Shown: positions 1-64,000 of the stretch, piece by piece
How the letters are laid out: every line of letters starts with the position of its first letter
Position numbering within the stretch: the stretch's first letter is position 1
Source of the DNA: an uncultured Pseudomonadota bacterium
Lineage (GTDB): Bacteria; Myxococcota_A; UBA796; SXON01
NCBI GenBank assembly: GCA_903844155.1
Contig: CAIMSU010000341.1
Coordinates: 1 to 64,000, forward strand
DNA length: 64,000 bases
Direction of reading: 5' to 3'
Made by a program: the position numbers and the translations under genes
The notes under the pieces: generated by a model
Told to the model about the DNA's origin: nothing
Databases searched by the model: none
Seen by the model: only the letters and a program-made list of their open reading frames with translations

Positions 1-79
1 GCTCGGATCCGGCTCTCGACGTGTCAAAAAGCAAGGCGTCACGGCCCTGCAACGGCCGCGCTTCGGATAGGCGAGGGCG

Positions 80-874
80 ATGAAAAACCCCCGCCACGTC
101 CTCGTCACCGGCGCCTCCAGTGGCATCGGCCGCGCCATCGCCGTCCGTCTCGCTCGCTCGCCGAACGACGGTGGGATCGGCGCTCGCGTCAGCCTCCTCG
201 CCCGCCGCGCGGACATGCTGGAGGACACCGCTGCGCTCGTCCTCGCCGCAAACCCCGACGCCGCCACGTTCCTCGTGAGCTGCGACGTCACAGACGACGC
301 GTCCGTCGACCACGCCGTCGCCGCGGCTGCACGCGCCCTCGGCCCCATCGACGCCGTCGTTACGGCTGCCGGTATCGGCGGTCCCAACACGCCCGGCGCC
401 GAAGACCGCTTCGACGCCATCGTCGCCACGAACCTCCGCGGCACCTACCTCACGCTCCGTGCCGTCCAGCGTCACCTCGCCGCCGGCCCCGACCCGCGCC
501 ACATGGTCGTGATCGCCTCGATCCTCGCCCGTTTTGGCGTCCCCGGGTACACGGCCTACTGCGCATCCAAGGCCGGCCTGCTCGGGCTGACGAAGGCGCT
601 GGCCCTTGAACTCGCGCCGAAAAACGTCCTCGTCAACGCGATCTGCCCCGGCTGGGTCGACACGGACATGGCCTGGGAGGGCATCGACGGCATGGCCAAA
701 GCGATGGGCGTGACCCGCGACGATGCCCACCGCATCGCCATGAGCGCCGTGCCCATCGGGCGGATGGGCAAGCCCGAGGAGGTCGCCGGGCTCGTCGCGT
801 GGCTGCTCGGCGACGACGCCGCCGGGGTGACGGGGCAGGGCCTCGACATCAACGGCGGGGCGTGGATGGGGTAG
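80..874 (+). CDS. SDR family NAD(P)-dependent oxidoreductase
   Basis: 264 aa, the usual length of a classical short-chain dehydrogenase. The nucleotide-binding motif TGASSGIG is at residues 10-17, a catalytic-type Ser is near 147 and the YxxxK pair is Y160/K164 (YCASK). The C-terminal end 'GLDINGGAWMG' is typical of 3-oxoacyl-ACP reductase (FabG)-like members. It probably reduces or oxidises a keto/hydroxy group of a small or acyl substrate in the cytoplasm; the substrate cannot be told from sequence. The ATG at 80 follows a GCGAGGGC purine-rich stretch. It stands alone, 36 bases before a secreted giant protein on the same strand, with no obvious functional link. Confidence 0.9.
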   Translation: MKNPRHVLVTGASSGIGRAIAVRLARSPNDGGIGARVSLLARRADMLEDTAALVLAANPDAATFLVSCDVTDDASVDHAVAAAARALGPIDAVVTAAGIGGPNTPGAEDRFDAIVATNLRGTYLTLRAVQRHLAAGPDPRHMVVIASILARFGVPGYTAYCASKAGLLGLTKALALELAPKNVLVNAICPGWVDTDMAWEGIDGMAKAMGVTRDDAHRIAMSAVPIGRMGKPEEVAGLVAWLLGDDAAGVTGQGLDINGGAWMG

Positions 875-910
875 CCGCCAGGTCGGACGGAAGGGCGGTA
901 CACTGCCGGG

Positions 911-4717
<3,807 letters not shown>

Positions 4718-4739
4718 CCGTGCAGCGGGGGCGCCCCTG

Positions 4740-4910
4740 GCACCCATCACTCCCCGCCGGCCGCCCTCGCCGTCCAACGCGCGAAGCTCCGCCATTCGGT
4801 GGGCCAGCTCCTCCAGCTCAGCGCCCGGATTGGCCCCCGAAGACGTACCATCGAACCCGCTGCGCTTCGAGCACCGCTCGGAGGTCCCGGACCGCTTCAC
4901 CGACCGACAC
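4740..4910 (-). pseudogene. Remnant of a nucleotidyltransferase gene
   Basis: On the minus strand a GTG at 4910 overlaps the end of the 84-aa gene by 14 bases and starts a frame reading VSVGEAVRDLRAVLEAQ-RVRWYVFGGQ, which resembles the N-terminus of MNT/AbiEii-type nucleotidyltransferases (hydrophobic strand then GGQ). It stops after only 30 codons at 4818. Just beyond, in another frame, an amphipathic helix-like stretch (GAELEELAHRMAELRALDG) is readable to about 4740. I infer that most of the catalytic core was deleted and the ends joined out of frame. The second fragment's origin is less certain than the first. Confidence 0.45.
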
Positions 4911-5151
4911 GATCCGCCCGGTCCCAGATCGCGCGCAGGCGCAGGTGATGGCGAAGATCGGCCTCGCGGTCCGCGTTCGTCGGCCAACCGGGATTCGTCG
5001 CCTTTGCAGCGGCGTAAAGAGCGTTGACCAGCCGGAACTTCTCCTCCGGCGGCGGTCGAGCGCGCGTCGCCCGGTCCGCAGCGTCCAGCGCGCCCCAGTC
5101 TCGGCGTACGAACGCAACGAGGTCGGCCGGGTCCAGCACCGGGACGGGCAT
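4897..5151 (-). CDS. Small protein partnered with a (broken) nucleotidyltransferase
   Basis: 84 aa from the ATG at 5151, beginning MPVPVLDPADLVAFVRRDW. The pattern of an aromatic/Arg-Asp-Trp start, a charged middle and a 'DREADLRHHLRLRAIWDRADRVG' type end is, to my recollection, typical of small proteins encoded directly upstream of nucleotidyltransferase domain genes. Its stop overlaps the GTG of the truncated transferase by 14 bases. If the pair was once a toxin-antitoxin-like or tRNA-modifying module, this copy has lost its enzymatic half, so it may be decaying too. Function unknown. Confidence 0.6.
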   Translation of the reverse strand: MPVPVLDPADLVAFVRRDWGALDAADRATRARPPPEEKFRLVNALYAAAKATNPGWPTNADREADLRHHLRLRAIWDRADRVGR

Positions 5152-5185
5152 GCGGGACGGTAACCTTGCGGAGGGGCTGAGCGCC

Positions 5186-5734
5186 TCACGCCCCCGCGAG
5201 CAGCACCACCGAATACCCCACCGCGACGCCCTCCCCAGCGTTCTCATAGCCGTGGCGCTGGTCGCCGCGGAACACGACGACGTCGCCGGGCTCGAGCTCA
5301 AACCGGGTGCCGGCGACGGTGAGGGCGAGCCGGCCCGCCTCGCAGGTCAGGTACTCGCGGGTGCCGCGCGTATGCGGGACGCCCGCGAACCGACCGCCGA
5401 AGGGCAGCTCGAAGCGCTCGATCTCCGTGTCCGGGAGCGCATCGGGGAGGAGCTTGCGGACGCGGGCGTTCCCCGGGGTGCGGGTCGCCAGCGTGTCGCG
5501 GCGATGGAGCGTCGCCTCGACGGCCGGCGGGGCGATCAGCTCTTCGATCCGCACGCCGAGCGCCTCAGCGGCGGCGGAGAGGACGGCGAGGGTGGGGTTG
5601 GCGTCGCCGCTCTCGAGGTGCGTCCAGGTCGCGCGGGGGAGGCCGGCCTTGCGCGCGAGGGTGGTCTGGGAGAGGCCGCGGGCCTCGCGAAGTGTGCGCA
5701 GGTTGTGGGCGAGGTGGGTGTTGGGGGACGGCAT
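5186..5734 (-). CDS. XRE-family regulator with C-terminal cupin sensor
   Basis: 182 aa from the ATG at 5734 (an earlier ATG would add an unrelated 31-residue leader). Residues 6-60 are a Cro/CI helix-turn-helix (LRTLREARGLSQTTLARKAG, then WTHLESGDANPTL). Residues 105-180 are a cupin_2 barrel with the GDVVVFRGDQRHGYEN-type metal/ligand loop. This architecture is known for one-component regulators of small-molecule metabolism, often acting on adjacent genes. It is divergent from the SDR at 5842 with 107 bases between, which contain an inverted repeat, so it may regulate that SDR/QueA-like pair and itself (inference). Confidence 0.88.
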   Translation of the reverse strand: MPSPNTHLAHNLRTLREARGLSQTTLARKAGLPRATWTHLESGDANPTLAVLSAAAEALGVRIEELIAPPAVEATLHRRDTLATRTPGNARVRKLLPDALPDTEIERFELPFGGRFAGVPHTRGTREYLTCEAGRLALTVAGTRFELEPGDVVVFRGDQRHGYENAGEGVAVGYSVVLLAGA

Positions 5735-5758
5735 CTGGCAACGTAGCGGTTGTTTGGG

Positions 5759-5792
5759 CCGTCCGCCAACAGATTGGCCGATCCGCGGACGG
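5759..5792. promoter_or_regulatory. Possible operator: 8-bp inverted repeat between divergent genes
   Basis: CCGTCCGC at 5759-5766 and GCGGACGG at 5785-5792 are perfect inverted arms separated by 18 bases, centred in the 107-base gap between the XRE-cupin regulator and the SDR. Arm spacing is compatible with a dimeric helix-turn-helix protein. GC-rich inverted repeats arise by chance here, so this is only a candidate. Confidence 0.3.
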
Positions 5793-5841
5793 GGAGCGCG
5801 GGGGAGGGCATGAAGGTGGGGCAACAACCCACGGAGCTTCC

Positions 5842-6594
5842 ATGAACCCCTCGTCCTCCCCCCAATTCACCGCCGCCATCGTCACCGGAGCCAGCCGCGG
5901 CCTCGGCTTCTCCATCGCCGAGGGTCTGGCGCGTGTGGGGACCCGCGTTCTCCTCGTCGCCCGCTCGTCCGATGACGTCACGGCTGCCGTCGCCCGAATC
6001 CTCGCCGCGCATCCGGGCATCCTCGCCGACCACGTCCACGGCTTCGCCGGTGACATCGCCGACAAGCACCAGACCCACGCCATCGCCGCCGCCGCCGAAG
6101 CCCTCGGCGGCCCCGTCGACCTGCTCGTCCACAACGCCAGCACGCTCGGCCCGCTGCCGCTGCGCCCCCTCTGGGATCTGGCCTGCGAGGACCTCGCCGC
6201 GGTGCTGGAGGTCAACCTTATCGGCCCGTTCCGGCTGACGAAGGTCGTCGCCGGCGCGATGGCGCTGCGCGGGCGCGGGACGGTGCTGCACATCAGCTCC
6301 GACGCCGCGACGAGCGCGTATCCGGGCTGGGGTGCCTACGGGGTCTCCAAGGCCGCCCAGGACCACCTTGTCCGCAGCTTCGCCGCGGACTTTGCCGCGA
6401 GCGGCTTCCCGCCCGACCGCGTCCCGCGCTTCTACGCCGTCGACCCCGGCGAGATGGACACGAAGATGCACGCGGACGCCGTCCCCGACGCCGACCGCGC
6501 CACCCTCACCCACCCAGACGCCGTCGCCGAGCGGATCCTCCGCTGGCTCGCGACGAATCCCTCGACCGGCGCCCGCGCCACGGAGCTTTCGTGA
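5842..6594 (+). CDS. SDR family oxidoreductase coupled to QueA-like gene
   Basis: 250 aa. Dinucleotide motif TGASRGLG at residues 15-22, HNAS at 98-101 and YxxxK at Y166/K170 (YGVSK). The ATG at 5842 has an ACGGAG ribosome site 6 bases upstream; the longer upstream open frame crosses the intergenic region and is not used. Its TGA overlaps the GTG start of the next gene (GTGA), indicating translational coupling. The pairing of an SDR with a QueA-family protein suggests a dedicated modification step rather than housekeeping fatty-acid metabolism, but the substrate is unknown. Confidence 0.88.
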   Translation: MNPSSSPQFTAAIVTGASRGLGFSIAEGLARVGTRVLLVARSSDDVTAAVARILAAHPGILADHVHGFAGDIADKHQTHAIAAAAEALGGPVDLLVHNASTLGPLPLRPLWDLACEDLAAVLEVNLIGPFRLTKVVAGAMALRGRGTVLHISSDAATSAYPGWGAYGVSKAAQDHLVRSFAADFAASGFPPDRVPRFYAVDPGEMDTKMHADAVPDADRATLTHPDAVAERILRWLATNPSTGARATELS

Positions 6595-7835
6595 ACCGCC
6601 TGCCGCCTCGCCGCGCGCTCCTCGGACACCGCCGCTTCACCACCGGGTTCGGGGCGTTCGACGAGGGTTGGCCGAGGGCCGGGGTCCCGCGACGCGCCCG
6701 GACGGTGGCGTCGTCGACCACCTCCGCCGCGTCCCAGAGTCGCGGGGCGTTCGCGGGTGACGTTGCAGAGACGGGCGTTCATCAGGGTGAACTGCGCGTG
6801 TCGGCGGGCTCCGGCACGGCGCCCTCCACGGTTCGACGCCTCCAACCCGCCCTCCCCGGCCACGTCCGCCGGCTCCTCGCGTTCCCGACCAGCACCGTCC
6901 ACCCCTACGCGGACCTGCCCGCGCTGCTCGAACCGGGCGATCTCGTCGTCGTCAACGACGCCGCGACGCTCCCGGCTTCGCTCACCGGGCAGACCGCAGC
7001 GGGCGAGGCGATCGAGGTGCGGCTCGCGGGGCGACGCGCGGACGGCGACTGGGAGACCGTGGCGTTCGGGGCGGGAGATTGGCGCACGGACACGGACCTG
7101 CGCCCGAACCCGCCGTCCCTGCGAACCGGCGACGCGCTCCGGTTCGGCCCGCTCGTCGCCACCGTCGTCGCCGTCCCGCACGCCCGTCGCCCGACCCTGC
7201 GATTTGTCGCCACGGACGACGACTTCTGGCGCCTGCTCTACGCCGTCGGCCGGCCCGTCCAGTACCGTCACCTGCCGGCCGCGCTCGATGTCTGGGACGT
7301 GCAGACACCGTTCTCAGGGCCGCCGTGGGCCGTCGAGCCGCCGTCCGCTGGGCTCGCGCTCACGCTCGACGTGCTCGCAGGCTTGCGCGCGCGCGGGGTG
7401 GACGTCGCGACGATCACCGAGGCGGCAGGCCTCTCAGCGACGGGTGACGCTGCGCTGGACGCAGCACTCCCCTTCGCCGAACGCTACGCGGTCCCCGCCG
7501 CGACCTGGGCGAAGGTGCAGGCGTGCCGCGGTCGTGTGATTGCCGTCGGGACAAGCGTGGTGCGCGCGTTGGAGACGGTGGCGCGGACGGGCGAGCTGGC
7601 GGGGTGGACGACGCTGAAATTGTCAGCCGCGAACCTTGTGCGCGTGGTGTCGGGGCTGGTGAGCGGGGTTCATGCGCCGGGTACCTCGCACCTGGGGTTG
7701 ATCGAGGCGATGCTGGCCGGGAACGGGTTGCCGGAGTGGTCGGAGATGGGGGAGGAGGCCGCGGCGCTGGGGTTGCGGGACCATGAGTTTGGGGATGGGG
7801 TTTTGATTTTGGGGACCCCTCACCCCGGACAATAG
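6591..7835 (+). CDS. QueA-like S-adenosylmethionine:tRNA ribosyltransferase-isomerase family protein
   Basis: 414 aa. From about residue 85 the protein matches the QueA family: a LLAFPTST / LLEPGDLVVVNDAATLPASL N-terminal barrel segment, PSAGLALT corresponding to the family's PTAGLHFT loop, a YAVPAATW segment, GTSVVRALET (family GTTVVRALE), and SGVHAPGTSHL near the end. QueA makes epoxyqueuosine on tRNA; this copy diverges in the AGLHFT loop (His missing) and is linked to an SDR, so it may be a paralogue with another SAM-dependent role. GTG at 6591 has a GGAGC site and overlaps the previous stop; a GTG at 6798 would give a core-only protein. The ~70-residue leader is low-complexity. Confidence 0.8.
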   Translation: MNRLPPRRALLGHRRFTTGFGAFDEGWPRAGVPRRARTVASSTTSAASQSRGAFAGDVAETGVHQGELRVSAGSGTAPSTVRRLQPALPGHVRRLLAFPTSTVHPYADLPALLEPGDLVVVNDAATLPASLTGQTAAGEAIEVRLAGRRADGDWETVAFGAGDWRTDTDLRPNPPSLRTGDALRFGPLVATVVAVPHARRPTLRFVATDDDFWRLLYAVGRPVQYRHLPAALDVWDVQTPFSGPPWAVEPPSAGLALTLDVLAGLRARGVDVATITEAAGLSATGDAALDAALPFAERYAVPAATWAKVQACRGRVIAVGTSVVRALETVARTGELAGWTTLKLSAANLVRVVSGLVSGVHAPGTSHLGLIEAMLAGNGLPEWSEMGEEAAALGLRDHEFGDGVLILGTPHPGQ

Positions 7836-8626
7836 CTCCCCGCGTCCACGCGCCCGATCGTGACCTCCGCGCAGCCATCGCAGGCCGTGGACCCGTCCCA
7901 GGTGAGCGTGGCCACCGTGTCGCCCTGCAGGGTGACCACCTCGTCGAGCTCGGTGGGGCAGGCGGGGTCGTAGGAGTAGCCGGCGGACAGCACGCAGAGG
8001 TCACCGACGGCCGTGTCGGTGGGCTGGGCGAGGATGTCCGCGTACCCTTCGACGGTGTCGGCGGACCCGTGGAACGCCGTGCTCCACGTCACGGTGGCGT
8101 CCGCGAGGCCGGTGACCCCCCAGTCGCCGAGGAGCGTGGCGGTCAGCGCGAAGCTGAAGTCCCCGGCGCCGTCGTCGACCCAGCCCCCATCGACGTCGTA
8201 GCCGTAGGCGTTCAGGCCGTCGAGGAAGTGGAAGTGGTCGTAGACGGAGGAGTATGTCCCGTCCACGTCCGTGAAGGTGGCCGTGCCCCCGTAGGTGGAG
8301 CCCCACCCGGTGTCGCAGTCGCCGGCCACGGTGACCGCGGTGCGGTCGGCGGACTCGGTCCAGGTCGGGCAGGCGTCGCCCTCCTGATCGGCGGTCCGCG
8401 CGCCGGACACCACGTTGCCGTCGAGCAGCGTGAAGCGGGCGACGTTCGGAGAGGCCAGGGCGGCGGCCTCGCCGACGTGCGCGGCCGAGTCCATCGCCCA
8501 CGGATGCGCGAGGGCGCAGGTGGGGATGCCGGGCGCGGTGTCAGCGGCTGAGTCTGCGGGGGCGCTGTCCCCGAGCGTGGACCCTTTGCCCCGGTTGCAG
8601 GCGAGCAGTTGGGCGAGGAGGAGCAT
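7820..8626 (-). CDS. Predicted lipoprotein of unknown function
   Basis: 268 aa from ATG 8626: a short signal peptide with lipobox LLAC (Cys about residue 10), then a Ser/Asp/Ala/Thr-rich spacer and a beta-rich, Cys-containing body with many DGTY, GDCDTGW and aromatic motifs. Likely exported and anchored in the outer membrane by the N-terminal lipid. No family recognised. Similar signal-plus-TDS-rich-spacer lipoproteins occur repeatedly in this window. Its 3' end overlaps the convergent QueA-like gene by 16 bases. Confidence 0.72.
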   Translation of the reverse strand: MLLLAQLLACNRGKGSTLGDSAPADSAADTAPGIPTCALAHPWAMDSAAHVGEAAALASPNVARFTLLDGNVVSGARTADQEGDACPTWTESADRTAVTVAGDCDTGWGSTYGGTATFTDVDGTYSSVYDHFHFLDGLNAYGYDVDGGWVDDGAGDFSFALTATLLGDWGVTGLADATVTWSTAFHGSADTVEGYADILAQPTDTAVGDLCVLSAGYSYDPACPTELDEVVTLQGDTVATLTWDGSTACDGCAEVTIGRVDAGSYCPG

Positions 8627-8676
8627 GCCGCATGGTACCACGGGCGGTCGCCGACGGCGTTATGCACCCGGCCCGC

Positions 8677-9228
8677 TCACCCTGCGGCGATCGCCAGCAC
8701 CCGCGCCCACTCCGCCTCCAGCCCAAAGCGCGCCACGAGCCCCTCGATCAGCCCGCGGTCGAGCGTCTCCCCGCGCACACGGACGATCCCGGCGACGTCG
8801 TTGATCTGGCGTTCGGACTCCGCCAGCTTCGACCAGCGCATCTTGGAGATCACGGTGTCCTCCGCCGTCGCGATGTAGAGCGGGACGCCGGCGAGGTCGA
8901 CGCGCTGGCGGCGCGCGAGCTGTTCGCCGGCGTAGGGCTCTTTGGGCAGGATGACGTCGGCCTTCCACATCGTCCGCAGGTCGATGATGTTGAACGGCTG
9001 CCGCGACTTCAGGCTGTCCAGGACCATGTCCCGGTCGAAGTAGAATTCGTCCTCCGGGAACTGGCTCGCGAGGCTCGCCACGTCGTAGCTCAAGATTCGC
9101 GCGAGGATGTCGATGTCCTGCGTTCCGCGTGGCTCGCCGTGGAAGCTGCTGGCGACGGAGCCGACGACTGCGTAGTGTACACCGACCGCATCGAACGCCG
9201 CGGCGATGCGGCCGAGCAGCGGCTCCAT
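8677..9228 (-). CDS. Nucleotidyltransferase (MNT/AbiEii-like)
   Basis: 183 aa. The fold signature GSVASSFHGEPRGTQDIDI (G23-S24 and D38/D40) gives the nucleotidyltransferase GS...DxD metal/nucleotide site, followed by a C-terminal helical part. Such proteins occur as toxins that add nucleotides to tRNA or as NMP-transferring partners of HEPN proteins; here the partner is a 79-aa protein 14 bases upstream, of a type often seen before such transferases. Lying next to two tRNA genes may be coincidental. Activity is inferred from the motif only. Confidence 0.8.
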   Translation of the reverse strand: MEPLLGRIAAAFDAVGVHYAVVGSVASSFHGEPRGTQDIDILARILSYDVASLASQFPEDEFYFDRDMVLDSLKSRQPFNIIDLRTMWKADVILPKEPYAGEQLARRQRVDLAGVPLYIATAEDTVISKMRWSKLAESERQINDVAGIVRVRGETLDRGLIEGLVARFGLEAEWARVLAIAAG

Positions 9229-9242
9229 CCCCGGCTCCGGCG

Positions 9243-9482
9243 TCAGGTGGGCTCCGCGCCGTAGACCCGCCGTGCCAGGTCCTCGCCAAGCAGAATCCGG
9301 GCAAGCTCGCGTCGAACCTCCGTTTCAGTCGCGTCGGGACGGCGGAAGCGGATGCCGGAGACGGCGACGGCCCGGTAGTCCGCGGACATCTGCAAGGCCA
9401 TGCGCAGACACCGCTCCTGACCGGCTTTCCGGTACAGCGCCGTGAGGATGGCGCGCGCTTCGGGGCGGGTGTCGGAGATCAC
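9243..9482 (-). CDS. Small helical partner of the nucleotidyltransferase
   Basis: 79 aa from GTG 9482 (no ATG in frame). Sequence is helical and basic, with ERCLRMALQMS, GIRFRRPDATETEVRREL and LARRVYG segments. This matches, from memory, a small uncharacterised family with the pattern 'eRl.mAl.m....r.l...Gir.rhP..se.evrr.l....yG' found beside nucleotidyltransferases. It ends 14 bases before the transferase start, so the two are surely co-transcribed. It may be the antitoxin/substrate partner; no experimental function is known to me. Confidence 0.65.
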   Translation of the reverse strand: MISDTRPEARAILTALYRKAGQERCLRMALQMSADYRAVAVSGIRFRRPDATETEVRRELARILLGEDLARRVYGAEPT

Positions 9483-9581
9483 GTCTGGAGTGTATCCCCG
9501 CCGCTGCCTGGACCCGCGCGAGTGCCGGAGGAAGCGGGAGCGCCCGTGGGAAGCGCACAGACCCGAGCAGGGGAGTCCTCC

Positions 9582-9623
9582 AAAAAACGCCGAAAACCCG
9601 CCGATCTTGCGATCGGCGGGTTT
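9582..9623 (-). terminator. Intrinsic terminator of the tadA-tRNA-Ser unit
   Basis: A 13-bp perfect stem (9594-9606 with 9611-9623, AAACCCGCCGATC) with a 4-base loop TTGC lies just downstream of the tRNA-Ser(GGA) gene. On the minus strand it is followed after five bases by TTTTTT. This fits a rho-independent terminator ending transcription of both tRNAs. Confidence 0.75.
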
Positions 9624-9627
9624 GGGA

Positions 9628-9715
9628 TGGCGGAGAGAGCGGGATTCGAACCCGCGGTACATTGCTGTACACACGATTTCCAGTCGTGCGCCTTCGACCA
9701 CTCGGCCACCTCTCC
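9628..9715 (-). tRNA. tRNA-Ser(GGA)
   Basis: 88 bases including an encoded CCA. The minus strand begins GGAGAGGTGGCCGAGTGG, has the anticodon arm CACGA-CT-GGA-AA-TCGTG (anticodon GGA, reads UCC/UCU), a long class II variable arm, the T-loop GGTTCGAATCC, and ends CTCTCCGCCA. It lies 34 bases after the tRNA-Ser(CGA) gene and is followed by a strong terminator. Confidence 0.95.
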
Positions 9716-9749
9716 TGAAATTGTCTACGGCAAAGCCGCAGTAAAAGGG

Positions 9750-9838
9750 TGGCGGAGAGGGTGGGATTCGAACCCACGTCAGGGGACGCCTGAAGCAGTT
9801 TTCGAAACTGCCGCCATCGGCCACTCGGCCACCTCTCC
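9750..9838 (-). tRNA. tRNA-Ser(CGA)
   Basis: 89 bases including CCA. Acceptor GGAGAGG pairs with CCTCTCC; anticodon arm GCAGT-TT-CGA-AA-ACTGC (anticodon CGA, reads UCG), class II variable arm, T-loop GGTTCGAATCC. Its 5' end is only 15 bases past the tadA stop codon, so it is almost certainly transcribed with tadA and with the second tRNA-Ser. Confidence 0.95.
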
Positions 9839-9853
9839 GCGAAAATGTCGACT

Positions 9854-10393
<540 letters not shown>

Positions 10394-10438
10394 TCAACCA
10401 GCGGCTCGTCAACCGGCGGGGCGTCACCGCGGAGGGCA

Positions 10439-10969
10439 TCAGCCGGCGGCAGAGCGCCAGAGGGCGAAGGCCACGAGCGCGACGCAGATCAGGAGCGCGG
10501 CGACCTGCAGCGGCCACGTTGGCGGGGGCGGCGGGACCTCCGTGACCGCGAGATGGGGGAGTGCGCGCGGCTCTGGCGGCGGCTCGGCGCTCGGGGCCCC
10601 GATTGGGCCGACCTCTTTGGGATCGTCGGTGCCCTCACCGCCGCCCGGCGCCGCCTCGCGGATCGGAAAAAACCCGCCGGGGAGCAGCTCAAGGGGCTCC
10701 TCGGCGAGCAACGCCGCGAGTCCTGGGACGTCGCCGCGCGCGGTCCCGGGAGCGGTGGTCAGGGTGGCGCCGATCCATGCGAGCACGGCCATCGGGCGCT
10801 CGCGCGTCGGGTTGGCGGTCACCTCGCGGCCGACCCGGCCATCGGTGACGTCCCGCCCCGCGCCATTACCGCCTGCGGTCACTTCGGGCGGATCGAAGAG
10901 GCCTGTTCCCGCATCCGGGCCCCAGTCCACCACCAGGTCGTCCGTCGGCGCGCCCGGCTTGGTGGGCAT
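10439..10969 (-). CDS. Hypothetical protein with C-terminal membrane anchor
   Basis: 176 aa. A variable N-terminal domain, a Pro/Glu-rich linker (PSAEPPPEPRALPH, then PPPPPTWP) and one hydrophobic helix at about 150-171 ending in a short basic tail, so it is probably a tail-anchored inner-membrane protein with the bulk on the cytoplasmic side. Its ATG overlaps the stop of the upstream sulfatase-like gene by one base (TGATG), which implies coupled expression. No family recognised; it may assist or tether the exported hydrolase. Confidence 0.65.
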   Translation of the reverse strand: MPTKPGAPTDDLVVDWGPDAGTGLFDPPEVTAGGNGAGRDVTDGRVGREVTANPTRERPMAVLAWIGATLTTAPGTARGDVPGLAALLAEEPLELLPGGFFPIREAAPGGGEGTDDPKEVGPIGAPSAEPPPEPRALPHLAVTEVPPPPPTWPLQVAALLICVALVAFALWRSAAG

Positions 10970-13518
10970 CAGTTCGCGTGCCCGTCGTCGGCGGCGGAGC
11001 CCGCGTCGTGGTCGGCGTCGAGGTAGCCGAGCGCGCGCAGGGCCGCGGCGCTCTCGGCATCAAAGCCCGACAACTCGTCGCCGAAGGGCTGGGGCAGCTC
11101 GGCCCAGGTCGCGACGAAGCTGTGCGTCGACTTCGTCACCTTGGCCAGGGGCCCGGAGCCCGCGTCCGGTGAGCGCGCCACGAGCGTCTCCGACTCGCCC
11201 CCGGGAACGGCCAGGACCGCGCCTTGCACCGCGATCGTCGGGTCGAGCTTCGGAAGGACGTACACCTCGCGTTCGGCAGCGCCGGTCGTCGAGAAGTCCA
11301 TGCTCACCGTGTCCGACGCGACACCGTTGGCATCCGGCGCGTTGGCGATGATGCTGGTCTTGCACTTTGCGTGGTTGGTCGGCTCGTCGCCGAGCCAGAC
11401 GCTGGCGACGCCGCCGGGGACGGTGAGGGTGACGGTGCCACTGCCCCGGTTGCCGCCGGGGGTGACGCGCAGGACGAGCCGGGTCGGGACGCCGAGCGCG
11501 TCCGCGAGGGCCTTGCGACCCGGCTGCCGGTCGGGGTCCACGGTCGGGGACTTCTCGCCCGGATCCTTGGAAAGATCGTAGACGACCTCGTCGCCCCCCC
11601 GGCTCACCCACTTCTGGTCGCCGACGAGGCTGGCCCAGGCGTTCGGGCCGTAGAGGAGGCGGCCAAAAGCCCGCGCGCGATTCGTGAATTTCGGGTCGAC
11701 GTCGCCGTTCATCAGGTGGGCGAGCGAGGTCCCGTCGTACTCCCCGCCGCCGAGGCCCAGCAGGTCAAGGACGGTCGGGGTGACGTCGAGGAGGCTGACG
11801 GGGGCGCTGACACGCCGTGGCGCGATGCCGGGGCCTGCGATCACCAGCGGCACGCGCAGCAGCTCGTCGTACAGCGAGTGCCCGTGCTCCAGGTCCCCGT
11901 GGTCAAAAAACTCCTCGCCGTGATCCGCGAAGACGACGATGAGCGCGTCTGGCCCGGCCGCCGCGAACACGCGCGCGAGTTCGTGGTCGACGAACGCCAG
12001 GTTCTGGTCGTAGCGGTCCTCCAGGTACGCCTTGACCTGGTCCCGCTTGCCCCGCCCCCTGGCGTAGCCCATCAGCGCGGTCCGATTGAACATGTCCCCG
12101 AGGCCGGGCAGCTCCTCGCTCACGTAGCGGTCGCGCCAGGGCCAGAGCTCCTTGTAGGGGAGGTGCAGATCCATGAAGTGCACCATCACCATCGCGTCTT
12201 CGTCCGCATGACGGCCGAGAAAGTCGATGCCCCGCTCGGCTTCGTAGTCCCCGTAGGCGAGGTTCACGCTGTTGTGCTCGCCCCAGCCGGACGCCATGTC
12301 AAAGCCGCTGGTGAGGTACACGTTGCCGACGTACGCGCCCGTTGCCCACCCGCGCGAGGCGAGCACCTCCTGGATGCGGGCGGACGAGGACCATTTTTCG
12401 GGGTTGTTGCCGGTCAGGACGGAGCGGGACGACGGGAGCGTCCACGGGGCGACGGTGCGGGCGTCCTCAAAGACCGCGCCGCGCTTCCCGAGGGCGTCGA
12501 TCGTCGGCGTTGTGTCGCGGGAATAGCCGTAGGTGCCGAGGTGATCGCGCCGCAGCGTGTCGATGAACGCGAACACCACGCGTTTGGGCGTTGGTGTCGG
12601 GACGACGACCCGCGGCTCGGCGATGAAGGCGTAGTCGGCGGTCGTGATCGCGTCTTCCACGCGAAAGCCGATGCGCGCCGTCGTACCGCCCTCGGCTCCG
12701 AGCGCCACCTCGAACGGCGAGAACCGGCCGCGCTCCAACCGGAACGTCGCGCGGTCCTTGCCGCCCACCGTCACGACCAGGTTCGTGCCGTCGCTCTCGC
12801 CGCCGCGCGCGACCTCGGGAGGCACGATACCGGCCTCAAACCTCAAGACCCCGCCCGTCGGCACGTCCACCTGCCAGGCGATGCTCGCGGGCGCGGGTAG
12901 GAGCACCCCGGTGCGCGTCATCGTCCCGACCTGCAGGGAGCGTCGCGCGCCGGCTTGCCGGTCGGTGTCGGCGGTCGCCGAGGGGCTGTCGGAGGCGCCG
13001 TCCACCGGTGCGACTGCGGGGGTTGAGCCGGGCGGGGTGTCCAGCGCCGACTGGCGTTTTTCGGCGTCGGGCCAGCGTACGTTCAGGTCCGAGGGATCGG
13101 GGCGCTCGGCGTCCTTCGCCACGCGGATGATCAGCCCGTGCGCGGAGTATCCCCAGGTTCCAGCGCGGGAGTCCTCGTCGGAGAAGCCGAGCCGGTGGTC
13201 GCCGCGCCGCACCTCCATGCCGGGCGGCATGCTGGAGAGGAACATGACGCGAGGCCTCACCGGCAGCGGCATCTCGTAGCTGCGCACGCCCGCGACGACG
13301 CCGACGAGGCGGACCGGGCCGCTCACCGCGATGGTGTCCGCCGCGCCGGTGGTGGTGGGCGTTGGCGCGGGCGGGAGGACGAGGTCGGCGGGCGGCAGAT
13401 CGGCGAGGCCGACGCCGGCCTGGGCCGCGGGCCCGTTGATGAGCGCAAGCGCCGCGACGACCGCGCGAAGGCCCGAAGCGAAACGCGACCGACGAGCGGG
13501 GTGTCCTGACGGCGTCAC
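10969..13518 (-). CDS. Exported sulfatase-superfamily (alkaline-phosphatase fold) hydrolase
   Basis: 849 aa, longer than a standard sulfatase. Signal peptide to about residue 34 (AAQA), a roughly 280-residue N-terminal beta-rich extension, then the catalytic domain from about 315. Metal site FIDTLRRDHLGTYGY near 317, nucleophile region APWTLPSSRSVLTG near 357, and the second metal motif ADHGEEFFDHG. The position of the formylglycine Cys of sulfatases (C-x-P-S-R) is occupied by Thr (T-L-P-S), as in phosphotransferases and some phosphatases of the superfamily, so a sulfatase label is doubtful. A C-terminal beta-rich region of about 200 residues follows. Likely periplasmic or secreted. Confidence 0.85.
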   Translation of the reverse strand: MTPSGHPARRSRFASGLRAVVAALALINGPAAQAGVGLADLPPADLVLPPAPTPTTTGAADTIAVSGPVRLVGVVAGVRSYEMPLPVRPRVMFLSSMPPGMEVRRGDHRLGFSDEDSRAGTWGYSAHGLIIRVAKDAERPDPSDLNVRWPDAEKRQSALDTPPGSTPAVAPVDGASDSPSATADTDRQAGARRSLQVGTMTRTGVLLPAPASIAWQVDVPTGGVLRFEAGIVPPEVARGGESDGTNLVVTVGGKDRATFRLERGRFSPFEVALGAEGGTTARIGFRVEDAITTADYAFIAEPRVVVPTPTPKRVVFAFIDTLRRDHLGTYGYSRDTTPTIDALGKRGAVFEDARTVAPWTLPSSRSVLTGNNPEKWSSSARIQEVLASRGWATGAYVGNVYLTSGFDMASGWGEHNSVNLAYGDYEAERGIDFLGRHADEDAMVMVHFMDLHLPYKELWPWRDRYVSEELPGLGDMFNRTALMGYARGRGKRDQVKAYLEDRYDQNLAFVDHELARVFAAAGPDALIVVFADHGEEFFDHGDLEHGHSLYDELLRVPLVIAGPGIAPRRVSAPVSLLDVTPTVLDLLGLGGGEYDGTSLAHLMNGDVDPKFTNRARAFGRLLYGPNAWASLVGDQKWVSRGGDEVVYDLSKDPGEKSPTVDPDRQPGRKALADALGVPTRLVLRVTPGGNRGSGTVTLTVPGGVASVWLGDEPTNHAKCKTSIIANAPDANGVASDTVSMDFSTTGAAEREVYVLPKLDPTIAVQGAVLAVPGGESETLVARSPDAGSGPLAKVTKSTHSFVATWAELPQPFGDELSGFDAESAAALRALGYLDADHDAGSAADDGHAN

Positions 13519-13552
13519 GGCGTTTGTTTTGTCACGGCGTGAGCAGGGCCGA

Positions 13553-14950
13553 TCAGCGCCGACGGCGGCGAATCAGCGCCGCGCCAGCCAACAAGCCGAC
13601 AAAGGCGCTCGCGTCCGTCGCCCCGCCGCCCGTCGTCGAGCAGCTCGAGGAGCTGTCCGTCGCCGTGACCGCGAGGAACCCGGCCTGCAGGCCCGCCGGC
13701 CCGCCGATGTTCATGACGACCACGTAGTCGCCCGCGGACGGGAACTGGATGAGCGGGGCCCACGCGCCGATCGAGTCGCCGACCTTGTTGGTGTCCGTGA
13801 TGTCCGCCTCGGTCTTGCCCTTGTAGACCTCCCAGTCGATCGTGTTCACGCACCCGTACGTCGAGACGTCCGTGTGGTTGATCGTCTGCCACGTCAGGCC
13901 GTCCGTCGGCACGATCTCGAAGAAGCCGTCCGCGCCCGCCTCGGGGGCGGGCGGCTCGCACGCGACGACGTAGCCGAGCGAGGTCGACTTGACCGTCTGC
14001 TCGGAGCACACGTCGCTCGAGATGGTGACCTCCGCCGTCACGCTGAACTGGCCGGCGGTGGTGTAGGTGTGGCAGGGGTCGATCTCGTCGGACGTCTCGC
14101 CGTCGCCAAAGATCCAGTGCTCGGCGTTCACCGTCGCGTCCGCCGAAACGGTTGCCGTGAAGCACACTTCCCAGGGCAGACCGCCGGTGCGGACGTCCGT
14201 GATCGTCCCGTCGGTGAGCTTGTGCCCGCCGCTGATGACCGTGCTCGGCCCGTAGATGTTGGTGAGGCCGTCGACGTCGTCGGAGTTCGGGACGGTCTGG
14301 TGGCAGTCGCATTCACCCGTCGTCCAGTACATCGTGGCCGCCAGCAGCAGCGGGTCGGTGCAACTGTCGTTCTCGTCGCAGGAGTGGCCCATGCCCCAGG
14401 AGTGCCCGATCTCGTGCGTGGCGACGCCCTCGATGCAGGTCTCATGGCTGCAGATGTGGTTGTTGATGTCGTCCGTCGTGCCCCAGTCCACGTTGTTCTG
14501 GAAGATGATGTTCGCGTACGCCATGTGCGAGTAGGACTGGTCGTTCCACACTTCCGTCGTTCCGTCGCCATTGAAGACGGTCAGGCCGAGGACGCCCGTC
14601 CCAAGTGTGCCGCCCGGGTCGTCCCAGTACATCTTCGTGCCGCTGCCGGCCTGGGGGACGCCGAGGTCCTCGGTGTCGACGTAGTGGTTGCCGATCGCCG
14701 CGCACTGAGCGGTCTCCTCCCAGTTGTCCCAGGCAGATTGCAGGCATTCCACCTCGTAGTCGGGGATGCCGTCGCCATCCGCGTCGTCCTGCGGGAGCGA
14801 GTCCTCGACGTTGTCGTCCATGTACCAGTCGCGGGTGAGGATGCCCGGCGTGTCGCCGTTGTCATCGCCGCTGTTCCAGGCAAAGCCGGTGTGCTTCCAG
14901 GCGAGGGCGGGAGAGATCGAGTGGAGGAGCGCGAGAGAGAGAAGCATCAC
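13553..14950 (-). CDS. Secreted matrixin-type zinc metalloprotease with PKD-like domain and MYXO-CTERM-like tail
   Basis: 465 aa. Short signal peptide (SPALA). The catalytic zinc motif HEIGHSWGMGHS (HExGHxxGxxH) is near residue 178; it is preceded by an acidic Ca-binding-like segment (DDADGDGIPD). A PKD-type fold follows (WIFGDGETS...CHTYTTAG), then a beta-rich region, then a Ser/Cys-containing spacer (SSSSCSTTGGG), hydrophobic helix and RRRRR. Probably sorted to the cell surface as other MYXO-CTERM proteins are thought to be. Its start overlaps the stop of the upstream 213-aa gene by 4 bases (ATGA), so the two are coupled. Confidence 0.87.
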   Translation of the reverse strand: MMLLSLALLHSISPALAWKHTGFAWNSGDDNGDTPGILTRDWYMDDNVEDSLPQDDADGDGIPDYEVECLQSAWDNWEETAQCAAIGNHYVDTEDLGVPQAGSGTKMYWDDPGGTLGTGVLGLTVFNGDGTTEVWNDQSYSHMAYANIIFQNNVDWGTTDDINNHICSHETCIEGVATHEIGHSWGMGHSCDENDSCTDPLLLAATMYWTTGECDCHQTVPNSDDVDGLTNIYGPSTVISGGHKLTDGTITDVRTGGLPWEVCFTATVSADATVNAEHWIFGDGETSDEIDPCHTYTTAGQFSVTAEVTISSDVCSEQTVKSTSLGYVVACEPPAPEAGADGFFEIVPTDGLTWQTINHTDVSTYGCVNTIDWEVYKGKTEADITDTNKVGDSIGAWAPLIQFPSAGDYVVVMNIGGPAGLQAGFLAVTATDSSSSCSTTGGGATDASAFVGLLAGAALIRRRRR

Positions 14951-15588
14951 TGCACCCCGGCCTGAAGGCGGTTGATCTGGCGGAGATGGTCGAGCGAGAC
15001 GCCAGGGATGGGGTTGCCGTCCCAGCCGAGCGCGACGCGGTCCGTGAGGCGCTTCTCCATCGCGGTGAGGGAGACGCGGTCGGCGAGCGCGGGGTTCGGC
15101 AGGAAGCGGTAGTCCCAGGGCTGCGTGTAGGGGACGAAGAACTGGGTGACCATGTCCGTGCCGTCAGCCGGGTTCTGCTTGATGTCGTACTTGCCGCCGG
15201 CCAGGGCCACGTTCAGGTAGGTGCCGTCCTTGCGCGCGTTCAGCAGCAGCAAGACCCGCTCGCCGACACCGTAGCGGGGCGCGCCATCGACAAGGCTGGT
15301 TGCGCCGTCCAGCTCGCCGCCGGGCGTGAACACGTCGACTTCGTCGACCGCGGCGCCCTTCAGCGTCTTCTCGACCTTCACGAGCGCGTGCGTCGCCAGC
15401 CCCATCTGGTCGGTGCTCGTCCACACGTCCGTGACGGTGCCGCGGACGATGAGGTCCGAGCCGTCCACCATCTGTTCGACGGTGAGGGGCGCGATCGTGG
15501 TCGCCTGCGCGACGGGCGCGGCAAGGAGCGTGCAGGTGCTTAGCGCGATGCCGAGCGAGAGGAGGAGGGCGGGAGACGACCTGGCCAT
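14947..15588 (-). CDS. Secreted protein co-expressed with the matrixin protease
   Basis: 213 aa from ATG 15588, which starts a proper signal peptide (MARSSPALLLSLG ... VAQA). The mature part opens with 'LTVEQMVDGSDLIVRGTVTDV', a pattern I associate with myxobacterial secreted proteins that often precede matrixin proteases. It has an OB-like beta region and a basic/aromatic C-terminus. Four-base overlap with the protease start indicates an operon, and it could act as a chaperone, inhibitor or partner of the protease. Function is inferred from context only. Confidence 0.75.
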   Translation of the reverse strand: MARSSPALLLSLGIALSTCTLLAAPVAQATTIAPLTVEQMVDGSDLIVRGTVTDVWTSTDQMGLATHALVKVEKTLKGAAVDEVDVFTPGGELDGATSLVDGAPRYGVGERVLLLLNARKDGTYLNVALAGGKYDIKQNPADGTDMVTQFFVPYTQPWDYRFLPNPALADRVSLTAMEKRLTDRVALGWDGNPIPGVSLDHLRQINRLQAGVQ

Positions 15589-15752
15589 GCGGATACCTCG
15601 ACGGAGAGCGCGCGGACCCCGGACGGGTCCCCGCAATGGGGGATGCTACCCGAGCGGCACCCTCGCCGTCAAGGGCGCGCCGGGTGGAATCCGAGAATCA
15701 CGTCGCCTGCGTCAAATGGGCGTCGGATCTCGGCCCGATCTGCGCCGGGCCG

Positions 15753-15781
15753 TTGACTTTCGGCCGCCCGTCAAGTATGCC
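15753..15781 (+). promoter_or_regulatory. Candidate sigma-70 promoter for the Oar-like operon
   Basis: TTGACT at 15753-15758 and TATGCC at 15776-15781 are separated by 17 bases, about 80 bases upstream of the receptor ATG within a 273-base non-coding gap. The -35 is a good match (5 of 6), the -10 is weak (3 of 6). No other structure stands out in this gap. Confidence 0.35.
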
Positions 15782-15861
15782 TTGCCGTTCGCTGACCACC
15801 TCCCCGGTCGCGCCCTCGGCGCGCTCCGGACTCCGCCTGGCTCACTCTCAGGAATTGCCGC

Positions 15862-18597
15862 ATGAACCGCTGCTGGACCCCGCAGAAGCTCCTTCTGGCT
15901 GCCGCCGTCCTCCTTGTCATGGACCCGGCGTGGGCCTCGTCCACGGCGGGAACCATCAAAGGCACCGTCGTTGATGACTCGGAGCTCGCCATCCCCGGCG
16001 CGACCGTGCAGGTCAAGTCGGCGGTGCTGATCGGCGGCGTGCAGACGCAGACCACGGACGACAACGGCGAGTTCACGTTCCAGGAGCTGCCCCCCGGCAC
16101 CTACCAGGTGATCACGGCGATGAAGGGTTTTGGAACGGTCACGCGGCCCCTCGAGGTTCAGATCGGCCGCGTCAGCACGATCACGGTGCAGTTGAAGGGC
16201 GGCGCGATCGACGTGTACGTCGACCCCGGCACGCCCACGGTCGACACGACCCAGGCGTCCAAGACGACGGTCATGAACAACGATTTCCTCTCGCGCATCC
16301 CGATCGGCCGTAGCACCCAGGCCGCCTTCGGTGCGGCCGCGGGCGTGCTTCAGGGCGGCAACCCGATGGCCGCCGGCGCTTCGGGCGACGAGAACACGAT
16401 CCTGCTCGACGGCGTGAACACGACGGACCCGGTCACGGGCACGTTCTCGATGAACTTCAACTACGACGCCATCGACCAGATCTCGGTGACGACGGGCGGG
16501 TTCGATCCCGAGTACGGCGCGTCGCTGGGCGCGCTCGAGTCGATCGTGACCAAGAGCGGCGGAAACACGCTCGCCGTCAACGCCAGCGCCTACTACGGCA
16601 ACGGCAACTGGTCGCCGAAGATGGACGCGCGGTTCGCGGCGGACGGCACGCCACTCTCCCCGACCGGCTTTGACGAGTCCTCGCAGGACGCCGAGGCGGA
16701 CATCGTCGTCTCCGGCCCGATCATCAAGGACAAGCTCTGGTACCTCGCCAGCTACCAGTATTCGCGCAGCCTGTACTCCAACGTTGGCGTCCAACTCCCG
16801 CGCGATTTCGACGGGAACTACGTCCTCGCCAAGATCACCGCGCAGCCCACGTCCAAGCACCGCATCTCGTTGGAGCTGAGCTCGGATCCCACCGAGGTCG
16901 ACAACATCGACCAGAACAATTCCCGCGAGCGCCCGGAGGCGCAGGGGCGGCAGGCGCAGGGCGGGTACATCGCCTCGCTGAAGTGGAACTGGTTCATCAA
17001 CAAGGACACCAACCTGGAGACGACCGCGTCGTACCAGAAGTCCTACATCGAGGTCGGCGGCGTGCCATGCACGAAGGATCTGACCCTCGGCTACAACCCC
17101 TGCAGCCCCACCGAGCAGGAGAACACGGTCGACTACTCGACCCCGGGCCGAACCGGCCTGTACGGCGCGTACAGCTCGGAGAACTACGGGTTCTACTACT
17201 TCGACGACCGGTATCGCGTGGAGGGGTCGACGAAGCTCTCGGTGCTGGAAGTCAAGGATCCGCTCGGCGGAAAGCACGACCTCAAGGGGGGCTTGGATTT
17301 CAACTACCTCAGCTGGGACCAGATCCAGGGGTACAACGGCAACCTGCTCTTCTACGATCTGTATGTGAACGCGTTCGATCCGAACACGCTGAAGAACTAC
17401 TACTGGATCGAGACCTCGGGTGCGTTCCAGTACAAGGCGGTGGGCTACCACGTGGGGGCGTTCATCCAGGATGCCTACAAGCCGGTCGAGAACCTCACGT
17501 TCCGCTACGGCATCCGGTATGACCGCTCGGTGGTCAACAACGACGCCGGGACGCCGATCGTCGACGTTGGCGTGTGGGGCCCGCGCGTGTACGCGGTCTG
17601 GGACCCCTTCAAGGACCAGAAGACGCGCATCTATGGCGGCTACGGGCGATTCAACGACTCCTCGAAGCTCTCCGTCGCCAGCTACCTGTCCCAGGCGAAC
17701 CTCGGCGAGAAGCTGGTCGTCGGCGAGTACTTCAGCAACAACACGTCCTCGGACGCGTACCTCTACGCCGAGTACAACACGACCAACACGACCACCGTGT
17801 TCAACAACACCACCGCTCCGCACTCGGACGAGCTCTCGGCCGGCATCCAGCGCGAGGTCGTGAAGGACATCTCGGCGGGCATCGACTTTCAGGGCAAGTT
17901 CACCCGGGACGTCTACTCGCTCGACGAGACCAACCTCATCTACGACGAGAACGGCTACGCCTACCTTGGCTCGCATGACGGCACGTCGTCCCTGTTCTAC
18001 CGGCTGCGGACCCCGGATCTCGCCCAGCGCAACTACTACGAGACGGACTTCCAGCTTCAGCGGAACTTCACCAAGCGCTGGCTCATGCAGGCGACGTACA
18101 GCTACGTCGTCAGCCAGGGGCGGTCGCAGTCGTCGCTGTCCGGCGCGCTGGTCAATCCCCAGCAGATCGACCTCGGGTACGGCAACCTCGACTCGGACGT
18201 GCGGCATCAGGTCAAGCTCGCGGCGGCGTGGGACCTTCCTGACGACCCGTGGACGACCAAGCTCGGCGTTCAGGGCTCATTCTTCTCGGGCTACCCGCTG
18301 TCCCGCTACTACTACTCCACCGCGGGCCTCGGCGGCGGCGCGGACTACACCCTGCTCAAGCAGCGCCTCGGCACCTACGGTCGCACCAGCCCGTACTGGG
18401 ATCTCGCGCTCAAGGTCGAGCAGGAGATCCCCGTTCACCAGGGCAAGTTCTCGGCGATCCTCACCGTCGACAACATCTTCAACAACAACTACCCGACCGT
18501 CTACTACACCACCTACATCGACACCCAGAACCGCTACGTGGTCGCCTACCGCCAGAGCCCGATCAGCGGGAACCTCGGCGTGAAGTACCAGTTCTAA
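15862..18597 (+). CDS. Oar-like TonB-dependent outer-membrane receptor
   Basis: 911 aa. Signal peptide to about residue 25; a carboxypeptidase-regulatory-like beta domain at about 29-110 (GTIKGTVVDDSELAIPGATV, NGEFTFQELPPGTYQV); a plug-like region with 'ENTILLDGVNTTDPVTGT' and 'GFDPEYGASLG'; then a long aromatic-rich 22-strand-type barrel ending in a terminal beta strand with final Phe (GVKYQF), as expected for BAM-inserted proteins. Oar-type receptors in myxobacteria are linked to peptide/protein transport and adventurous motility; the cargo here is unknown. It is followed after 9 bases (with AGGAG) by two lipoprotein genes, which are probably its partners. Confidence 0.92.
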   Translation: MNRCWTPQKLLLAAAVLLVMDPAWASSTAGTIKGTVVDDSELAIPGATVQVKSAVLIGGVQTQTTDDNGEFTFQELPPGTYQVITAMKGFGTVTRPLEVQIGRVSTITVQLKGGAIDVYVDPGTPTVDTTQASKTTVMNNDFLSRIPIGRSTQAAFGAAAGVLQGGNPMAAGASGDENTILLDGVNTTDPVTGTFSMNFNYDAIDQISVTTGGFDPEYGASLGALESIVTKSGGNTLAVNASAYYGNGNWSPKMDARFAADGTPLSPTGFDESSQDAEADIVVSGPIIKDKLWYLASYQYSRSLYSNVGVQLPRDFDGNYVLAKITAQPTSKHRISLELSSDPTEVDNIDQNNSRERPEAQGRQAQGGYIASLKWNWFINKDTNLETTASYQKSYIEVGGVPCTKDLTLGYNPCSPTEQENTVDYSTPGRTGLYGAYSSENYGFYYFDDRYRVEGSTKLSVLEVKDPLGGKHDLKGGLDFNYLSWDQIQGYNGNLLFYDLYVNAFDPNTLKNYYWIETSGAFQYKAVGYHVGAFIQDAYKPVENLTFRYGIRYDRSVVNNDAGTPIVDVGVWGPRVYAVWDPFKDQKTRIYGGYGRFNDSSKLSVASYLSQANLGEKLVVGEYFSNNTSSDAYLYAEYNTTNTTTVFNNTTAPHSDELSAGIQREVVKDISAGIDFQGKFTRDVYSLDETNLIYDENGYAYLGSHDGTSSLFYRLRTPDLAQRNYYETDFQLQRNFTKRWLMQATYSYVVSQGRSQSSLSGALVNPQQIDLGYGNLDSDVRHQVKLAAAWDLPDDPWTTKLGVQGSFFSGYPLSRYYYSTAGLGGGADYTLLKQRLGTYGRTSPYWDLALKVEQEIPVHQGKFSAILTVDNIFNNNYPTVYYTTYIDTQNRYVVAYRQSPISGNLGVKYQF

Positions 18598-18606
18598 GGA
18601 GTTCCC

Positions 18607-19464
18607 ATGCTGATTCTGCTCTCGGTGCTCGGTTGCTACAACGAGAACCTTCCGGAACATGACTTCGTCGGAACGGTGGTGCTTCCCCGCGCCGCCGCCA
18701 CCCGCACCGTGCCCACGTTCGACTCCACGGGGACGATCAACGGCTCCACGGAGATGACTGATGCCCGGTTCATCGGCCCCGTCTTCCTGGGCGCGTACGG
18801 GGGGATCGACACCACGAGCTTCTCGTACCCGCACCCCGAGATGGGCCCGGTCATCGACCCCGCCACGCCTGGGGACACGTTCCCCTACGGCGGTACGTCC
18901 GTCGGCCGGTTCGACTTTGCCTGCTACAACATGCTGGCCTGCAAGGTCGTGACGGGTCGGTTCACCGACTACAACGACATGCTGGACTACTTCCGGCTCA
19001 TCGGCCAGCCGATCAAGGACTTCGACGGCAACGCGATCCAGGATCAGTCGACGTTCCAGCAGCAGTGCTACTACTACTACAAGGTCACGTCGGACCAGGA
19101 GCTGTCGTTCATCGGCGCCACGGACTTCACGGAGAACGCCAACGGCGACTTCGAGGCCCCGTTCACGATGCCGCACACGACGTTCAACGCCGGCATGGCC
19201 ATCTGGGGCTACATGGACGCGCCCTCCATCGACACGACGTCGACGACCGCGAACGGCTCGTTCACCACGTGCCAGCTCCCCAACAGCTACACGCACAACG
19301 ACTACAACAACACCTACACGGAGGGCGAGGAAGTCCCCTACGCCCTCAACTACCCGAGCCAGTACATCACGACCGGCGACTGGGTGGGCGACGGGACCAC
19401 GTTCGTGCAGAAGGTCGACGACGCCATCACTGTGAACCTCAGCGTTCAGTACACCGGAGGATGA
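18607..19464 (+). CDS. Lipoprotein in the Oar-like operon (first)
   Basis: 285 aa. Minimal signal peptide with lipobox SVLGC, Cys at about residue 10. The rest is rich in Tyr, Thr, Asn and Asp with acidic/aromatic repeats (YYYYKV, FTDYNDMLDYF) and no recognised domain. An AGGAG site at about 18597 lies 8 bases before the ATG. The position directly after a TonB receptor suggests a surface or periplasmic partner that captures its substrate, as SusD-like or similar lipoproteins do, but it is not SusD by sequence. Confidence 0.8.
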   Translation: MLILLSVLGCYNENLPEHDFVGTVVLPRAAATRTVPTFDSTGTINGSTEMTDARFIGPVFLGAYGGIDTTSFSYPHPEMGPVIDPATPGDTFPYGGTSVGRFDFACYNMLACKVVTGRFTDYNDMLDYFRLIGQPIKDFDGNAIQDQSTFQQQCYYYYKVTSDQELSFIGATDFTENANGDFEAPFTMPHTTFNAGMAIWGYMDAPSIDTTSTTANGSFTTCQLPNSYTHNDYNNTYTEGEEVPYALNYPSQYITTGDWVGDGTTFVQKVDDAITVNLSVQYTGG

Positions 19465-19465
19465 G

Positions 19466-20365
19466 ATGAGCCTGCTTCTACTGACGCTGCTTGGGTGTGA
19501 TCACACGGGTTTTGCGTTCCGGCCGAACGTGAGCAGCGCGCCCTCGGTCAGCGACCTTGGTGAGCTCATCCCCGTCGATGTGACGGCCTGGGCGGCCGGC
19601 GGCCGCGTCGCGACCGATTTTCCGGACGGCATCAAGTACTCGGAGATCGGCGCGGACGCGAACCCTGGAAAGCACACCGGGGCGACGGCGCACTTCACGG
19701 GCACCGGCGGCAGCCTGTGCCTCGTGGTCGACCCCGAGGCTGTGTTCTGGGCGCGCTCGCTCGCCAGCTCCGGCGGCGGTCGCTACAAGTACGACGACGA
19801 CTACACGGACGACGGCGACGTGGACATGGACGCCGGGCTGACCGCCTACTACAACGGCTCGCCTGGCGTCGAGATGGGCAACTTTGCGGCCACGTATACC
19901 GACCAGACGGGCGCCTCGCACGCGATTGACTTCAACGCCTGCATCCAGAGCGGCTACGGCGGCGCGACCAACATCCACGCCGGCCGGGCAACGCCCGAGT
20001 ACTGCGTCGTGAACACCGACCAGGAGGCCGGGATCGACTTTACGATCGCGCTGAACACGTTCTCCCTGCCGATCAACGACTCGCGGTTGGCCTACGCGGT
20101 CGGCGTGTTCGACCTCGGGTCGGCCACCAAGTGCGACAGCGTGTTCGCCAACAACGTCGATCCAGAGTGCCTCTTCACCAACGAGGCGAACCTTGGCCAG
20201 CCGGGCGGCGATCGGGAGGGTATCGAGCAGGCGTTCTGCAGCGGTGCCGGCGCGGTCAACACCTACTGTGCGGCGCACCTCGCGGACACGAACCCGCCCT
20301 GCAAGGAGCCGGCGTCGTCGTACGACGCTGGTACCGCCAACGCGAACGACACCGGCGGGTCGTAG
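19466..20365 (+). CDS. Lipoprotein in the Oar-like operon (second)
   Basis: 299 aa. Lipobox TLLGC with Cys at about residue 11, then a beta-rich body with conserved-looking Cys pairs and a C-terminal DTGGS end. The ribosome site GGAGG lies 4-8 bases before the ATG and the gene begins one base after the preceding stop. Its Asp/Gly/Tyr-rich composition resembles the preceding lipoprotein, with no clear alignment between them. Function unknown; presumably acts with the receptor. Confidence 0.8.
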   Translation: MSLLLLTLLGCDHTGFAFRPNVSSAPSVSDLGELIPVDVTAWAAGGRVATDFPDGIKYSEIGADANPGKHTGATAHFTGTGGSLCLVVDPEAVFWARSLASSGGGRYKYDDDYTDDGDVDMDAGLTAYYNGSPGVEMGNFAATYTDQTGASHAIDFNACIQSGYGGATNIHAGRATPEYCVVNTDQEAGIDFTIALNTFSLPINDSRLAYAVGVFDLGSATKCDSVFANNVDPECLFTNEANLGQPGGDREGIEQAFCSGAGAVNTYCAAHLADTNPPCKEPASSYDAGTANANDTGGS

Positions 20366-20383
20366 CTGGCGTCGCGGATGCCC

Positions 20384-20405
20384 GGGGCGCTCAGGTGGGC
20401 GCCCC
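20384..20405. terminator. Possible bidirectional terminator hairpin
   Basis: GGGGCGC at 20384-20390 pairs with GCGCCCC at 20399-20405 in the 42-base gap between convergent genes. There is no T-run, so it may be a weak or rho-assisted signal. Confidence 0.3.
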
Positions 20406-20407
20406 CA

Positions 20408-20827
20408 TCAGCCGCGGAGGATCATCCCGGCGAGGAGCAGGAAGCCGAGGACCTGCGTCAGGAAGAACGTGAACCGGATGTTGATCACCCGGGTTCGGCC
20501 GCTTGAGATGTGCGCGATGGTCTGACCAACGCGCGCGGCGATGACGACCTCGCAGACCGTGGCGAACGCGCCGCTCGTGTGCCCGGTGAGGTGCCCGACG
20601 AGGACCAGGCTGGCGAATACGGGCAGGTTCTCGACGCAATTGGCGTGCGCGCGCATGAGCCGCGGGTACCAGTCGGGGCCGTGCGGGACGGCGGCCGGGA
20701 ACTGGCCGGGCTTGGCGCGGCCCAAGAGCACGTTGCCGACGCGGTAGGGGCCGAGGCCGAAGAAGACGAGGGAGACCGTCCACACGGCGAACGCGGTCAG
20801 GCAGGCGAGGGGGACGGTGAGCGTCAT
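20408..20827 (-). CDS. MAPEG family membrane protein
   Basis: 139 aa from ATG 20827. Four hydrophobic segments and the family motif RAHANCVENLPVF (the R-x-x-x-N-x-x-E pattern that binds glutathione in eukaryotic MAPEG enzymes), followed by 'IAHISSGRTRVINIRFTFF'. The bacterial proteins of this family are poorly characterised (glutathione-linked or eicosanoid-like metabolism). The start overlaps the leuB-like stop by 4 bases (ATGA), so it is co-translated with that gene although no pathway link is obvious. Confidence 0.88.
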   Translation of the reverse strand: MTLTVPLACLTAFAVWTVSLVFFGLGPYRVGNVLLGRAKPGQFPAAVPHGPDWYPRLMRAHANCVENLPVFASLVLVGHLTGHTSGAFATVCEVVIAARVGQTIAHISSGRTRVINIRFTFFLTQVLGFLLLAGMILRG

Positions 20828-21891
20828 GCCTGCGCCGAGAGCGCGTCGAGGACAGCGGTGCCGGCCTCGGCCGTGCGCAGGGTGCCGCCGAGCTCGCGGG
20901 TGACGTGACCCGCGAGGAGGCAGGCGCCGACGGCGTCGCCGATGCGCCGCTCGTCCTCGGGGCGGCCAAGCTGCCCGAGCATCATGCCCGCGGTGAGGAT
21001 GGCCGCGAAGGGGTTGGCGATGCCCTTGCCCGCGATGTCGGGCGCGCTCCCGTGGACGGGCTCGTACAGGCCGACGCGCCCGGGGTGCAGGTTGCCGCTG
21101 GCGGCGAGCCCGATGCCGCCCTGGATGGCCGCGCCAAGGTCGGTCACGATGTCGCCGAACAGGTTGTTGGTCACGATGACCTCGAACTCCTCGGGCGCCT
21201 GCACCATCCGCATCGTCAGGACGTCGACGTAGAGGTGTGAAGCCTGGATCCTCGGGTATTCGGCCGCCACCAGCTTGTAGACCCGCTGCCAGAGCTCGTG
21301 CCCGTGGCGCATGGCGTTCGCCTTGTCGGACATGCACATCTTCGTCTTCCCGTGGGTGTCCGCCCATTCAAACGCGGCCCGGATGATGCGCTCGACGCCC
21401 TTCCGGGTGTTGATCTCCTGCTCGATCGCGATCTCGTCGGGCGTGTCCCGCTTGAACTGGCCGCCGATGCCGGTGTAGAGCCCCTCGGTGTTCTCGCGGA
21501 ACACGACGAAGTCGATGTCCTCCGGCCTCTTGTACTTGAGCGGGCAGTAGCGCGCGTCCAGCAGGCGCACGGGCCGGAAGTTGATGTAGAGGTCGAGCTT
21601 GAAGCGCGAGCCGAGCAGGATGTCCTTGGCGTGCACGTTGGACGGCACGCGCGGGTCGCCGAGCGCGCCGAGGTAGATGCAGTCGAATTCGGTGCGGAAG
21701 CGCTCCAGCGCGCTGTCGGGCAGCGTCGTCCCGTCGCGGAGGTAGCGCTCGGCGCCAAAGTCGAAGTGCTCGTAGGTGACGTCCGGCGCGACCGCGGCCA
21801 GCACGCGCAGGCCCTGCTCGAGGACCTCGTGGCCGATGCCGTCGCCCGGGAGGACGGCGATTTTTGGAGGACGCTGCGGGGTGGTGGGCAT
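20824..21891 (-). CDS. leuB: 3-isopropylmalate dehydrogenase (LeuB-like)
   Basis: 355 aa, typical family length. Motifs: LPGDGIGHEV at the start, FRENTEGLYTG (catalytic region), a DKANAMRHGHELW segment, VTNNLFGDIVTDLGAA (the metal-binding Asp pair) and the NAD-binding EPVHGSAPDIAGKGIANP. The protein oxidatively decarboxylates 3-isopropylmalate in leucine synthesis, or in related family members another beta-hydroxyacid; RENTEG is shared by tartrate and homoisocitrate dehydrogenases, and no leuA, leuC or leuD is nearby, so the substrate is not certain. ATG 21891 has a GGAG site 6 bases upstream. Confidence 0.82.
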   Translation of the reverse strand: MPTTPQRPPKIAVLPGDGIGHEVLEQGLRVLAAVAPDVTYEHFDFGAERYLRDGTTLPDSALERFRTEFDCIYLGALGDPRVPSNVHAKDILLGSRFKLDLYINFRPVRLLDARYCPLKYKRPEDIDFVVFRENTEGLYTGIGGQFKRDTPDEIAIEQEINTRKGVERIIRAAFEWADTHGKTKMCMSDKANAMRHGHELWQRVYKLVAAEYPRIQASHLYVDVLTMRMVQAPEEFEVIVTNNLFGDIVTDLGAAIQGGIGLAASGNLHPGRVGLYEPVHGSAPDIAGKGIANPFAAILTAGMMLGQLGRPEDERRIGDAVGACLLAGHVTRELGGTLRTAEAGTAVLDALSAQA

Positions 21892-22040
21892 GGTGACTCC
21901 GGAGGGAGCGGGCGGCTAACCCGGCGCATGCGGCTGGCGGGGGAGCGCTGGGCGCGACGGAACGCGCGGGGACAGCAGTGTCCCGCGGGGTTGCGACGCG
22001 CGCGCTGTCACACGCTCGCGCCGGGCAACGTCCTACTCAA

Positions 22041-22776
22041 GTGGCCCTGCTCCTGTTCCGCGCGCTGTTGTCGGCCGTGCCCTCGGCGAACGCCGACAAG
22101 CCCGCGCCATGCGAGGGTCCGAGCGTCTCGACCACACGACCGGCCGACGGGGCGACCGACGCCTCACCAAGCGACGTGCCGGTGCTGGTGATCCGCGCGG
22201 GGTGCAGCACCGGCGACGTCGAGGCCGTCCTCGACGGTCACGGTCATCGCGGATCACGACGGGATCTACTGGCTCGACGGCCTGACGCTCGCGCCGGACG
22301 CCGCGTTTACGCTAACGACGACGGACCCGGTCGGAAACACCGACACCGACGTGTTCACCGCCGGCGGCGGACCAGCGACCCCCGTTGACGGCACGCCGAC
22401 GGTGGCGATCACGGCATCGGCGGCCAACGAAGCCGGTCGGATGGCGTTCACGTTGGCGCTCGGTCTCGTGGATGACCCCGAGGGGGCGATCTACCAGGTG
22501 CGCCGCGACGGGGCGAGCGTGCGGACGGGCATCGGCGATCTTGAGTTCCAGGAGGGAGTGGAAGGGCACGACCGGCAGCAGGTCTGCTACACGTTGACGC
22601 AGTTTCGCGGCGATGAATCCGAGCTGGGGACGTCGGAGCCGGCGTGCGGCGTGGTCGCCGGGTTGGGGTGTGCGTCGTCGTCCACGGCGCCCTCGCAGGA
22701 GCTCGTCGTGCTCGGACTCGGGGCATTGCTCGTGCGCCGCCGTCTCCAGTGGGCGTCCGACCCCGTCGCGCCGTAG
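22041..22776 (+). pseudogene. Frameshifted secreted protein with MYXO-CTERM-like tail
   Basis: Two frames read as one protein. The first (GTG 22041) gives a signal peptide (VALLLFRALLSAVPSANA) and a 'STTRPADGATDASPSDVPVLV' segment typical of bacterial Ig-like repeats; coding quality ends near 22230. From about 22235 another frame gives TVIADHDGIYWLDGLTLAPD, an Ig-like strand pattern, then about 140 residues ending in a Cys-containing spacer (GLGCASSSTAP), hydrophobic helix and RRR. One indel near 22230-22245 would join them. Either a real frameshift or a sequencing error. It converges with the flavoprotein at 22781. Confidence 0.65.
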
Positions 22777-22780
22777 CCCC

Positions 22781-23926
22781 CTACGATTCGCTGATCTCCT
22801 TCCTCCCGGTGCCCGCGACCCGTCGGCCCGCGCCCGCGCTCCCGACCCCCACCCGCACCGCCAGCCCCATTGCCCACGGCGCCCACGCGAGCGCCCGGAC
22901 GACCTGCCGCCGCAGCCAGGGCCGGGCGGCCATCGCCAACAAGCCCCGCGTGAACCAGCGATGTCGGCGAGTCAACGCGGTCCAGCGCGCTGGCCACTCC
23001 GCCGCCCGGCCTGCGAGGCACAGCGCCACGAGGACCTGGGCTTCCTCCAGCGCGAGCGCCACGCCCTCGCCGGTGAGCGCGTCCACGTAGCCGGCGGCGT
23101 CGCCGGTCAGCAGCACGTTGCCTTTGACCTGGGTCTCCACGCGTACGTCAAACGGGCCGGCGCCGCGGATGGACGTCTCCGGCGGGCCGAGCTTCGCCGC
23201 CAGGTCGGGAAAAAGCCCGAGAAAGGTCTCGTAGTCGCCCTTCTGGCGGGACGCGCCGGGCGTCCACAGGAACGCGACACCCACGCGCTCAGGCCCGACG
23301 GGCGTGACATACGCCTCCGCGCGGTCCGACCACCACACCTCCACGTGGTCCGTCCAGGGCGCGACCGTGAAGTGCCGCCGGATGCCGAGCCGTCGCGCCG
23401 GCCCTGTCTTCGCCGCGATCCCCGCCCACTTGCGCACCTGCGAGTGCAGCCCGTCCGCGCCGATGAGCCAGTCGCCGGCGATGGGCCCGGCGCTGGTCTG
23501 CACCTCCACGCCGGGGCCGGGCGGGCCGCCGTCGCGACCGGCCGTCTCCCGAAACGACAGGGCCTCGGTCTTCTCGCGGATGTCGACGCCGAGCTCCAGA
23601 GCGCGCGCACGCAGGGCTTCCGAGAGGGCGGTGCGGCGGATCCCGAGCCCCGGTCCAGACGGAAAACGCGCCTCAGACGTGACCAGTCGGCCACCGGTGG
23701 CGTCCAGGTACCGGATGCCGACGAAGGGGTGCGAGCCCCACGTGGGCGGCACGACGCCGATGCGCGCGAGCCGGGCGACGCCGGCGGGCATGAGCCCCTC
23801 GCCGCACGCCTTGTCGACAGGGCCGCCGCAGCGCTCGATGACCACGGCTTCGGCGCCTGCAAGGCGGGCTTCGATGGCGACGGCGAGGCCGGCCGGTCCG
23901 CCGCCGACGATGACAAAGCGCGTCAC
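22781..23926 (-). CDS. Geranylgeranyl-reductase-family FAD oxidoreductase
   Basis: 381 aa from GTG 23926, which places the FAD motif VIVGGGPAGLA at residues 4-14; longer upstream openings precede this with unrelated low-complexity sequence. A GDAAGYVDALTGEGV motif near 265-280 binds FAD as in geranylgeranyl reductases and p-hydroxybenzoate-hydroxylase-fold enzymes. GEGLMPAG near 46-53 is also typical of this family. It could reduce double bonds of isoprenoid chains (lipids, menaquinone) or act as a monooxygenase. No neighbour specifies a pathway: it is followed by DUF507 upstream on the same strand and converges with a secreted-protein pseudogene. Confidence 0.85.
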   Translation of the reverse strand: MTRFVIVGGGPAGLAVAIEARLAGAEAVVIERCGGPVDKACGEGLMPAGVARLARIGVVPPTWGSHPFVGIRYLDATGGRLVTSEARFPSGPGLGIRRTALSEALRARALELGVDIREKTEALSFRETAGRDGGPPGPGVEVQTSAGPIAGDWLIGADGLHSQVRKWAGIAAKTGPARRLGIRRHFTVAPWTDHVEVWWSDRAEAYVTPVGPERVGVAFLWTPGASRQKGDYETFLGLFPDLAAKLGPPETSIRGAGPFDVRVETQVKGNVLLTGDAAGYVDALTGEGVALALEEAQVLVALCLAGRAAEWPARWTALTRRHRWFTRGLLAMAARPWLRRQVVRALAWAPWAMGLAVRVGVGSAGAGRRVAGTGRKEISES

Positions 23927-24041
23927 GCCCCGAACCCACGGCGCCCGCGCCGGATCGACGCGGCGTTCCGCGCAAACGCTGGAACCGGCGAAAGGCTGCG
24001 CGAGCCGCCCAAAGGACGCTCGAACCCCCGCGCGCCTGCGG

Positions 24042-24560
24042 TCAGAGCAGCCCGTGCTTCTTGCGGACCTCGCGCAGGGCGCGGTTGAGCGCATCCTGGC
24101 GTTCGACCGAGCCTTCTGCGACGTTCTTGATGCGCTCCTCGGCCTCGGCGCGGAGCGCGTTCTCGTCGACATCGAATTTCTTCAGCGTGTCGATGATCTT
24201 TCGGAACATCTCCTTGTCGTCGCCGTACACCTCGTCCACGTTCGGCGAGATCATGAAGTTTTCGAGGAACTGCCGGGACAGGAACTTCTCGACCTCGTTG
24301 CCGGTCGGGTGACCCCAGTTGGATGCGACGTCTCCCCGTGTCTTGTTGTACTGGTCATACGGGACGTTCTTGCGCTCCATCTCGCTGCGCACGCTCTCGC
24401 GCAGGTCCTGGTCGCGCTTGAGGTAGCTCTCCATGATGGCGACGAGGTCCTGCTCCGCCTCCATCCGCACCTCGGCCTGGATCTCGACGTCGCCTTCGTT
24501 GACGAGGCGGTCGAGCACGCCGTGGGCGATGGCGGGGACTCGGGAACGATACAGTTTCAT
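24042..24560 (-). CDS. DUF507 family protein
   Basis: 172 aa, helical and charged. It shows the conserved start 'MKLYRSRVPAIAHGVLDRLV', an acidic helix (VRMEAEQDLVAIMESYL), and repeats of EAEERIKN-type helices, matching DUF507 (often two tandem units). Function is unknown; the family is common in Myxococcota and related delta-proteobacterial genomes. It starts 33 bases after the end of the upstream outer-membrane-like gene and is probably in the same transcript. Confidence 0.85.
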   Translation of the reverse strand: MKLYRSRVPAIAHGVLDRLVNEGDVEIQAEVRMEAEQDLVAIMESYLKRDQDLRESVRSEMERKNVPYDQYNKTRGDVASNWGHPTGNEVEKFLSRQFLENFMISPNVDEVYGDDKEMFRKIIDTLKKFDVDENALRAEAEERIKNVAEGSVERQDALNRALREVRKKHGLL

Positions 24561-24593
24561 CGGGACCTTCAGGGGGTCCCGCCACGGGGACCC

Positions 24594-25259
24594 CTACGCG
24601 AGGGGAAAGGAGACCCCGAATCCCATCCGGGCCCGGTCAAGGGCGAAGGCGGTACGCGAGGCCCCGAATGCCGTAGGGACCTCCCCCAACGGCGCTTCGG
24701 GAAGGAGGGAGACCGTGTAGCCTGCCTCGACCTCGACCGCCACCCCACAGCAGGGCCGTGAGCCCGTCATGAGACGAACTCCGACATCTCCGCCGATGGC
24801 CGGGACGACCTGCAGGGTGTCGCGTTGGGTGCTGGCGCCGCCGTCTCGCAACGACGCGGTGCCGCCGCTGAACGTGTGCCAGCCGGCGATGAGGGCGCCT
24901 CCCGCGTCCACGCCGACGTACGGGTCCAAAAGGTGCTGGGGCGCGAGCTCGAACGCCACGCCCGCGGTGGCCTGCGCACCACCGTAGACCGCGCGGTGGG
25001 TGTCGGAGTACCAGTGGACGGTCTCCTCCGTCCACTCGACGCGGTCGTGGCCGACGAGCCCGAAGGCGCCGACGTTCAGGCGCAGATCGGTGCCGGGCGC
25101 GATGCGGATCTGCAGCGGGACGGCCAGACCGGGGCCGATGCCAGCCGAGGTGCCCTCGTGCGGACTCTCAAGGTCGGCGCTGCCCTCGACGAGCACGCCG
25201 AGGCGTACATCGCCGGCCGCGGCCAACGCGGGGGCGACGAGCGCGGTGAGCAGGATCAC
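24594..25259 (-). CDS. Outer-membrane beta-barrel-like protein
   Basis: 221 aa. Signal peptide (MILLTALVAPALA); alternating hydrophobic residues with Gly and aromatics form about eight predicted beta strands, and the last strand ends MGFGVSFPLA. The pattern suggests a small OmpA/OmpW-like barrel rather than a soluble enzyme. Its ATG overlaps the stop of the 924-aa protein by 4 bases, placing it third in the Crp-led operon. No specific family recognised. Confidence 0.7.
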   Translation of the reverse strand: MILLTALVAPALAAAGDVRLGVLVEGSADLESPHEGTSAGIGPGLAVPLQIRIAPGTDLRLNVGAFGLVGHDRVEWTEETVHWYSDTHRAVYGGAQATAGVAFELAPQHLLDPYVGVDAGGALIAGWHTFSGGTASLRDGGASTQRDTLQVVPAIGGDVGVRLMTGSRPCCGVAVEVEAGYTVSLLPEAPLGEVPTAFGASRTAFALDRARMGFGVSFPLA

Positions 25260-28030
25260 GACAGCAGGCGCCAGGCCCGCGTCAGGCGCTCGCCCTCAAG
25301 CGGCGCGAGCGTGACGCCCCGAGGCAGATCGCCCACGAGCTCGGTGCGCGGGGCAAAGCCCTCGTTGATCTTGTCCTGCAAGAACGCCCGGTAGGCATCG
25401 TCCGTGTCGCCGTAGTTGGCGTAGGCGTGACGGTCGACGATGCGGGCGCCGTAGGGTCGCCCGAACACCACCTGGCTGCCGTCCATGAACGTGCAATAGC
25501 CGCGGAGGAGGAACTCAAAGTCCATGTTCGGGGAGTCGGCGGGCGGCTTGGGGCGAGGCCGGCCGCTGAACTCGGCTTCCCCAGTCCCGCCACCCCGGTC
25601 CTGCTTCTGCCCGCGCGGGCGCTCGGACCTGGGGGGTGGGGCCGGCGCAGGGGTCGGCAGCCGGCCGGAGTGGCTGAGCACGCTGGGCTCGTCCTCGATG
25701 TCCACGTCCACGCCGCCGTCCTTCTTCGCCGGCTCCTGAACGCCGGGCAGGAAGAAGCTCGTGAAGTCGCCGGACTCGGGTTCGGCCGCTTTCGGGGTTG
25801 GGGTGGGCGCCGGGGGCTCCGAGGGTCGGCGGGGCGGTTCGGGCGCGGGGTCGCCGGACCACGCGTCCGTCCAACTCCCACCGGCCAGCAGCTCGTGGCG
25901 GACCTCCGGGGCGGGCTCCGGCGACGCCTGTCGGCCGGGGCCGAAGTCCGCGCCAAAGCCGGCAGTCTCCGGGCCGACGTCGAGCACCAGCGGTCGGTCG
26001 GGGGGCGCGTTGCTCGCGAACGGGTCGGTGAACGCGGCGAAGGGGTCGGTGACGGGTGGCGGCGGTGCGGCGACCGGCTCTGCGGGTGGGGCGATGGGGC
26101 GACGGGGCTCGGGGGCGCGTGCCGCAGGGGGGGCCGGAGCGGCGCTGGGCGGCTGTGACTTTGGGGGTGCTTCGATGATCGTGAACGGCTCGGGGGGCGG
26201 CAGGCGTGCCCCGGGCTCGGGCAATTCGATCCGCTCGATGGTGGACGCGCGCGGGCTGGTGCCTCGGGGGGCGGACTGGCGTTGGACGGCGGCGACGGGG
26301 CCTGAATGCGGCAAGGCCGCCGCCGAGTCGCGGTCGAGGAGCGCGACCCAGTCCGGGAGGGCGAAGCGGACGGCCTCAAACCCGCCGCTCACGCCACCCA
26401 CGCGCACCAGCGCGACCACCTCGTCGTCGAACTCGAACACGCGGAGGGTGTCGAGGCTGCGGGGCATCCGCGCGTCGCCACCGGGAGCGGCGTCGCGGGG
26501 ACCGACGAGGCCGGCGGCGTGGCGGGCCCCTTCGATCGCGTCGGCGGCGGCCGACTCGATCCCGACGCCGTGCCCGCAGAGCCTGCCGCCGTTGAGGCCA
26601 AGCGCCTGGATCCCGTCGGTGCCCGCGCGCGGGGGCAGGGGCCCGAGCGCGAGCCATTGCAGCGCGGCTTCCACGGCCGGGCCCCCGAGACGGACGATCT
26701 CGCCGTCGGTCCCGCCGAGGATCTCGCCAACGCCAACGCCGACCGCCGGCATCTCCTCGGTGAAACGCGGGCCGATCCGCAGCGCGAACCGGAACGCCGC
26801 CAGCGCGTCGAGGAACACGACGAGCGCGCAGTGCCCGAGATCGACGTGGACACAGCCCGGCAGGCCCGCCATCGCCTCGCTCCAGATGCGCTCCACCTGG
26901 GCGGAGTCGACGCCCGCGCGTGGCCGTCGGATTCGACCGAGGCCCACCGCGACGACCACGGCGTGCACGGCGCCGTGCGGGACGATGAGCGCGCGGTCGG
27001 CCCGGCCCGCGGTGTGGGCGACGGGGGCGATCGCTGCCGCGAGCGCCGAGATCACGTCCCAGCGGCGCAGCTCCCGCAACACCTCGACGAGCGCCGCTGC
27101 GAGCGCCAGTCCCTGCTCGGGCCGCAAGAGCTCCTTCGCGAGCGCCGTCGGGATGCCCGCGCGGGCGAGGCTGCGCGCGTCCGTGAACCGGGCGAGCTGG
27201 GGGAGCAGCCAGGCGACGGCGTCCGGGTCGGTGAGCAGCGCGCGCGCGACATCACCGGCGCCACGGTCGGCGAGATCGGGCGGCAGGTGGCGAAGGATGA
27301 AGCCGAGATCATCGGGCGTGGAGCGGTCGGCGGTGCGGCGGTCGAGCACCCCGGCGATGGCGGTCCGGAGCGCCGCGGCGCCGGCGACCACGGTTCCCGG
27401 GGGGATGCCGCCCCCAAGCACAGCAGCGAGGAGCGGCAGGCTGGCCTCGGGGTCCAGCGCGCCGCGCTCAAAAAGGACGGCCAGACGCGAGCCGGCGACG
27501 GCCTGCGCGAGCGCCGGAACGTGCACGCCCGCGCTCCCAAGCGACGCCAACGCGGCGGCCACGCGGATCTGAAGCCGCCCAGCAAGCCGCCCGAGCAGCG
27601 CGCCCTGCTCATCCGCCGGGAGTGCCCGGATGCCTGCGACCGAGTCCGCGAGCGCCGGCGGTGGTGCCGACAACAGCGCTGCCGTCTGCCGCATCACCTC
27701 CAGCAGGGGAACCACGCCGGCCCCGGGTGAGACGAGCAGGCCTTCAGCCACGCGGCCGCGCAGAGCGTCGGTCAACGCGTCGCCCTCGGGCACGGCGGGC
27801 GTGGTCCTGGACTCCGCTTCTCGCAGCGCACGCTCAAACGCGTTCAGGACGGCGTCCTCAAGCCCCTCGCCGCACGCCGAGGGGATCACGGCGGCACCAT
27901 CGCCCGTCAGCAACGCGGGCAGGCCGTCGCACACCTCCGGGAGCGCGATCACGGCGGCCGCTCCCGGGTCCAGCCCGCGGGGTGGGCGGCGGCGCTCCCA
28001 AACGAGGCGTCCGAGGGCGTCGAGGTTCAT
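25256..28030 (-). CDS. Large modular protein with degenerate nucleotide-cyclase-like region
   Basis: 924 aa. Residues 1-330 are Leu/Ala-rich helices. About residues 350-465 resemble a class III cyclase: FLDALAAFRFALRI, then PAVGVGVGEILGG and VRLGGPAVEAALQWL, matching the family's 'F.da..A..~A..i', '.GiGi..G~v' and 'G~~Vn.AaRl' strings. The metal Asp residues and the GD motif are missing, so it is probably catalytically dead. Residues 590-830 are a long Pro-rich linker. A compact C-terminal domain (FEFLLRGYCTFMDGS ... VDRHAYANYGDTDDAYR) is not recognised. It starts 3 bases after the Crp-family gene and overlaps the barrel gene, so it is likely a regulatory or sensory scaffold. Confidence 0.6.
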   Translation of the reverse strand: MNLDALGRLVWERRRPPRGLDPGAAAVIALPEVCDGLPALLTGDGAAVIPSACGEGLEDAVLNAFERALREAESRTTPAVPEGDALTDALRGRVAEGLLVSPGAGVVPLLEVMRQTAALLSAPPPALADSVAGIRALPADEQGALLGRLAGRLQIRVAAALASLGSAGVHVPALAQAVAGSRLAVLFERGALDPEASLPLLAAVLGGGIPPGTVVAGAAALRTAIAGVLDRRTADRSTPDDLGFILRHLPPDLADRGAGDVARALLTDPDAVAWLLPQLARFTDARSLARAGIPTALAKELLRPEQGLALAAALVEVLRELRRWDVISALAAAIAPVAHTAGRADRALIVPHGAVHAVVVAVGLGRIRRPRAGVDSAQVERIWSEAMAGLPGCVHVDLGHCALVVFLDALAAFRFALRIGPRFTEEMPAVGVGVGEILGGTDGEIVRLGGPAVEAALQWLALGPLPPRAGTDGIQALGLNGGRLCGHGVGIESAAADAIEGARHAAGLVGPRDAAPGGDARMPRSLDTLRVFEFDDEVVALVRVGGVSGGFEAVRFALPDWVALLDRDSAAALPHSGPVAAVQRQSAPRGTSPRASTIERIELPEPGARLPPPEPFTIIEAPPKSQPPSAAPAPPAARAPEPRRPIAPPAEPVAAPPPPVTDPFAAFTDPFASNAPPDRPLVLDVGPETAGFGADFGPGRQASPEPAPEVRHELLAGGSWTDAWSGDPAPEPPRRPSEPPAPTPTPKAAEPESGDFTSFFLPGVQEPAKKDGGVDVDIEDEPSVLSHSGRLPTPAPAPPPRSERPRGQKQDRGGGTGEAEFSGRPRPKPPADSPNMDFEFLLRGYCTFMDGSQVVFGRPYGARIVDRHAYANYGDTDDAYRAFLQDKINEGFAPRTELVGDLPRGVTLAPLEGERLTRAWRLLS

Positions 28031-28033
28031 CGG

Positions 28034-28723
28034 TCAGCTCTCCTTCAGGCGCTTGAGCCCGATCTCGTCGATGACGATCACCCGCTTGCCTTCGGTGAGG
28101 ATCAGGCCGTCCCGTCGCATGTCCAGGATGGCGAAGCTCACCGTCTCCCGCGTGGCGCCGATCAGGCTCGCGATCTCCTTGTGGGTGAGCTTGAGGTTGA
28201 TGATCACGCCGCGCCCGTCTCGCACCCCGAACGGGCCCGCGAGCTCGAGGAACAGCGCGGCAAGCCGGGCGTGCGCGCTACGGAAGAGCAGGCTCTCCAC
28301 GCGATTCTCCAACTGGCGGCGGCGGTCGCCGACGAGCCGCATCATCTCCACGGCGAGGCCCGCGTTGCGCATCATCACGCGGACAAACTCGTCCTTCGGG
28401 ATGGTCAGCAGCGTCGTGTCCTCGTAGGCCTCGGCCGCGGTGTCGTGCGGGACCGGGGAGACGATGGAGAGTTCGCCAAAAAGCTGGTCCTTGGTCAGAA
28501 AATGCAGCGTCAGCTCGCGCCCCTCGTCGTTCACCTTGTAGATCTTCACGATGCCGCTGCGCACGAGGTAGAGCGAAGTGGCCGTTGTCCCCGGCGTCCA
28601 GATCGGCGTTCGCCGACGCAGTTCATGCGATTCGGAGACCTGATCCAGCAGCTCCATCTCCCGCTCCGGAAGCGAGGAGAGGAGCGGATTCTGGCGAATA
28701 TACCAGCCTTTCGTCTTGATCAT
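28034..28723 (-). CDS. Crp/Fnr-family transcription regulator
   Basis: 229 aa from ATG 28723; the ATG at 28789 overlaps the divergent gene's start and adds a non-conserved leader. N-terminal cyclic-nucleotide-binding barrel (YLVRSGIVKIYKVNDEG, LFGELSIVSPVPHDTAAEA; the Arg-x-x-Ala-type phosphate-cassette position is unclear) and a C-terminal winged helix with TRETVSFAILDMRRDGLI, the recognition helix. No Fnr-type N-terminal cysteines. It heads an operon with a protein containing a cyclase-like region, a suggestive pairing for cyclic-nucleotide control. Divergent from a MobA-like gene with 64 bases between. Confidence 0.9.
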   Translation of the reverse strand: MIKTKGWYIRQNPLLSSLPEREMELLDQVSESHELRRRTPIWTPGTTATSLYLVRSGIVKIYKVNDEGRELTLHFLTKDQLFGELSIVSPVPHDTAAEAYEDTTLLTIPKDEFVRVMMRNAGLAVEMMRLVGDRRRQLENRVESLLFRSAHARLAALFLELAGPFGVRDGRGVIINLKLTHKEIASLIGATRETVSFAILDMRRDGLILTEGKRVIVIDEIGLKRLKES

Positions 28724-28787
28724 CGGCGGCCGATCCGGGGACGGTGCAGCGCGGGATACGCGCAGTGCCTTCCCCGTAACCCGGACC

Positions 28788-29336
28788 ATGTCTCGTCCCC
28801 TCTACGCAATCGTGCTCGCCGCCGGCCGCAGCTCGCGAATGGGCCGGCCCAAGGGCCTGCTCGATGTGGACGATGCGCCGATGATCGTGCGCCACGTGGA
28901 GGCGTTCTCAGCGGCCGGGCTCGTCCCCGTTGTCGTGGTCGGGGCGGCCGAGGCGGACTATCGGGCGGTGCTGACGGGGTTGGACGTGGTGATCGTCGTC
29001 AACGCGGCCTGGGCGACGACCGGGCCCGCGGAGTCGCTACGCCTCGCGCTCGCCGCCACTGGCGCCGCCGATGTGCTGGTCGCGCCGGTCGACGTGCCGC
29101 CGGCCGCCCCGGCGACGATCGCGGCGTTGATCGCGGCAGCCGCTGAGGCCGTTCCGACGTTCGGAGGGGTCGATGGGCATCCGGTACGGCTGGTCGGCGC
29201 GCTGGCCGTCGGGGAGCGGCTCGATGTGCGCCTCCGCGGCGCCTGTCGCGTTCCCGTCACCGACCCGGACGCCGTGTTGAACCTCAACACCCCCGCCGAA
29301 TGGGCGGCGTGGCGACACCGGCCGCCACTTTCTTGA
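28788..29336 (+). CDS. MobA/MocA-like nucleotidyltransferase
   Basis: 182 aa from ATG 28788 (an earlier in-frame start lies inside the divergent Crp gene). NTP-transferase signature LAAGRSSRMGRPKGLL at the N-terminus, a VAPVDVP motif (metal-binding Asp) and LNTPAEWAAW at the end, as in molybdenum-cofactor cytidylyl/guanylyl transferases (MocA/MobA). It would attach CMP or GMP to molybdopterin. No other cofactor genes are nearby. Slightly short for MobA, usual for MocA-like proteins. Confidence 0.85.
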   Translation: MSRPLYAIVLAAGRSSRMGRPKGLLDVDDAPMIVRHVEAFSAAGLVPVVVVGAAEADYRAVLTGLDVVIVVNAAWATTGPAESLRLALAATGAADVLVAPVDVPPAAPATIAALIAAAAEAVPTFGGVDGHPVRLVGALAVGERLDVRLRGACRVPVTDPDAVLNLNTPAEWAAWRHRPPLS

Positions 29337-29347
29337 TAGACGATCCT

Positions 29348-30655
29348 GTGCCAGAACCCCGCATCGTCGCAGGCTCCGCGGAATGGGACGCCGTCCCGCA
29401 GGGCGGGGTCTCGGCCGTCAACGCGCGGTCGCTTGCGCGGTGGTGGGCGCGGGGTGCGAACGGCGTGTTGCGCGTGGAGGTGGTGATCGACGGTGTCGAG
29501 CAGTCGGCGCTGGTCCTGCTCTCGGCAGGCGGCCCGGTTGGGCTCGACGGCATGGAGGGCATCCGTCTCGCGCTGCAGGGCGGCACCTTGTCGTTCGACC
29601 CCATCGACGCAGACGAGCCTGGCGACCGCGACAGCATGGCGGAGGCGCTGTGGGAGAGCGCCAGTCGCATGACGTCCGACGGCGCGTTTGGCGACACCCT
29701 GGTGCTGATGCCCAACGCGACCCCCGCCCTCGCGGCCTCGCCGCTCGACGCCGCGCTGGCGGCCGGCGTCATCGCGCTCACCGAGCCGATCGGGCTCGCC
29801 GAGCTGGCCAGCCGGCTTGGCGTCGACCTGGACCGGCTGCAGATGGAGCTGGCGATCACGACCTGGCTCGGGTTGACCACGCTCAAGGAGGCCCACACGC
29901 TGCTCGAACGACGCCAGCGGCCAGCGCCGCCCCCGCCCACGATCACCGTGCGAAAGTCCTCGTTCGCTGCGGCGACGCTCCCGCCCAAACCGGCGGTTCG
30001 CCCTGCGCCAACCCCCACCGTCCCCGATGTCTGGACGGACCCTCGCGCCACGGCGTCACCACCACGCGCCGAGCCCATCCCGATCAGTCGTCTGCGTCGG
30101 GAGGCCGAGCTGTTGCGGCACGCGGACGGCTGGACGGCGCTCGGGATTCCGCGCGGGGCGGCCCGCGAGATGGTGGTCGCCGCCGCCGCCCGGATGCGGG
30201 AGCGCTACAACGTGCTGCAGCGCGACCCGAACCCGGACGCCCGTGGCTATGCGTTGGAGATCCTCCGGAAGGTCGCCGAGGCCGAACGTGCGCTGCTCTC
30301 CGGGGAGGGCGAGGAGGAGACGGATCCCGAGGTGGCCGAGCACGTCTCCGCGGGCGGTGTCGCGTTGGAGCGCAACGACTTTCCCAAGGCAGACAAACAC
30401 TACTCGGCGGCACGCCGGCTCGCGCCCAACGACGCCAACGTGCTGGCCGGGCTGGCGTGGGCGCGGTTTCGCAACCCCGAGCACAAGCGCCCGGCGCGGG
30501 AGGAGGAGGCGGTCGAATTCATCGCCCTCGCCCTCCAGTTCGACGCTGAGTGCGCCGCCGCCTGGCGCTACAAGGGCGAGATCGCGCGCGCCCGTGGCGA
30601 CCAGGACGGCGCCCGTGCGGCCCTGCAGACCGCTGCCCGCCTCGCCCGTCGCTAG
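29348..30655 (+). CDS. DUF4388-like / J-domain-like / TPR protein
   Basis: 435 aa from GTG 29348 (ATG 29300 is an alternative inside the previous gene). Residues 10-150 look like a DUF4388 domain, a repeated signalling-associated fold of myxobacteria; residues 160-200 form a winged-helix-like tail; a Pro-rich linker follows; about 265-330 resembles a J-like helical hairpin (ADGWTALGIPRGA ... MRERYNVLQRDPNPDARG); 335-435 are two to three TPR helices (AEHVSAGGVALERNDFPKA). Similar proteins in Myxococcota are thought to be signal-integration adaptors. Converges with the protease gene with no gap. Confidence 0.6.
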   Translation: MPEPRIVAGSAEWDAVPQGGVSAVNARSLARWWARGANGVLRVEVVIDGVEQSALVLLSAGGPVGLDGMEGIRLALQGGTLSFDPIDADEPGDRDSMAEALWESASRMTSDGAFGDTLVLMPNATPALAASPLDAALAAGVIALTEPIGLAELASRLGVDLDRLQMELAITTWLGLTTLKEAHTLLERRQRPAPPPPTITVRKSSFAAATLPPKPAVRPAPTPTVPDVWTDPRATASPPRAEPIPISRLRREAELLRHADGWTALGIPRGAAREMVVAAAARMRERYNVLQRDPNPDARGYALEILRKVAEAERALLSGEGEEETDPEVAEHVSAGGVALERNDFPKADKHYSAARRLAPNDANVLAGLAWARFRNPEHKRPAREEEAVEFIALALQFDAECAAAWRYKGEIARARGDQDGARAALQTAARLARR

Positions 30656-31723
30656 TCAGGCCCTGCGGCGACGGCCGATGAGCATCCCGGCCGCTCCGAA
30701 GAGCAGCGCCGCGCTCGCATCCGCGGGCACTGTCGAACAGCCGCTCTTCGAGGCGTAGTTCTCACCGACCTCGTTCGGCCGGGCGGGGTTGCTGTCCAGG
30801 TTCGGGGGGCCGGAGCCGCTGTCGGTGTCGGTGTCCGAGTCGGTGTCGGTGTCCGTGTCGGTGTCGGTGTCCGAGTCGGTGTCACTGTCCGTGTCAGTGT
30901 CCGCGTCGCCCATCTCCGCGTTGGTGTAGACGGGCGTGAAGCCCTCCAACCACGCGATCTGCTTGTCCACCCGCGTGCCGCCGGTCGCGCCGCCTTCGCA
31001 GGGCGTACTGTCCCCGTTCGGCGAGTAGACGAAGCTGTTCACGAGGAGGAGCTCATACTGGTCGCTCCCCATGATGTGCAGCCCCGCGCCGCCCGAGTCG
31101 CCCGAGCAGATGTTCTGGTCGTCCGCCGCGTCATAACCATAGATCAGGTAGTTGTCGTAGCTGTCCATCGGGATGTCGGCCGTGCGCTTCTTGGTGGAGT
31201 CCGTGCCGTTGTCCGTCGTGATCCCCCAGCCGATGTAGCGGATGTCGTTGCCAACGTCCGAGTTCTTGATGGCCGTCTTGTTCACGCCCATGAACGGGAT
31301 GTCCGTGATCGGCGACTCAAGCTCCAGGATGCCGATGTCGTCGGTGAGCTTGACGTCGTCGTACAGCGGGTTCGCGGTCCAACTGGTGACGTTCACGTAC
31401 TCCTGGATGCCGGCGCGGGTGTTCAGATCCGATCCGACGACAACCACGAAATCGGTGAGCCCGTAGGTCGGCAGCTCGTCGTCCATCGCAACAACGCAGT
31501 GCGCGGCGGTGACCACCCAGCTCGGCGCGATCAGGGTTCCCGAGCAGAAGTTGTACCCGGAGCCCGACGAGTCCATCGCGTAGATCGTGATGACCTGCGG
31601 GTAGAGTGTGGTGGTGCTGCCGTTGACGATCGGCGGCGGGGGCGGATCTGCGTGCGCCGGAGCGGCCAGGAGCAGGAGCGCGAAGGGGGTCAGCGGGAGG
31701 AGGGACAGCCGGATGCCGCGCAT
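30656..31723 (-). CDS. Secreted trypsin-like serine protease with Asp/Thr repeat and MYXO-CTERM-like tail
   Basis: 355 aa from ATG 31723. Signal peptide to about residue 25 (APAHA), IVNG at 32-35 (mature N-terminus of S1 proteases), catalytic triad H75 (TAAHC), D129 (TDDIGILEL) and S210 (GDSGG). The C-terminal part holds an Asp/Thr/Ser repeat of about 30 residues (TDTDSDTDSDTDTD), then a Cys motif (SGCST), hydrophobic helix and RRRR. Likely sorted to and anchored at the surface. Secreted proteases are expected in a predatory lifestyle. Confidence 0.93.
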   Translation of the reverse strand: MRGIRLSLLPLTPFALLLLAAPAHADPPPPPIVNGSTTTLYPQVITIYAMDSSGSGYNFCSGTLIAPSWVVTAAHCVVAMDDELPTYGLTDFVVVVGSDLNTRAGIQEYVNVTSWTANPLYDDVKLTDDIGILELESPITDIPFMGVNKTAIKNSDVGNDIRYIGWGITTDNGTDSTKKRTADIPMDSYDNYLIYGYDAADDQNICSGDSGGAGLHIMGSDQYELLLVNSFVYSPNGDSTPCEGGATGGTRVDKQIAWLEGFTPVYTNAEMGDADTDTDSDTDSDTDTDTDTDTDSDTDTDSGSGPPNLDSNPARPNEVGENYASKSGCSTVPADASAALLFGAAGMLIGRRRRA

Positions 31724-31805
31724 GAGAGCCTCACATTGGCGCGCATATAGCCGACTCCCGAAGCGCCCCGCGCGAGCGCCGAGCGACTTTTGGGGACAGG
31801 CGGGG

Positions 31806-31955
31806 TCAGGCCGCCTCTTCCTTGACCGGCGCAGGTCGGGAGAGGAGGTCGTTGACGACGGCGGCGGTCGCGACGCTGGCGAGCTCCTCATCGCCGTACT
31901 GGGCGAGGAACTGGGCGTAGAGGGTGCTGACGAGGTCGCCGAGGGTCGTGGTCAT
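31806..31955 (-). CDS. Small uncharacterised protein
   Basis: 49 aa from ATG 31955, with a GGAG site 7 bases upstream in a non-coding gap. Composition is helical (LGDLVSTLYAQFLAQYGDEELASVATAAVV), which could be an amphipathic or coiled segment. No family recognised. Supported by the ribosome site and plausible composition; it is not long enough to be sure. Confidence 0.45.
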   Translation of the reverse strand: MTTTLGDLVSTLYAQFLAQYGDEELASVATAAVVNDLLSRPAPVKEEAA

Positions 31956-32087
31956 GGGAGTCTCCGGGGAGGGCGATGGGGACCATGCAAGAACGAGGCC
32001 AGTGGGAAGATTCGCGGACACACTCAACATTCGCACGGTCTGCCCGCTCGGATGTCGGACGATGTCAAGAACATCGGACGCGCTTGG

Positions 32088-32729
32088 TCACAGCGCTGCA
32101 GCGGCAACCACGAGCAGCGACACCGACCGGGCGCCCGCCTCGCGCAACGCCAGCGCGCAGGCGGAGGCCGTCGCGCCGGTGGTCATCACGTCGTCGATCA
32201 GCAGCCAGTCACCGCGGGTCCGCGCGCGCGCCCGGTACACGCCGCGCACGTTCGCGGCCCGCGCCGCGTGAGACTGTCCAGCTTGCGGTGCCCCTTCCCG
32301 GCGTACAAGCACCCGCTCCACCCGGCCCGTCACGCGGTCGGCGACCGGCCCAGCGAGCACCTCCACGGCCTCAAAGCCGCGCCCGAGGCGGTGCCGCAGG
32401 CTCCCCGGCACGGGCGCGACCCCATCGAACGCGTCCGCCAGCCCCGCCACGACGGCGCCCTCAGCCATGAAATCCCCGAGCGAGGCCAGCAAGCCCAGAC
32501 GCGCTCCGTACTTCGCCTGCCGGACCAGGCCGCCGAGCAGGCCGGTGTACGGCCCGAGACACCAGCCCGCCGTGACGAACTCCGGCAGCGCCGAGAGCCG
32601 GGTGAGCGCCGTGGGCAGCTCCTGGCGACATCGCAGGCAGAGCCGCCCTTCCAGGCCGGGTCGCGTGGCTTCGATCGGCGCAGTGCACGCCGCACACCCC
32701 TGGCCAAATGCTGCATACACCTCGAACAT
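32088..32729 (-). CDS. comF: ComF-family phosphoribosyltransferase-like protein
   Basis: 213 aa from ATG 32729 (an earlier ATG at 32786 is possible). N-terminal zinc-ribbon cysteines (GCAAC, CLRC) and a phosphoribosyltransferase domain ending in the PRPP motif WLLIDDVMTTGAT, the ComF family layout. It is linked to natural DNA uptake in other bacteria; the biochemical role is unknown. Lies 78 bases downstream of aroC on the same strand, and 132 bases upstream of a small gene. Confidence 0.88.
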   Translation of the reverse strand: MFEVYAAFGQGCAACTAPIEATRPGLEGRLCLRCRQELPTALTRLSALPEFVTAGWCLGPYTGLLGGLVRQAKYGARLGLLASLGDFMAEGAVVAGLADAFDGVAPVPGSLRHRLGRGFEAVEVLAGPVADRVTGRVERVLVRREGAPQAGQSHAARAANVRGVYRARARTRGDWLLIDDVMTTGATASACALALREAGARSVSLLVVAAAAL

Positions 32730-32807
32730 CGTCGCTCCGGCGGCCGTCATCCGGCGCGCGCAGCGACCTATGCCACGGCCGGTCATCCACCACCCGATTC
32801 GTAACTT

Positions 32808-33905
32808 TCAGACGCGCGGCGACATCCCCAGACACGCGTCCACCAGCACGAGCGCCATCATCGCCTCCACGATGGGCACCGCGCGTGGCACAACGCAGGG
32901 GTCATGCCGGCCCCTCGGCGCGATGACGGCGGCCTCTCCCGCGCGTGTGACGGTCTCCTGCGGCTGGAACAGGGTGGCGACCGGCTTGAATGCCACAGCG
33001 ATCTCGACCGGCATGCCGTTGGAGATCCCACCCTGAACGCCGCCGGAGTGGTTCGTGCGCGTCCGGATCCGTCGCCCCGCCGTCGCATCCTCCGCCGGGT
33101 CCTCGGCGTAGAACGCGTCGTTGTTCTCCGAACCGCGGCGTCGGGCCCCGTCAAAGCCGCTCCCCGACTCAAAGCCCTTCGCGGCCGGTATGCTGAGCAT
33201 CGCTGCGGCGAGCCGAGCCTCCAGCTTGTCGAACACCGGCTCGCCCCAGCCGGCCGGCACGCCCGTCGCCCGCGCCCGCACGACCCCGCCGACCGTGTCG
33301 CCGTCTCGCCGAACCGCCTGGATCAACGCCACCATCTCCGCCGCGCGGACGGGGTCCGGACAGCGCACGGGGCTCGCGTCCACCAGCTCCCGGGTCACCG
33401 CACCCTCAAAACCCGCCGCGATCCCGCCGACTGCGTCCACCCAGGCCACGACCTCCACGCCGCGCATTGCCAGGATCTGCCGTGCCACCGCCCCCGCTGC
33501 GACCCGCGCGACCGTCTCCCGTGCGCTCGCCCGGCCGCCCCCGCGCCAGTCCCGCTGCCCGTACCGCGCCTCCGTCGTGAAATCGGCGTGCGATGGGCGA
33601 TACACGTCCTTCAGCGCCGCGTAGGGGCGGGCGTCGGCGTCGATGTTCCGGAACAGGAAGGTGAGCGGGCTGCCGAGCGTGGCTCCTTCAAAAAGACCGC
33701 TCAGCACCTCAAAAACGTCCGGCTCCTTGCGCGGGGAGACGATCGCGGACTGGCCCGGGCGGCGGCGCGCGAGATCCGCCGCGACACTGTCCAGGTCCAG
33801 CGCCAGGCCGGCAGGGCAGCCGTCGATCACCACGCCAAGCGCGGCGCCGTGCGATTCCCCGAATGTGGTGACGCGGAAGTTCCTACCGAAGCTGTTGCCG
33901 GGCAT
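32808..33905 (-). CDS. aroC: Chorismate synthase
   Basis: 365 aa from ATG 33905, which gives the family N-terminus MPGNSFGRNFRVTTFGESHG. Signature strings: GRASARETVARVAAGAVARQ and GGVQGGISNG. It catalyses the last step of the shikimate pathway, EPSP to chorismate, with reduced FMN. It diverges from a secreted-protein gene with 25 bases between starts, so promoters must overlap. comF lies downstream. Confidence 0.97.
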   Translation of the reverse strand: MPGNSFGRNFRVTTFGESHGAALGVVIDGCPAGLALDLDSVAADLARRRPGQSAIVSPRKEPDVFEVLSGLFEGATLGSPLTFLFRNIDADARPYAALKDVYRPSHADFTTEARYGQRDWRGGGRASARETVARVAAGAVARQILAMRGVEVVAWVDAVGGIAAGFEGAVTRELVDASPVRCPDPVRAAEMVALIQAVRRDGDTVGGVVRARATGVPAGWGEPVFDKLEARLAAAMLSIPAAKGFESGSGFDGARRRGSENNDAFYAEDPAEDATAGRRIRTRTNHSGGVQGGISNGMPVEIAVAFKPVATLFQPQETVTRAGEAAVIAPRGRHDPCVVPRAVPIVEAMMALVLVDACLGMSPRV

Positions 33906-33930
33906 ATGCTCCCCGCGGTAACCCAAAAGC

Positions 33931-34677
33931 ATGGTCTCCCCCCTCGCGCCGTCCCGCGCCGCCCTTGTTGCCACGCTGGTTGCCCTGGTCGGGCTCGTCC
34001 GGGCTGCCGTCGCCGCGGAGCCGACGCCGGATCCCGGCGCCATCACGGCGTGGATCCGGCCTTTTCGCGTTGCCAACTACTCCCGCCGCACCCAGTTTGA
34101 CGACCTCCCGGCGGACATCGGCCGCTACCGGCTGACCCACCTGCTGGACGCCACGGAGCCCCTCCGAACGCTCTACGTGGACTGCGAGCGGCGCCTCGAC
34201 CGGCACCAGAAGCCGGATTGTGTCCTCACGTTTTTGGGGCGGGAGGGCTACGGCAACGCGGCCAGCCTGATCAAAGGGGCGTGGGACTGGTGGAGCCCGC
34301 CCGAGGTGGTGCTGCCGGCGACCGTCGCCGTTGGGGCCGAGTGGCGGGTGGACCACCAGAAGTCGACCGGGGCGAGCGAGCGGGCCTGCCGCATCGTGCC
34401 GGACACCGCGTACTGCGACGACGGGATTGCGTCGGAGTGCCGGACGTATTTTGGCAGTGCCGGCAAGACCGGGGTGCAGGGCACGGTGCTCCTGCGCGAG
34501 CACTTCTGCCGCGACCTCGGATGGGTTGGCGAGGACGCCACCGCCCAGCCCGACGGCCAGCACCGTTTTGCCACGCTCACCTACGATCTCGTCGTGGACG
34601 GGGTCGCCATGCCCACGCGGCGAGACGTGAAGTACAACGACCCGCTCGTGGTCCCCGGCAGCGGGTCGGGCACATGA
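33931..34677 (+). CDS. Exported protein of unknown function upstream of a LarA-like gene
   Basis: 248 aa. Signal peptide at about 1-29 (VRAAVAA), then a Cys-containing soluble body with charged/aromatic segments (YVDCERRLD, SLIKGAWDWWSPPEVV, CRIVPDTAYCDDG). Probably periplasmic. No family recognised. Its stop overlaps the ATG of the next gene by 4 bases (ATGA), indicating tight coupling to the lactate-racemase-like enzyme despite that protein being cytoplasmic. Confidence 0.7.
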   Translation: MVSPLAPSRAALVATLVALVGLVRAAVAAEPTPDPGAITAWIRPFRVANYSRRTQFDDLPADIGRYRLTHLLDATEPLRTLYVDCERRLDRHQKPDCVLTFLGREGYGNAASLIKGAWDWWSPPEVVLPATVAVGAEWRVDHQKSTGASERACRIVPDTAYCDDGIASECRTYFGSAGKTGVQGTVLLREHFCRDLGWVGEDATAQPDGQHRFATLTYDLVVDGVAMPTRRDVKYNDPLVVPGSGSGT

Positions 34678-35759
34678 CCGTCGACGAGGCGGTCGCCGCG
34701 CACCCGATCCGCGGTGGGGTCTCCCTCCGCGGCCTGCGCGTCGCCATCGCCATCCCCGACGGCACCCGGCCTGTCGACGTCGCTGCCGCCCTCGCCGCCC
34801 TCGCCGGCCCTCTCCAGGGGGCCCAGGTCACCGCCGTCGTCGGCCTCGGCCTCCATCGCCCGATGCGCGCAGACGAGCTTCCCGCCTCGCCCTTCCCTGT
34901 CGTCCAGCACGACCCCGACGACACCGTCCCGACCGCTATCGTCGACGGAATTCCCGGTGGCGTTTGCCGCGCGATCGCGGATGCCGACGTCGTCCTTGGC
35001 GTCGGCATCGTCGAGCCCCACCAGTACGCGGGATTTTCCGGCGGTCACAAGGCCGTGGCCGTTGGCTGCGGCGCGCGCGCAACGCTGGACGCACTGCATC
35101 ACCGCGACCGAGTGACCGCGCCCGGCGTCCTCATCGGCCAGCTCGCAGGCAACCCCTTTCGCGCCGCTGTGGACGCGCTCGGGCAGGCGGCCCGCTGCGA
35201 ATGGACGCTGCTGTACGCGGGCGGGCGCTGGTTTGCTGGCGAGCCCGTCGACGCGCTCGCGCGAGCCGCCGCAAGCCTCGATTGCTGGCAGGACGTCCCC
35301 GCGCGTCACCCCGCCGCCATCCTCCTCGTGCCCCCGTCCAAGGCCGTCAATTTCTACCAGGCCAGTCGCGCGGCCACCTACATCGGCCTCTCCCCGAACC
35401 CGCCGCTGGCGCCCGGCGCGACGCTTTATTTGGATGCTCAGTGCCCCGAGGGCCTCGGTGTAGGCAGCGGCGAGCGGGCCTTTGCCGCGGTGCTCGCTAC
35501 AGGCCCGGCTCCCTGGTCCCACCTGCTCGACGGTCCGGCGCCGGTGGGCGCAGGCACACAGCGGGCGGTGGTTCTCGCCCTCCTGCTGCGCCGGTACCGC
35601 CTGGTGATCTGCGGCCTCGTCGACCCGTCGCCCCTGCAAAAGCTTGGGTTTGAGGCGACGTCGCTGCCGGCATCGGCGGTCGCGCCGACTGCCTCGCTCG
35701 TCGTCCGCGATCCGTTCGGTCGGATCCCGAGGTTGGCGCACGGCAATCGGGGCGCATGA
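34674..35759 (+). CDS. LarA-like (DUF2088) lactate-racemase family protein
   Basis: 361 aa from ATG 34674. Characteristic PDGTRP at about 28-33, VEPHQYAGFSGGHKAVAVG near 115-135 (the HxxxG.sGGxK motif whose Lys binds the nickel-pincer NPN cofactor in LarA), and a C-terminal fold with VGSGERAFA and LRRYRLVICGL. LarA-type enzymes racemise or epimerise 2-hydroxyacids with the Ni-NPN cofactor made by LarB, LarC, LarE; none of these is in the window. Somewhat short compared with LarA of about 425 aa. Assigned by motifs, substrate unknown. Confidence 0.85.
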   Translation: MTVDEAVAAHPIRGGVSLRGLRVAIAIPDGTRPVDVAAALAALAGPLQGAQVTAVVGLGLHRPMRADELPASPFPVVQHDPDDTVPTAIVDGIPGGVCRAIADADVVLGVGIVEPHQYAGFSGGHKAVAVGCGARATLDALHHRDRVTAPGVLIGQLAGNPFRAAVDALGQAARCEWTLLYAGGRWFAGEPVDALARAAASLDCWQDVPARHPAAILLVPPSKAVNFYQASRAATYIGLSPNPPLAPGATLYLDAQCPEGLGVGSGERAFAAVLATGPAPWSHLLDGPAPVGAGTQRAVVLALLLRRYRLVICGLVDPSPLQKLGFEATSLPASAVAPTASLVVRDPFGRIPRLAHGNRGA

Positions 35760-35781
35760 ATCGCACCCCTGCGGGTGTTGC

Positions 35782-36210
35782 CTAGGACTGTTCCTGCGTC
35801 ATCATCGTGAAGTCGGCGCGGATCTGGTTCGGAAGCGCCGGGATGATGCCCATGATCGCCGTGAACGGGTACTTCACGCTCACGAAGATCACCTTCGTGC
35901 CCGAGATCGTGCGCCACTCGGCGGTCACGGTGCAGCCGGCGCCGCAGGCGATGCCCGCGGTGCTGAGCGAGGTGGTAGCTTCGGCGATCGCCGCGGCTTT
36001 TATGCCGGCGCCGGTGTGGACGGTCGTGGACTCCAGCGTTGCCGAGCCCACGCGCGCTGCGTCGCGGGCGACCCGCTGGATCACGTGCGCACGGGTGACG
36101 TAGAGCGAGAGATCGATGATCGAGCCGAAGAGCGTGATCACGACCGGGAGCAGCAAGGCGAACTCGATCGCCGCATTTCCCCTTCGTGTCTTCCGGACGG
36201 TCGGGCTCAT
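35782..36210 (-). CDS. TadE-family pseudopilin-like protein
   Basis: 142 aa from ATG 36210. 'RGNAAIEFALLLPVVITLF' is the TadE signature: basic residues, Glu within a hydrophobic helix, prepilin-like N-terminus. The remainder is a periplasmic domain with a Cys-containing loop. It is the third of three tightly overlapping genes (tadG-like, TadE, TadE). Tad systems assemble Flp pili; these minor proteins are often encoded separately from the main machinery, none of which is in this window. Confidence 0.9.
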   Translation of the reverse strand: MSPTVRKTRRGNAAIEFALLLPVVITLFGSIIDLSLYVTRAHVIQRVARDAARVGSATLESTTVHTGAGIKAAAIAEATTSLSTAGIACGAGCTVTAEWRTISGTKVIFVSVKYPFTAIMGIIPALPNQIRADFTMMTQEQS

Positions 36211-36641
36211 CGCTGCCACTCCAGCCGCATGACCGTCGTCGACTGCAGCGTGATCCCGTGCGTCCAGAAGCCAAAGAGGGGGTTCCACTTGCGCGAGAGC
36301 GAGCATTTGATGCTCCGCGTCGGATTCGTCCCGTAGACCGTGGCGACCGAGGCGCACGAGGCATCGCAGGTCGCGCCGTACTGCGCGATGCCCGTCTTCA
36401 TCGAGGTCTTGGCGGTGGACAGCACGGTCGGCATGTTCACCTCGGCGAGACCCGGGTCGACGACGGAGCCCTGTCGACAGCCGTAGGCGACCGCGGAGTC
36501 CATCGCGCTCTTGTAGTAGAACATCCAGCCGTAATCGAAGATCCCGCTCATCAGCCCGCAGTAGATCGGCAGGATGAGCGCGAACTCGATCGCGTTCGCG
36601 CCCCGTCGCCGCAGGCCGTCCGTTCGCCGGAGGAGGCGCAT
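36207..36641 (-). CDS. TadE-family pseudopilin-like protein (second)
   Basis: 144 aa. 'RGANAIEFALILPIYCGLM' again is the TadE-type membrane helix, followed by a periplasmic part with several Cys (CRQGS, CDASCAS) and a basic end. Its stop overlaps the downstream TadE start by 4 bases and its ATG overlaps the vWA gene's stop by one base, so the three genes form one translational unit. Confidence 0.9.
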   Translation of the reverse strand: MRLLRRTDGLRRRGANAIEFALILPIYCGLMSGIFDYGWMFYYKSAMDSAVAYGCRQGSVVDPGLAEVNMPTVLSTAKTSMKTGIAQYGATCDASCASVATVYGTNPTRSIKCSLSRKWNPLFGFWTHGITLQSTTVMRLEWQR

Positions 36642-37936
36642 CAGTACACGATCACGAGCGGCAGCGACCGCGCGATGGACTGGAAGAGCGGCGGCAGGGT
36701 CGCGGAATTCGTCGTGTAGGTAAACGTGCCGTTGCCCTTGGGGATCGTGTGCATGAACGCGCCATCCTGCACGAACGAGATGACCCACTGGTTGACCCGG
36801 GACTCGTTCCACATCGCGGTCGCCAGCGTGTTCGAGTCGGTCTGGATCTGCAGCGTGGTGTGCGGGCGCGGGCCCTCGTACTGCCGCCAGCGCGTCTCCG
36901 TGTACTTCGTCGCCACCTGCGTCCGGATCACCGCCTCCGTCGCCGGGAAGCCGTTCGGGATGCCGTCCGTGAGCATCACCATCGCGTTGTAGACCGTCGA
37001 ACCCGCGTTCTCGTTGAACATCGTGCGCGCGAGCGTCATGCCGGTGGTGTGGTCGGTCCCCGGCTCGTCGGTGTACTCGCGCGGCATCTTCGGGTAGCAA
37101 CCGCCCTTGTCCGTCGCGGTGTTGGTCGGGTAGGTGAAGATGTTGAGGTTCGGGCTCTCCACCCAACATTCCACCGGGTAGCTGTGGGCGTGCGTCGTGG
37201 ACTTGCTCGCCACGTTCAGGTTGCCCCACGACGTGCGGTACTTGTGATCCGCGGCCTCGTCCTTCACGAGGCGGAACGGCGAGTATTCCCAGGCGAAAGG
37301 CCCGGTGAAGATCACCATGCCGATCGTGTCCTCATCGCCGTACGACGACGTCAGCACGTCAAGAAACGCGATGGACGCCGCCCGCGCGTTCGCAAAGTTG
37401 ACCTGGCTCCACGACCCAGTGATGTCCATCACCAGCAGCGTGTGGAGCTTCCGGGCCGCCGACGTCGAATTCCCCGTCACCGCCATCGCGTCCCGGCCCC
37501 ACATCTTCGACAGGAACATCGGCACGGAATTCGTCCCGTCCCGCGTCACTTTCACGCGCACCGCGTTGGGCGAGATGTTCGTCTGCGTGAAGCTGGCGCG
37601 CGTCTCGCCCCAGATGCCAAAGGTGATGGTCTGCAAGCGCGGGTGCACCCCGCCAACCACGTTCTGGTTGAGCATGAGTGACGCCGCCGTGGTCGCCGCC
37701 GCCGTGCTGCCCCCGCGCTTGAGCGTGATCATCGCCGCCTGCGAGGCCGCGTCCGCCACGTCCTGCACCTGGTCCTCCGTCAACCGCAGGTACGAGAGAT
37801 CAATGGCGAACGCCCCGAAGCCGAGCATGACGGTCATCGCCAGACCGAACATCAGCGCGTAGTTGCCCTTGCGCGTGGGCTCGTTCCGCAGGCGGCGAGC
37901 GGGCGTTCGGGGCGGCAAAGCAAGCCAGGAGCGCAT
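36641..37936 (-). CDS. TadG-like protein with vWA domain
   Basis: 431 aa. A basic N-terminus, then the TadE/TadG-type hydrophobic helix (YALMFGLAMTVMLGFGAFAIDL) at about 26-50, then a Cys-containing external domain with a vWA-type metal motif VMDITGSWSQ near 170 and later MLTDGIPNGFP. TadG-like proteins are thought to cap or stabilise Tad pili or adhesion machines. It leads the three-gene cluster; its 5' end is close to the REP-like sequence and the divergent lipoprotein gene. Confidence 0.87.
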   Translation of the reverse strand: MRSWLALPPRTPARRLRNEPTRKGNYALMFGLAMTVMLGFGAFAIDLSYLRLTEDQVQDVADAASQAAMITLKRGGSTAAATTAASLMLNQNVVGGVHPRLQTITFGIWGETRASFTQTNISPNAVRVKVTRDGTNSVPMFLSKMWGRDAMAVTGNSTSAARKLHTLLVMDITGSWSQVNFANARAASIAFLDVLTSSYGDEDTIGMVIFTGPFAWEYSPFRLVKDEAADHKYRTSWGNLNVASKSTTHAHSYPVECWVESPNLNIFTYPTNTATDKGGCYPKMPREYTDEPGTDHTTGMTLARTMFNENAGSTVYNAMVMLTDGIPNGFPATEAVIRTQVATKYTETRWRQYEGPRPHTTLQIQTDSNTLATAMWNESRVNQWVISFVQDGAFMHTIPKGNGTFTYTTNSATLPPLFQSIARSLPLVIVY

Positions 37937-38255
37937 GTCGGACCTCTACCAGGAGACCGTAGCACAGGCGCGCGTGGGCGTCAGCGGGCGGGCGGGCGGA
38001 TGCGAGGCGGGTGCAAGGATCGGCGCGGGGGTTTTTCGCATCCTTTGGGCGGCTCGCTCGGCCCGGCGCCGATCCGGGATCCGCGCGGAACGCCGCTTTG
38101 CACCTGCGCCGTTCCGGGGCGCGGTCCTCAAGGCGCATTCGGGTTTTCTCCCCCTCATCCGCCGGCGACTACGCCGGCGCCTTCTCCCCGGAGGGGAGAA
38201 GGTGGAGCTGACAGGACCTCCGATGTGCCAGGGGACGCCGAATTACGCCCCCGCG
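37937..38255. other. 319-base intergenic gap between divergent genes
   Basis: No convincing gene or RNA is seen. The gap separates the TadG-like start from the lipoprotein start at 38256. It contains the double-hairpin REP-like element at about 38145-38202. An upstream open frame in phase with the lipoprotein gene spans the gap but has Arg-rich, non-coding-like composition and would hide the lipoprotein signal peptide. Confidence 0.6.
38145..38202. repeat. REP-like double palindrome
   Basis: Two adjacent hairpins: GCCGGCG (38161-38167) with CGCCGGC (38172-38178), and CCTTCTCCCC (38180-38189) with GGGGAGAAGG (38193-38202). They follow a 'tttctccccctcatccg' lead. This arrangement resembles the repetitive extragenic palindromes common in proteobacteria. 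Only one copy is visible in this window, so repetition is not shown here. Confidence 0.5.
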
Positions 38256-39866
38256 ATGCTCACCCTCCTCGCCCTCCTCGCCTGCGACGGCCCCCCGAAG
38301 ACCGGCGACTCGAGCGCGGACTCGGGGTCGGGGCCCCCGCAGCTCTGCAGCCTGCCGACGACGATCGATTTTGGGACGGTGCCCGTCGGCACGGGGGCGA
38401 CGTCGGCGCTCACGCTGGGCAACTGTGGAGGTGGAACCGTGACCATCTCGGACGCGCGCATCAGCGGGAGCACCCGGTTCAGCACGGACAGCACCGTCCT
38501 GACCAGCCTCGAAGCCGGGCACTCGATCGAGGCCCTGGTCACCTACTCCCCCGTCACCACCTACGGCGACAACGCCCGGCTCACCCTCACCACGAACGAT
38601 CCCGCCGCCGCCCTCGTCACCATCGGCCTCGACGGCAACGGCGACTACACGTTCCCGACCGAGCAGCTCTGGAACGCGGGCACCGACGACTGGGAGCCCT
38701 TCGTGGCCGCCAAGCACGGGATCGTCGCCGAGGTGACGACGCGCATCTCCACCACCGACTCCTACATCGCCGTCCGCACGTCCACCGACGGCGGCGTGAC
38801 ATTCTCGCCCGATCAACGCCTCGAACCCGACGGCGTCATCGGCTACGACCCGCAGATCGCGATCGCGAAGGACACCGGATCCCTCTACGCGCTCTGGCTC
38901 GGCGACAATTGGGACACCCACTTCCTGCGCTCGGACGACGGCGGCGCGACGTGGACGGACCCGGTGAACATCGCGCCGAACTGGTCCACGGACCATGGTT
39001 TTCTCGCGGTCTCGGACGACGGGCAGGATGTCTACGTCGGGTGGAACGGGTCCACGTTGGACGACTACAACGCAGGCCTGACCGACTGGCGCGGCTACGT
39101 CTCTGCCTCGCACGACGGCGGCGTGACCTGGGGCGATCCGTGGGTCGTCGGCGATGGCGGCGATTATTACTGGTTCCAGACCGCCGCGACCATCGCCCCG
39201 AGCGGGGACGTCTACTTTGCCGCGTCCGAGTACACGCACGACTACAGCGGCCCCACGCACCTCGGCGTGTGGCGCTCGACGGACAAGGGCGCGACCTTCA
39301 CGGTCGACACCTTTGATTCCGCCGGTTCACCGCCCACTTGCGAGTGGGCCGAGGGCTGCGCGACGGGCTTCTTCGCCTCGCAAGTCGGCATGACGGCCGA
39401 CGCTGCCGGCGCCCTGACGGTCCTCTACCAGTACAGCGCGAACGACGGCGATCCGCAGGCCATGCTGGTCCGCACCTCCCCCGGCGGCGACGCATGGCAG
39501 GACTGGTCCGACCCCGTCACCGTCTCGACGACGACGGAGCACAACGGGTTCCCGTCCGTCGCCGCCGGCCCAACTGCTGGCGATGTCCGCCTGCTCTGGC
39601 AGGGCAGCGTCCCCGGCGACCCCACGCACTTCAACACGTGGACCGACCACACCACGGACGGCGGCCTGACCTGGGACGCCTCGCCCACGCGCCTCTCAGA
39701 CGATCCCGGCAGCGCCGTCTACAAGTCCCCCGACGGCTACCCCTTCCCCTACGGCGACTACGTCAGCGTCGCGATCGACGACGACGGCGTCGCGCACACG
39801 ATCTGGGGCGAGTCGCCCGGGTACGACGGGCCGGGCGGGACGTGGGATGCCGTCATCGCGCCGTGA
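38256..39866 (+). CDS. Lipoprotein with ASPM/Hydin-like domain and sialidase-type beta-propeller
   Basis: 536 aa from ATG 38256. Lipobox LLAC at Cys 11, a TDSS-rich spacer, an Ig-like 'FGTVPVGTGATSALTLGNCG' domain at about 35-130 (Hydin/ASPM type), then a six-bladed beta-propeller with several BNR Asp-box repeats (STDGGVTFS, SDDGGATWT, SHDGGVTWGD, STDKGATF, TTDGGLTWD). Exported and lipid-anchored. BNR propellers occur in sialidases and other glycan-binding proteins; the active-site residues of sialidase were not located, so it may bind rather than cleave. Confidence 0.87.
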   Translation: MLTLLALLACDGPPKTGDSSADSGSGPPQLCSLPTTIDFGTVPVGTGATSALTLGNCGGGTVTISDARISGSTRFSTDSTVLTSLEAGHSIEALVTYSPVTTYGDNARLTLTTNDPAAALVTIGLDGNGDYTFPTEQLWNAGTDDWEPFVAAKHGIVAEVTTRISTTDSYIAVRTSTDGGVTFSPDQRLEPDGVIGYDPQIAIAKDTGSLYALWLGDNWDTHFLRSDDGGATWTDPVNIAPNWSTDHGFLAVSDDGQDVYVGWNGSTLDDYNAGLTDWRGYVSASHDGGVTWGDPWVVGDGGDYYWFQTAATIAPSGDVYFAASEYTHDYSGPTHLGVWRSTDKGATFTVDTFDSAGSPPTCEWAEGCATGFFASQVGMTADAAGALTVLYQYSANDGDPQAMLVRTSPGGDAWQDWSDPVTVSTTTEHNGFPSVAAGPTAGDVRLLWQGSVPGDPTHFNTWTDHTTDGGLTWDASPTRLSDDPGSAVYKSPDGYPFPYGDYVSVAIDDDGVAHTIWGESPGYDGPGGTWDAVIAP

Positions 39867-39875
39867 CCGCCCGCC

Positions 39876-40850
39876 CTACCTGACCGTCGCAAAAAACCCC
39901 GACCGCACCCAGGCCATGAACCACGCCATCACGTGGCTCGCGTCGAGCCTGTCCTCCAACGGCGCGAGGGCGGCCCCGAGCGTCTCGCCACGCAGGAGGG
40001 CGTCGAGCAGGTCGACCATGTTCAGATCGAGGTCCATGCGCCAGACCGCGAAGCCCTGGCGGTAGACGGCCGTCGCCGTCGTCTTCGCGCGCGGGATGGA
40101 CGGGACCTTGTCCTCGCGAAAATGCTGGAGGAAGCGGTTCACCGGGTAGTCGAAGCGCAGGATGCGGAGCGAGGCTGAGGGGGTGAAGCGGACGTCGCCC
40201 CACTGCTCGATCGGGATCGCCTGGAGCGCCGGGAGGTCGAGCGCGGGTACGGGTGCGGCGTGGACGGCCTCGACGAGCGCCCACTCCAGCCGCGCGAGAT
40301 CCGCGTAGAACCGGCGGTTCGGGACGCGTCCGCCGTCCTCGCCCGGGCCGCGCTGCAGGTAGTCGATGACGACCCTGCCGTAGCCGTTCAGGTTGGCCTT
40401 GCGAGAGGGCAGCGCGTCGATGACGTCGCTGGCGAGCCGCTCGAAGCGGTCGGCGCCCATGGCGTACTGGATGGTCGGGTAGTCGTCGGCGAGGCACTCC
40501 ACGAGCCGTGCGCGGTACGCGTAGTGGTAGATGCGCATGCGGTCGACGGCGTCGAGGATCGGGCCGTCCGTCACAACCCGGCCTCGTCCCACGATCTTCT
40601 GCGCCTTCCGCATCCCGGACTCGATCGTTCCGGGGTGGGTGATCGCTTCGATGAACCAGTGCTGCGTCGTCTCCAGCGGCGGGTTCAGCGCGGGCAACCG
40701 GCTCTTGCGCCGCGGCTTCGTCGCACGGTGGTCGCACCCGTCGCACCCCTCGCCCCCCTTTGGTGTCGCGCTCGCCCGCTCGGTCTCGAATTCCTCGCTG
40801 GATCCGCCTTCCACCGGCGCCGGCTGGCTCTGCTCCTCACGCACGCTCAT
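39876..40850 (-). CDS. bufC: DUF2063-type BufC partner protein of the bufferin operon
   Basis: 324 aa. After a variable 60-residue leader it shows the family core: TQHWFIEAITHP, YHYAYRARLVECLADDYPTIQYAMG, and a C-terminal winged-helix-like segment with 'AVYRQGFAVWRMDLDL'. DUF2063 proteins pair with MNIO (DUF692) enzymes and help bind the precursor peptide. Its start overlaps the bufB stop by 4 bases, so the two are translated together. The long acidic/Arg-rich leader is unlike most family members. Confidence 0.9.
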   Translation of the reverse strand: MSVREEQSQPAPVEGGSSEEFETERASATPKGGEGCDGCDHRATKPRRKSRLPALNPPLETTQHWFIEAITHPGTIESGMRKAQKIVGRGRVVTDGPILDAVDRMRIYHYAYRARLVECLADDYPTIQYAMGADRFERLASDVIDALPSRKANLNGYGRVVIDYLQRGPGEDGGRVPNRRFYADLARLEWALVEAVHAAPVPALDLPALQAIPIEQWGDVRFTPSASLRILRFDYPVNRFLQHFREDKVPSIPRAKTTATAVYRQGFAVWRMDLDLNMVDLLDALLRGETLGAALAPLEDRLDASHVMAWFMAWVRSGFFATVR

Positions 40851-41668
40851 GACAGGTACCTCCGGGCGCGCAGGGCGTCCGCGCGGACCTCGTCAAAGCT
40901 GGGGATCTCGGCGTCCCATTCGAGCAGGATGCTGGCGTTCGCCCCCTTCTTCCAGGCGTAGCGCAGCAGTTGCCACACCGGCTTGATCACCGGCCCGATG
41001 TGCGTGTCCACGCAGTGGTCGCCGTTGTCGGTGTGCCCGGCGACGTGGAACTGCACCACGCGATCCATCGGCAGCGCGTCGAGGTAGACGTGCGGATGAA
41101 AGCCGTGATTTCGCGAGCTGACGTAGACGTTGTTGACGTCCAACAGGAGCCCGCAGCCCGTGTTCTCGCAGAGGCGCGAGAGGAACTCCCACTCCGGCAT
41201 CGTCGACCCGGCGAATTCCACGTACGTAGACGGGTTTTCGAGGATGAACGGCGCGCCGAGCAGGTCCTGGACCGCGCGGACCCGGTCGGCGACATGCGCG
41301 AGCGCCTCCTCGGTGAGCGGCATTGGCAGCAGATCGTGGCTGTTGTGGGTGTGGACGCCCGTCCAGCACAGGTGGTCCGAGACCCAGCGCGCGCCCACGC
41401 GATCGCGGAGCCGCACCAGCTCGCGCAGGTACTCGGTGTCGAGCGGATCGGTCGAGCCGATGGACATCGACACGCCGTGCATCACGATCGGGTAGCGCTC
41501 GGCGATCTGGTCGAGGATCATCATCGGACGACCCTCCGTCTGCATGTAGTTCTCGGACAGGATCTCGAACCAGCCGATCTTCGGCCGCTCATCGAGGATG
41601 TGGCGGTAATGCGGCGTTCGCAGGCCGATGCCGATGCCGAGATCGGGGAAGCCGAGGCGGGCGGACAA
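40847..41668 (-). CDS. bufB: MNIO-family (DUF692) enzyme BufB of the bufferin operon
   Basis: 273 aa from TTG 41668, chosen because GGAG lies 6 bases upstream and the family core (GFPDLGIGIGLR) begins at once. Multinuclear iron oxidative-enzyme motifs are seen: MHGVSMSIG, SDHLCW, ILENPSTY, GLLLDVNNVYVS, FHVAGHT and LLEWDAEIP, with His/Glu/Asp iron ligands. BufB modifies cysteines of the bufferin peptide (thiooxazole-type) for metal binding. The substrate peptide bufA2 lies directly upstream with a hairpin between. Upstream ATG at 41713 is less favoured. Confidence 0.88.
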   Translation of the reverse strand: MSARLGFPDLGIGIGLRTPHYRHILDERPKIGWFEILSENYMQTEGRPMMILDQIAERYPIVMHGVSMSIGSTDPLDTEYLRELVRLRDRVGARWVSDHLCWTGVHTHNSHDLLPMPLTEEALAHVADRVRAVQDLLGAPFILENPSTYVEFAGSTMPEWEFLSRLCENTGCGLLLDVNNVYVSSRNHGFHPHVYLDALPMDRVVQFHVAGHTDNGDHCVDTHIGPVIKPVWQLLRYAWKKGANASILLEWDAEIPSFDEVRADALRARRYLS

Positions 41669-41735
41669 GGGGACTCCGTGACGTGGGGCGCGTATCGCGG
41701 CGCCGGACCGCACCGGCGGTCACAAACGGCAACGC

Positions 41736-41773
41736 AAAAACAGGCGGGGCCCGCCACGATGGACGAGCCCCGC
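41736..41773 (-). terminator. Attenuating terminator between bufA2 and bufB
   Basis: GCGGGGC and GCCCCGC (41767-41773 and 41744-41750) form a 7-bp GC stem with a 16-base loop, followed on the minus strand by CTGTTTTT. It sits between the peptide gene and the enzyme gene, as expected for making more peptide than enzyme. Confidence 0.6.
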
Positions 41774-41789
41774 GAGGATCGAGCCCGGA

Positions 41790-42206
41790 CTAGTGGGCTG
41801 CGACGGGGGTCTTGCAGCCGCCCTGGCCCTTGCAGGCGTTCTTGCCGGCGCAGCCAGCGGCGTCGGACTTGCAGCCGCCCTGGCTCTTGCAGGCGTTCTT
41901 GCCCTTGCAGTCGTGCTTCGCGGTGGCGCAGCCGCCCTGGCCCTTGCAGGCGTTCTTGCCGGCGCAGCCAGCGGTGTCGGACTTGCAGCCGCCCTGGCTC
42001 TTGCAGGCGTTCAGGCCCTTGCAAGCGTGGGGCGCAGCCGCGGGGGCCGGCGTGGTGGTGGCGGCGGGGGCGGTCGTCGTCGTCGTGGTGGTCGTCGGGG
42101 CGGCGGCGGGCGTCGCTGCGGGGGCGGCGGCGGGGGTGGTGCCCGCGTACGCGGCGCCGGAGAGGATGCCCGAGACGGCGGCGGCGATGAGAAGGTTGGT
42201 CTTCAT
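41790..42206 (-). CDS. bufA2: BufA2-type bufferin (Cys-rich metallophore precursor) with duplicated core
   Basis: 138 aa from ATG 42206 (GGAG 8 bases upstream). Signal peptide (GAAYA), Thr/Ala/Pro-rich linker (PAAAPAATPA, TTTTTTTT), then two nearly identical units of about 37 residues, each with CKG.NACKSQGGC and AGCAGKNACKGQGGC motifs, giving 12 Cys in all. This is the BufA2 type of bufferin, periplasmic, modified by BufB/BufC and implicated in copper sequestration. The tandem duplication is visible in the DNA (about 41795-41905 and 41910-42020). The gene diverges from a Fur-family regulator. Confidence 0.88.
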   Translation of the reverse strand: MKTNLLIAAAVSGILSGAAYAGTTPAAAPAATPAAAPTTTTTTTTAPAATTTPAPAAAPHACKGLNACKSQGGCKSDTAGCAGKNACKGQGGCATAKHDCKGKNACKSQGGCKSDAAGCAGKNACKGQGGCKTPVAAH

Positions 42207-42376
42207 GAAGATCTCCAAAAGTCAAGCGTGATTCGAACGCCCCAAAATGGGACGCTCGACACTATACGCCCTTTGACGGACCCCGGATCGGTCGTGACGG
42301 AAAATGACGGTTGGCGGGAGCGTCGGCTTTACATGCAAGTGACCTTCAGATAGGGCGCCGCCATGGCCGCCGCAGC

Positions 42377-42823
42377 ATGACCCCCTCGGACGCGATCCGC
42401 GCCGCTGGACTGCGCCGCACCCCTGCGCGCCTCACCGTCTACACGCACATCCAGGCCCTCGCCCGGCCCGTCTCGCACGCCGAGCTGCAAGAGCACCCGG
42501 CGATCGCCGCGATCGACGCCATCACGCTGTACCGGACGCTCGCAGCGCTCCTCCACGGCAGCCTTCTCCACCGCGTTCACGGCATCGACGGCACCTGGCG
42601 CTACTGCGTGCAGCCGCGCGGCGCTGAGGGATGCCCGGGGAACCACGCCCACTTTCTCTGCACCACCTGCGGCGCCATGGCCTGCCTCGTCGCCCAGCCG
42701 ATGCCGCGGGTGGATGTGCCCACCGGGGCGGTCGTCCACGGTCGCCACTTTCTCGTCCACGGCCAGTGTGGCACCTGCAACGCCAATCCTTCTCAGCCGG
42801 CTCGCCATGGAGACACCGCATGA
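42377..42823 (+). CDS. Fur-family metalloregulator
   Basis: 148 aa from ATG 42377. Winged-helix N-terminus (RRTPARLTVYTHIQALARPVSHAELQE, then ITLYRTLAALL), and a dimerisation part with CTTCGAMAC and CGTC, two Cys pairs like the structural zinc site of Fur/Zur. It lies divergent from the bufferin operon with 170 bases between, and its stop overlaps the next gene's ATG by 4 bases. It may control both. Which metal it senses (Zn, Fe, or another) is not predictable here. Confidence 0.87.
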   Translation: MTPSDAIRAAGLRRTPARLTVYTHIQALARPVSHAELQEHPAIAAIDAITLYRTLAALLHGSLLHRVHGIDGTWRYCVQPRGAEGCPGNHAHFLCTTCGAMACLVAQPMPRVDVPTGAVVHGRHFLVHGQCGTCNANPSQPARHGDTA

Positions 42824-43617
42824 TCCGTCGCCCCTTCCGTGTGTCGGCGCTCGCCTCGGCCGCCACCATGGTCCTCATCACCCTCGCGGGGACCATCCCC
42901 GCGCGCGCCGACGATCCCGGCTTGACCGTGCTCGCCGCCTCCAGCCTCACCGAGGCGCTCCAGAAGGTCGCGACCGGCTGGACCGCAAAGGGGCACCCGA
43001 AGGTCACGTTCAGCTTCGACGGCTCCTCCAGGCTCGCGAGGCAGATCGAGGCCGGCGCGCCCGCCGACGCCTATTTCTCCGCCGATAGTGACTGGATGGA
43101 CGATGTCGCCCAGAGGGGGCTGATCGACCCGGGCACGCGCGTGAATCTCGTCGGAAACACGCTCGTCGCGGTCGTCCCCGCTGCCTCCACGCTCATCGTC
43201 GCGGCGGCCTCGGACCTCGACAGGCCGGAGGTCAAGCACCTTGCCCTCGCGGGCGAAGCGGTCCCGGCGGGCAAGTACGGGCGCGCGGCGCTCACGAGCC
43301 TCGGGGCGTTGGACGCCGTGAACGGCCGCATCGTCAACGGCGACAACGTGCGCACCGTGCTCGGGTGGGTCGCGTCGGGCGAGGCGGACGCCGGGATCGT
43401 CTACCTGACGGACGCGACGATCGAGCCGAAGGTCAGGGTGGCGTTCACTTTTCCGGCGTCGAGCTACCCGACCATCGTCTACCCGGCGGCGGTGCTGAAG
43501 ACCTCGACGCACGCGAAGGACGCCGCGGACTTCCTCACCTATTGCAAGAGCGCGGACGGCATGGCCGTGTTTGCCGCGGCGGGGTTCACGGTGGCCCCGG
43601 TTACGACGACGAGGTGA
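42820..43617 (+). CDS. modA: ModA-like periplasmic substrate-binding protein
   Basis: 265 aa. Signal peptide (ITLAGTIPARA), then the ModA core with VLAASSLTEALQ, SFDGSSRLARQIEAGAPADAYFSADSDWMDD, NTLVAVVP, GDNVRTVLGWVASGEADAGIVYLTDA and a YPAAVL end. It would bind molybdate or tungstate for a ModBC ABC transporter, absent here. Coupling to a Fur-family regulator and neighbouring bufferin genes is unusual; a different oxyanion or a metal-linked role should be considered. Confidence 0.88.
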   Translation: MIRRPFRVSALASAATMVLITLAGTIPARADDPGLTVLAASSLTEALQKVATGWTAKGHPKVTFSFDGSSRLARQIEAGAPADAYFSADSDWMDDVAQRGLIDPGTRVNLVGNTLVAVVPAASTLIVAAASDLDRPEVKHLALAGEAVPAGKYGRAALTSLGALDAVNGRIVNGDNVRTVLGWVASGEADAGIVYLTDATIEPKVRVAFTFPASSYPTIVYPAAVLKTSTHAKDAADFLTYCKSADGMAVFAAAGFTVAPVTTTR

Positions 43618-43653
43618 AACGGGGCGTTGATCGGGGGGCTCGCGCCCCGCTGG

Positions 43654-45252
43654 TCAGGGGACCCACCCGCCCGACGTGCCTCCATACGCCCCAATATCGC
43701 TCCGCGTCCCATCCGTGTTCAGGATGCTCGGATCCCCCGTGTTCTTCGCCGCGGAGCCCGACCCGAGCGTGAAGTCGTCGTTCGTCCAGTCGCCGTCGTC
43801 GGACGCGCCGACGAACCTGGGACTCCCGGTGACGTTGCTCGCGCCCGTCAGGCCGCTGTAGTTCGTGTCGTTGCCGTACACGTCGTTGTAGGTGAACGTG
43901 CTGTCGATGCCATCTGCCGAGTAGGCGCCGACGCCATGGTTGCCGGCGATGATGTTGTTCACGAACGTTGGCTTGGTCCGCCCCCACTGGCAGATGCCGG
44001 CGCCGTAGCTGTCGAGCGTCACGTCGTTGTACACGATCGTGTTGTTCTCGATCCGCGCCTCGCCCGAGGACGAGCTCTCCTCGTAGGTGACCAGACCGCC
44101 GCCGAACATCCCTGCGACGTTGTCCGAGATCACGTTGGCGATGACCAGCGTCTCCACGCTCCCGCCGATCTGGATGTCCAGGCCGCCGCCCTGCCCACCT
44201 TGCGTGGCGTCGCTGTCGCTGGCCTCGTTCCCCGAGATCCAGTTGTTGGTGATGATGGCGTCCGAGTAGGCCAGCCACAGGCCGCCGCCGTCCCCGGCCG
44301 TATTGTCGACGATGTAGTTGCCGTCGATGCTGGGTGAGCCGCCGCGGATGTCGAGCCCGCCGCCGTCGCAGCCGTCCTCGGGGCCGCCGTAGCCGGCGTC
44401 GTTGTCCGAGATCGTGTTGTCGAGGATGGTCGGCGAGCCGTTGTAGATGCGGATGCCGCCGCCGAGCCATGTGGAGGCGCTGGCGACGTTGGCGGTGATG
44501 AGGTTGCCCTCGATCGTCGGGTCGCTGTCGTGGATGGAGAGGCCGGCCCCGTCGGCCCCGCCGCCGTCCGTGATGGTGAACCCGTAGATCCGCGCGTCCG
44601 CCGTCTCGCCCGACGAGAACGTGAAGACGCTGGCAGCGCCGCCGCCGTCGACGGTCGTGACGCCCACACCGGAGACGCTCTCCAGGTTCACCGGCCAGCC
44701 GTCAAAGTTCACGTTCTCCAGGTACGTCCCGTAGTACGCCCGCGCCTCGTCGCAGCCGGACGCGCCAGCCAGATCGATGGCGTCCTGCAGGCTGCCGACG
44801 GGGTCGGCGTAGCGACCGTCCCCGGTCCCGGCGGGCGAGGCGTAGATCGGGCAGTAGTCGGAGCAGTCGGGGATGCCGTCGCCGTCCTGGTCGCCGTCGC
44901 CGACGCCGTCGCAGTTGGTGTCCTTGCCGTCGCAGAGCTCGGGGGCGCCGGTGTACACGGTGGGATCGGTGTCGTCGCAGTCGTCGCCGCCATCTGCGGT
45001 GGGGGAGTGGCCATCGCCGTCCGCGTCGGTGGGTGGGACGGTCGAGTCGCCGGTGTCGCCGGTGGTCGCGCTGTCGCCCGTCGCGCTGTCGCCGCCGGAG
45101 TCCGTGGTTGTGTCCGTGTCCGTGGCGCCGCTGTCCGTGCCGGCGGTGACCGGATCGCCGCCCTTGTCCTTCCAGTTCTTCGAGCAGCCCACACCGCCGA
45201 AAATGGGGATGAAAGCGGCACTGCAGACGATGATGCGCGATGCTGGGGACAT
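43654..45252 (-). CDS. MopE-motif lipoprotein with right-handed beta-helix
   Basis: 532 aa from ATG 45252. Lipoprotein-type signal (GGVGC), a Thr/Asp/Gly/Ser-rich spacer, a Cys-rich MopE-like unit (DGDDCDDTDPTVYTGAP, CDGKDTNCDG, DQDGDGIPDCSDYC), then about 350 residues of parallel-beta-helix repeats with IxNNxI, GNxxxN and GGG turns (IEGNLITANVA, IRIYNGSPTI, IDGNYIVDNTAG). Such secreted polysaccharide-lyase-like folds bind or cut glycans, but no catalytic residues were recognised. The earlier ATG frame is non-coding-like. Confidence 0.83.
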   Translation of the reverse strand: MSPASRIIVCSAAFIPIFGGVGCSKNWKDKGGDPVTAGTDSGATDTDTTTDSGGDSATGDSATTGDTGDSTVPPTDADGDGHSPTADGGDDCDDTDPTVYTGAPELCDGKDTNCDGVGDGDQDGDGIPDCSDYCPIYASPAGTGDGRYADPVGSLQDAIDLAGASGCDEARAYYGTYLENVNFDGWPVNLESVSGVGVTTVDGGGAASVFTFSSGETADARIYGFTITDGGGADGAGLSIHDSDPTIEGNLITANVASASTWLGGGIRIYNGSPTILDNTISDNDAGYGGPEDGCDGGGLDIRGGSPSIDGNYIVDNTAGDGGGLWLAYSDAIITNNWISGNEASDSDATQGGQGGGLDIQIGGSVETLVIANVISDNVAGMFGGGLVTYEESSSSGEARIENNTIVYNDVTLDSYGAGICQWGRTKPTFVNNIIAGNHGVGAYSADGIDSTFTYNDVYGNDTNYSGLTGASNVTGSPRFVGASDDGDWTNDDFTLGSGSAAKNTGDPSILNTDGTRSDIGAYGGTSGGWVP

Positions 45253-45296
45253 GGTGGCTCCGGGAGCCGCGCACCTTACGGCTTCCGCCCCGTGTG

Positions 45297-47915
45297 TCAA
45301 GCGTCCCGCGCCGTCAAACCCGAAAACCCGTGCTCCGCCGCCTCGCCCAGCGCCGCCCGCAGCCGGCGCTCCCCGGCGTCCCGGCAGGCGTCCGGACCCT
45401 CGGACCAGGCATGCCCCAGCGCCAGCTGCACCCGCACCCGGCCCGGCACCCCCACGCCCTGGCAGAGCCGCTCGGCCTCGGCCGACCACTTCGTGAGCCC
45501 ACCGGCGTCGCCGAGCCGCGCGACCGCCCGCGCGTGGACGGCGCGAACCAGCGCCCGCCAGCCTTCCGGATCGGGTCCGCGCCCGGCGCTCGTGAGCAGC
45601 GGCAGGAGCCGATCCTGCGCCGCCGTCGCCGCGGTCTTGAGCACGGAAGCACGCGCTGCCCGATCCGGGATGCCGCGCGCCTCTGCCGCCGAGGCTCGCA
45701 GGCCCAGGTCCGCCCGCAGGACGTGGGCGATCAGCCGCTCCTCACCAAGATCCGCGGCCCGCGCGAGGGCGGACGCGTCCGCGAGCGTGGCAGCAGCGTC
45801 GATGTAGCGCCCCGCGTCCATCTCGACCCGCCCGAGCGTGCGCTTTGCGAGGCATTCGAGGCCGCGATCCCGCTCGGCCGTCGCGATGTCCAGCGCCCGC
45901 CGCGCCGCCCGCAGCGCATGGGGCATGTCGCCCGCGAGGCTGCGCGCCTCCGCGAGGTTCACGCACGCCAGCACCACGTGGCCGCGCGCGTTCCCGGCGC
46001 TCCCCGGGATCGCCGCCTCGGTGACCGCCTGCGTGAACCGGTCCAGGGCCACCGCGAGGTTCCCGGCGTGCAACGCCGTCGCCCCGGCACCGATGGCCGC
46101 CCGCGCCCGCAGCACCCCGCCCGGTGCGCCCTCCAGCACGGCTTCAAATGCCGCCTGGGCCGGCCCCAGCGCCCCGGCGCGCCATTGCAGGCGTCCGATC
46201 AGCAATTGCCGCGGGAGGGTGTCCGGCTGCGCGGTCAGGAGCGCGAGGGCCTCCGGTCCGCGTCCCGCATCGTCCAGCCGGTGGGCCTCAGCGAGCAGCG
46301 GGTCGGCGTCGTCGGTGTCCTCCGGCGGTACGCAGGCGGCGGCGCGGTCGAGGAGCGCGTCGGCGTCGGGCAGCCCGGCGAGGATGGGGCCGCGGAGGGC
46401 TTCGGGGAGCAGGCGCCAGTGGTCCCCCTCCGAGCGCACGGCCATGCCGCGGCGGGCCAGCTCGGCGAGCGCGACGGCAGCTGGAACCTGGGCGATCCGC
46501 GCGATCGTGTCGAGGTCGACGGCGCCGGGGACGGCGGCCAGGGCGCCGGCGACGGTGAGGGCGTCGAGGTCGAGGCCGGCGAGGAAGGGGGCTGCGGGGA
46601 CGTCCGGGGGCGCAGCGCCGAGGACGACGGCGTCGCCCACGCGAGTTGCCTCAACGAGTACGAGGTACAACCCCGCGTTTCCACCGCTCCATCGGTGCAG
46701 CAGGTCGGCCGCTACCGCGAGGTTTGGCGTGGCCGGCGCCAAGGCGTGCGTCGAACGCCGGATGTCGGCGAGCGAGAGGGGGTCGAGCGGGATGACGACG
46801 TCCGGCGTTCGACCCCGGGTGTCCGCGCTCAGCACCAGCACGGCCTCGCCCGCCGCGAGCCGCACGCACGCAGCGTCCAGCGTCAGCGGATCGTCGGCGA
46901 TCAGGACGCTGATGTCGCGGCGCTCGCCCGACTCCCGCGCCACCCCGGCCAGCCAACCGCGCCCGGAGAGCGGGCCGCCTCGCACCGCCACAAGCAGCCC
47001 CTTCCCGCCCGCGACCACGTCCAGCGCCCGCGCCAGCGCGTCGATCGCGGGTTGTCGCCCCGCCAGCGCCTGCCCCGCCACTTCGGTCGGGCCGAGCGCC
47101 GCCAACGCGTGGCGCATGTCGGGGTAGCGATCGGCCGGGTCGCGGTTCAGGAGGCGAAGGACGAAGGCGTCGAGCGCCGGGGGCACGGTGGGATCCAGCG
47201 CTGACGGCGCGCGAATTCGCCCGGCGATCACCTGGCGGAGGATCTCGCCCGCGTCGTTCGCCTCGATGGGGCGCTGCCCGGTCAGCAGCAGGTAGAGCGT
47301 GGCGCCGAGACCATACTGGTCCGCGCGTGCGTCCACGTCCGCGCAGCCCAATTGCTCGGGCGCGGCCCAGGCCGCGGTGCCGACGAGCGTGCCCGACTGG
47401 GTGACGGGGTCCTCGCTCGCCAGCTCCGCGACCACGCCAAAATCGGTGAGGACGACGTGGCCATCCGGCGCGAGGAGCACGTTGGCGGGCTTGACGTCGC
47501 GGTGCACCAGGCCCGCCTCGTGGATCGCGGCGAGGGCCTCGCACAGGTCCTGCGCGTACGTTCGGCAGCGCGCGGCGCGCTCGGCGGGCGGGCGCTTCCG
47601 GAGCGTGACCGCGTGCTGGGCGAGATCGGGACCGTCGACGTACTGGAGCGCCACCCACGGCCGCCCGTCCTGCTCGCCTGCCTCGAGCACGCGGGCGATG
47701 CGCGGGTGATCGAGCCCCTGCAGCACCCGCACCTCACGCGCAAAACGGGCGCGGATCCGCGGGCTGATCGAGTGCAACCACTTGATCGCGGCTTCATGCC
47801 CGACATGCCCATCCGGCACAGAGTCGTCGATGCCGAGCAGCACGCTCGCCATGCCGCCCTGTCCCAGAAGGCGCTCGATGGTCCACCGACCGATCCGCGG
47901 GGGGAGGTCGAACAT
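45297..47915 (-). CDS. Hanks-type Ser/Thr protein kinase with TPR region
   Basis: 872 aa from ATG 47915. Kinase domain at about 1-270: P-loop LLGQGGMASVLLG, VAIK-like AAIKW, HRDVKPANVLL, DFGVVAEL and APEQL; the activation segment and Glu are present. Residues 290-520 form an ATPase-like/unknown Ala-rich region, and about 560-860 are helical TPR-like repeats (ALALLTAQPDTLPRQLLIGRLQWRAGALGPAQAAFE). Divergent from a second kinase with 48 bases between starts. Soluble, no membrane helix. Confidence 0.87.
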   Translation of the reverse strand: MFDLPPRIGRWTIERLLGQGGMASVLLGIDDSVPDGHVGHEAAIKWLHSISPRIRARFAREVRVLQGLDHPRIARVLEAGEQDGRPWVALQYVDGPDLAQHAVTLRKRPPAERAARCRTYAQDLCEALAAIHEAGLVHRDVKPANVLLAPDGHVVLTDFGVVAELASEDPVTQSGTLVGTAAWAAPEQLGCADVDARADQYGLGATLYLLLTGQRPIEANDAGEILRQVIAGRIRAPSALDPTVPPALDAFVLRLLNRDPADRYPDMRHALAALGPTEVAGQALAGRQPAIDALARALDVVAGGKGLLVAVRGGPLSGRGWLAGVARESGERRDISVLIADDPLTLDAACVRLAAGEAVLVLSADTRGRTPDVVIPLDPLSLADIRRSTHALAPATPNLAVAADLLHRWSGGNAGLYLVLVEATRVGDAVVLGAAPPDVPAAPFLAGLDLDALTVAGALAAVPGAVDLDTIARIAQVPAAVALAELARRGMAVRSEGDHWRLLPEALRGPILAGLPDADALLDRAAACVPPEDTDDADPLLAEAHRLDDAGRGPEALALLTAQPDTLPRQLLIGRLQWRAGALGPAQAAFEAVLEGAPGGVLRARAAIGAGATALHAGNLAVALDRFTQAVTEAAIPGSAGNARGHVVLACVNLAEARSLAGDMPHALRAARRALDIATAERDRGLECLAKRTLGRVEMDAGRYIDAAATLADASALARAADLGEERLIAHVLRADLGLRASAAEARGIPDRAARASVLKTAATAAQDRLLPLLTSAGRGPDPEGWRALVRAVHARAVARLGDAGGLTKWSAEAERLCQGVGVPGRVRVQLALGHAWSEGPDACRDAGERRLRAALGEAAEHGFSGLTARDA

Positions 47916-47963
47916 GGCGGGACGGGTAATTCGAAACCCCGAAGTGGAGTACCATGCACGGCC

Positions 47964-50900
47964 ATGCCGGAGACCTTCGGACCCTACACTGTCGTCCACA
48001 CCCTCGGGCAGGGCGGGATGGGGGTGGTGTACCGCGCGCGACCGGCGGACGGCGGGCCTGACGTGGCGCTGAAGACGACGCGCAACGCCTCGCCCGAGGA
48101 GGCGGCCCGGATTCGCTCGGAGATCCACGCGCTGGCGTCGATCCGGCACCCGGGGGTGGTCAATTTCCTCGTCGATGGGGTGCGCGACGGCGTGCCCTGG
48201 TACGCGATGGAGCTCCTGGACGGCGGCACCATGCGGTTGTGGGTCCGCGACCTGTGGGAGCCGCCCGAATTCCTGATGGATGGCGACATCTCCTCCCTCG
48301 GCCGCTCGACCGGTCGGCGGTCGGACACCTGGAACGGTGACGACGACCTGCCCCCCACGGAAGAGACGGCGCCAGCGCTCGAGCCTGGCCACCGCGCCGC
48401 GGCAAACGGGCGCCTGACCGAGATCCTGACGCTCTGCCTGCGCCTCTGCGCGCCGCTGTCCAGCCTCCACGCCCGCGGACTTGTGCACCGTGACCTCAAG
48501 CCCGAGAACGTCTTCATCTGCAAGGACGGCCGGCCGGTGCTGATGGACCTCGGCCTCGTCGCCCAGGCGGGCGGCAGCATCGGCCGCGAGAAGCTGGAGG
48601 AAGGCGGCCGGATCCTTGGGACGCTGGCGTACATGTCGCCGGAGCAGGCCGAAGGCGACCTTGTCGACGCGCGCGCGGACCTGTACGCGCTTGGCGTGAT
48701 GCTGTACGAGCTGATCACCGGCGAGCCCCCGGTCCGCAAGGCCGCCGTCGCCCAGATGCTGGAGCAGATCCGCGGCGAAACGCCGCCGCTGCCCTCCCTG
48801 CTCGCCGCCGACGTCCCGCCCGAGCTGGATGAGCTCGTGATGCGGCTCCTGACCAAGTCGCCGCGCCAGCGCCTTGGGCACGCCGACGACGTCGCGGAGG
48901 CGCTCCTCGCCCTCGGCGCCACGCAGCCGGCCGACGGTCCCCCGCCGGCTACCTCCGCGTACCTCTACCGCCCGCTGCTGCGCGGACGATCGGAGCACCG
49001 CGGCGCGCTCCTCCGCCAGATCGACGCCCTCAAGGCGGGCGGCGGTGGGAGCGGCGGTGTGGTGGTGATCTCCGGCGAGTCGGGCGCCGGCAAGACCTTC
49101 CTGGCGCTGGAGGCCTCAGCGCTCGCCGGTCGACGGCGCATCGGCATCCTGACCGGCGAGTGCCTCTCCATCGCCGCGGGCGACGAGGCGCGTGGCGATG
49201 GCCGGGGCGCGCCGCTCCATCCCTTCCGTCGCTTCCTGCAGGCCTGCGCCGACCAGTGCCGGGACGGCGGCCCTGACTACGCCGAACGTCTGCTTGGGAC
49301 GCGCGCCCGCATCCTCGCCCCCTACGAGCCGAGCCTCGTCGCCACCAGCCCCTACGCCCGCCACAAGGCGCCCGAGGCGCTGGAAGGCGAACTTTCACGC
49401 GATCGGGTGGTGGCCGCGCTCCGGGAGACGCTGGCGGCGTGGGTCGCCGCCGAGGGGCCGCTCGTGCTGCTCCTCGATGACCTGCAATGGACGGACGAGC
49501 TCTCTTTTGCCGTCGTCCGTAGCCTCGACCCCGATTTTCTCGCTGCGACCCCGTTGCTGCTGATCTGCACCTGGCGCTCGGATGAGATCGGCCCAGCGCA
49601 TGAGCGGTTTGCCGCGTCGCCCCACGTCACCGTGCTGCGGCTCGCGCGCCTCGACAAGCAGGCCGTCGAGGAGATGGTCTGTGACATGCTGGCGATGACG
49701 AGCCCGCCGCAGGTCTTCGTCGACTTCCTCTCGCAGGAGACGGAGGGAAACCCCTTCTTCGTCGCCGAGTATCTCCGCATGGCGGCCAGCGAGCAGCTCC
49801 TGCGCCGGGAGCGCGGGCAGTGGGTGGCGAGCGTGGGGGCGGACGTCTCGAAGCTCCCGCAGCCGGGCTCGCTGCAAGGGCTCGTCACCCGGCGCATCGC
49901 GGGACTCTCGCCGTTCGCGATCGAGGTGCTGGAGCTGGCTGCGGTCCTCGGCCGGCACGTCGACAGCTCCACACTCCTTGGCGCGTTCTCCGGCGCTGCG
50001 ATCCGGCCGGCGATCGAGGAGCTGGAGAGCCGGCAGATCCTCGAGGTCGAGGAGGGCGGTTGGAGGTTCGTCCATGATAAATTGCGGGAAGCGGCGTTCG
50101 CGCGCGTGCCCGCGGAGCGTCGTCCGGCGCTGCATCGTGCGGCGGCTGAGGCGCTCGTTGCTGGGCGGAATGCCGTTTCGGACGAGGCGTTTGGCTGGGC
50201 GGCGTTGGCGCGGCACTGGGAGGAGGCCGGGGAGGCGCGTCGCGCGGTCGAGGCGTGGTCGCGGGCGGGCGCGCAGGCGACACGGAACTTCAGCACGTCC
50301 GAGGCCAAGGATGCGTTCCAGTCGGCGCTGATCCTCGCCGACCGGGCAGGCGCATCGGCGCTGGACCGCGCGCGCTGGGAGTCGGGGTTCGCGGAGGCGT
50401 CCTTGCTGTCCGGGGAGACGAAGTCGGGGATGGAGCACGCTGGCCTCGCGCTCGCGCACGCCGGTTTCCCGCTCCCCCGCTCCGACGCCGGCTGGTTCTT
50501 CGGGTTCCTCGGCCAGTTCGGCCGGCGCGTGCTCCAGGCCTACCTGCCGGGCCCGCTCCTGGAGACCGATCCCGGGCGGCAGGAGCGGACAGCGCTCGCG
50601 GCCCACGCGAGCCAGCGCCTGCTCGAACCCTACTTCCTCTCGAACCTGCCGCTCCAGGGCGTCTACGTCGGATTGCGGTGCATCAACCTTGGGGAGCGCG
50701 TGCCCGACACGATCCCGCTCTCCCGCGGGCTCGGCTTCATGGCGATGCTGGTGGGGGCGACGCCGTTGCGCGGAGTGGCCGACCGGTGGACGGCGCGGGC
50801 CGCTGAGCTGGCCGAGGCGAGCGGGCGCCGCGAGGTGCTCGTGTACGCGCTCAATCGAGGCGGTTGCTACAACGTGGCGATGGCGCGGTGGGACACAGTC

Positions 50901-51533
50901 GTCCAGAACGCCCGACGAGCACGGGATCTCGCAGCGCAGATCGGCGACCGGCGCGGTTTTGAGGAGGCGCACACGGTTTGGGGGCAGGCGCTGAACGGGT
51001 CCGGCCGGCTCTCGGAAGCGCTGGACGTCATCCTCGCGATGCGCGCGGCGGCCAGCAAGCGCGGCGACCGCGAAACGCTGGCGATGGCGCTGGTGAAATT
51101 CACCGAGAACCGGGTGAAGGCCGGCAAGCCCGCCGACGCGCTGGAGGCCTACGCCACGGCGCTGCCCGACATGCCGCACCACGGCGAGGGCATCCAGGCC
51201 TACTTCCACGGCGTCGCCGCCGACGCCTGCCTGCAGTCGGGCGACCTCGCGCGGGCGCGGCTGCTCGCGGACGCGGCGCGGACCGTGTTGACAAAAACAC
51301 CGCCCGCGGCCTATTTCTCCGTTCCTGGACTCGTCCACGGCGCGCAGGCCTACCTCGGGCTCTACGCCAGGCAGCGGGACCCGGACGCGCTCGCGGGGGC
51401 GCGCCAGATGACGAAGTGGCTGCTCGGCCAGGGCCGGCTCTACCCCTACGCGCAGCCCTCCGGCCTGCGGATCCAGGGCGAGCTGCTCGCCGCGCAGGGG
51501 CGGACGCTGCCGGCAAAGCGCGCGTTTGCCTGA
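47964..51533 (+). CDS. Ser/Thr protein kinase with AAA ATPase and TPR domains, interrupted near the C-terminus
   Basis: 1189 aa to the TGA at 51531. Kinase domain (1-310) with GQGGMGVVYRA, VALK, HRDLKPENVF, DLGLVAQ (DFG replaced by DLG) and SPEQ; a roughly 50-residue acidic insertion (about 95-145) separates the hinge from the catalytic loop. An AAA/STAND-type ATPase follows (Walker A GESGAGKT near 370, LVLLLDDLQW near 505), then many TPR helices to the end. The reading frame continues past the TGA with clearly coding sequence to 51692, where the stop overlaps the next gene's start. So this is a nonsense-interrupted or miscalled gene; loss of about 53 residues may or may not matter. Confidence 0.85.
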   Translation: MPETFGPYTVVHTLGQGGMGVVYRARPADGGPDVALKTTRNASPEEAARIRSEIHALASIRHPGVVNFLVDGVRDGVPWYAMELLDGGTMRLWVRDLWEPPEFLMDGDISSLGRSTGRRSDTWNGDDDLPPTEETAPALEPGHRAAANGRLTEILTLCLRLCAPLSSLHARGLVHRDLKPENVFICKDGRPVLMDLGLVAQAGGSIGREKLEEGGRILGTLAYMSPEQAEGDLVDARADLYALGVMLYELITGEPPVRKAAVAQMLEQIRGETPPLPSLLAADVPPELDELVMRLLTKSPRQRLGHADDVAEALLALGATQPADGPPPATSAYLYRPLLRGRSEHRGALLRQIDALKAGGGGSGGVVVISGESGAGKTFLALEASALAGRRRIGILTGECLSIAAGDEARGDGRGAPLHPFRRFLQACADQCRDGGPDYAERLLGTRARILAPYEPSLVATSPYARHKAPEALEGELSRDRVVAALRETLAAWVAAEGPLVLLLDDLQWTDELSFAVVRSLDPDFLAATPLLLICTWRSDEIGPAHERFAASPHVTVLRLARLDKQAVEEMVCDMLAMTSPPQVFVDFLSQETEGNPFFVAEYLRMAASEQLLRRERGQWVASVGADVSKLPQPGSLQGLVTRRIAGLSPFAIEVLELAAVLGRHVDSSTLLGAFSGAAIRPAIEELESRQILEVEEGGWRFVHDKLREAAFARVPAERRPALHRAAAEALVAGRNAVSDEAFGWAALARHWEEAGEARRAVEAWSRAGAQATRNFSTSEAKDAFQSALILADRAGASALDRARWESGFAEASLLSGETKSGMEHAGLALAHAGFPLPRSDAGWFFGFLGQFGRRVLQAYLPGPLLETDPGRQERTALAAHASQRLLEPYFLSNLPLQGVYVGLRCINLGERVPDTIPLSRGLGFMAMLVGATPLRGVADRWTARAAELAEASGRREVLVYALNRGGCYNVAMARWDTVVQNARRARDLAAQIGDRRGFEEAHTVWGQALNGSGRLSEALDVILAMRAAASKRGDRETLAMALVKFTENRVKAGKPADALEAYATALPDMPHHGEGIQAYFHGVAADACLQSGDLARARLLADAARTVLTKTPPAAYFSVPGLVHGAQAYLGLYARQRDPDALAGARQMTKWLLGQGRLYPYAQPSGLRIQGELLAAQGRTLPAKRAFA

Positions 51534-51692
51534 GCGATCGCCGAGGCGGAACGGCTGGCGATGCCGGTTGACGCAGCGCTCGCGCACCTCGCGCTGGCGC
51601 GGCTGGGCGTCGATGCGGACACGCACAGGGCCGAGGGCCAGCGCCTGCTCGCGCAGACGGGCGCGTGTGACTGGTGGACGACGGTCGGATGA
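51531..51692 (+). other. In-frame continuation of the kinase gene beyond a TGA
   Basis: TGA at 51531-51533 interrupts a frame that continues for 52 codons in TPR-like sequence (AIAEAERLAMPVDAALAHLA) to TGA at 51690-51692, which overlaps the ATG of the next gene as ATGA. A CGA-to-TGA change would restore Arg at this spot. The coupling overlap shows where the original gene ended. Confidence 0.75.
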
Positions 51693-52453
51693 CGGGCTGG
51701 GTCTGCCCGGCGTGCCATGGCGACCTGGGCGGCGACGTCGACGGGGCCGAGCGCTGCGCGGGCTGCGGGCGACGGTGGGGGAGGCGCGATGGCTTTTTAG
51801 ACTACGTCGACGAGGCGCAGGTCCGGGGGACGGACCGGTGGATGCGCGTGGTCTACCACCACCTCGCACCGCTCCACGATCCGCTGTTGGCCGGCACTTT
51901 TCGCGTCGTCCTCGGTGAGCGGCTGTCGGACGCCCGGGCGACGATCCTGCAGCGGCTCGGCGCGCAGCCCGGGGAGCGGGTGCTGGAGGTCGGCACGGGG
52001 ACCGGGCGAAACGCCCTCGGCCTCGCAAGCGCCGGCGTTGACTACGTCGGCGTGGACCTCGCCCCCGGCATGCTGCGCATCGCCCGTCGCCGACTCGCCC
52101 GCGCCGGCCGTTCGGATGTGCCCCTCGCCTTGGCGGACGCGCACGCCCTCCCCTTCCGCGACCAGTCGTTCGACCGCGTGCTCCACGTCGGCGCCGTCAA
52201 CTCCTTCCGCGATCCCGAACGGGCGCTGGCGGAGCTCGCTCGCGTCGCCCGTCCCGGCGCCGCTCTCGTCCTCGTCGACGAACAGCTCGCGGACAACGCC
52301 GATCTTGTCACGCGCGTCGCGTTCCGGGCGTCGACGTTCTACGCAACGTCCCCCTGCGTCGCCCCCGGTCGCCTCCCCGGCGCCACCATCACGTCGGTCG
52401 AGCAACTGTCGGCGTTCTTCTACCTCTTGCGCGCGAGCACCCCCGACATGTGA
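51689..52453 (+). CDS. SAM-dependent methyltransferase with N-terminal zinc ribbon
   Basis: 254 aa from ATG 51689. Residues 1-35 form a Trm112-like or zinc-ribbon segment with two CxxC pairs (VCPACHGD, CAGCGRRW). A class I methyltransferase fold follows: VLEVGTGTGRNALGLA (motif I), DLAPGMLRIARRRL (motif II), ALPFRDQSFDRVLHVGAVN (post-II), and RPGAALVLVDE. Substrate unknown. It overlaps the kinase frame's restored stop. Its own stop is the first three bases of a 26-bp inverted repeat. Confidence 0.87.
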   Translation: MTGWVCPACHGDLGGDVDGAERCAGCGRRWGRRDGFLDYVDEAQVRGTDRWMRVVYHHLAPLHDPLLAGTFRVVLGERLSDARATILQRLGAQPGERVLEVGTGTGRNALGLASAGVDYVGVDLAPGMLRIARRRLARAGRSDVPLALADAHALPFRDQSFDRVLHVGAVNSFRDPERALAELARVARPGAALVLVDEQLADNADLVTRVAFRASTFYATSPCVAPGRLPGATITSVEQLSAFFYLLRASTPDM

Positions 52454-52506
52454 AAACCGACGACGTCACTTTTCATACATATGAAAAGTGACGTCGTCGG
52501 TTTTCA
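52451..52506. repeat. Perfect 26-bp inverted repeat (palindromic element)
   Basis: Left arm TGAAAACCGACGACGTCACTTTTCAT is at 52451-52476 and its exact complement at 52481-52506; loop ACAT. The left arm begins with the stop codon of the methyltransferase. It lies between convergent genes and could end transcription both ways, although no T-run follows the stem. A related single arm occurs at 59161-59186. Confidence 0.85.
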
Positions 52507-52530
52507 TACATTCGGGTGGGGGCGCGGCGG

Positions 52531-53097
52531 TCAGGGGTTCAGGCCAGCGAGCACCTGCGCGACGAACACCGACAGCGGGCCGACGACCTGCCCGACGCCG
52601 AGATGGGCGCGACAAGCGTCCGAATGGGCCTTTTTGCCCGCGACAGCATCCCCGGCCGGCGCTGCAGCGACCGCCGCGGTGATCACAGGACCCGCGACGG
52701 TCGCCGTCCGCTCCATGCTTCGGAGCGCCGCCGAGCAGCCCGCGAGCCCGCTGTGGTACGCCGCGACCCCGCCGTAGTCCCCTCCCAAAAAGATCGCGTT
52801 GGCGACGTCGTCGATGCCGAGGCCGACCATCAGCCCCCAGTAGACGTGGATGGCGAGCTGGTCGGGCGCGCGCAGCACGGTCAGCATCGAGAGCACGCAG
52901 AGCTCCCGTCGCTCGGCGCGCATGTGCTTCTGGTCGTGGAAGAAGTACGCGCCCGCGCCCATCACCCACGGCTCGGCGCCGGGCATCGGGGCGACGAGGC
53001 TGCCGAGCGCCGCAGCGTAGGCGACGGCCGGATCGTAGCCGGCGCGCAGGTTTTTCAGGTTGGCATCGGAGAGCAGGCTGGTCAGCGGGGCGCTCAT
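52531..53097 (-). CDS. Carboxymuconolactone-decarboxylase / AhpD-like family protein
   Basis: 188 aa from ATG 53097. The family core is seen: AERRELCVLSMLTVLRAPDQLAIHVYWGLMVGLGIDDVANAIF...YGGVAAYHSGL, with the active-site His and the RxEL helix. The AhpD CxxC is not present, so no peroxiredoxin-type reductase activity is expected; CMD-fold proteins of this kind are often of unknown function. Its ATG overlaps the stop of the SDR gene by 4 bases; it is the last gene of the minus-strand lipid operon. Confidence 0.75.
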   Translation of the reverse strand: MSAPLTSLLSDANLKNLRAGYDPAVAYAAALGSLVAPMPGAEPWVMGAGAYFFHDQKHMRAERRELCVLSMLTVLRAPDQLAIHVYWGLMVGLGIDDVANAIFLGGDYGGVAAYHSGLAGCSAALRSMERTATVAGPVITAAVAAAPAGDAVAGKKAHSDACRAHLGVGQVVGPLSVFVAQVLAGLNP

Positions 53098-53927
53098 TCG
53101 GTCGTTCCGGGTGGGTGGTGGACGATGTAATCCCAAAGCGATTGCGTCTCGCCGCCCGTGAAGTCGAGGGTCGCGCCGTTGAACCACGCCAGCTCCTCGC
53201 CGGCGAGCAGGGCGATCAGCTCACCGACCTCCTCGATCCGCAGGATGCGCCCGGCCGGGATCACGGCGCGCACCGCCTCCTCGATGCGATCGGCCCCGCC
53301 GTCGCCGACCGTCGCGCGCAGGGCGTTGGTGCGGACCGCGCCAAACTTCAGCAGGTTCACCCGGATCCCGCTGGGGCCGAGCTCGAGCGCGAGGTGGCGG
53401 ACGCACACCTCCAACGCCGCCTTCGCCGCGGCCACGAGCGCCGTCCCGCGCAGGAGCTGGTCCGTCATCGGGTTGGACAGCGCCAGCAACCGGGCGCCGG
53501 GGGTCAGGAGATCGCGCTCCAGCAGCGCCTGCGTCCACCAGAGGAACGAGTGGGCCATCGCCTCAAACGTCTTCTCCACCTGCTTCGGGTGCGCCGGCAT
53601 CGGCCCCGGGCCCGAGGCCAACCGCGCCACGCTCGCGTTCGCGATGGCGTGCACGAGGATCCGCACGCTTCGGGGACCGGCGACCCGCAGGATCTCCTCG
53701 GCACCTTCCCGGGCGCTCGCGTACGTGCCCGCCTCGCCGACGCGCAGATGGCACCCCGACCCGAGCGCCTCGACCTCCCCCTGCATCCGCGCCGCCGTGT
53801 CCGGGTGATTCCCCCGGTGGATCCCGAAGATCTGCAGGTGATGGCGACGCGCCAGCGCGACGGACGCGGCCGCCCCGGTCCCCGCAGACGCGCCGAGGAT
53901 GACGGCCCACTCGCGCCCTTCGCTCAT
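53094..53927 (-). CDS. SDR-fold protein lacking the catalytic tyrosine
   Basis: 277 aa. Rossmann motif GASAGTG, GIHRGNHPDTA, an NASV region and the C-terminal WFNGATLDFTGG give a short-chain dehydrogenase fold, close to enoyl-ACP/3-ketoacyl-ACP reductases. In the active region 'RGTALVAAAKAALE' the Tyr of YxxxK is replaced by Val, and no Tyr sits at the Y-x6-K spacing of FabI. It may be a non-canonical reductase or a structural subunit. It is translated in 4-base overlap with both neighbours. Confidence 0.82.
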   Translation of the reverse strand: MSEGREWAVILGASAGTGAAASVALARRHHLQIFGIHRGNHPDTAARMQGEVEALGSGCHLRVGEAGTYASAREGAEEILRVAGPRSVRILVHAIANASVARLASGPGPMPAHPKQVEKTFEAMAHSFLWWTQALLERDLLTPGARLLALSNPMTDQLLRGTALVAAAKAALEVCVRHLALELGPSGIRVNLLKFGAVRTNALRATVGDGGADRIEEAVRAVIPAGRILRIEEVGELIALLAGEELAWFNGATLDFTGGETQSLWDYIVHHPPGTTE

Positions 53928-54655
53928 GCCGTCGCCCCGTCAAGCAACCCCTGGACCGCCGCTCGGACCCGCTGCCCGACGAGGTTCACGGCCGCTTTGT
54001 CCTTCGGATCGCGGGCGAGGTGTTCGGTGATGGGGGACCCCACGCGGCTGGTGATGCGTACCGGAAAAGGCAGGGAGAACGGCCAGAGCCCGAACGGGCC
54101 CACGCCAAGGTAGCTCGGGAGCGTGGGCGGCAGCTTCCAGCGCTTGGCGACGTCGTTCCCGTCGACCGGACTCCAGAACGTCCGGTCGACGCCGATGCCG
54201 GCGACCGGGATGATCGGCAGGCGATGCCGGATCGCCAGCTTCACAAAGCCGTTTCGCTCGCCCCAGTCGACCCGTCCCTGAACGGACGAGGGCCGGAAGC
54301 CGTCGCGCGTGCCGCCGGGGGTGACGATGATCTTGTGGCCGGCGCGGACCGCGGTCCCGAGCGCATCGTCGTCGCCCGTCAGAAAATCAAAGCCCTCGAT
54401 CAGGTGGCGCAGGACCGGGACGTCGCGGACGCCTTCGTGCATGATCGCGTGCGTGACGAGGTCGTAGCGGTCGAGCAGCAGCAGTTGGAGCATGCAGAGG
54501 TCGTGCGCCGAGGGGCGCCCGTGGTAGCCGACGATCAGGGCGGCGCCCGGCGCGAGGATGTGCTCGATGCCGTCGACGTTGTAGCGGTGCCAGCGCTGCC
54601 GGAAGCGCCAGTCGTTCACCCACCAGGCGCGGACGAGGCGCGCGCGGGTCTTCAA
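53924..54655 (-). CDS. Lysophospholipid/diacylglycerol acyltransferase-like protein
   Basis: 243 aa. 'VGYHGRPSAHDLCML' fits the acyltransferase HxxxxD-type region seen in DGAT/PlsC-like families, and 'VTPGGTRDGFRPS' corresponds to the EGTR-type substrate motif. PIIPVAGIGVDRTF and a hydrophobic segment (SYLGVGPFGLWPFSLPF) follow. It likely acylates a glycerolipid or lipid-like acceptor at the membrane. Its stop overlaps the downstream start and its start overlaps the patatin/KAS stop. Confidence 0.85.
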   Translation of the reverse strand: MKTRARLVRAWWVNDWRFRQRWHRYNVDGIEHILAPGAALIVGYHGRPSAHDLCMLQLLLLDRYDLVTHAIMHEGVRDVPVLRHLIEGFDFLTGDDDALGTAVRAGHKIIVTPGGTRDGFRPSSVQGRVDWGERNGFVKLAIRHRLPIIPVAGIGVDRTFWSPVDGNDVAKRWKLPPTLPSYLGVGPFGLWPFSLPFPVRITSRVGSPITEHLARDPKDKAAVNLVGQRVRAAVQGLLDGATA

Positions 54656-57375
54656 TTCCGCGCTCCACCCGGCTCCAGCGCCGCCGTCCGCAGCAGGATC
54701 GCCCCGTAGGACGTGCCACTTCCAACACCGGCGAGCAGCAACGTCATCCCCGGCCGCACCGACCCCGTGCGCGTTGCTTGATCGAGGCTGTAGGGCGCGC
54801 TCGCGGCGCCGAGGCTGCCGACGTCGTCGACGACGGGGTAGAGTTTTTCAGGCCCGAAGCCGAGATCCCGGGCGATCGCCGTGTAGAGCGGTCCGTTGGG
54901 CTGGTGCGGCAGGAAGCGATCGACCTCGTCGGGTCCCAGCCCCGCCGACTGCATGACCGTCCGGCTCGCGTGCCCGATGCAGGCGATGGCGGCGTCCGCC
55001 AGCTCCTTTCCGGACGGCGCGAACTGGTAGTACATGCCGGGCTGCGGGTGCGCGTGGAGGATCCGTCCGCGGAGCATCGCGTTGTTTCGCAGGTGGACCG
55101 CCAGCAATCCCTCCTCGGCCGTCCGCGCGGGCCCGATGATGCACGCAGCGGCGCCGTCCGCAAAAACCATCATCGCCCGCGGTTCTTTCGGCGAGAGGTT
55201 CCGCGAGAACGTCTCGACGGCGATGACGGCGACCGGACCCATCCCTGTCGCCACGGAGCGCGCGGCGATGTCCAGGCCGGTCAGGAAGCCGGTGCAGGTG
55301 TTGTTGACGTCAAAACAGTCGCAGGTGTCGTCGATGTCGAGTGCGGCGGCGACGTGGTTGGCGTTCGCGGTCGCCTCGCCCGCCGCGTGCATCAGGATGA
55401 GCGCCGAGCGCATCGTGTCGTTCGCGCGCTGCCAGAGGTTGAACTCGTAGAGGAACCGCCCGGCCCTCCCGGAGATCATCGGCGAGGTGGACGCCTCGTA
55501 CGCCGGGTTGGCGACGATGTTGCTCGCGATGAGCAGGTTCGCGCCCTGGTTGGCGAGCGGCGTGGTGGGGACGTTGCGCACGATGCCGCCGTCGACGTAC
55601 CGGAACCCGGAGCCGGTCGTCGGCGTGATGATGCCGGGGAAGGAGCTGGAGCAGCGCACGCCAAAACCGACGCTGCCAACGCCGATCACCGCCTCGCAGC
55701 CGGCGGAGATGTTGGTGGCGACGGGGTAGAGCGGCACCTCCAGCTCTTCGAGCCGCAGGAATTCCTGGCTGCGCGTCGCCCGCTTCAGCGCGCGGTCCAC
55801 GCCTTGCTGCAGGAAGACCGAGGAGAAGAACGCGGTGCGCGTCGTCAACTGGGCGCGGGGCGCGAACTCCTTGAGCGCGACGAATTCCTTGTCCTGGGTC
55901 GCGCACCAGAAGGCGCCGCACAACGAGCCGAAGCTCGAGCCGGACACCATGTCGATCGGGATCTTCGCCTGGCGGATCGCCTTGATGAGCGTGGTGTGCG
56001 CGAACCCCCACGAGCCTCCGCCGCCGAGCGCGATCCCGACCCGGCGCTCGGTGATGTCCCGGATCCACCGGGAGAACCGCTCCCGGTCAGCATCGGAGAG
56101 GTCCGAGAGCGTTCGGGCGCGCGCCACCCGAGCCAGATCGAAGCGCACCCTCACCGTCGACGGCGGGTAGGGTGGCTCCGACGGCAAGTAGCCGCCGCCA
56201 AGCTGCAAACACCAGTTCACCCGACCCGGGCCGAGCGGGAACGGGGGCGACTGCCAGGGCTTGCTCGAGACCACGAGCGCGCGGGTGACCGAACGACGCA
56301 GGGTGATGAGGTGCTCGCGCGGCACGGCGCTCGTGTCGAGGAGGAGATATTCGAGGTTCCCCGGCGTGTTCAGGCCGAAGCCGATCGTCGTCTCACCGGG
56401 GGCGTCCGGGTCGAACGGCACCGCCCCACGCCACACCTTGTCGGGGCCCTGGACCATCGCCTCCGCAGGCTGGCCCCTTGGGAGCAGGCGGAGGACAGCC
56501 ATGCGGTCGTCAAAGTCAGCGACCGCGGTCTGCGCGACGAGATCCGTGATCGCGCGCATCGGGAATTCGGGGTCACCCACGACGAGGAGCACCTCGACGA
56601 TCGCGCGGACCTGCTCGCCGTACACCGGGGACTTCACGGCCGCGGCACGCAGCGTCGGGGAGGCCAGCAGCGCCATCTGGAGCACAGCCAGCGGGATGCG
56701 GATGACGACGCTGTCGACGGTCGCGACGGCGTCCTCGGGCTCGCATTGCATGCCGCCCCGGGCCAACCCGCCGAACGGGGTGCCGGCAGTCACCACCGTC
56801 ACCCGCAGCCCGTCAGGCGAGACCGCCCGGATCTCGCCGCTTACAAGCAGGTACATCCCTATCGTCGGTGACGGCGCGTCGGGCCGCTCCGCCGTGAGCA
56901 CCTTGTCGCCCTTCGCAAACTTCGTCACTTCGCCCGTCATCACGATCCCCGCGAGCACAGGCACCGGCGCACCGGCCAGCCCCGGCAGCGTTTTTGACGC
57001 CGCGACCACGCCCGCGAGCCCGCGCCGCATCGTCCCCAGCGTCTCCAGCGCGTCCCCCAGCTTAGGGACGACGCGCTCCACATTCGCGAGCTTTGTTGCT
57101 GGCAAGATCCAGCCCGTCGCGCCGCTGTTGGCCCAGATGCGCTGCCTCGGCGTCCGCACCCGCGGCCAGCACGACTCGCCCAGCGTCACGCCCACTCCGA
57201 CGGCGATCGGCTCGGCGTAGAGGCCGTTCGGGAGGCGCGCGGAGACGGAGACCCGCCCGGACTTCAGGAAAAACACGCCAGCGGGCTCGGTGCCCGGCCC
57301 CTCGAACAGCGCGCCGTCGGCGAGCTCGCAGGGCTCGACCAGACCCGCCAGCGCCTCCCGCTCCGCCGGCGACAT
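54652..57375 (-). CDS. cNMP-binding / patatin phospholipase fused to C-terminal KAS III
   Basis: 907 aa from ATG 57375. N-terminal half: two cyclic-nucleotide-binding-like barrels (about 1-320), then a patatin domain with GGGGSWGFAH oxyanion loop, nucleophile GSSFG (Ser about 479) and DGG (YVDGGIVRNVP) as in neuropathy-target-esterase-like lysophospholipases. At about residue 660-690 it changes to the C-terminal two-thirds of a KAS III: DVNNTCTGF (Cys about 694), FLPHQPNG (His about 824), and VGSLGAAS, where the Asn of the GNTSAAS motif is Ser. The first ~90 residues of KAS III are missing. The frame opens upstream to 57654 but no clear start exists there; VFFFDDGCTI before 57375 may belong to it. 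Confidence 0.8.
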   Translation of the reverse strand: MSPAEREALAGLVEPCELADGALFEGPGTEPAGVFFLKSGRVSVSARLPNGLYAEPIAVGVGVTLGESCWPRVRTPRQRIWANSGATGWILPATKLANVERVVPKLGDALETLGTMRRGLAGVVAASKTLPGLAGAPVPVLAGIVMTGEVTKFAKGDKVLTAERPDAPSPTIGMYLLVSGEIRAVSPDGLRVTVVTAGTPFGGLARGGMQCEPEDAVATVDSVVIRIPLAVLQMALLASPTLRAAAVKSPVYGEQVRAIVEVLLVVGDPEFPMRAITDLVAQTAVADFDDRMAVLRLLPRGQPAEAMVQGPDKVWRGAVPFDPDAPGETTIGFGLNTPGNLEYLLLDTSAVPREHLITLRRSVTRALVVSSKPWQSPPFPLGPGRVNWCLQLGGGYLPSEPPYPPSTVRVRFDLARVARARTLSDLSDADRERFSRWIRDITERRVGIALGGGGSWGFAHTTLIKAIRQAKIPIDMVSGSSFGSLCGAFWCATQDKEFVALKEFAPRAQLTTRTAFFSSVFLQQGVDRALKRATRSQEFLRLEELEVPLYPVATNISAGCEAVIGVGSVGFGVRCSSSFPGIITPTTGSGFRYVDGGIVRNVPTTPLANQGANLLIASNIVANPAYEASTSPMISGRAGRFLYEFNLWQRANDTMRSALILMHAAGEATANANHVAAALDIDDTCDCFDVNNTCTGFLTGLDIAARSVATGMGPVAVIAVETFSRNLSPKEPRAMMVFADGAAACIIGPARTAEEGLLAVHLRNNAMLRGRILHAHPQPGMYYQFAPSGKELADAAIACIGHASRTVMQSAGLGPDEVDRFLPHQPNGPLYTAIARDLGFGPEKLYPVVDDVGSLGAASAPYSLDQATRTGSVRPGMTLLLAGVGSGTSYGAILLRTAALEPGGARN

Positions 57376-57481
57376 CCCGCGCAGCGCCGGCCACGGGTAG
57401 TCGAGGAAGTTCTTGCCCTCATTGAGGATGGTGCAGCCATCGTCGAAGAAGAAGACGTTGTTCTGGTTGTTGGGCGCGCTT

Positions 57482-58306
57482 CTACCCGCGTGTGCGGTGG
57501 AGCTCCCGCATGTGCGGTGTGACGGCTGTGAGAGGCCGTCCGACGACCCAGGTGACGGGGACGCCGAGCCAGCGCTCGCGTCCGACCTCGAACGCATAAT
57601 CGACGTCGCCCGCGGTGCCGGCCTGGGCCATCTGCCGCAGCTCGTCGGGCTCATACGACCGCAGGCAGGAGCAGAACCCGTCCCAGCCGAGCGCCAGCGG
57701 GACGACGGGGAGGGCGGTGTGCCAGAGCATCCGGCGCAGGCTTCTGGGCCGGGAGAGCGGCGACAACAGCGCCGCCAACGCGGGGAGCAGCACCATCGAC
57801 GCGGCGTAGGGGACAGATCGGGCGGTCACCTCGTAGACGACGATGGGCTGACGGGCGCGCGCGGCGTCGGCCAGCACACCGGCGGCGTCGGCGGGGCGCA
57901 GGTGATGGAGGCCGAGGCAGAGGGTGCGCAGGCCGGTCAAGTCGGCGGGGACAGCGCGGGCGTCGACGGGCGTGGAAACGTAGGTGATGCCAGCGCGATC
58001 GCGCAGGTGCGGCAGGAGCGACGGGTTCGGGTAGAGGTCCGTGAGGACCAGATCGACGGGCTCGCCGAGCGAGGTAGCGACGGCATCGCGCAGCGGGAGG
58101 ACGAGGCCGCCGCCGCCCGAGCACAGATCCACGATCCGTCGTCCGCCCGTCTCCCGCAGCAGCGCCGTCACCCGTCCGGCGATGGGCGTCCACGAGCGGA
58201 TGAGCCCGTTGAACGTCCTCAAAAAGTCCGCCTCCATCCGTCGCCAGTCCTCCGGCCACCAGGGCTCGTCCATCAATTCGGGCGCGTGGATGCGAGGAAA
58301 CGGCAT
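57482..58306 (-). CDS. SAM-dependent methyltransferase with hydrophobic segments
   Basis: 274 aa. Motif I region 'RRIVDLCSGGGGLVLPLRDA' and later DLVLTDLYPNPSLL, then LCLGLHHLRP, give a class I methyltransferase fold. Two hydrophobic segments (MVLLPALAALLSPL and MLWHTALPVVPLALGW) suggest membrane association, as expected for a lipid substrate. It starts directly after the stop of the OafA-type acyltransferase (TGAATG) and ends about 100 bases before the patatin/KAS start. Confidence 0.8.
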   Translation of the reverse strand: MPFPRIHAPELMDEPWWPEDWRRMEADFLRTFNGLIRSWTPIAGRVTALLRETGGRRIVDLCSGGGGLVLPLRDAVATSLGEPVDLVLTDLYPNPSLLPHLRDRAGITYVSTPVDARAVPADLTGLRTLCLGLHHLRPADAAGVLADAARARQPIVVYEVTARSVPYAASMVLLPALAALLSPLSRPRSLRRMLWHTALPVVPLALGWDGFCSCLRSYEPDELRQMAQAGTAGDVDYAFEVGRERWLGVPVTWVVGRPLTAVTPHMRELHRTRG

Positions 58307-59404
58307 TCAGATCCGCGCCTTCAGGCGCAGGAAGGGCCGCTCGACGAGGACGTGCAGGGCGACCGCCGCTACCGTGCTCATCGCCAAAAACGTCCCGAGG
58401 AAGGCAAAGAAACCGTCATCCCCTGCGACCGACCAGGCGAGGGTCAGGAACAGCATGTGGACGAGGTAGAGCGCGTAGGAGAGGTCGCCGACCCGCCGCA
58501 GCGGTGCCGAGGCGAGGAGCGGCGAGGCGAACGTGGGGCCGCTCACCGTCGCCAGCACGATCGCGCCAAACGCCAGCGCCAACACCGAGAACAGCGGGAC
58601 GACGTTGTACAGGGTGACAGGGTGGAGCAGGAACGGCTGTGCGAGCAAGGCGGCGAGGACGAGGCTGCTGGCGACGAGGACTCCGGCGCGCGCACGGCCG
58701 CCCAATTCACCACCGCGCCCGCGCCAGATCGCGATGGCGAGGCCGACGGCGAGGCCGTCTGCGGCGAGGTGGAAGGGGCTGCGGAGATGGTCGAAGAACG
58801 CGCCGTACGTGTGGATCTCGGGGTGCTGGCGCCAGGTGAGCCAGCGGAGGAGGGGGGACGCGAGCGATACTGACAGCGCAGCGGCGGTCCAGAAACGCTC
58901 CGGCAGACGCCGAATTGCGAGGAGCACGAAGGGGACGGTGAGGTAGAACTTCTCCTCCACCCCGAGTGACCAGAACGCGATGACGATGTTGGACGGCAGA
59001 TAGTCCTGCAGGAACAGCAGGTGGTACCCCAGCGAGACCCCGATCCCCGTTCGATTGTAGTGGTAGAACGGCACCAACCCGGCGGCGACGAGGAGCAGCA
59101 CCGTGTAGTACGCCGGCACGATCCGCAACCCGCGCCGCGCCAGATATCGCCCCCCATGTACGAAAACCGACGACGTCGCTTTTGATAGGTCGGCGAGCAA
59201 GCGCAGCACGTTGGTCCCGATGAGGAAGCCCGAGAGGACGAAGAACAAGTCGACCCCCATCCAGCCGTTGAGCAGGGGGTGCAGCCACGTCGGCGCGTCC
59301 CCCGGAAGGTGGTTCGCGTACTCCCGCCCCGCGTGTCGCCCCAGCACGAGCAGGACCGCGAGGCCGCGCAGCCCGTCCAGCTCGGGGATCTTGCGCGGGC
59401 CCAT
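58307..59404 (-). CDS. Acyltransferase family 3 (OafA/YrhL-type) membrane protein
   Basis: 365 aa from ATG 59404, overlapping the TauE/SafE stop by one base. The family start 'IPELDGLRGLAVLLVLGRHAG' has the conserved His, followed by NGWMGVDLFFVLSGFLIG and RGLRIVPAYY, about ten membrane helices and the DLSYALYLVH end. It O-acylates surface sugars or lipids. About residues 86-98 (LSKATSSVFVHGG) are encoded by a diverged arm of the palindromic element at 52451. Confidence 0.93.
   Translation of the reverse strand: MGPRKIPELDGLRGLAVLLVLGRHAGREYANHLPGDAPTWLHPLLNGWMGVDLFFVLSGFLIGTNVLRLLADLSKATSSVFVHGGRYLARRGLRIVPAYYTVLLLVAAGLVPFYHYNRTGIGVSLGYHLLFLQDYLPSNIVIAFWSLGVEEKFYLTVPFVLLAIRRLPERFWTAAALSVSLASPLLRWLTWRQHPEIHTYGAFFDHLRSPFHLAADGLAVGLAIAIWRGRGGELGGRARAGVLVASSLVLAALLAQPFLLHPVTLYNVVPLFSVLALAFGAIVLATVSGPTFASPLLASAPLRRVGDLSYALYLVHMLFLTLAWSVAGDDGFFAFLGTFLAMSTVAAVALHVLVERPFLRLKARI
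59161..59186. repeat. Diverged single arm of the palindromic element inside a gene
   Basis: CGAAAACCGACGACGTCGCTTTTGAT at 59161-59186 matches the arm at 52451-52476 at 23 of 26 positions, preceded in both places by 'catgt' within 5 bases. It lies inside the acyltransferase gene in frame, coding a short Ser/Thr-rich loop, and has no second arm. Confidence 0.7.
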
Positions 59405-60249
59405 CAGCGCCCCGGGGCCAGCCACGCGAGAAGCAGGCCGAACTCCGCTCGAATCAGGTCACCCCAGGCGTCGAACGCCAGCTTCGCGCACAGGCCGAGG
59501 CAGACGGCGAGCACCACCCAGCGGATCAGCTTGTCGCCCCCACGAATTGCTGCGCGAACGCCGAGCGTTGCGCCGATGAACTGGGCGAGCGCCATCGGCA
59601 GCGCGACCGCCCAGGCCACCTGCCCCTGCCAGGCGAGCAAGCCAAAAGCTGCGAGGTTCGAGGCGAAGTTTACGACCTTCGCGTTCGCCGACCCCGACTT
59701 CATCGACGTCCCGAGCAGGAGCACCTGCCCGATGATGAGGAACGTGCCGGTCCCTGGCCCAAAAAAGCCGTCGTAGCAGCCGATCACGACCGCGAGGCCG
59801 ACGGCGATGGCGAGGGCGGTGTTGGGCGAGAGGTTTTTGGGCTTTGGGTCCAGCGGCGGCCGGAAGGTCATGAACACGGCGACGATGACCAGCAGCACCA
59901 TCACCACGGGCCGCAGCACGGCCGGGCTGACCGACAGCAGCAGCACAGCACCTAGCAGCGACCCGACAAACCCCGCGATGAAGCTCGGGATCGCCCGGTC
60001 ACGCTCCACGAGCCCCGCGCGCCAGAAGCTCCACGTCGCCGCCCCCGAGCCCCACACCGCCTGGCCCTTGTTGGTGCCGAACGCCATGTGGATCGGTAGT
60101 TTGGTCGCCAGCAAAGCCGGCACGGTGATCAAGCCGCCGCCGCCCGCGATGGCGTCGAAAAACCCCGCGGTGAGGGCCGCAAAGATCAAGCCGGCGACGG
60201 AGACGGGCGTGAGGCCGACGGTGGCCCAGGCGGCGAGGAGCGCGTTCAC
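59404..60249 (-). CDS. TauE/SafE family membrane permease
   Basis: 281 aa, about eight hydrophobic helices. The opening 'VAGLIFAALTAGFFDAIAGGGGLITVPALL' and the later 'GCYDGFFGPGTGTFLIIGQVLLLG' are the two internally related family motifs. Such proteins export sulfite, sulfonates or other small organic anions. Located between the diacylglycerol-kinase-like gene (4-base overlap) and the acyltransferase (1-base overlap), it may export a by-product of the lipid pathway; this is inference. Confidence 0.92.
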   Translation of the reverse strand: MNALLAAWATVGLTPVSVAGLIFAALTAGFFDAIAGGGGLITVPALLATKLPIHMAFGTNKGQAVWGSGAATWSFWRAGLVERDRAIPSFIAGFVGSLLGAVLLLSVSPAVLRPVVMVLLVIVAVFMTFRPPLDPKPKNLSPNTALAIAVGLAVVIGCYDGFFGPGTGTFLIIGQVLLLGTSMKSGSANAKVVNFASNLAAFGLLAWQGQVAWAVALPMALAQFIGATLGVRAAIRGGDKLIRWVVLAVCLGLCAKLAFDAWGDLIRAEFGLLLAWLAPGR

Positions 60250-61220
60250 CGCATCACCGGCGTCCCGAGCGCGATCGGTGCGGTCGCGGAGACACGCAGC
60301 TCGGGTCCGGCGCGATGGAAGTCGCCGTCGATCATGTAGACGAGGTCGGTCTCCCCATGCAACGAGAACGCGGCGAGGGTGTGTTGCAGGATCTCCGGGG
60401 TTTTTGGGGCGCGGGCCAGAAAAATCCGCGGAAGTTCAAGGACGAAGGTGAACGCCGAGCACGCGACCCCGAGCACGTGCATCCGTCCAGGGTTCGTCAG
60501 GCAGGGGAAGAAGGCCCGAAACCCGAAGCCGATGTCGTCGACCGTCCCCGCGCCGACGGCGAGGTACCGGGTCGGCGGCCATTCTTCCGGCGCGCGGACC
60601 CGCACCGTCACGGGCAGCATCAGCCGCCGGATCGCCGGTCCCTGGATGAACGAGGACAAGATCCCGCGCCCGAGGATCCACAGCGCCTTCGCGGGCGTCG
60701 GCTCGCTGCCCTCGTAGTAGACCTCCAGGAAGTTGGAGATGAGCCCGTTGCCGAAGAGAAAACCGTACTGCGGCGGGGTGTTCTGGCCCGGGGCGTCCAC
60801 GCGGAGCAGGCTCCGGGCCACACGGGGGACGTCCGCTGGCCGGGAATAGGCGAGCAGCGCCGCCAGCCAGGCCTCCGGCCGTCGCCCAAAAAGCCCCAAC
60901 ATCCGGCCGCGAACGCCGTAGCTCCCCGAGCTTGTGTTCATCGTGCCGCCGGGCAGCACCTGCACCAGCGGGAGCCGGTCGAGCCCGACCCGGTTCACCA
61001 GCGCCGTGAGGACAACGTGCACGGTGCCGTCGCCACCATTGATGGCCAGGACGTCCGGCGGGTCGGCAAAGATGGCGTCGATCGCCGCGTCCAGGCTTTC
61101 GCCGTCGCCCGCCGGGTAGACCCGTCCTCGCCCGTCCAGGAGCGCCCCGAGCCGCTCGGCGATCCCCGGATCCTGCCGATTCTGCCGGGACTTCGGGTTG
61201 GTGATGACGTCAACGCGCAG
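60246..61220 (-). CDS. Diacylglycerol-kinase-family lipid kinase, non-ATG start
   Basis: About 324 aa. The signature 'VLAINGGDGTVHVVLTAL' (GGDGT, ATP-binding) lies upstream of the first ATG/GTG near 61022, so the gene must begin earlier. The only plausible start after the preceding in-frame TGA is CTG 61220, giving MRVDVITNPKSRQNRQ, which is the NPxSG-type N-terminus of the DAGK family. PGGTMN (PGGT/N motif) and IDGDFHRAG near the end follow. It would phosphorylate diacylglycerol, ceramide-like or undecaprenol-like lipids. The 4 bases between UbiA stop and this start support an operon. Confidence 0.83.
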   Translation of the reverse strand: MRVDVITNPKSRQNRQDPGIAERLGALLDGRGRVYPAGDGESLDAAIDAIFADPPDVLAINGGDGTVHVVLTALVNRVGLDRLPLVQVLPGGTMNTSSGSYGVRGRMLGLFGRRPEAWLAALLAYSRPADVPRVARSLLRVDAPGQNTPPQYGFLFGNGLISNFLEVYYEGSEPTPAKALWILGRGILSSFIQGPAIRRLMLPVTVRVRAPEEWPPTRYLAVGAGTVDDIGFGFRAFFPCLTNPGRMHVLGVACSAFTFVLELPRIFLARAPKTPEILQHTLAAFSLHGETDLVYMIDGDFHRAGPELRVSATAPIALGTPVMR

Positions 61221-61224
61221 CGGA

Positions 61225-62145
61225 TCAGCCCGTCCCGATCACGGCCACATGGGGCGCGAAGAAGATGACGGCCACGGCGGTCACCGCGTACAGCACGGCG
61301 GCCACCAGGATGGGGACGTCCTTGAGCAGCGTCTCGTCGGGTGCTGCGCCCTCGCCCTTCTGATCCACGAGGTAGATGTACCGGAAGATGACGTAGAGCA
61401 CGTACGGGAAGGTCAGCAGCAGCCAGGGCGTCGGGGAGCCGAGCACCGTGTAGAGCGCGTAGCTGATGATCGTGCCCGAGGTCGTAATCGCCTGGAATTC
61501 CTGGAGCATCGCCGGCGAGTAGCTGTCCAGCGCCTTCCGGGTGCCCGTCTTTTTGCCTTCCAGCAGCAGGATCTCTCCCCGGCGCTTGTTGAAGCCGAGG
61601 AACAACGCTAAAAATGTCGTGCAGAGCAAGAGCCACGGCGAGATCGGCACGTGGATCGCCACCGCGCCGGCCACCGCCCGCCAGAGGTAGCAGGCGGACA
61701 AGAACATGACGTCGAGGATGACGTAGTGCTTGAACACGGTCGAGTACGAGAGCGTCGTCGCGAAATAGCAGAGCGCGCACACCAGGAAGGGCACGCCGAC
61801 GACCCAGGCGATGCCCAACGAGGTCGCCAGCGTGACCGCCATCAGCGCCCAGGCGCCGCCCGGGGTGAGCTCACCCGCGGCGATTGGCCGGTGGCGCTTC
61901 TTGGGGTGGAGCCGGTCGGCATCGGCGTCGCGGAGGTCGTTGTAGACATAGCCGGTGCTGGAGAGCAGGCAGAAGCTGGCGAATGCGCCAATGCACAGCG
62001 CCCAGTCATCCAGCCGCCCGAAGTTGGACGAAAAGATGAGGGCCGGGAACAACAGCACGTTCTTCGCCCACTGCTTGGGGCGCAGGGCGGCCATCGCCGC
62101 CATCACGGCGGAGCGACGCGGCACTCCGGGATGCACATCGGTCAC
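61225..62145 (-). CDS. UbiA-family prenyltransferase, decaprenyl-phosphate phosphoribosyltransferase type
   Basis: 306 aa from GTG 62145, one base after the kinase stop. LRPKQWAKNVLLFPALIFS and the Asp-rich motif YNDLRDADADRLHPKKRHRPIAAGEL are as in the phosphoribosyl-transferring subgroup, followed by SYSTVFKHYVILDVMFLSACYLWRAVAGA. About nine hydrophobic helices. By homology it transfers 5-phosphoribose from PRPP to a polyprenyl phosphate, as in arabinan synthesis; here the acceptor and purpose are unknown. No DprE1/E2-type partner is seen in the window. Confidence 0.88.
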   Translation of the reverse strand: MTDVHPGVPRRSAVMAAMAALRPKQWAKNVLLFPALIFSSNFGRLDDWALCIGAFASFCLLSSTGYVYNDLRDADADRLHPKKRHRPIAAGELTPGGAWALMAVTLATSLGIAWVVGVPFLVCALCYFATTLSYSTVFKHYVILDVMFLSACYLWRAVAGAVAIHVPISPWLLLCTTFLALFLGFNKRRGEILLLEGKKTGTRKALDSYSPAMLQEFQAITTSGTIISYALYTVLGSPTPWLLLTFPYVLYVIFRYIYLVDQKGEGAAPDETLLKDVPILVAAVLYAVTAVAVIFFAPHVAVIGTG

Positions 62146-62146
62146 G

Positions 62147-64000
62147 TCATTTTCCTTCCGGTCCGGCAGCCACCGGGGGTTGCGTCGCGGGTGCAGCGGG
62201 CGTGAAGTCGAGGATTCGCATCTGGTTGGGCTGGAGCTGGAGGTGCGCTTCGACGGGGCCGTACCCCGGCCCGGAAACGCGCACCACAGCGGGCGTGTTG
62301 GCGACGAGCGCGGTCGTCCACGGCGGGTTGCCGGTCAACGGCTTGCCGTCCACGGCGGCCGTGAAGCCAGCGGGCGCGCGGATCTCGATGGCGGGCGGGG
62401 CGGCCATCACGCCCATCCCGGCCCCCTGTCCGCCGGGCGCCTTGCTCGTGCCGATCACAAAACCGCACGCGAGCCCGAGCATCAGGATGAAAAAGCAAAC
62501 CGTGACGTAGGCGAGGTGCACCCCGTTCGGGGTTCGGTACACCACGCGGGGGCGACTGTCGGCGAGGTCCGGCCGGGCGTCGGCGCGCACGGACAGGCGG
62601 TCCGGGCGGGGCGCGTCGAGGGCCGGTCGCCGCATGACCTGCCCCCGATCGGCCGGCTGGTCCATCGGCTGTCGGGCGGCGACGCGGGGGTCCGGGTGCG
62701 TGGGGGGCCCGAACGGGTCGGGCCGGATCACGGTCGCCGCGTCCGACCACTGAGCCGGCCCGGAGGGGTCGGGGAGGTAGCCGGGGCCGAGGGTGGGATT
62801 CCGGATCAACGTGGACTCTTCCGCGAGTCCCATCGGTGGGAGGCGTGTATGGACCGGCGCCGGCGGTGCAGCGGGCGCGGGGCGGGACGCGGCCGGCGGG
62901 GGCCTGGTGGCCGACGGCGCGACGGGCGGAGGCGCGGTCGCCATGCGGGCGGGTGCGGCGGGCGGGGGCTTCGTCGATGACGGCGCGACGGGCGGAGGCG
63001 CGGTCGCCATGCGGGCGGGTGCGGCGGGCGGGCGCGAGGGGGCGCCAAGGGCGCCGGGGCCGGGAACGGGGCGTGAGATGCCCGTTGACCCGCGGGGTGA
63101 GGAGGAGGCCGGCGCGGATCGGGCTGCCGTCGGCACCTCCGGCGCTGCCGGGGTGGCGGTCGCCGAGGCGGCCTTCGCGGCCGCTGCCTTCGCGGCTCGC
63201 GCGTACGGGCCGGTGTCGATCTCAGAGGGCTTCGGCGCCGGCTTCTCGCCGTCCTGGAGGAGCCCACGCACAAACGTCGCCAGCGTCGCGGCCGAGAAGA
63301 TGAACCCGGAGTCATGGAAGAAGGTGTTCAGCGCGTCCTTGAACGCGGTCGCGGTCGGGTAGCGCTCCGCCGGGTCAAGGCGAAGGGCGGCGGCGATCAC
63401 GAGGTCGAGGGCGGGCGGCACATCCGGGTTGATGTGGCTCGGGGGTTCGACGACGCCGCGTCGGACCGCCTCAAGCGTCTTCAGGTCTCCCGCTTCGCGG
63501 AACGGGTGCCGTCCGGTCAGCAGCTCGTAGAAGACCACCCCCGCGGCAAAAAGATCCGCCCGTTGATCCAGGGGGCGTCCCGCCGCCTGCTCGGGCGCCA
63601 TGTAGTCAAAACGCCCCTTGATGACGCCGGTCTGCGTCTCGGCCGCCTTGACCGTCGCCTTGGCGATGCCAAAGTCGGTGAGCTTGACCTCCCCCTGCAC
63701 GCTCACGAGCACGTTGGCGGGCGAGATGTCGCGGTGGATGATGTCGAGCGGGACCTGCACGCCGTCGCGAACGACGGTGCGGTTGTGCGCGTACTCCAGC
63801 CCCTTGAGCATCTCGATGAGCACGTAGACGGCATGCGGAAAGGGCAGGGTGATCCCTTTCTTTGCGCAGCGCTCGAGGATCTGCCCGAGGTCCTTGCCGT
63901 TCACGTATTCCATGGCGATGAAGTACTGCTCGTCGACGGCGCCAAGATCGAGGATCTGCACGATGTTCGCGTGCGAGAGCAGCCCCGCGATCTTTGCCTC
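62147..64000 (-). CDS. Hanks-type Ser/Thr protein kinase with PEGA-like tail (5' end outside window)
   Basis: Partial: at least 617 aa, with the ATP-binding loop beyond the window's right edge (the frame continues EAKIAGLLSHANIVQILD at the edge). HRDISPANVLV catalytic loop, DFGIAKA and APEQA, then kinase C-lobe to about 230 aa after the edge. A Pro/Ala-rich linker with two near-identical 'APARMATAPPPVAPS' blocks follows, then a membrane helix (VCFFILMLGLACGFVIG) and a beta-rich PEGA-like extracytoplasmic end. It leads the lipid operon with a 1-base gap to UbiA, suggesting that phosphorylation of operon enzymes or sensing at the envelope is part of the system. Confidence 0.88.
   Translation of the reverse strand, partial: EAKIAGLLSHANIVQILDLGAVDEQYFIAMEYVNGKDLGQILERCAKKGITLPFPHAVYVLIEMLKGLEYAHNRTVVRDGVQVPLDIIHRDISPANVLVSVQGEVKLTDFGIAKATVKAAETQTGVIKGRFDYMAPEQAAGRPLDQRADLFAAGVVFYELLTGRHPFREAGDLKTLEAVRRGVVEPPSHINPDVPPALDLVIAAALRLDPAERYPTATAFKDALNTFFHDSGFIFSAATLATFVRGLLQDGEKPAPKPSEIDTGPYARAAKAAAAKAASATATPAAPEVPTAARSAPASSSPRGSTGISRPVPGPGALGAPSRPPAAPARMATAPPPVAPSSTKPPPAAPARMATAPPPVAPSATRPPPAASRPAPAAPPAPVHTRLPPMGLAEESTLIRNPTLGPGYLPDPSGPAQWSDAATVIRPDPFGPPTHPDPRVAARQPMDQPADRGQVMRRPALDAPRPDRLSVRADARPDLADSRPRVVYRTPNGVHLAYVTVCFFILMLGLACGFVIGTSKAPGGQGAGMGVMAAPPAIEIRAPAGFTAAVDGKPLTGNPPWTTALVANTPAVVRVSGPGYGPVEAHLQLQPNQMRILDFTPAAPATQPPVAAGPEGK

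Follow-up and report, generated by a model that had tools for sequence, protein, structure and literature searches.

The block of ten genes at the end of the window (the whole 64,000-nucleotide stretch of DNA analysed here) is, in comparison with the sequences of related genomes, a composite of two unrelated gene sets lying side by side. The explanation that fits best, and that we consider likely, is that a conserved locus around a UbiA-family gene (unit A) has been interrupted by a cassette of about 10.3 kb (unit B), the latter being an accessory acyl-lipid cluster from which unit A is separate. The congeners G002, G003 and G004 were set against the window's genome, which has 8.1 Mb in 375 contigs, and the close relatives compared are all metagenome bins.

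Composition of the ten-gene block and placement of the cassette

The genes and features of the two units and their flank are the following.

58307 to past 64000, minus strand: unit A (kinase, UbiA, DAG-kinase-like, TauE/SafE, acyltransferase-3)
62147..64000, minus strand: unit A gene 1, Ser/Thr kinase with a C-terminal membrane helix (Pfam Pkinase; full ORF)
61225..62145, minus strand: unit A gene 2, UbiA family, polyprenyl-phosphate phosphoribosyltransferase type (Pfam UbiA)
60246..61220, minus strand: unit A gene 3, DAG-kinase-like lipid kinase (DAGK), probable CTG start (Pfam DAGK_cat)
59404..60249, minus strand: unit A gene 4, TauE/SafE membrane protein (Pfam TauE; follows DAGK in G002 and G003)
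58307..59404, minus strand: unit A gene 5, acyltransferase-3 membrane protein, AT3 (Pfam Acyl_transf_3)
47964-58306: unit B cassette, about 10.3 kb, with two genes on the opposite strand
57482..58306, minus strand: first cassette gene, methyltransferase MT6, class I SAM fold (predicted model, Foldseek)
54652..57375, minus strand: cNMP-binding/patatin ORF run into a KAS III that lacks its first ~90 residues
55368..55382, no strand: putative deletion scar at the patatin/KAS joint, about 440 bp fewer than in G003
53924..54655, minus strand: PlsC/DGAT-like acyltransferase, TTG start (Pfam Acyltransferase and DAGAT above cut-off)
53094..53927, minus strand: SDR without the catalytic Tyr (Pfam adh_short_C2)
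52531..53097, minus strand: CMD-like protein (window copy under the Pfam cut-off, 17.3 versus 23)
51689..52453, plus strand: methyltransferase MT11, on the opposite strand (Pfam Methyltransf_11)
47964..51533, plus strand: STK-AAA, Ser/Thr kinase with an AAA ATPase domain and a long C-terminal region (Pfam Pkinase, AAA_16)
43654..47915, minus strand: flank with a second kinase (45297-47915) and a beta-helix protein (43654-45252), joined to unit A in G003 and G002

The preliminary description took the ten genes as a single lipid or lipid-glycan pathway, with the kinase at 62147 at its head. Its account of their arrangement was borne out from the ORFs: all ten lie on the minus strand, with a 1-base gap between the kinase (stop 62147) and UbiA (start 62145), a 4-base gap between UbiA (end 61225) and DAGK (61220), which presupposes the CTG start of the latter, a 4-base overlap of DAGK (end 60246) with TauE (start 60249) and a 1-base overlap of TauE (end 59404) with AT3 (ATG 59404). 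AT3 (end 58307) and the methyltransferase (ATG 58306) abut. The roughly 100 bases reported before the patatin/KAS ORF are 106 bases between the methyltransferase stop (57482) and the first in-frame ATG (57375), which was taken as the start of that ORF, the open frame itself reaching 57654; three 4-base overlaps follow (54652/54655, 53924/53927 and 53094/53097). Since AT3 and MT6 abut, units A and B could be co-transcribed in the window's genome.

This tight same-strand packing, with its overlapping starts and stops, is what speaks for one pathway under the 62147 kinase, but that reading is most unlikely, because the two units lie at separate loci in G003, and G002 and most relatives have unit A with no unit B. 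In DNA alignment, window positions 43679-47936 (the second kinase/beta-helix flank) and 59463-64000 match contig 28 of G003, which carries its UbiA locus, and are there only about 610 bases apart, while window positions 48000-58294 match contig 85 of G003, another contig than that of the UbiA locus. These matches lie deep within contigs of 209 and 155 kb. The UbiA locus is thus an empty site in G003 and likewise in G002, where the unit B genes are absent between TauE and the second kinase. The ten-gene set therefore does not stay together in the close relatives compared: the UbiA set stands without the patatin/KAS/PlsC/SDR set alongside in G003, G002 and G004, a dispersal that the preliminary description had itself named as evidence against its proposal.

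The reciprocal comparison gave the same picture. The G003 cassette, whose MT6 homologue is 74% identical to that of the window, has an AMP-ligase gene on one side and an acyl-CoA dehydrogenase gene on the other, the end of the latter overlapping the start of MT6. In G002 the sequences flanking it are separated by about 35 bases, and on contig 117 of the window's genome by about 560, with the cassette absent from both places. These reciprocal empty sites imply that the place of unit B differs between two species of the genus, the two sites being unrelated. G004 retains just MT6 and the N-terminal part of patatin, elsewhere.

Synonymous divergence between the window and G003 is 0.65-0.96 for unit A with its flanks and 0.76-1.35 for the cassette. 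This resemblance of the cassette to core genes argues against a recent transfer between the two species, and fits movement within lineages as well as differential loss of two ancestral copies. The ends of the window and G003 cassettes have no exact 10-base word in common, direct or inverted, and with neither terminal repeats nor a composition shift at the cassette a transposon or site-specific mobile element was rejected. On these comparisons unit B is a movable and often decaying cassette of putative lipid enzymes. The case also illustrates that tight one-strand spacing is insufficient for calling a pathway, since comparison with congeners split the presumed operon into a core locus and a cassette.

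The unit A locus

The kinase of unit A starts at contig position 64183, 183 bases beyond the window. A Ser/Thr kinase lies directly upstream of UbiA in 14 of the 16 loci read from the order, and one of the two loci without it has UbiA just 928 bases from a contig end; as read from these loci, the kinase-UbiA pair is conserved through the order. Of 58 relatives, 55 have UbiA itself, and nearly all of these hold only one copy. Its earlier assignment to phosphoribosyl-polyprenyl transfer stands, as the protein exceeds two NCBIfam equivalog cut-offs for decaprenyl-phosphate phosphoribosyltransferase (256.9 bits versus 234, and 214.6 versus 207).

DAGK and TauE adjoin UbiA only in this genus. The DAGK frame contains no ATG, GTG or TTG before about codon 67. 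Its N-terminus is conserved, with the CTG aligned in the window's genome and three to four congeners, and AGGAGG precedes the CTG once. The protein passes Pfam DAGK_cat only if it is read from this codon (35.2 bits, cut-off 23.6), and together with the alignment this supports the CTG as the probable start.

The end of unit A was placed with the help of G004, where a 62% match to AT3 is found on a contig continuing from the end of DAGK. There TauE and AT3 precede a small convergent gene that in its opening sequence is similar to the small gene in the empty site of G003. This order and the matching small gene indicate that AT3 belongs to unit A and that the insertion starts directly after it.

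In other Gram-negative bacteria, phosphoribosyltransferases of the UbiA type carry out the first step of pentofuranose donor pathways (PMC11127046). The window's UbiA is like DPPR synthase (Rv3806c) and the three-component pentofuranose systems (PMC11127046) in passing phosphoribosyltransferase models, but differs from them in that no pentofuranose donor partner (phosphatase, DprE1/E2 or glycosyltransferase gene) adjoins it in unit A. A DprE1-like gene, under the model cut-off, is located on contig 70 of the window's genome. Unit A would supply polyprenyl-phospho-ribose: it probably makes this donor for a pentofuranose-containing glycan and is probably separate in function from unit B.

The patatin/KAS joint

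The ORF at 54652..57375 matches Pfam cNMP_binding, Patatin, ACP_syn_III and ACP_syn_III_C and had been regarded as a patatin/KAS fusion. That view is contradicted by G003, where a complete patatin gene has a stop overlapping the KAS start by four bases, and by the KAS genes read elsewhere, which are separate. The DNA match to G003 stops at 55382 (L036 17303) and resumes at 55368 (L036 17756), so that the joint costs about 57 C-terminal residues of patatin and about 90 N-terminal residues of KAS. The two-half thiolase fold of KAS III is consequently incomplete in the window, whereas it is complete in relatives. Intact, separate patatin and KAS genes are present in G003, G020 and G021, and the joint is unique among intact loci, the KAS genes read in relatives being complete and separate. 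The fusion hence appears to be the scar of a deletion of about 440 bp or an assembly error. The KAS step is probably lost in the window's genome.

The KAS remnant gave a dN/dS of 0.09 against G003, and a relative rate of 5 versus 5, that is, equal change on both branches. Given this lack of relaxed constraint, the joint must be very recent or an assembly error, or the remnant must still be under constraint. An assembly error, with the organism carrying two complete genes, is a realistic possibility although short of probable. The joint rests on a single assembly, a short-read metagenome bin, is unique among the KAS genes read, and its remnant is strongly constrained and changes no faster. On the other side, no exact repeat at the joint would account for misassembly, and the related cassette of genome G019 has two larger deletions, one of which likewise fuses the patatin gene, after its first codons, in frame to the last codons of KAS, making a natural deletion believable for the window as well.

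A working enzyme combining lipase and ketosynthase functions in one chain is harder to accept and seems unlikely. The frame is open through the joint, the Cys and His of KAS are retained and constraint is not relaxed, but KAS is without its first ~90 residues and patatin without its C-terminus, and the arrangement is absent from every other genome. The predicted model of the remnant, though FabH-like, is mediocre (pLDDT 70.7; 52.6-56.3 for the next four models). As it is both unique and truncated, a genuine multidomain fusion was rejected as unlikely.

Unit B across the Myxococcota and its proposed role

The distribution of unit B was followed by a PlsC-like profile search of 379 sampled Myxococcota genomes. 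Strong matches (E 7e-62 or better) were obtained at 44 places in 42 of the 379, among them the genome of the window; more distant relatives follow after a clear drop, near 1e-46. Neighbours were counted at 44 distinct PlsC-type loci outside the window, several misses being at contig ends: SDR was present at 38 and KAS III at 36, followed by the C-terminal region of the kinase-AAA protein (25), MT11 (24), the CMD-like protein (23) and patatin (22). Both KAS and SDR adjoin PlsC on the same strand at 28 of these 44 loci; neither was found beside generic PlsC relatives (0 of 9 loci). As gene order differs between families, what is conserved, judging from these loci, is the unit B gene set and not one arrangement. 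No further widely recurring gene family was seen at the cluster loci, and no description of the gene set was found in the literature searched, the coverage of which is incomplete.

That genes 6-10 belong to a conserved lipid-type cluster accompanied by a Ser/Thr kinase agrees with the preliminary description of a lipid cluster under kinase control, but the kinase is another one. In the loci compared, it is the opposite-strand STK-AAA gene (47964-51533) that is linked to the lipid genes, not the kinase at 62147.

The PlsC-like protein passes Pfam Acyltransferase (28.5 bits, cut-off 23) but fails the HX4D motif, its invariant H45 and D52 being spaced wider. The window's CMD-like protein falls below its cut-off, whereas the G003 homologue exceeds it. 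MT6 has no Pfam match and was assigned from a modest model (pLDDT 69) with Foldseek matches to SAM methyltransferases. Searches of the PDB with the PlsC and MT6 profiles gave no sequence relatives.

The unit B KAS resembles FabH-type KAS III in fold, in sequence (best PDB E 1e-35 for the G003 protein) and in its active Cys and His, which are kept across 41 sequences, one row being gapped at the Cys. It differs in that the Asn position is Ser in 29 of the 41, the N-terminally short window copy included, so that the Cys-His-Asn triad is lacking there. The SDR has FabL (3oic) as its nearest solved structure by profile, and shares with FabL/FabI-type reductases the glycine-rich cofactor motif (G12, G16 and G18 invariant in the alignment) and the Lys (40 of 40 sequences). 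In contrast to those reductases, the catalytic Tyr is found in none of the 40, at neither the YxxxK nor the Yx6K position, and is replaced by Ile or Val. From the known mechanisms of KAS III and SDR enzymes, a Ser-for-Asn KAS and a Tyr-less SDR would not be assured of carrying out decarboxylative condensation and standard carbonyl or enoyl reduction.

From family membership only, we infer for unit B the role of an accessory, kinase-associated cluster for acyl-lipid biosynthesis or remodelling. Patatin, controlled by a cyclic nucleotide, would release acyl chains from membrane lipid. The acyl group would be held on the Cys of the KAS III-like enzyme, which would transfer or condense it, and the PlsC/DGAT-like enzyme would esterify the product. 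The Tyr-less SDR may reduce or bind in a non-standard way, the methyltransferases may cap the product and the STK-AAA kinase is the likely regulator. More tentatively, unit B may represent an undescribed lipid or lipid-signal pathway of the Myxococcota, in which a Cys-His-Ser FabH-type enzyme and a Tyr-less SDR perform non-standard acyl chemistry under the STK-AAA kinase, and which spreads and is lost as a block of about 10 kb, seamless between host genes and with no mobile element visible.

The main rival to the acyl-lipid reading, possible if doubtful, is that unit B makes a small molecule, polyketide-like or a signal, the SDR and CMD-like proteins then being partners that have no catalytic, or no redox, role. 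Typical of specialised metabolism would be its patchy distribution, the presence of two methyltransferases and of a large kinase, and the non-standard active sites of KAS and SDR. The acyltransferase is nevertheless of the PlsC/DGAT lipid type, patatin is present at half of the loci, and no ACP, PKS, NRPS or exporter family was seen to recur across them.

Two other assignments were rejected. OleABCD olefin clusters have a thiolase-fold KAS near an SDR, as unit B does, but the OleB hydrolase and OleC ligase families were not seen to recur among unit B loci. The AMP-ligase that adjoins the cassette in G003 belongs to the core genes: the window's genome and G002 both have it with no cassette alongside. 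PADLOC matches, which might have pointed to anti-phage defence, reflect mere generic kinase or methyltransferase similarity.

Unit B is a concrete target, a gene set that recurs in the Myxococcota and departs from textbook active sites in two respects, and the cultivated carrier Corallococcus sicarius CA040B makes the unit B product searchable.

Start codon of the lipid-kinase gene

60246-61220, DAG-kinase-like lipid-kinase gene of the conserved UbiA locus, probable CTG start (start-codon scan and congener alignment)

Neither ATG, GTG nor TTG occurs in the first 60 codons of this gene. CTG is the codon at the aligned start position in four congeners, and in one of these relatives, G003, it is preceded on the 5′ side by AGGAGG. 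Judged from sequence, translation of the gene probably initiates at CTG.

Other genes of the UbiA locus and genome

43654-45252, beta-helix protein (motifs: MopE-type metal-binding, thrombospondin type 3)
L185:1459-2928 (contig 70 of the window's genome), DprE1-like oxidase (model score, 286 bits)

The beta-helix protein is kept at the UbiA locus of the congeners G003 and G002, where it adjoins the second kinase. The oxidase, whose gene lies distant from the UbiA gene, scores below the 500-bit cut-off of its model.

Cassette deletions and a possible cassette pair in other Myxococcota

L082:4655-6440, G019 cassette with two deletions (DNA comparison with G020)

At 94% DNA identity, the G019 cassette is shorter than that of G020 by deletions of 3.2 kb and 5.1 kb, the former fusing the last KAS codons in frame to early patatin codons. 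One G274 contig (L158) bears two cluster-type acyltransferase genes, and both have a KAS in their vicinity, an arrangement that looks like a pair of neighbouring cassettes. Close to the G023 cluster is a gene (L045:13875-15176) called cytochrome P450-like by eye from its opening residues; its family is present at four cluster loci.

Follow-up and report, generated by a model that had tools for sequence, protein, structure and literature searches.

KAS III (FabH) enzymes carry the Pfam domains PF08545 and PF08541 and work as dimers of whole thiolase folds, and cNMP-domain patatin-like proteins combine PF00027 with PF01734. The solved relatives of the intact KAS III ortholog described below include 3il3, 4dfe, 4ylt and 1hn9; the patatin part of the gene studied here has a solved relative in PlpD (5fqu), and its NCBIfam RssA match was below the cut-off. 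No patatin-KAS III fusion, Ser-type FabH or cluster of the present kind was recognised in the titles and abstract openings of the literature searched.

The fused reading frame and its parts

We analyzed a stretch of 64,000 nucleotides (the window), in which a single uninterrupted frame on the minus strand (54652-57375) encodes 907 aa from an ATG at 57375 to a stop ending at 54652. In this frame, a cNMP domain is followed by a patatin domain and then by ~235 residues from the C-terminal end of a KAS III. The features of the locus are as follows (all on the minus strand).

52531..53187, minus: CMD-like gene; weak Pfam match that misses the curated cut-off; the gene probably starts within this frame
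53094..53927, minus: SDR / enoyl-reductase-like gene, PF13561, downstream (Pfam, NCBIfam, locus comparison)
53924..54655, minus: PlsC-like acyltransferase gene, PF01553, downstream, overlapping the KAS stop (Pfam, locus comparison)
54652..57375, minus: fused open frame with cNMP part, patatin domain and KAS III C-terminal part (ORF list, translation, Pfam)
54652..55368, minus: KAS III remnant, equivalent to the relative's 326-aa protein from about residue 93 onward, with Cys, His and Ser for Asn (Pfam, sequence comparison)
Residues 902-989 of the 1000-aa frame, minus: ACP_syn_III_C (Pfam, 1.4e-21)
Residues 781-858 of the 1000-aa frame, minus: ACP_syn_III (Pfam, 6.7e-16)
55369..55386, minus: putative deletion junction, exact base not fixable, lacking 440 bp that in the relative span the patatin tail and the KAS III head (comparison with locus L038)
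55555..56031, minus: patatin domain, PF01734 (Pfam, residues 542-700 of the 1000-aa frame, 3.6e-15)
56674..56859, minus: cNMP-binding domain, PF00027 (Pfam, residues 266-327 of the 1000-aa frame, 4.7e-9)
57482..58306, minus: methyltransferase-like gene, upstream, without a Pfam match (weak NCBIfam match and inspection by eye)

A sequence-only reading of this DNA had described one uninterrupted patatin-KAS III frame, and translation together with Pfam confirmed it. The same reading spoke of cNMP-binding barrels; the cNMP domain was indeed present, but Pfam found one and not several. The patatin domain scored 57.1 bits against a curated cut-off of 27.7, and its translation contained both GSSFG (GXSXG) and DGG, which we take to be patatin motifs, in agreement with the claim that the Ser and Asp residues are intact. 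The patatin tail, reported as cut short at about residue 660, runs to a sharp fusion junction near residue 668 of 907 (window ~55369-55386). Beyond it, the KAS part lacks its N-terminus, as had been noticed: the NCBIfam model fabH (TIGR00747) was matched only at positions 89-321 of 322, compared with 3-320 for the intact KAS III of the neighbour genome G003. The remnant corresponds to residues from about 87-93 onward of the 326-aa ortholog, and is thus shorter than the full-length thiolase fold of ~320 residues.

The catalytic Cys (NNTCTGF) and His (PHQPNG) of KAS III are retained in the window and Ser (DDVGSLG) occupies the place of the triad Asn, exactly as first read, so that the catalytic Asn of KAS III (FabH) is absent. 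Among 25 full-length relatives, the window not counted, Cys and His were present in all; Asn was found at that place in only five (G041, G034, G025, G073 and G279), and Ser in the other 20. Thus, the idea that Ser for Asn signals decay was rejected, and the missing Asn no longer counts as part of the anomaly: because 20 of the 25 relatives carry it too, Ser is, judging from the alignment, a trait of most of this KAS III subfamily and not damage caused by the fusion.

The open frame extends upstream as far as an ATG at 57654 (1000 aa). Within it, the only ATG, GTG or TTG codons between 57654 and 57375 are those at 57654, 57597 and 57375, with none between 57597 and 57375. The ~30 codons 5' of the ATG at 57375 (window 57376-57465, minus strand) were conserved at the protein level with genome G004 (151 residues, 62% identity; L041:4681-5133, minus strand, against window 57014-57465), and coding therefore probably begins upstream of 57375. 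A promoter and terminator scan across the junction (55300-55450) yielded nothing. Opposite the fused gene lies an antisense open frame of 697 aa (window 54778-56871, plus strand), which is probably a chance shadow frame because the DNA is so G+C-rich.

Patatin and KAS III genes in related genomes

The sequence-only reading had named homologues with the KAS half as a separate gene in close relatives as a finding that would refute it, and one was found in G003 (locus L038, contig C85), which belongs to the same genus as the window genome. At the same place, G003 carries a patatin gene (773 aa) and a full KAS III gene (326 aa) as separate genes, with the patatin stop and the KAS III start overlapping as ATGA; the flanks on both sides of the fused gene are syntenic with this locus. 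Two anchors are separated by 33 bp in the window and by 473 bp in G003. Thus, 440 bp are absent from the window, corresponding to some 55 residues of the patatin and some 90 of KAS III.

This arrangement was also observed at larger evolutionary distances. Across the phylum, ten fetched genomes had a co-directional pair in which a patatin match immediately precedes the KAS III (G003, G020, G021, G023, G123, G240, G116, G372, G275 and G277), and the two were separate genes in all ten, the patatin stop lying at most 46 bp from, or overlapping, the start of the KAS III match. The reading frames of the two genes differed in nine pairs; in the remaining one (G275), they shared a frame with a stop codon between them. 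No second fusion spanning both halves was detected among the matches listed, either in the class (71 genomes searched, 13 of them matching at 1e-25) or in the phylum (377 genomes searched, 49 of them matching at 1e-28; four candidates scored per genome, so that weaker fusions could be missed), the own genome being counted in both searches. At these thresholds, the same fusion was thus not seen in other genomes, and a stable patatin-KAS III fusion family was rejected. A plasmid search returned 375 records, in none of which a single place covered 80% of the query; among the best 10 of the 375, nine carried a KAS III annotation and one was without any.

Origin and age of the fusion

Taken together, we proposed that the fused protein is likely to represent two neighbouring genes joined by a recent in-frame deletion of about 440 bp in one genome, which was one of the origins first suggested and which agrees with the separate full-length KAS genes of G003 and nine more genomes. 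Before the loss, the patatin and KAS III genes would have touched or overlapped in different frames. A single deletion of ~440 bp would have taken ~55 codons off the end of the cNMP-patatin gene and ~90 codons off the start of the adjoining KAS III gene, and since the frames differ and the missing length is 440 (3n+2), the remains would form one frame. The event was most likely a simple deletion between touching genes, and a loss by short homology or end joining would fit with the two breakpoints, which no direct repeat of at least 10 bp links in L038 (the window's own lost bases are unseen). As the chance of an in-frame fusion is one in three, the open frame is no evidence for function. In the patatin part, the catalytic core is predicted to be preserved, and lipid cleavage may still occur. 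Having lost the start of its N-terminal half, the KAS III part would neither condense nor transfer acyl groups and would ride along as a tail; from the known fold, this tail is probably inactive, leaving the downstream acyltransferase and reductase genes whole but presumably without their partner. Structure predictions from shallow alignments had a mean pLDDT of 36.0 for the intact KAS III (2-row alignment) and 29.5 for the fused patatin-KAS part (3-row alignment).

Selection on the KAS part bears on the age of the event. Compared with G003, this part was 87% identical and had the lowest pN/pS among the parts compared (0.145), followed by the SDR (0.275), the acyltransferase (0.296), the upstream methyltransferase-like gene (0.341), the patatin part and CMD (0.593 each) and the cNMP part (0.913), in a comparison whose synonymous sites are near saturation (dS 0.76-1.04). 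With six outgroups, four derived changes in the KAS part were placed on the window branch and 10 on the G003 branch, with 17 undecided; the corresponding counts were 15 and 17 for the acyltransferase and 15 and 18 for the SDR (KAS against acyltransferase plus SDR, Fisher p 0.37). Another count of derived KAS changes (19 versus 12) was replaced because it took in ~20 patatin residues that precede the junction and relied on different outgroups. By a rough reckoning, about 24 extra changed residues would be expected if selection had been absent over one tenth of the branch, and the KAS part showed no sign of an excess of changes or of relaxed selection. These substitution patterns speak against a long-dead pseudogene: if the KAS part is dead, its loss would be recent, and so the deletion is recent, or it is an assembly error, or the KAS part is still constrained.

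An assembly or consensus error would mean that the organism has both full genes and that about 440 bp were dropped, leaving an open frame by chance (1 in 3). The genome is in 375 contigs with an estimated contamination of 5%, and the absence of relaxed selection is what a whole gene would show; however, the junction lies inside a 143-kb contig, the lack of a direct repeat of 10 bp or more at the L038 breakpoints speaks against repeat collapse, and no second copy of KAS III was found in the own genome, including a separate copy of the missing head. We consider such an error unlikely, and a real and recent deletion appears the better account. The sequence-only reading also offered a functional chimera, expressed as a fused protein whose KAS remnant would still bind acyl groups or transfer them, with the patatin as their possible source. 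The ten neighbouring pairs do suggest that the two genes act in one pathway, the Cys, His and Ser residues are intact and the KAS part looks constrained, but the remnant is short of about 90 N-terminal residues, which each of the 25 relatives has or nearly has, KAS III works as a dimer of whole thiolase folds, and the search of class and phylum returned no second case among the matches listed; this proposal is not supported and is very improbable. A recently formed and expressed fusion of cNMP, patatin and KAS parts, with the constrained remnant binding acyl groups and serving as an acyl-receiving or regulatory tail for the lipase, is equally hard to credit, if not slightly more so. Thus, what appeared as a new protein family is to be regarded as having arisen in one genome by deletion (or through an assembly error) and should not be named a new chimera.

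The neighbourhood and its known counterparts

The cluster looks unstable within the genus. In G004, the patatin gene is reduced to a truncated remnant of 151 N-terminal residues within a 30-kb contig, and neither a close KAS III nor a close acyltransferase was found in that genome; no close cluster members were seen in G001 and G002. These absences are not proof because the three genomes are 79-93% complete. The start of the cNMP-patatin gene shares its 62% identity with the G004 remnant, and the patatin gene is about 37% identical to that of G003; for the surrounding genes, identity to G003 is about 75%. As it is near G004 and far from G003 while its neighbours keep their identity to G003, the cNMP-patatin gene is, by these comparisons, one that changes fast or was exchanged. 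The upstream methyltransferase-like gene is syntenic in G003, G004, G020 and G021.

Near KAS III in the loci of the 25 relatives, an acyltransferase was observed in 24 and an SDR in 23, counts that include five short loci (L015, L017, L018, L020 and L021); neither was seen in G057, nor the SDR in G041. Part of the loci also contain a CMD, a second methyltransferase-like gene and a kinase gene. SDRs typically use Tyr and Lys, and acyltransferases an HX4D motif. In all 21 aligned rows (the window and 20 relatives), the SDR had no Tyr at the usual place before Lys, and the acyltransferase had the spacing YHGR(x3-4)D instead of HX4D. The departure of KAS III, acyltransferase and SDR from textbook catalytic residues is the most interesting loose end of this locus, and the neighbourhood of Ser-type KAS III, acyltransferase and SDR, often with a patatin, recurs across the phylum and is directly testable.

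Compared with known systems, the fused frame resembles KAS III / FabH in having both Pfam domains and the Cys and His motifs, but its remnant is without about 90 N-terminal residues and has Ser for Asn, the latter as in most intact relatives. It likewise shares GXSXG, DGG and an upstream cNMP domain with the cNMP-domain patatin-like proteins, whereas it carries the KAS III remnant in place of their final ~55 residues. A further counterpart is the separate patatin and KAS III pair of the ten relatives, which has the same order and, in the nearest relatives, is followed by acyltransferase, SDR and CMD; the pair consists of two genes, and the window has one frame with 440 bp lost.
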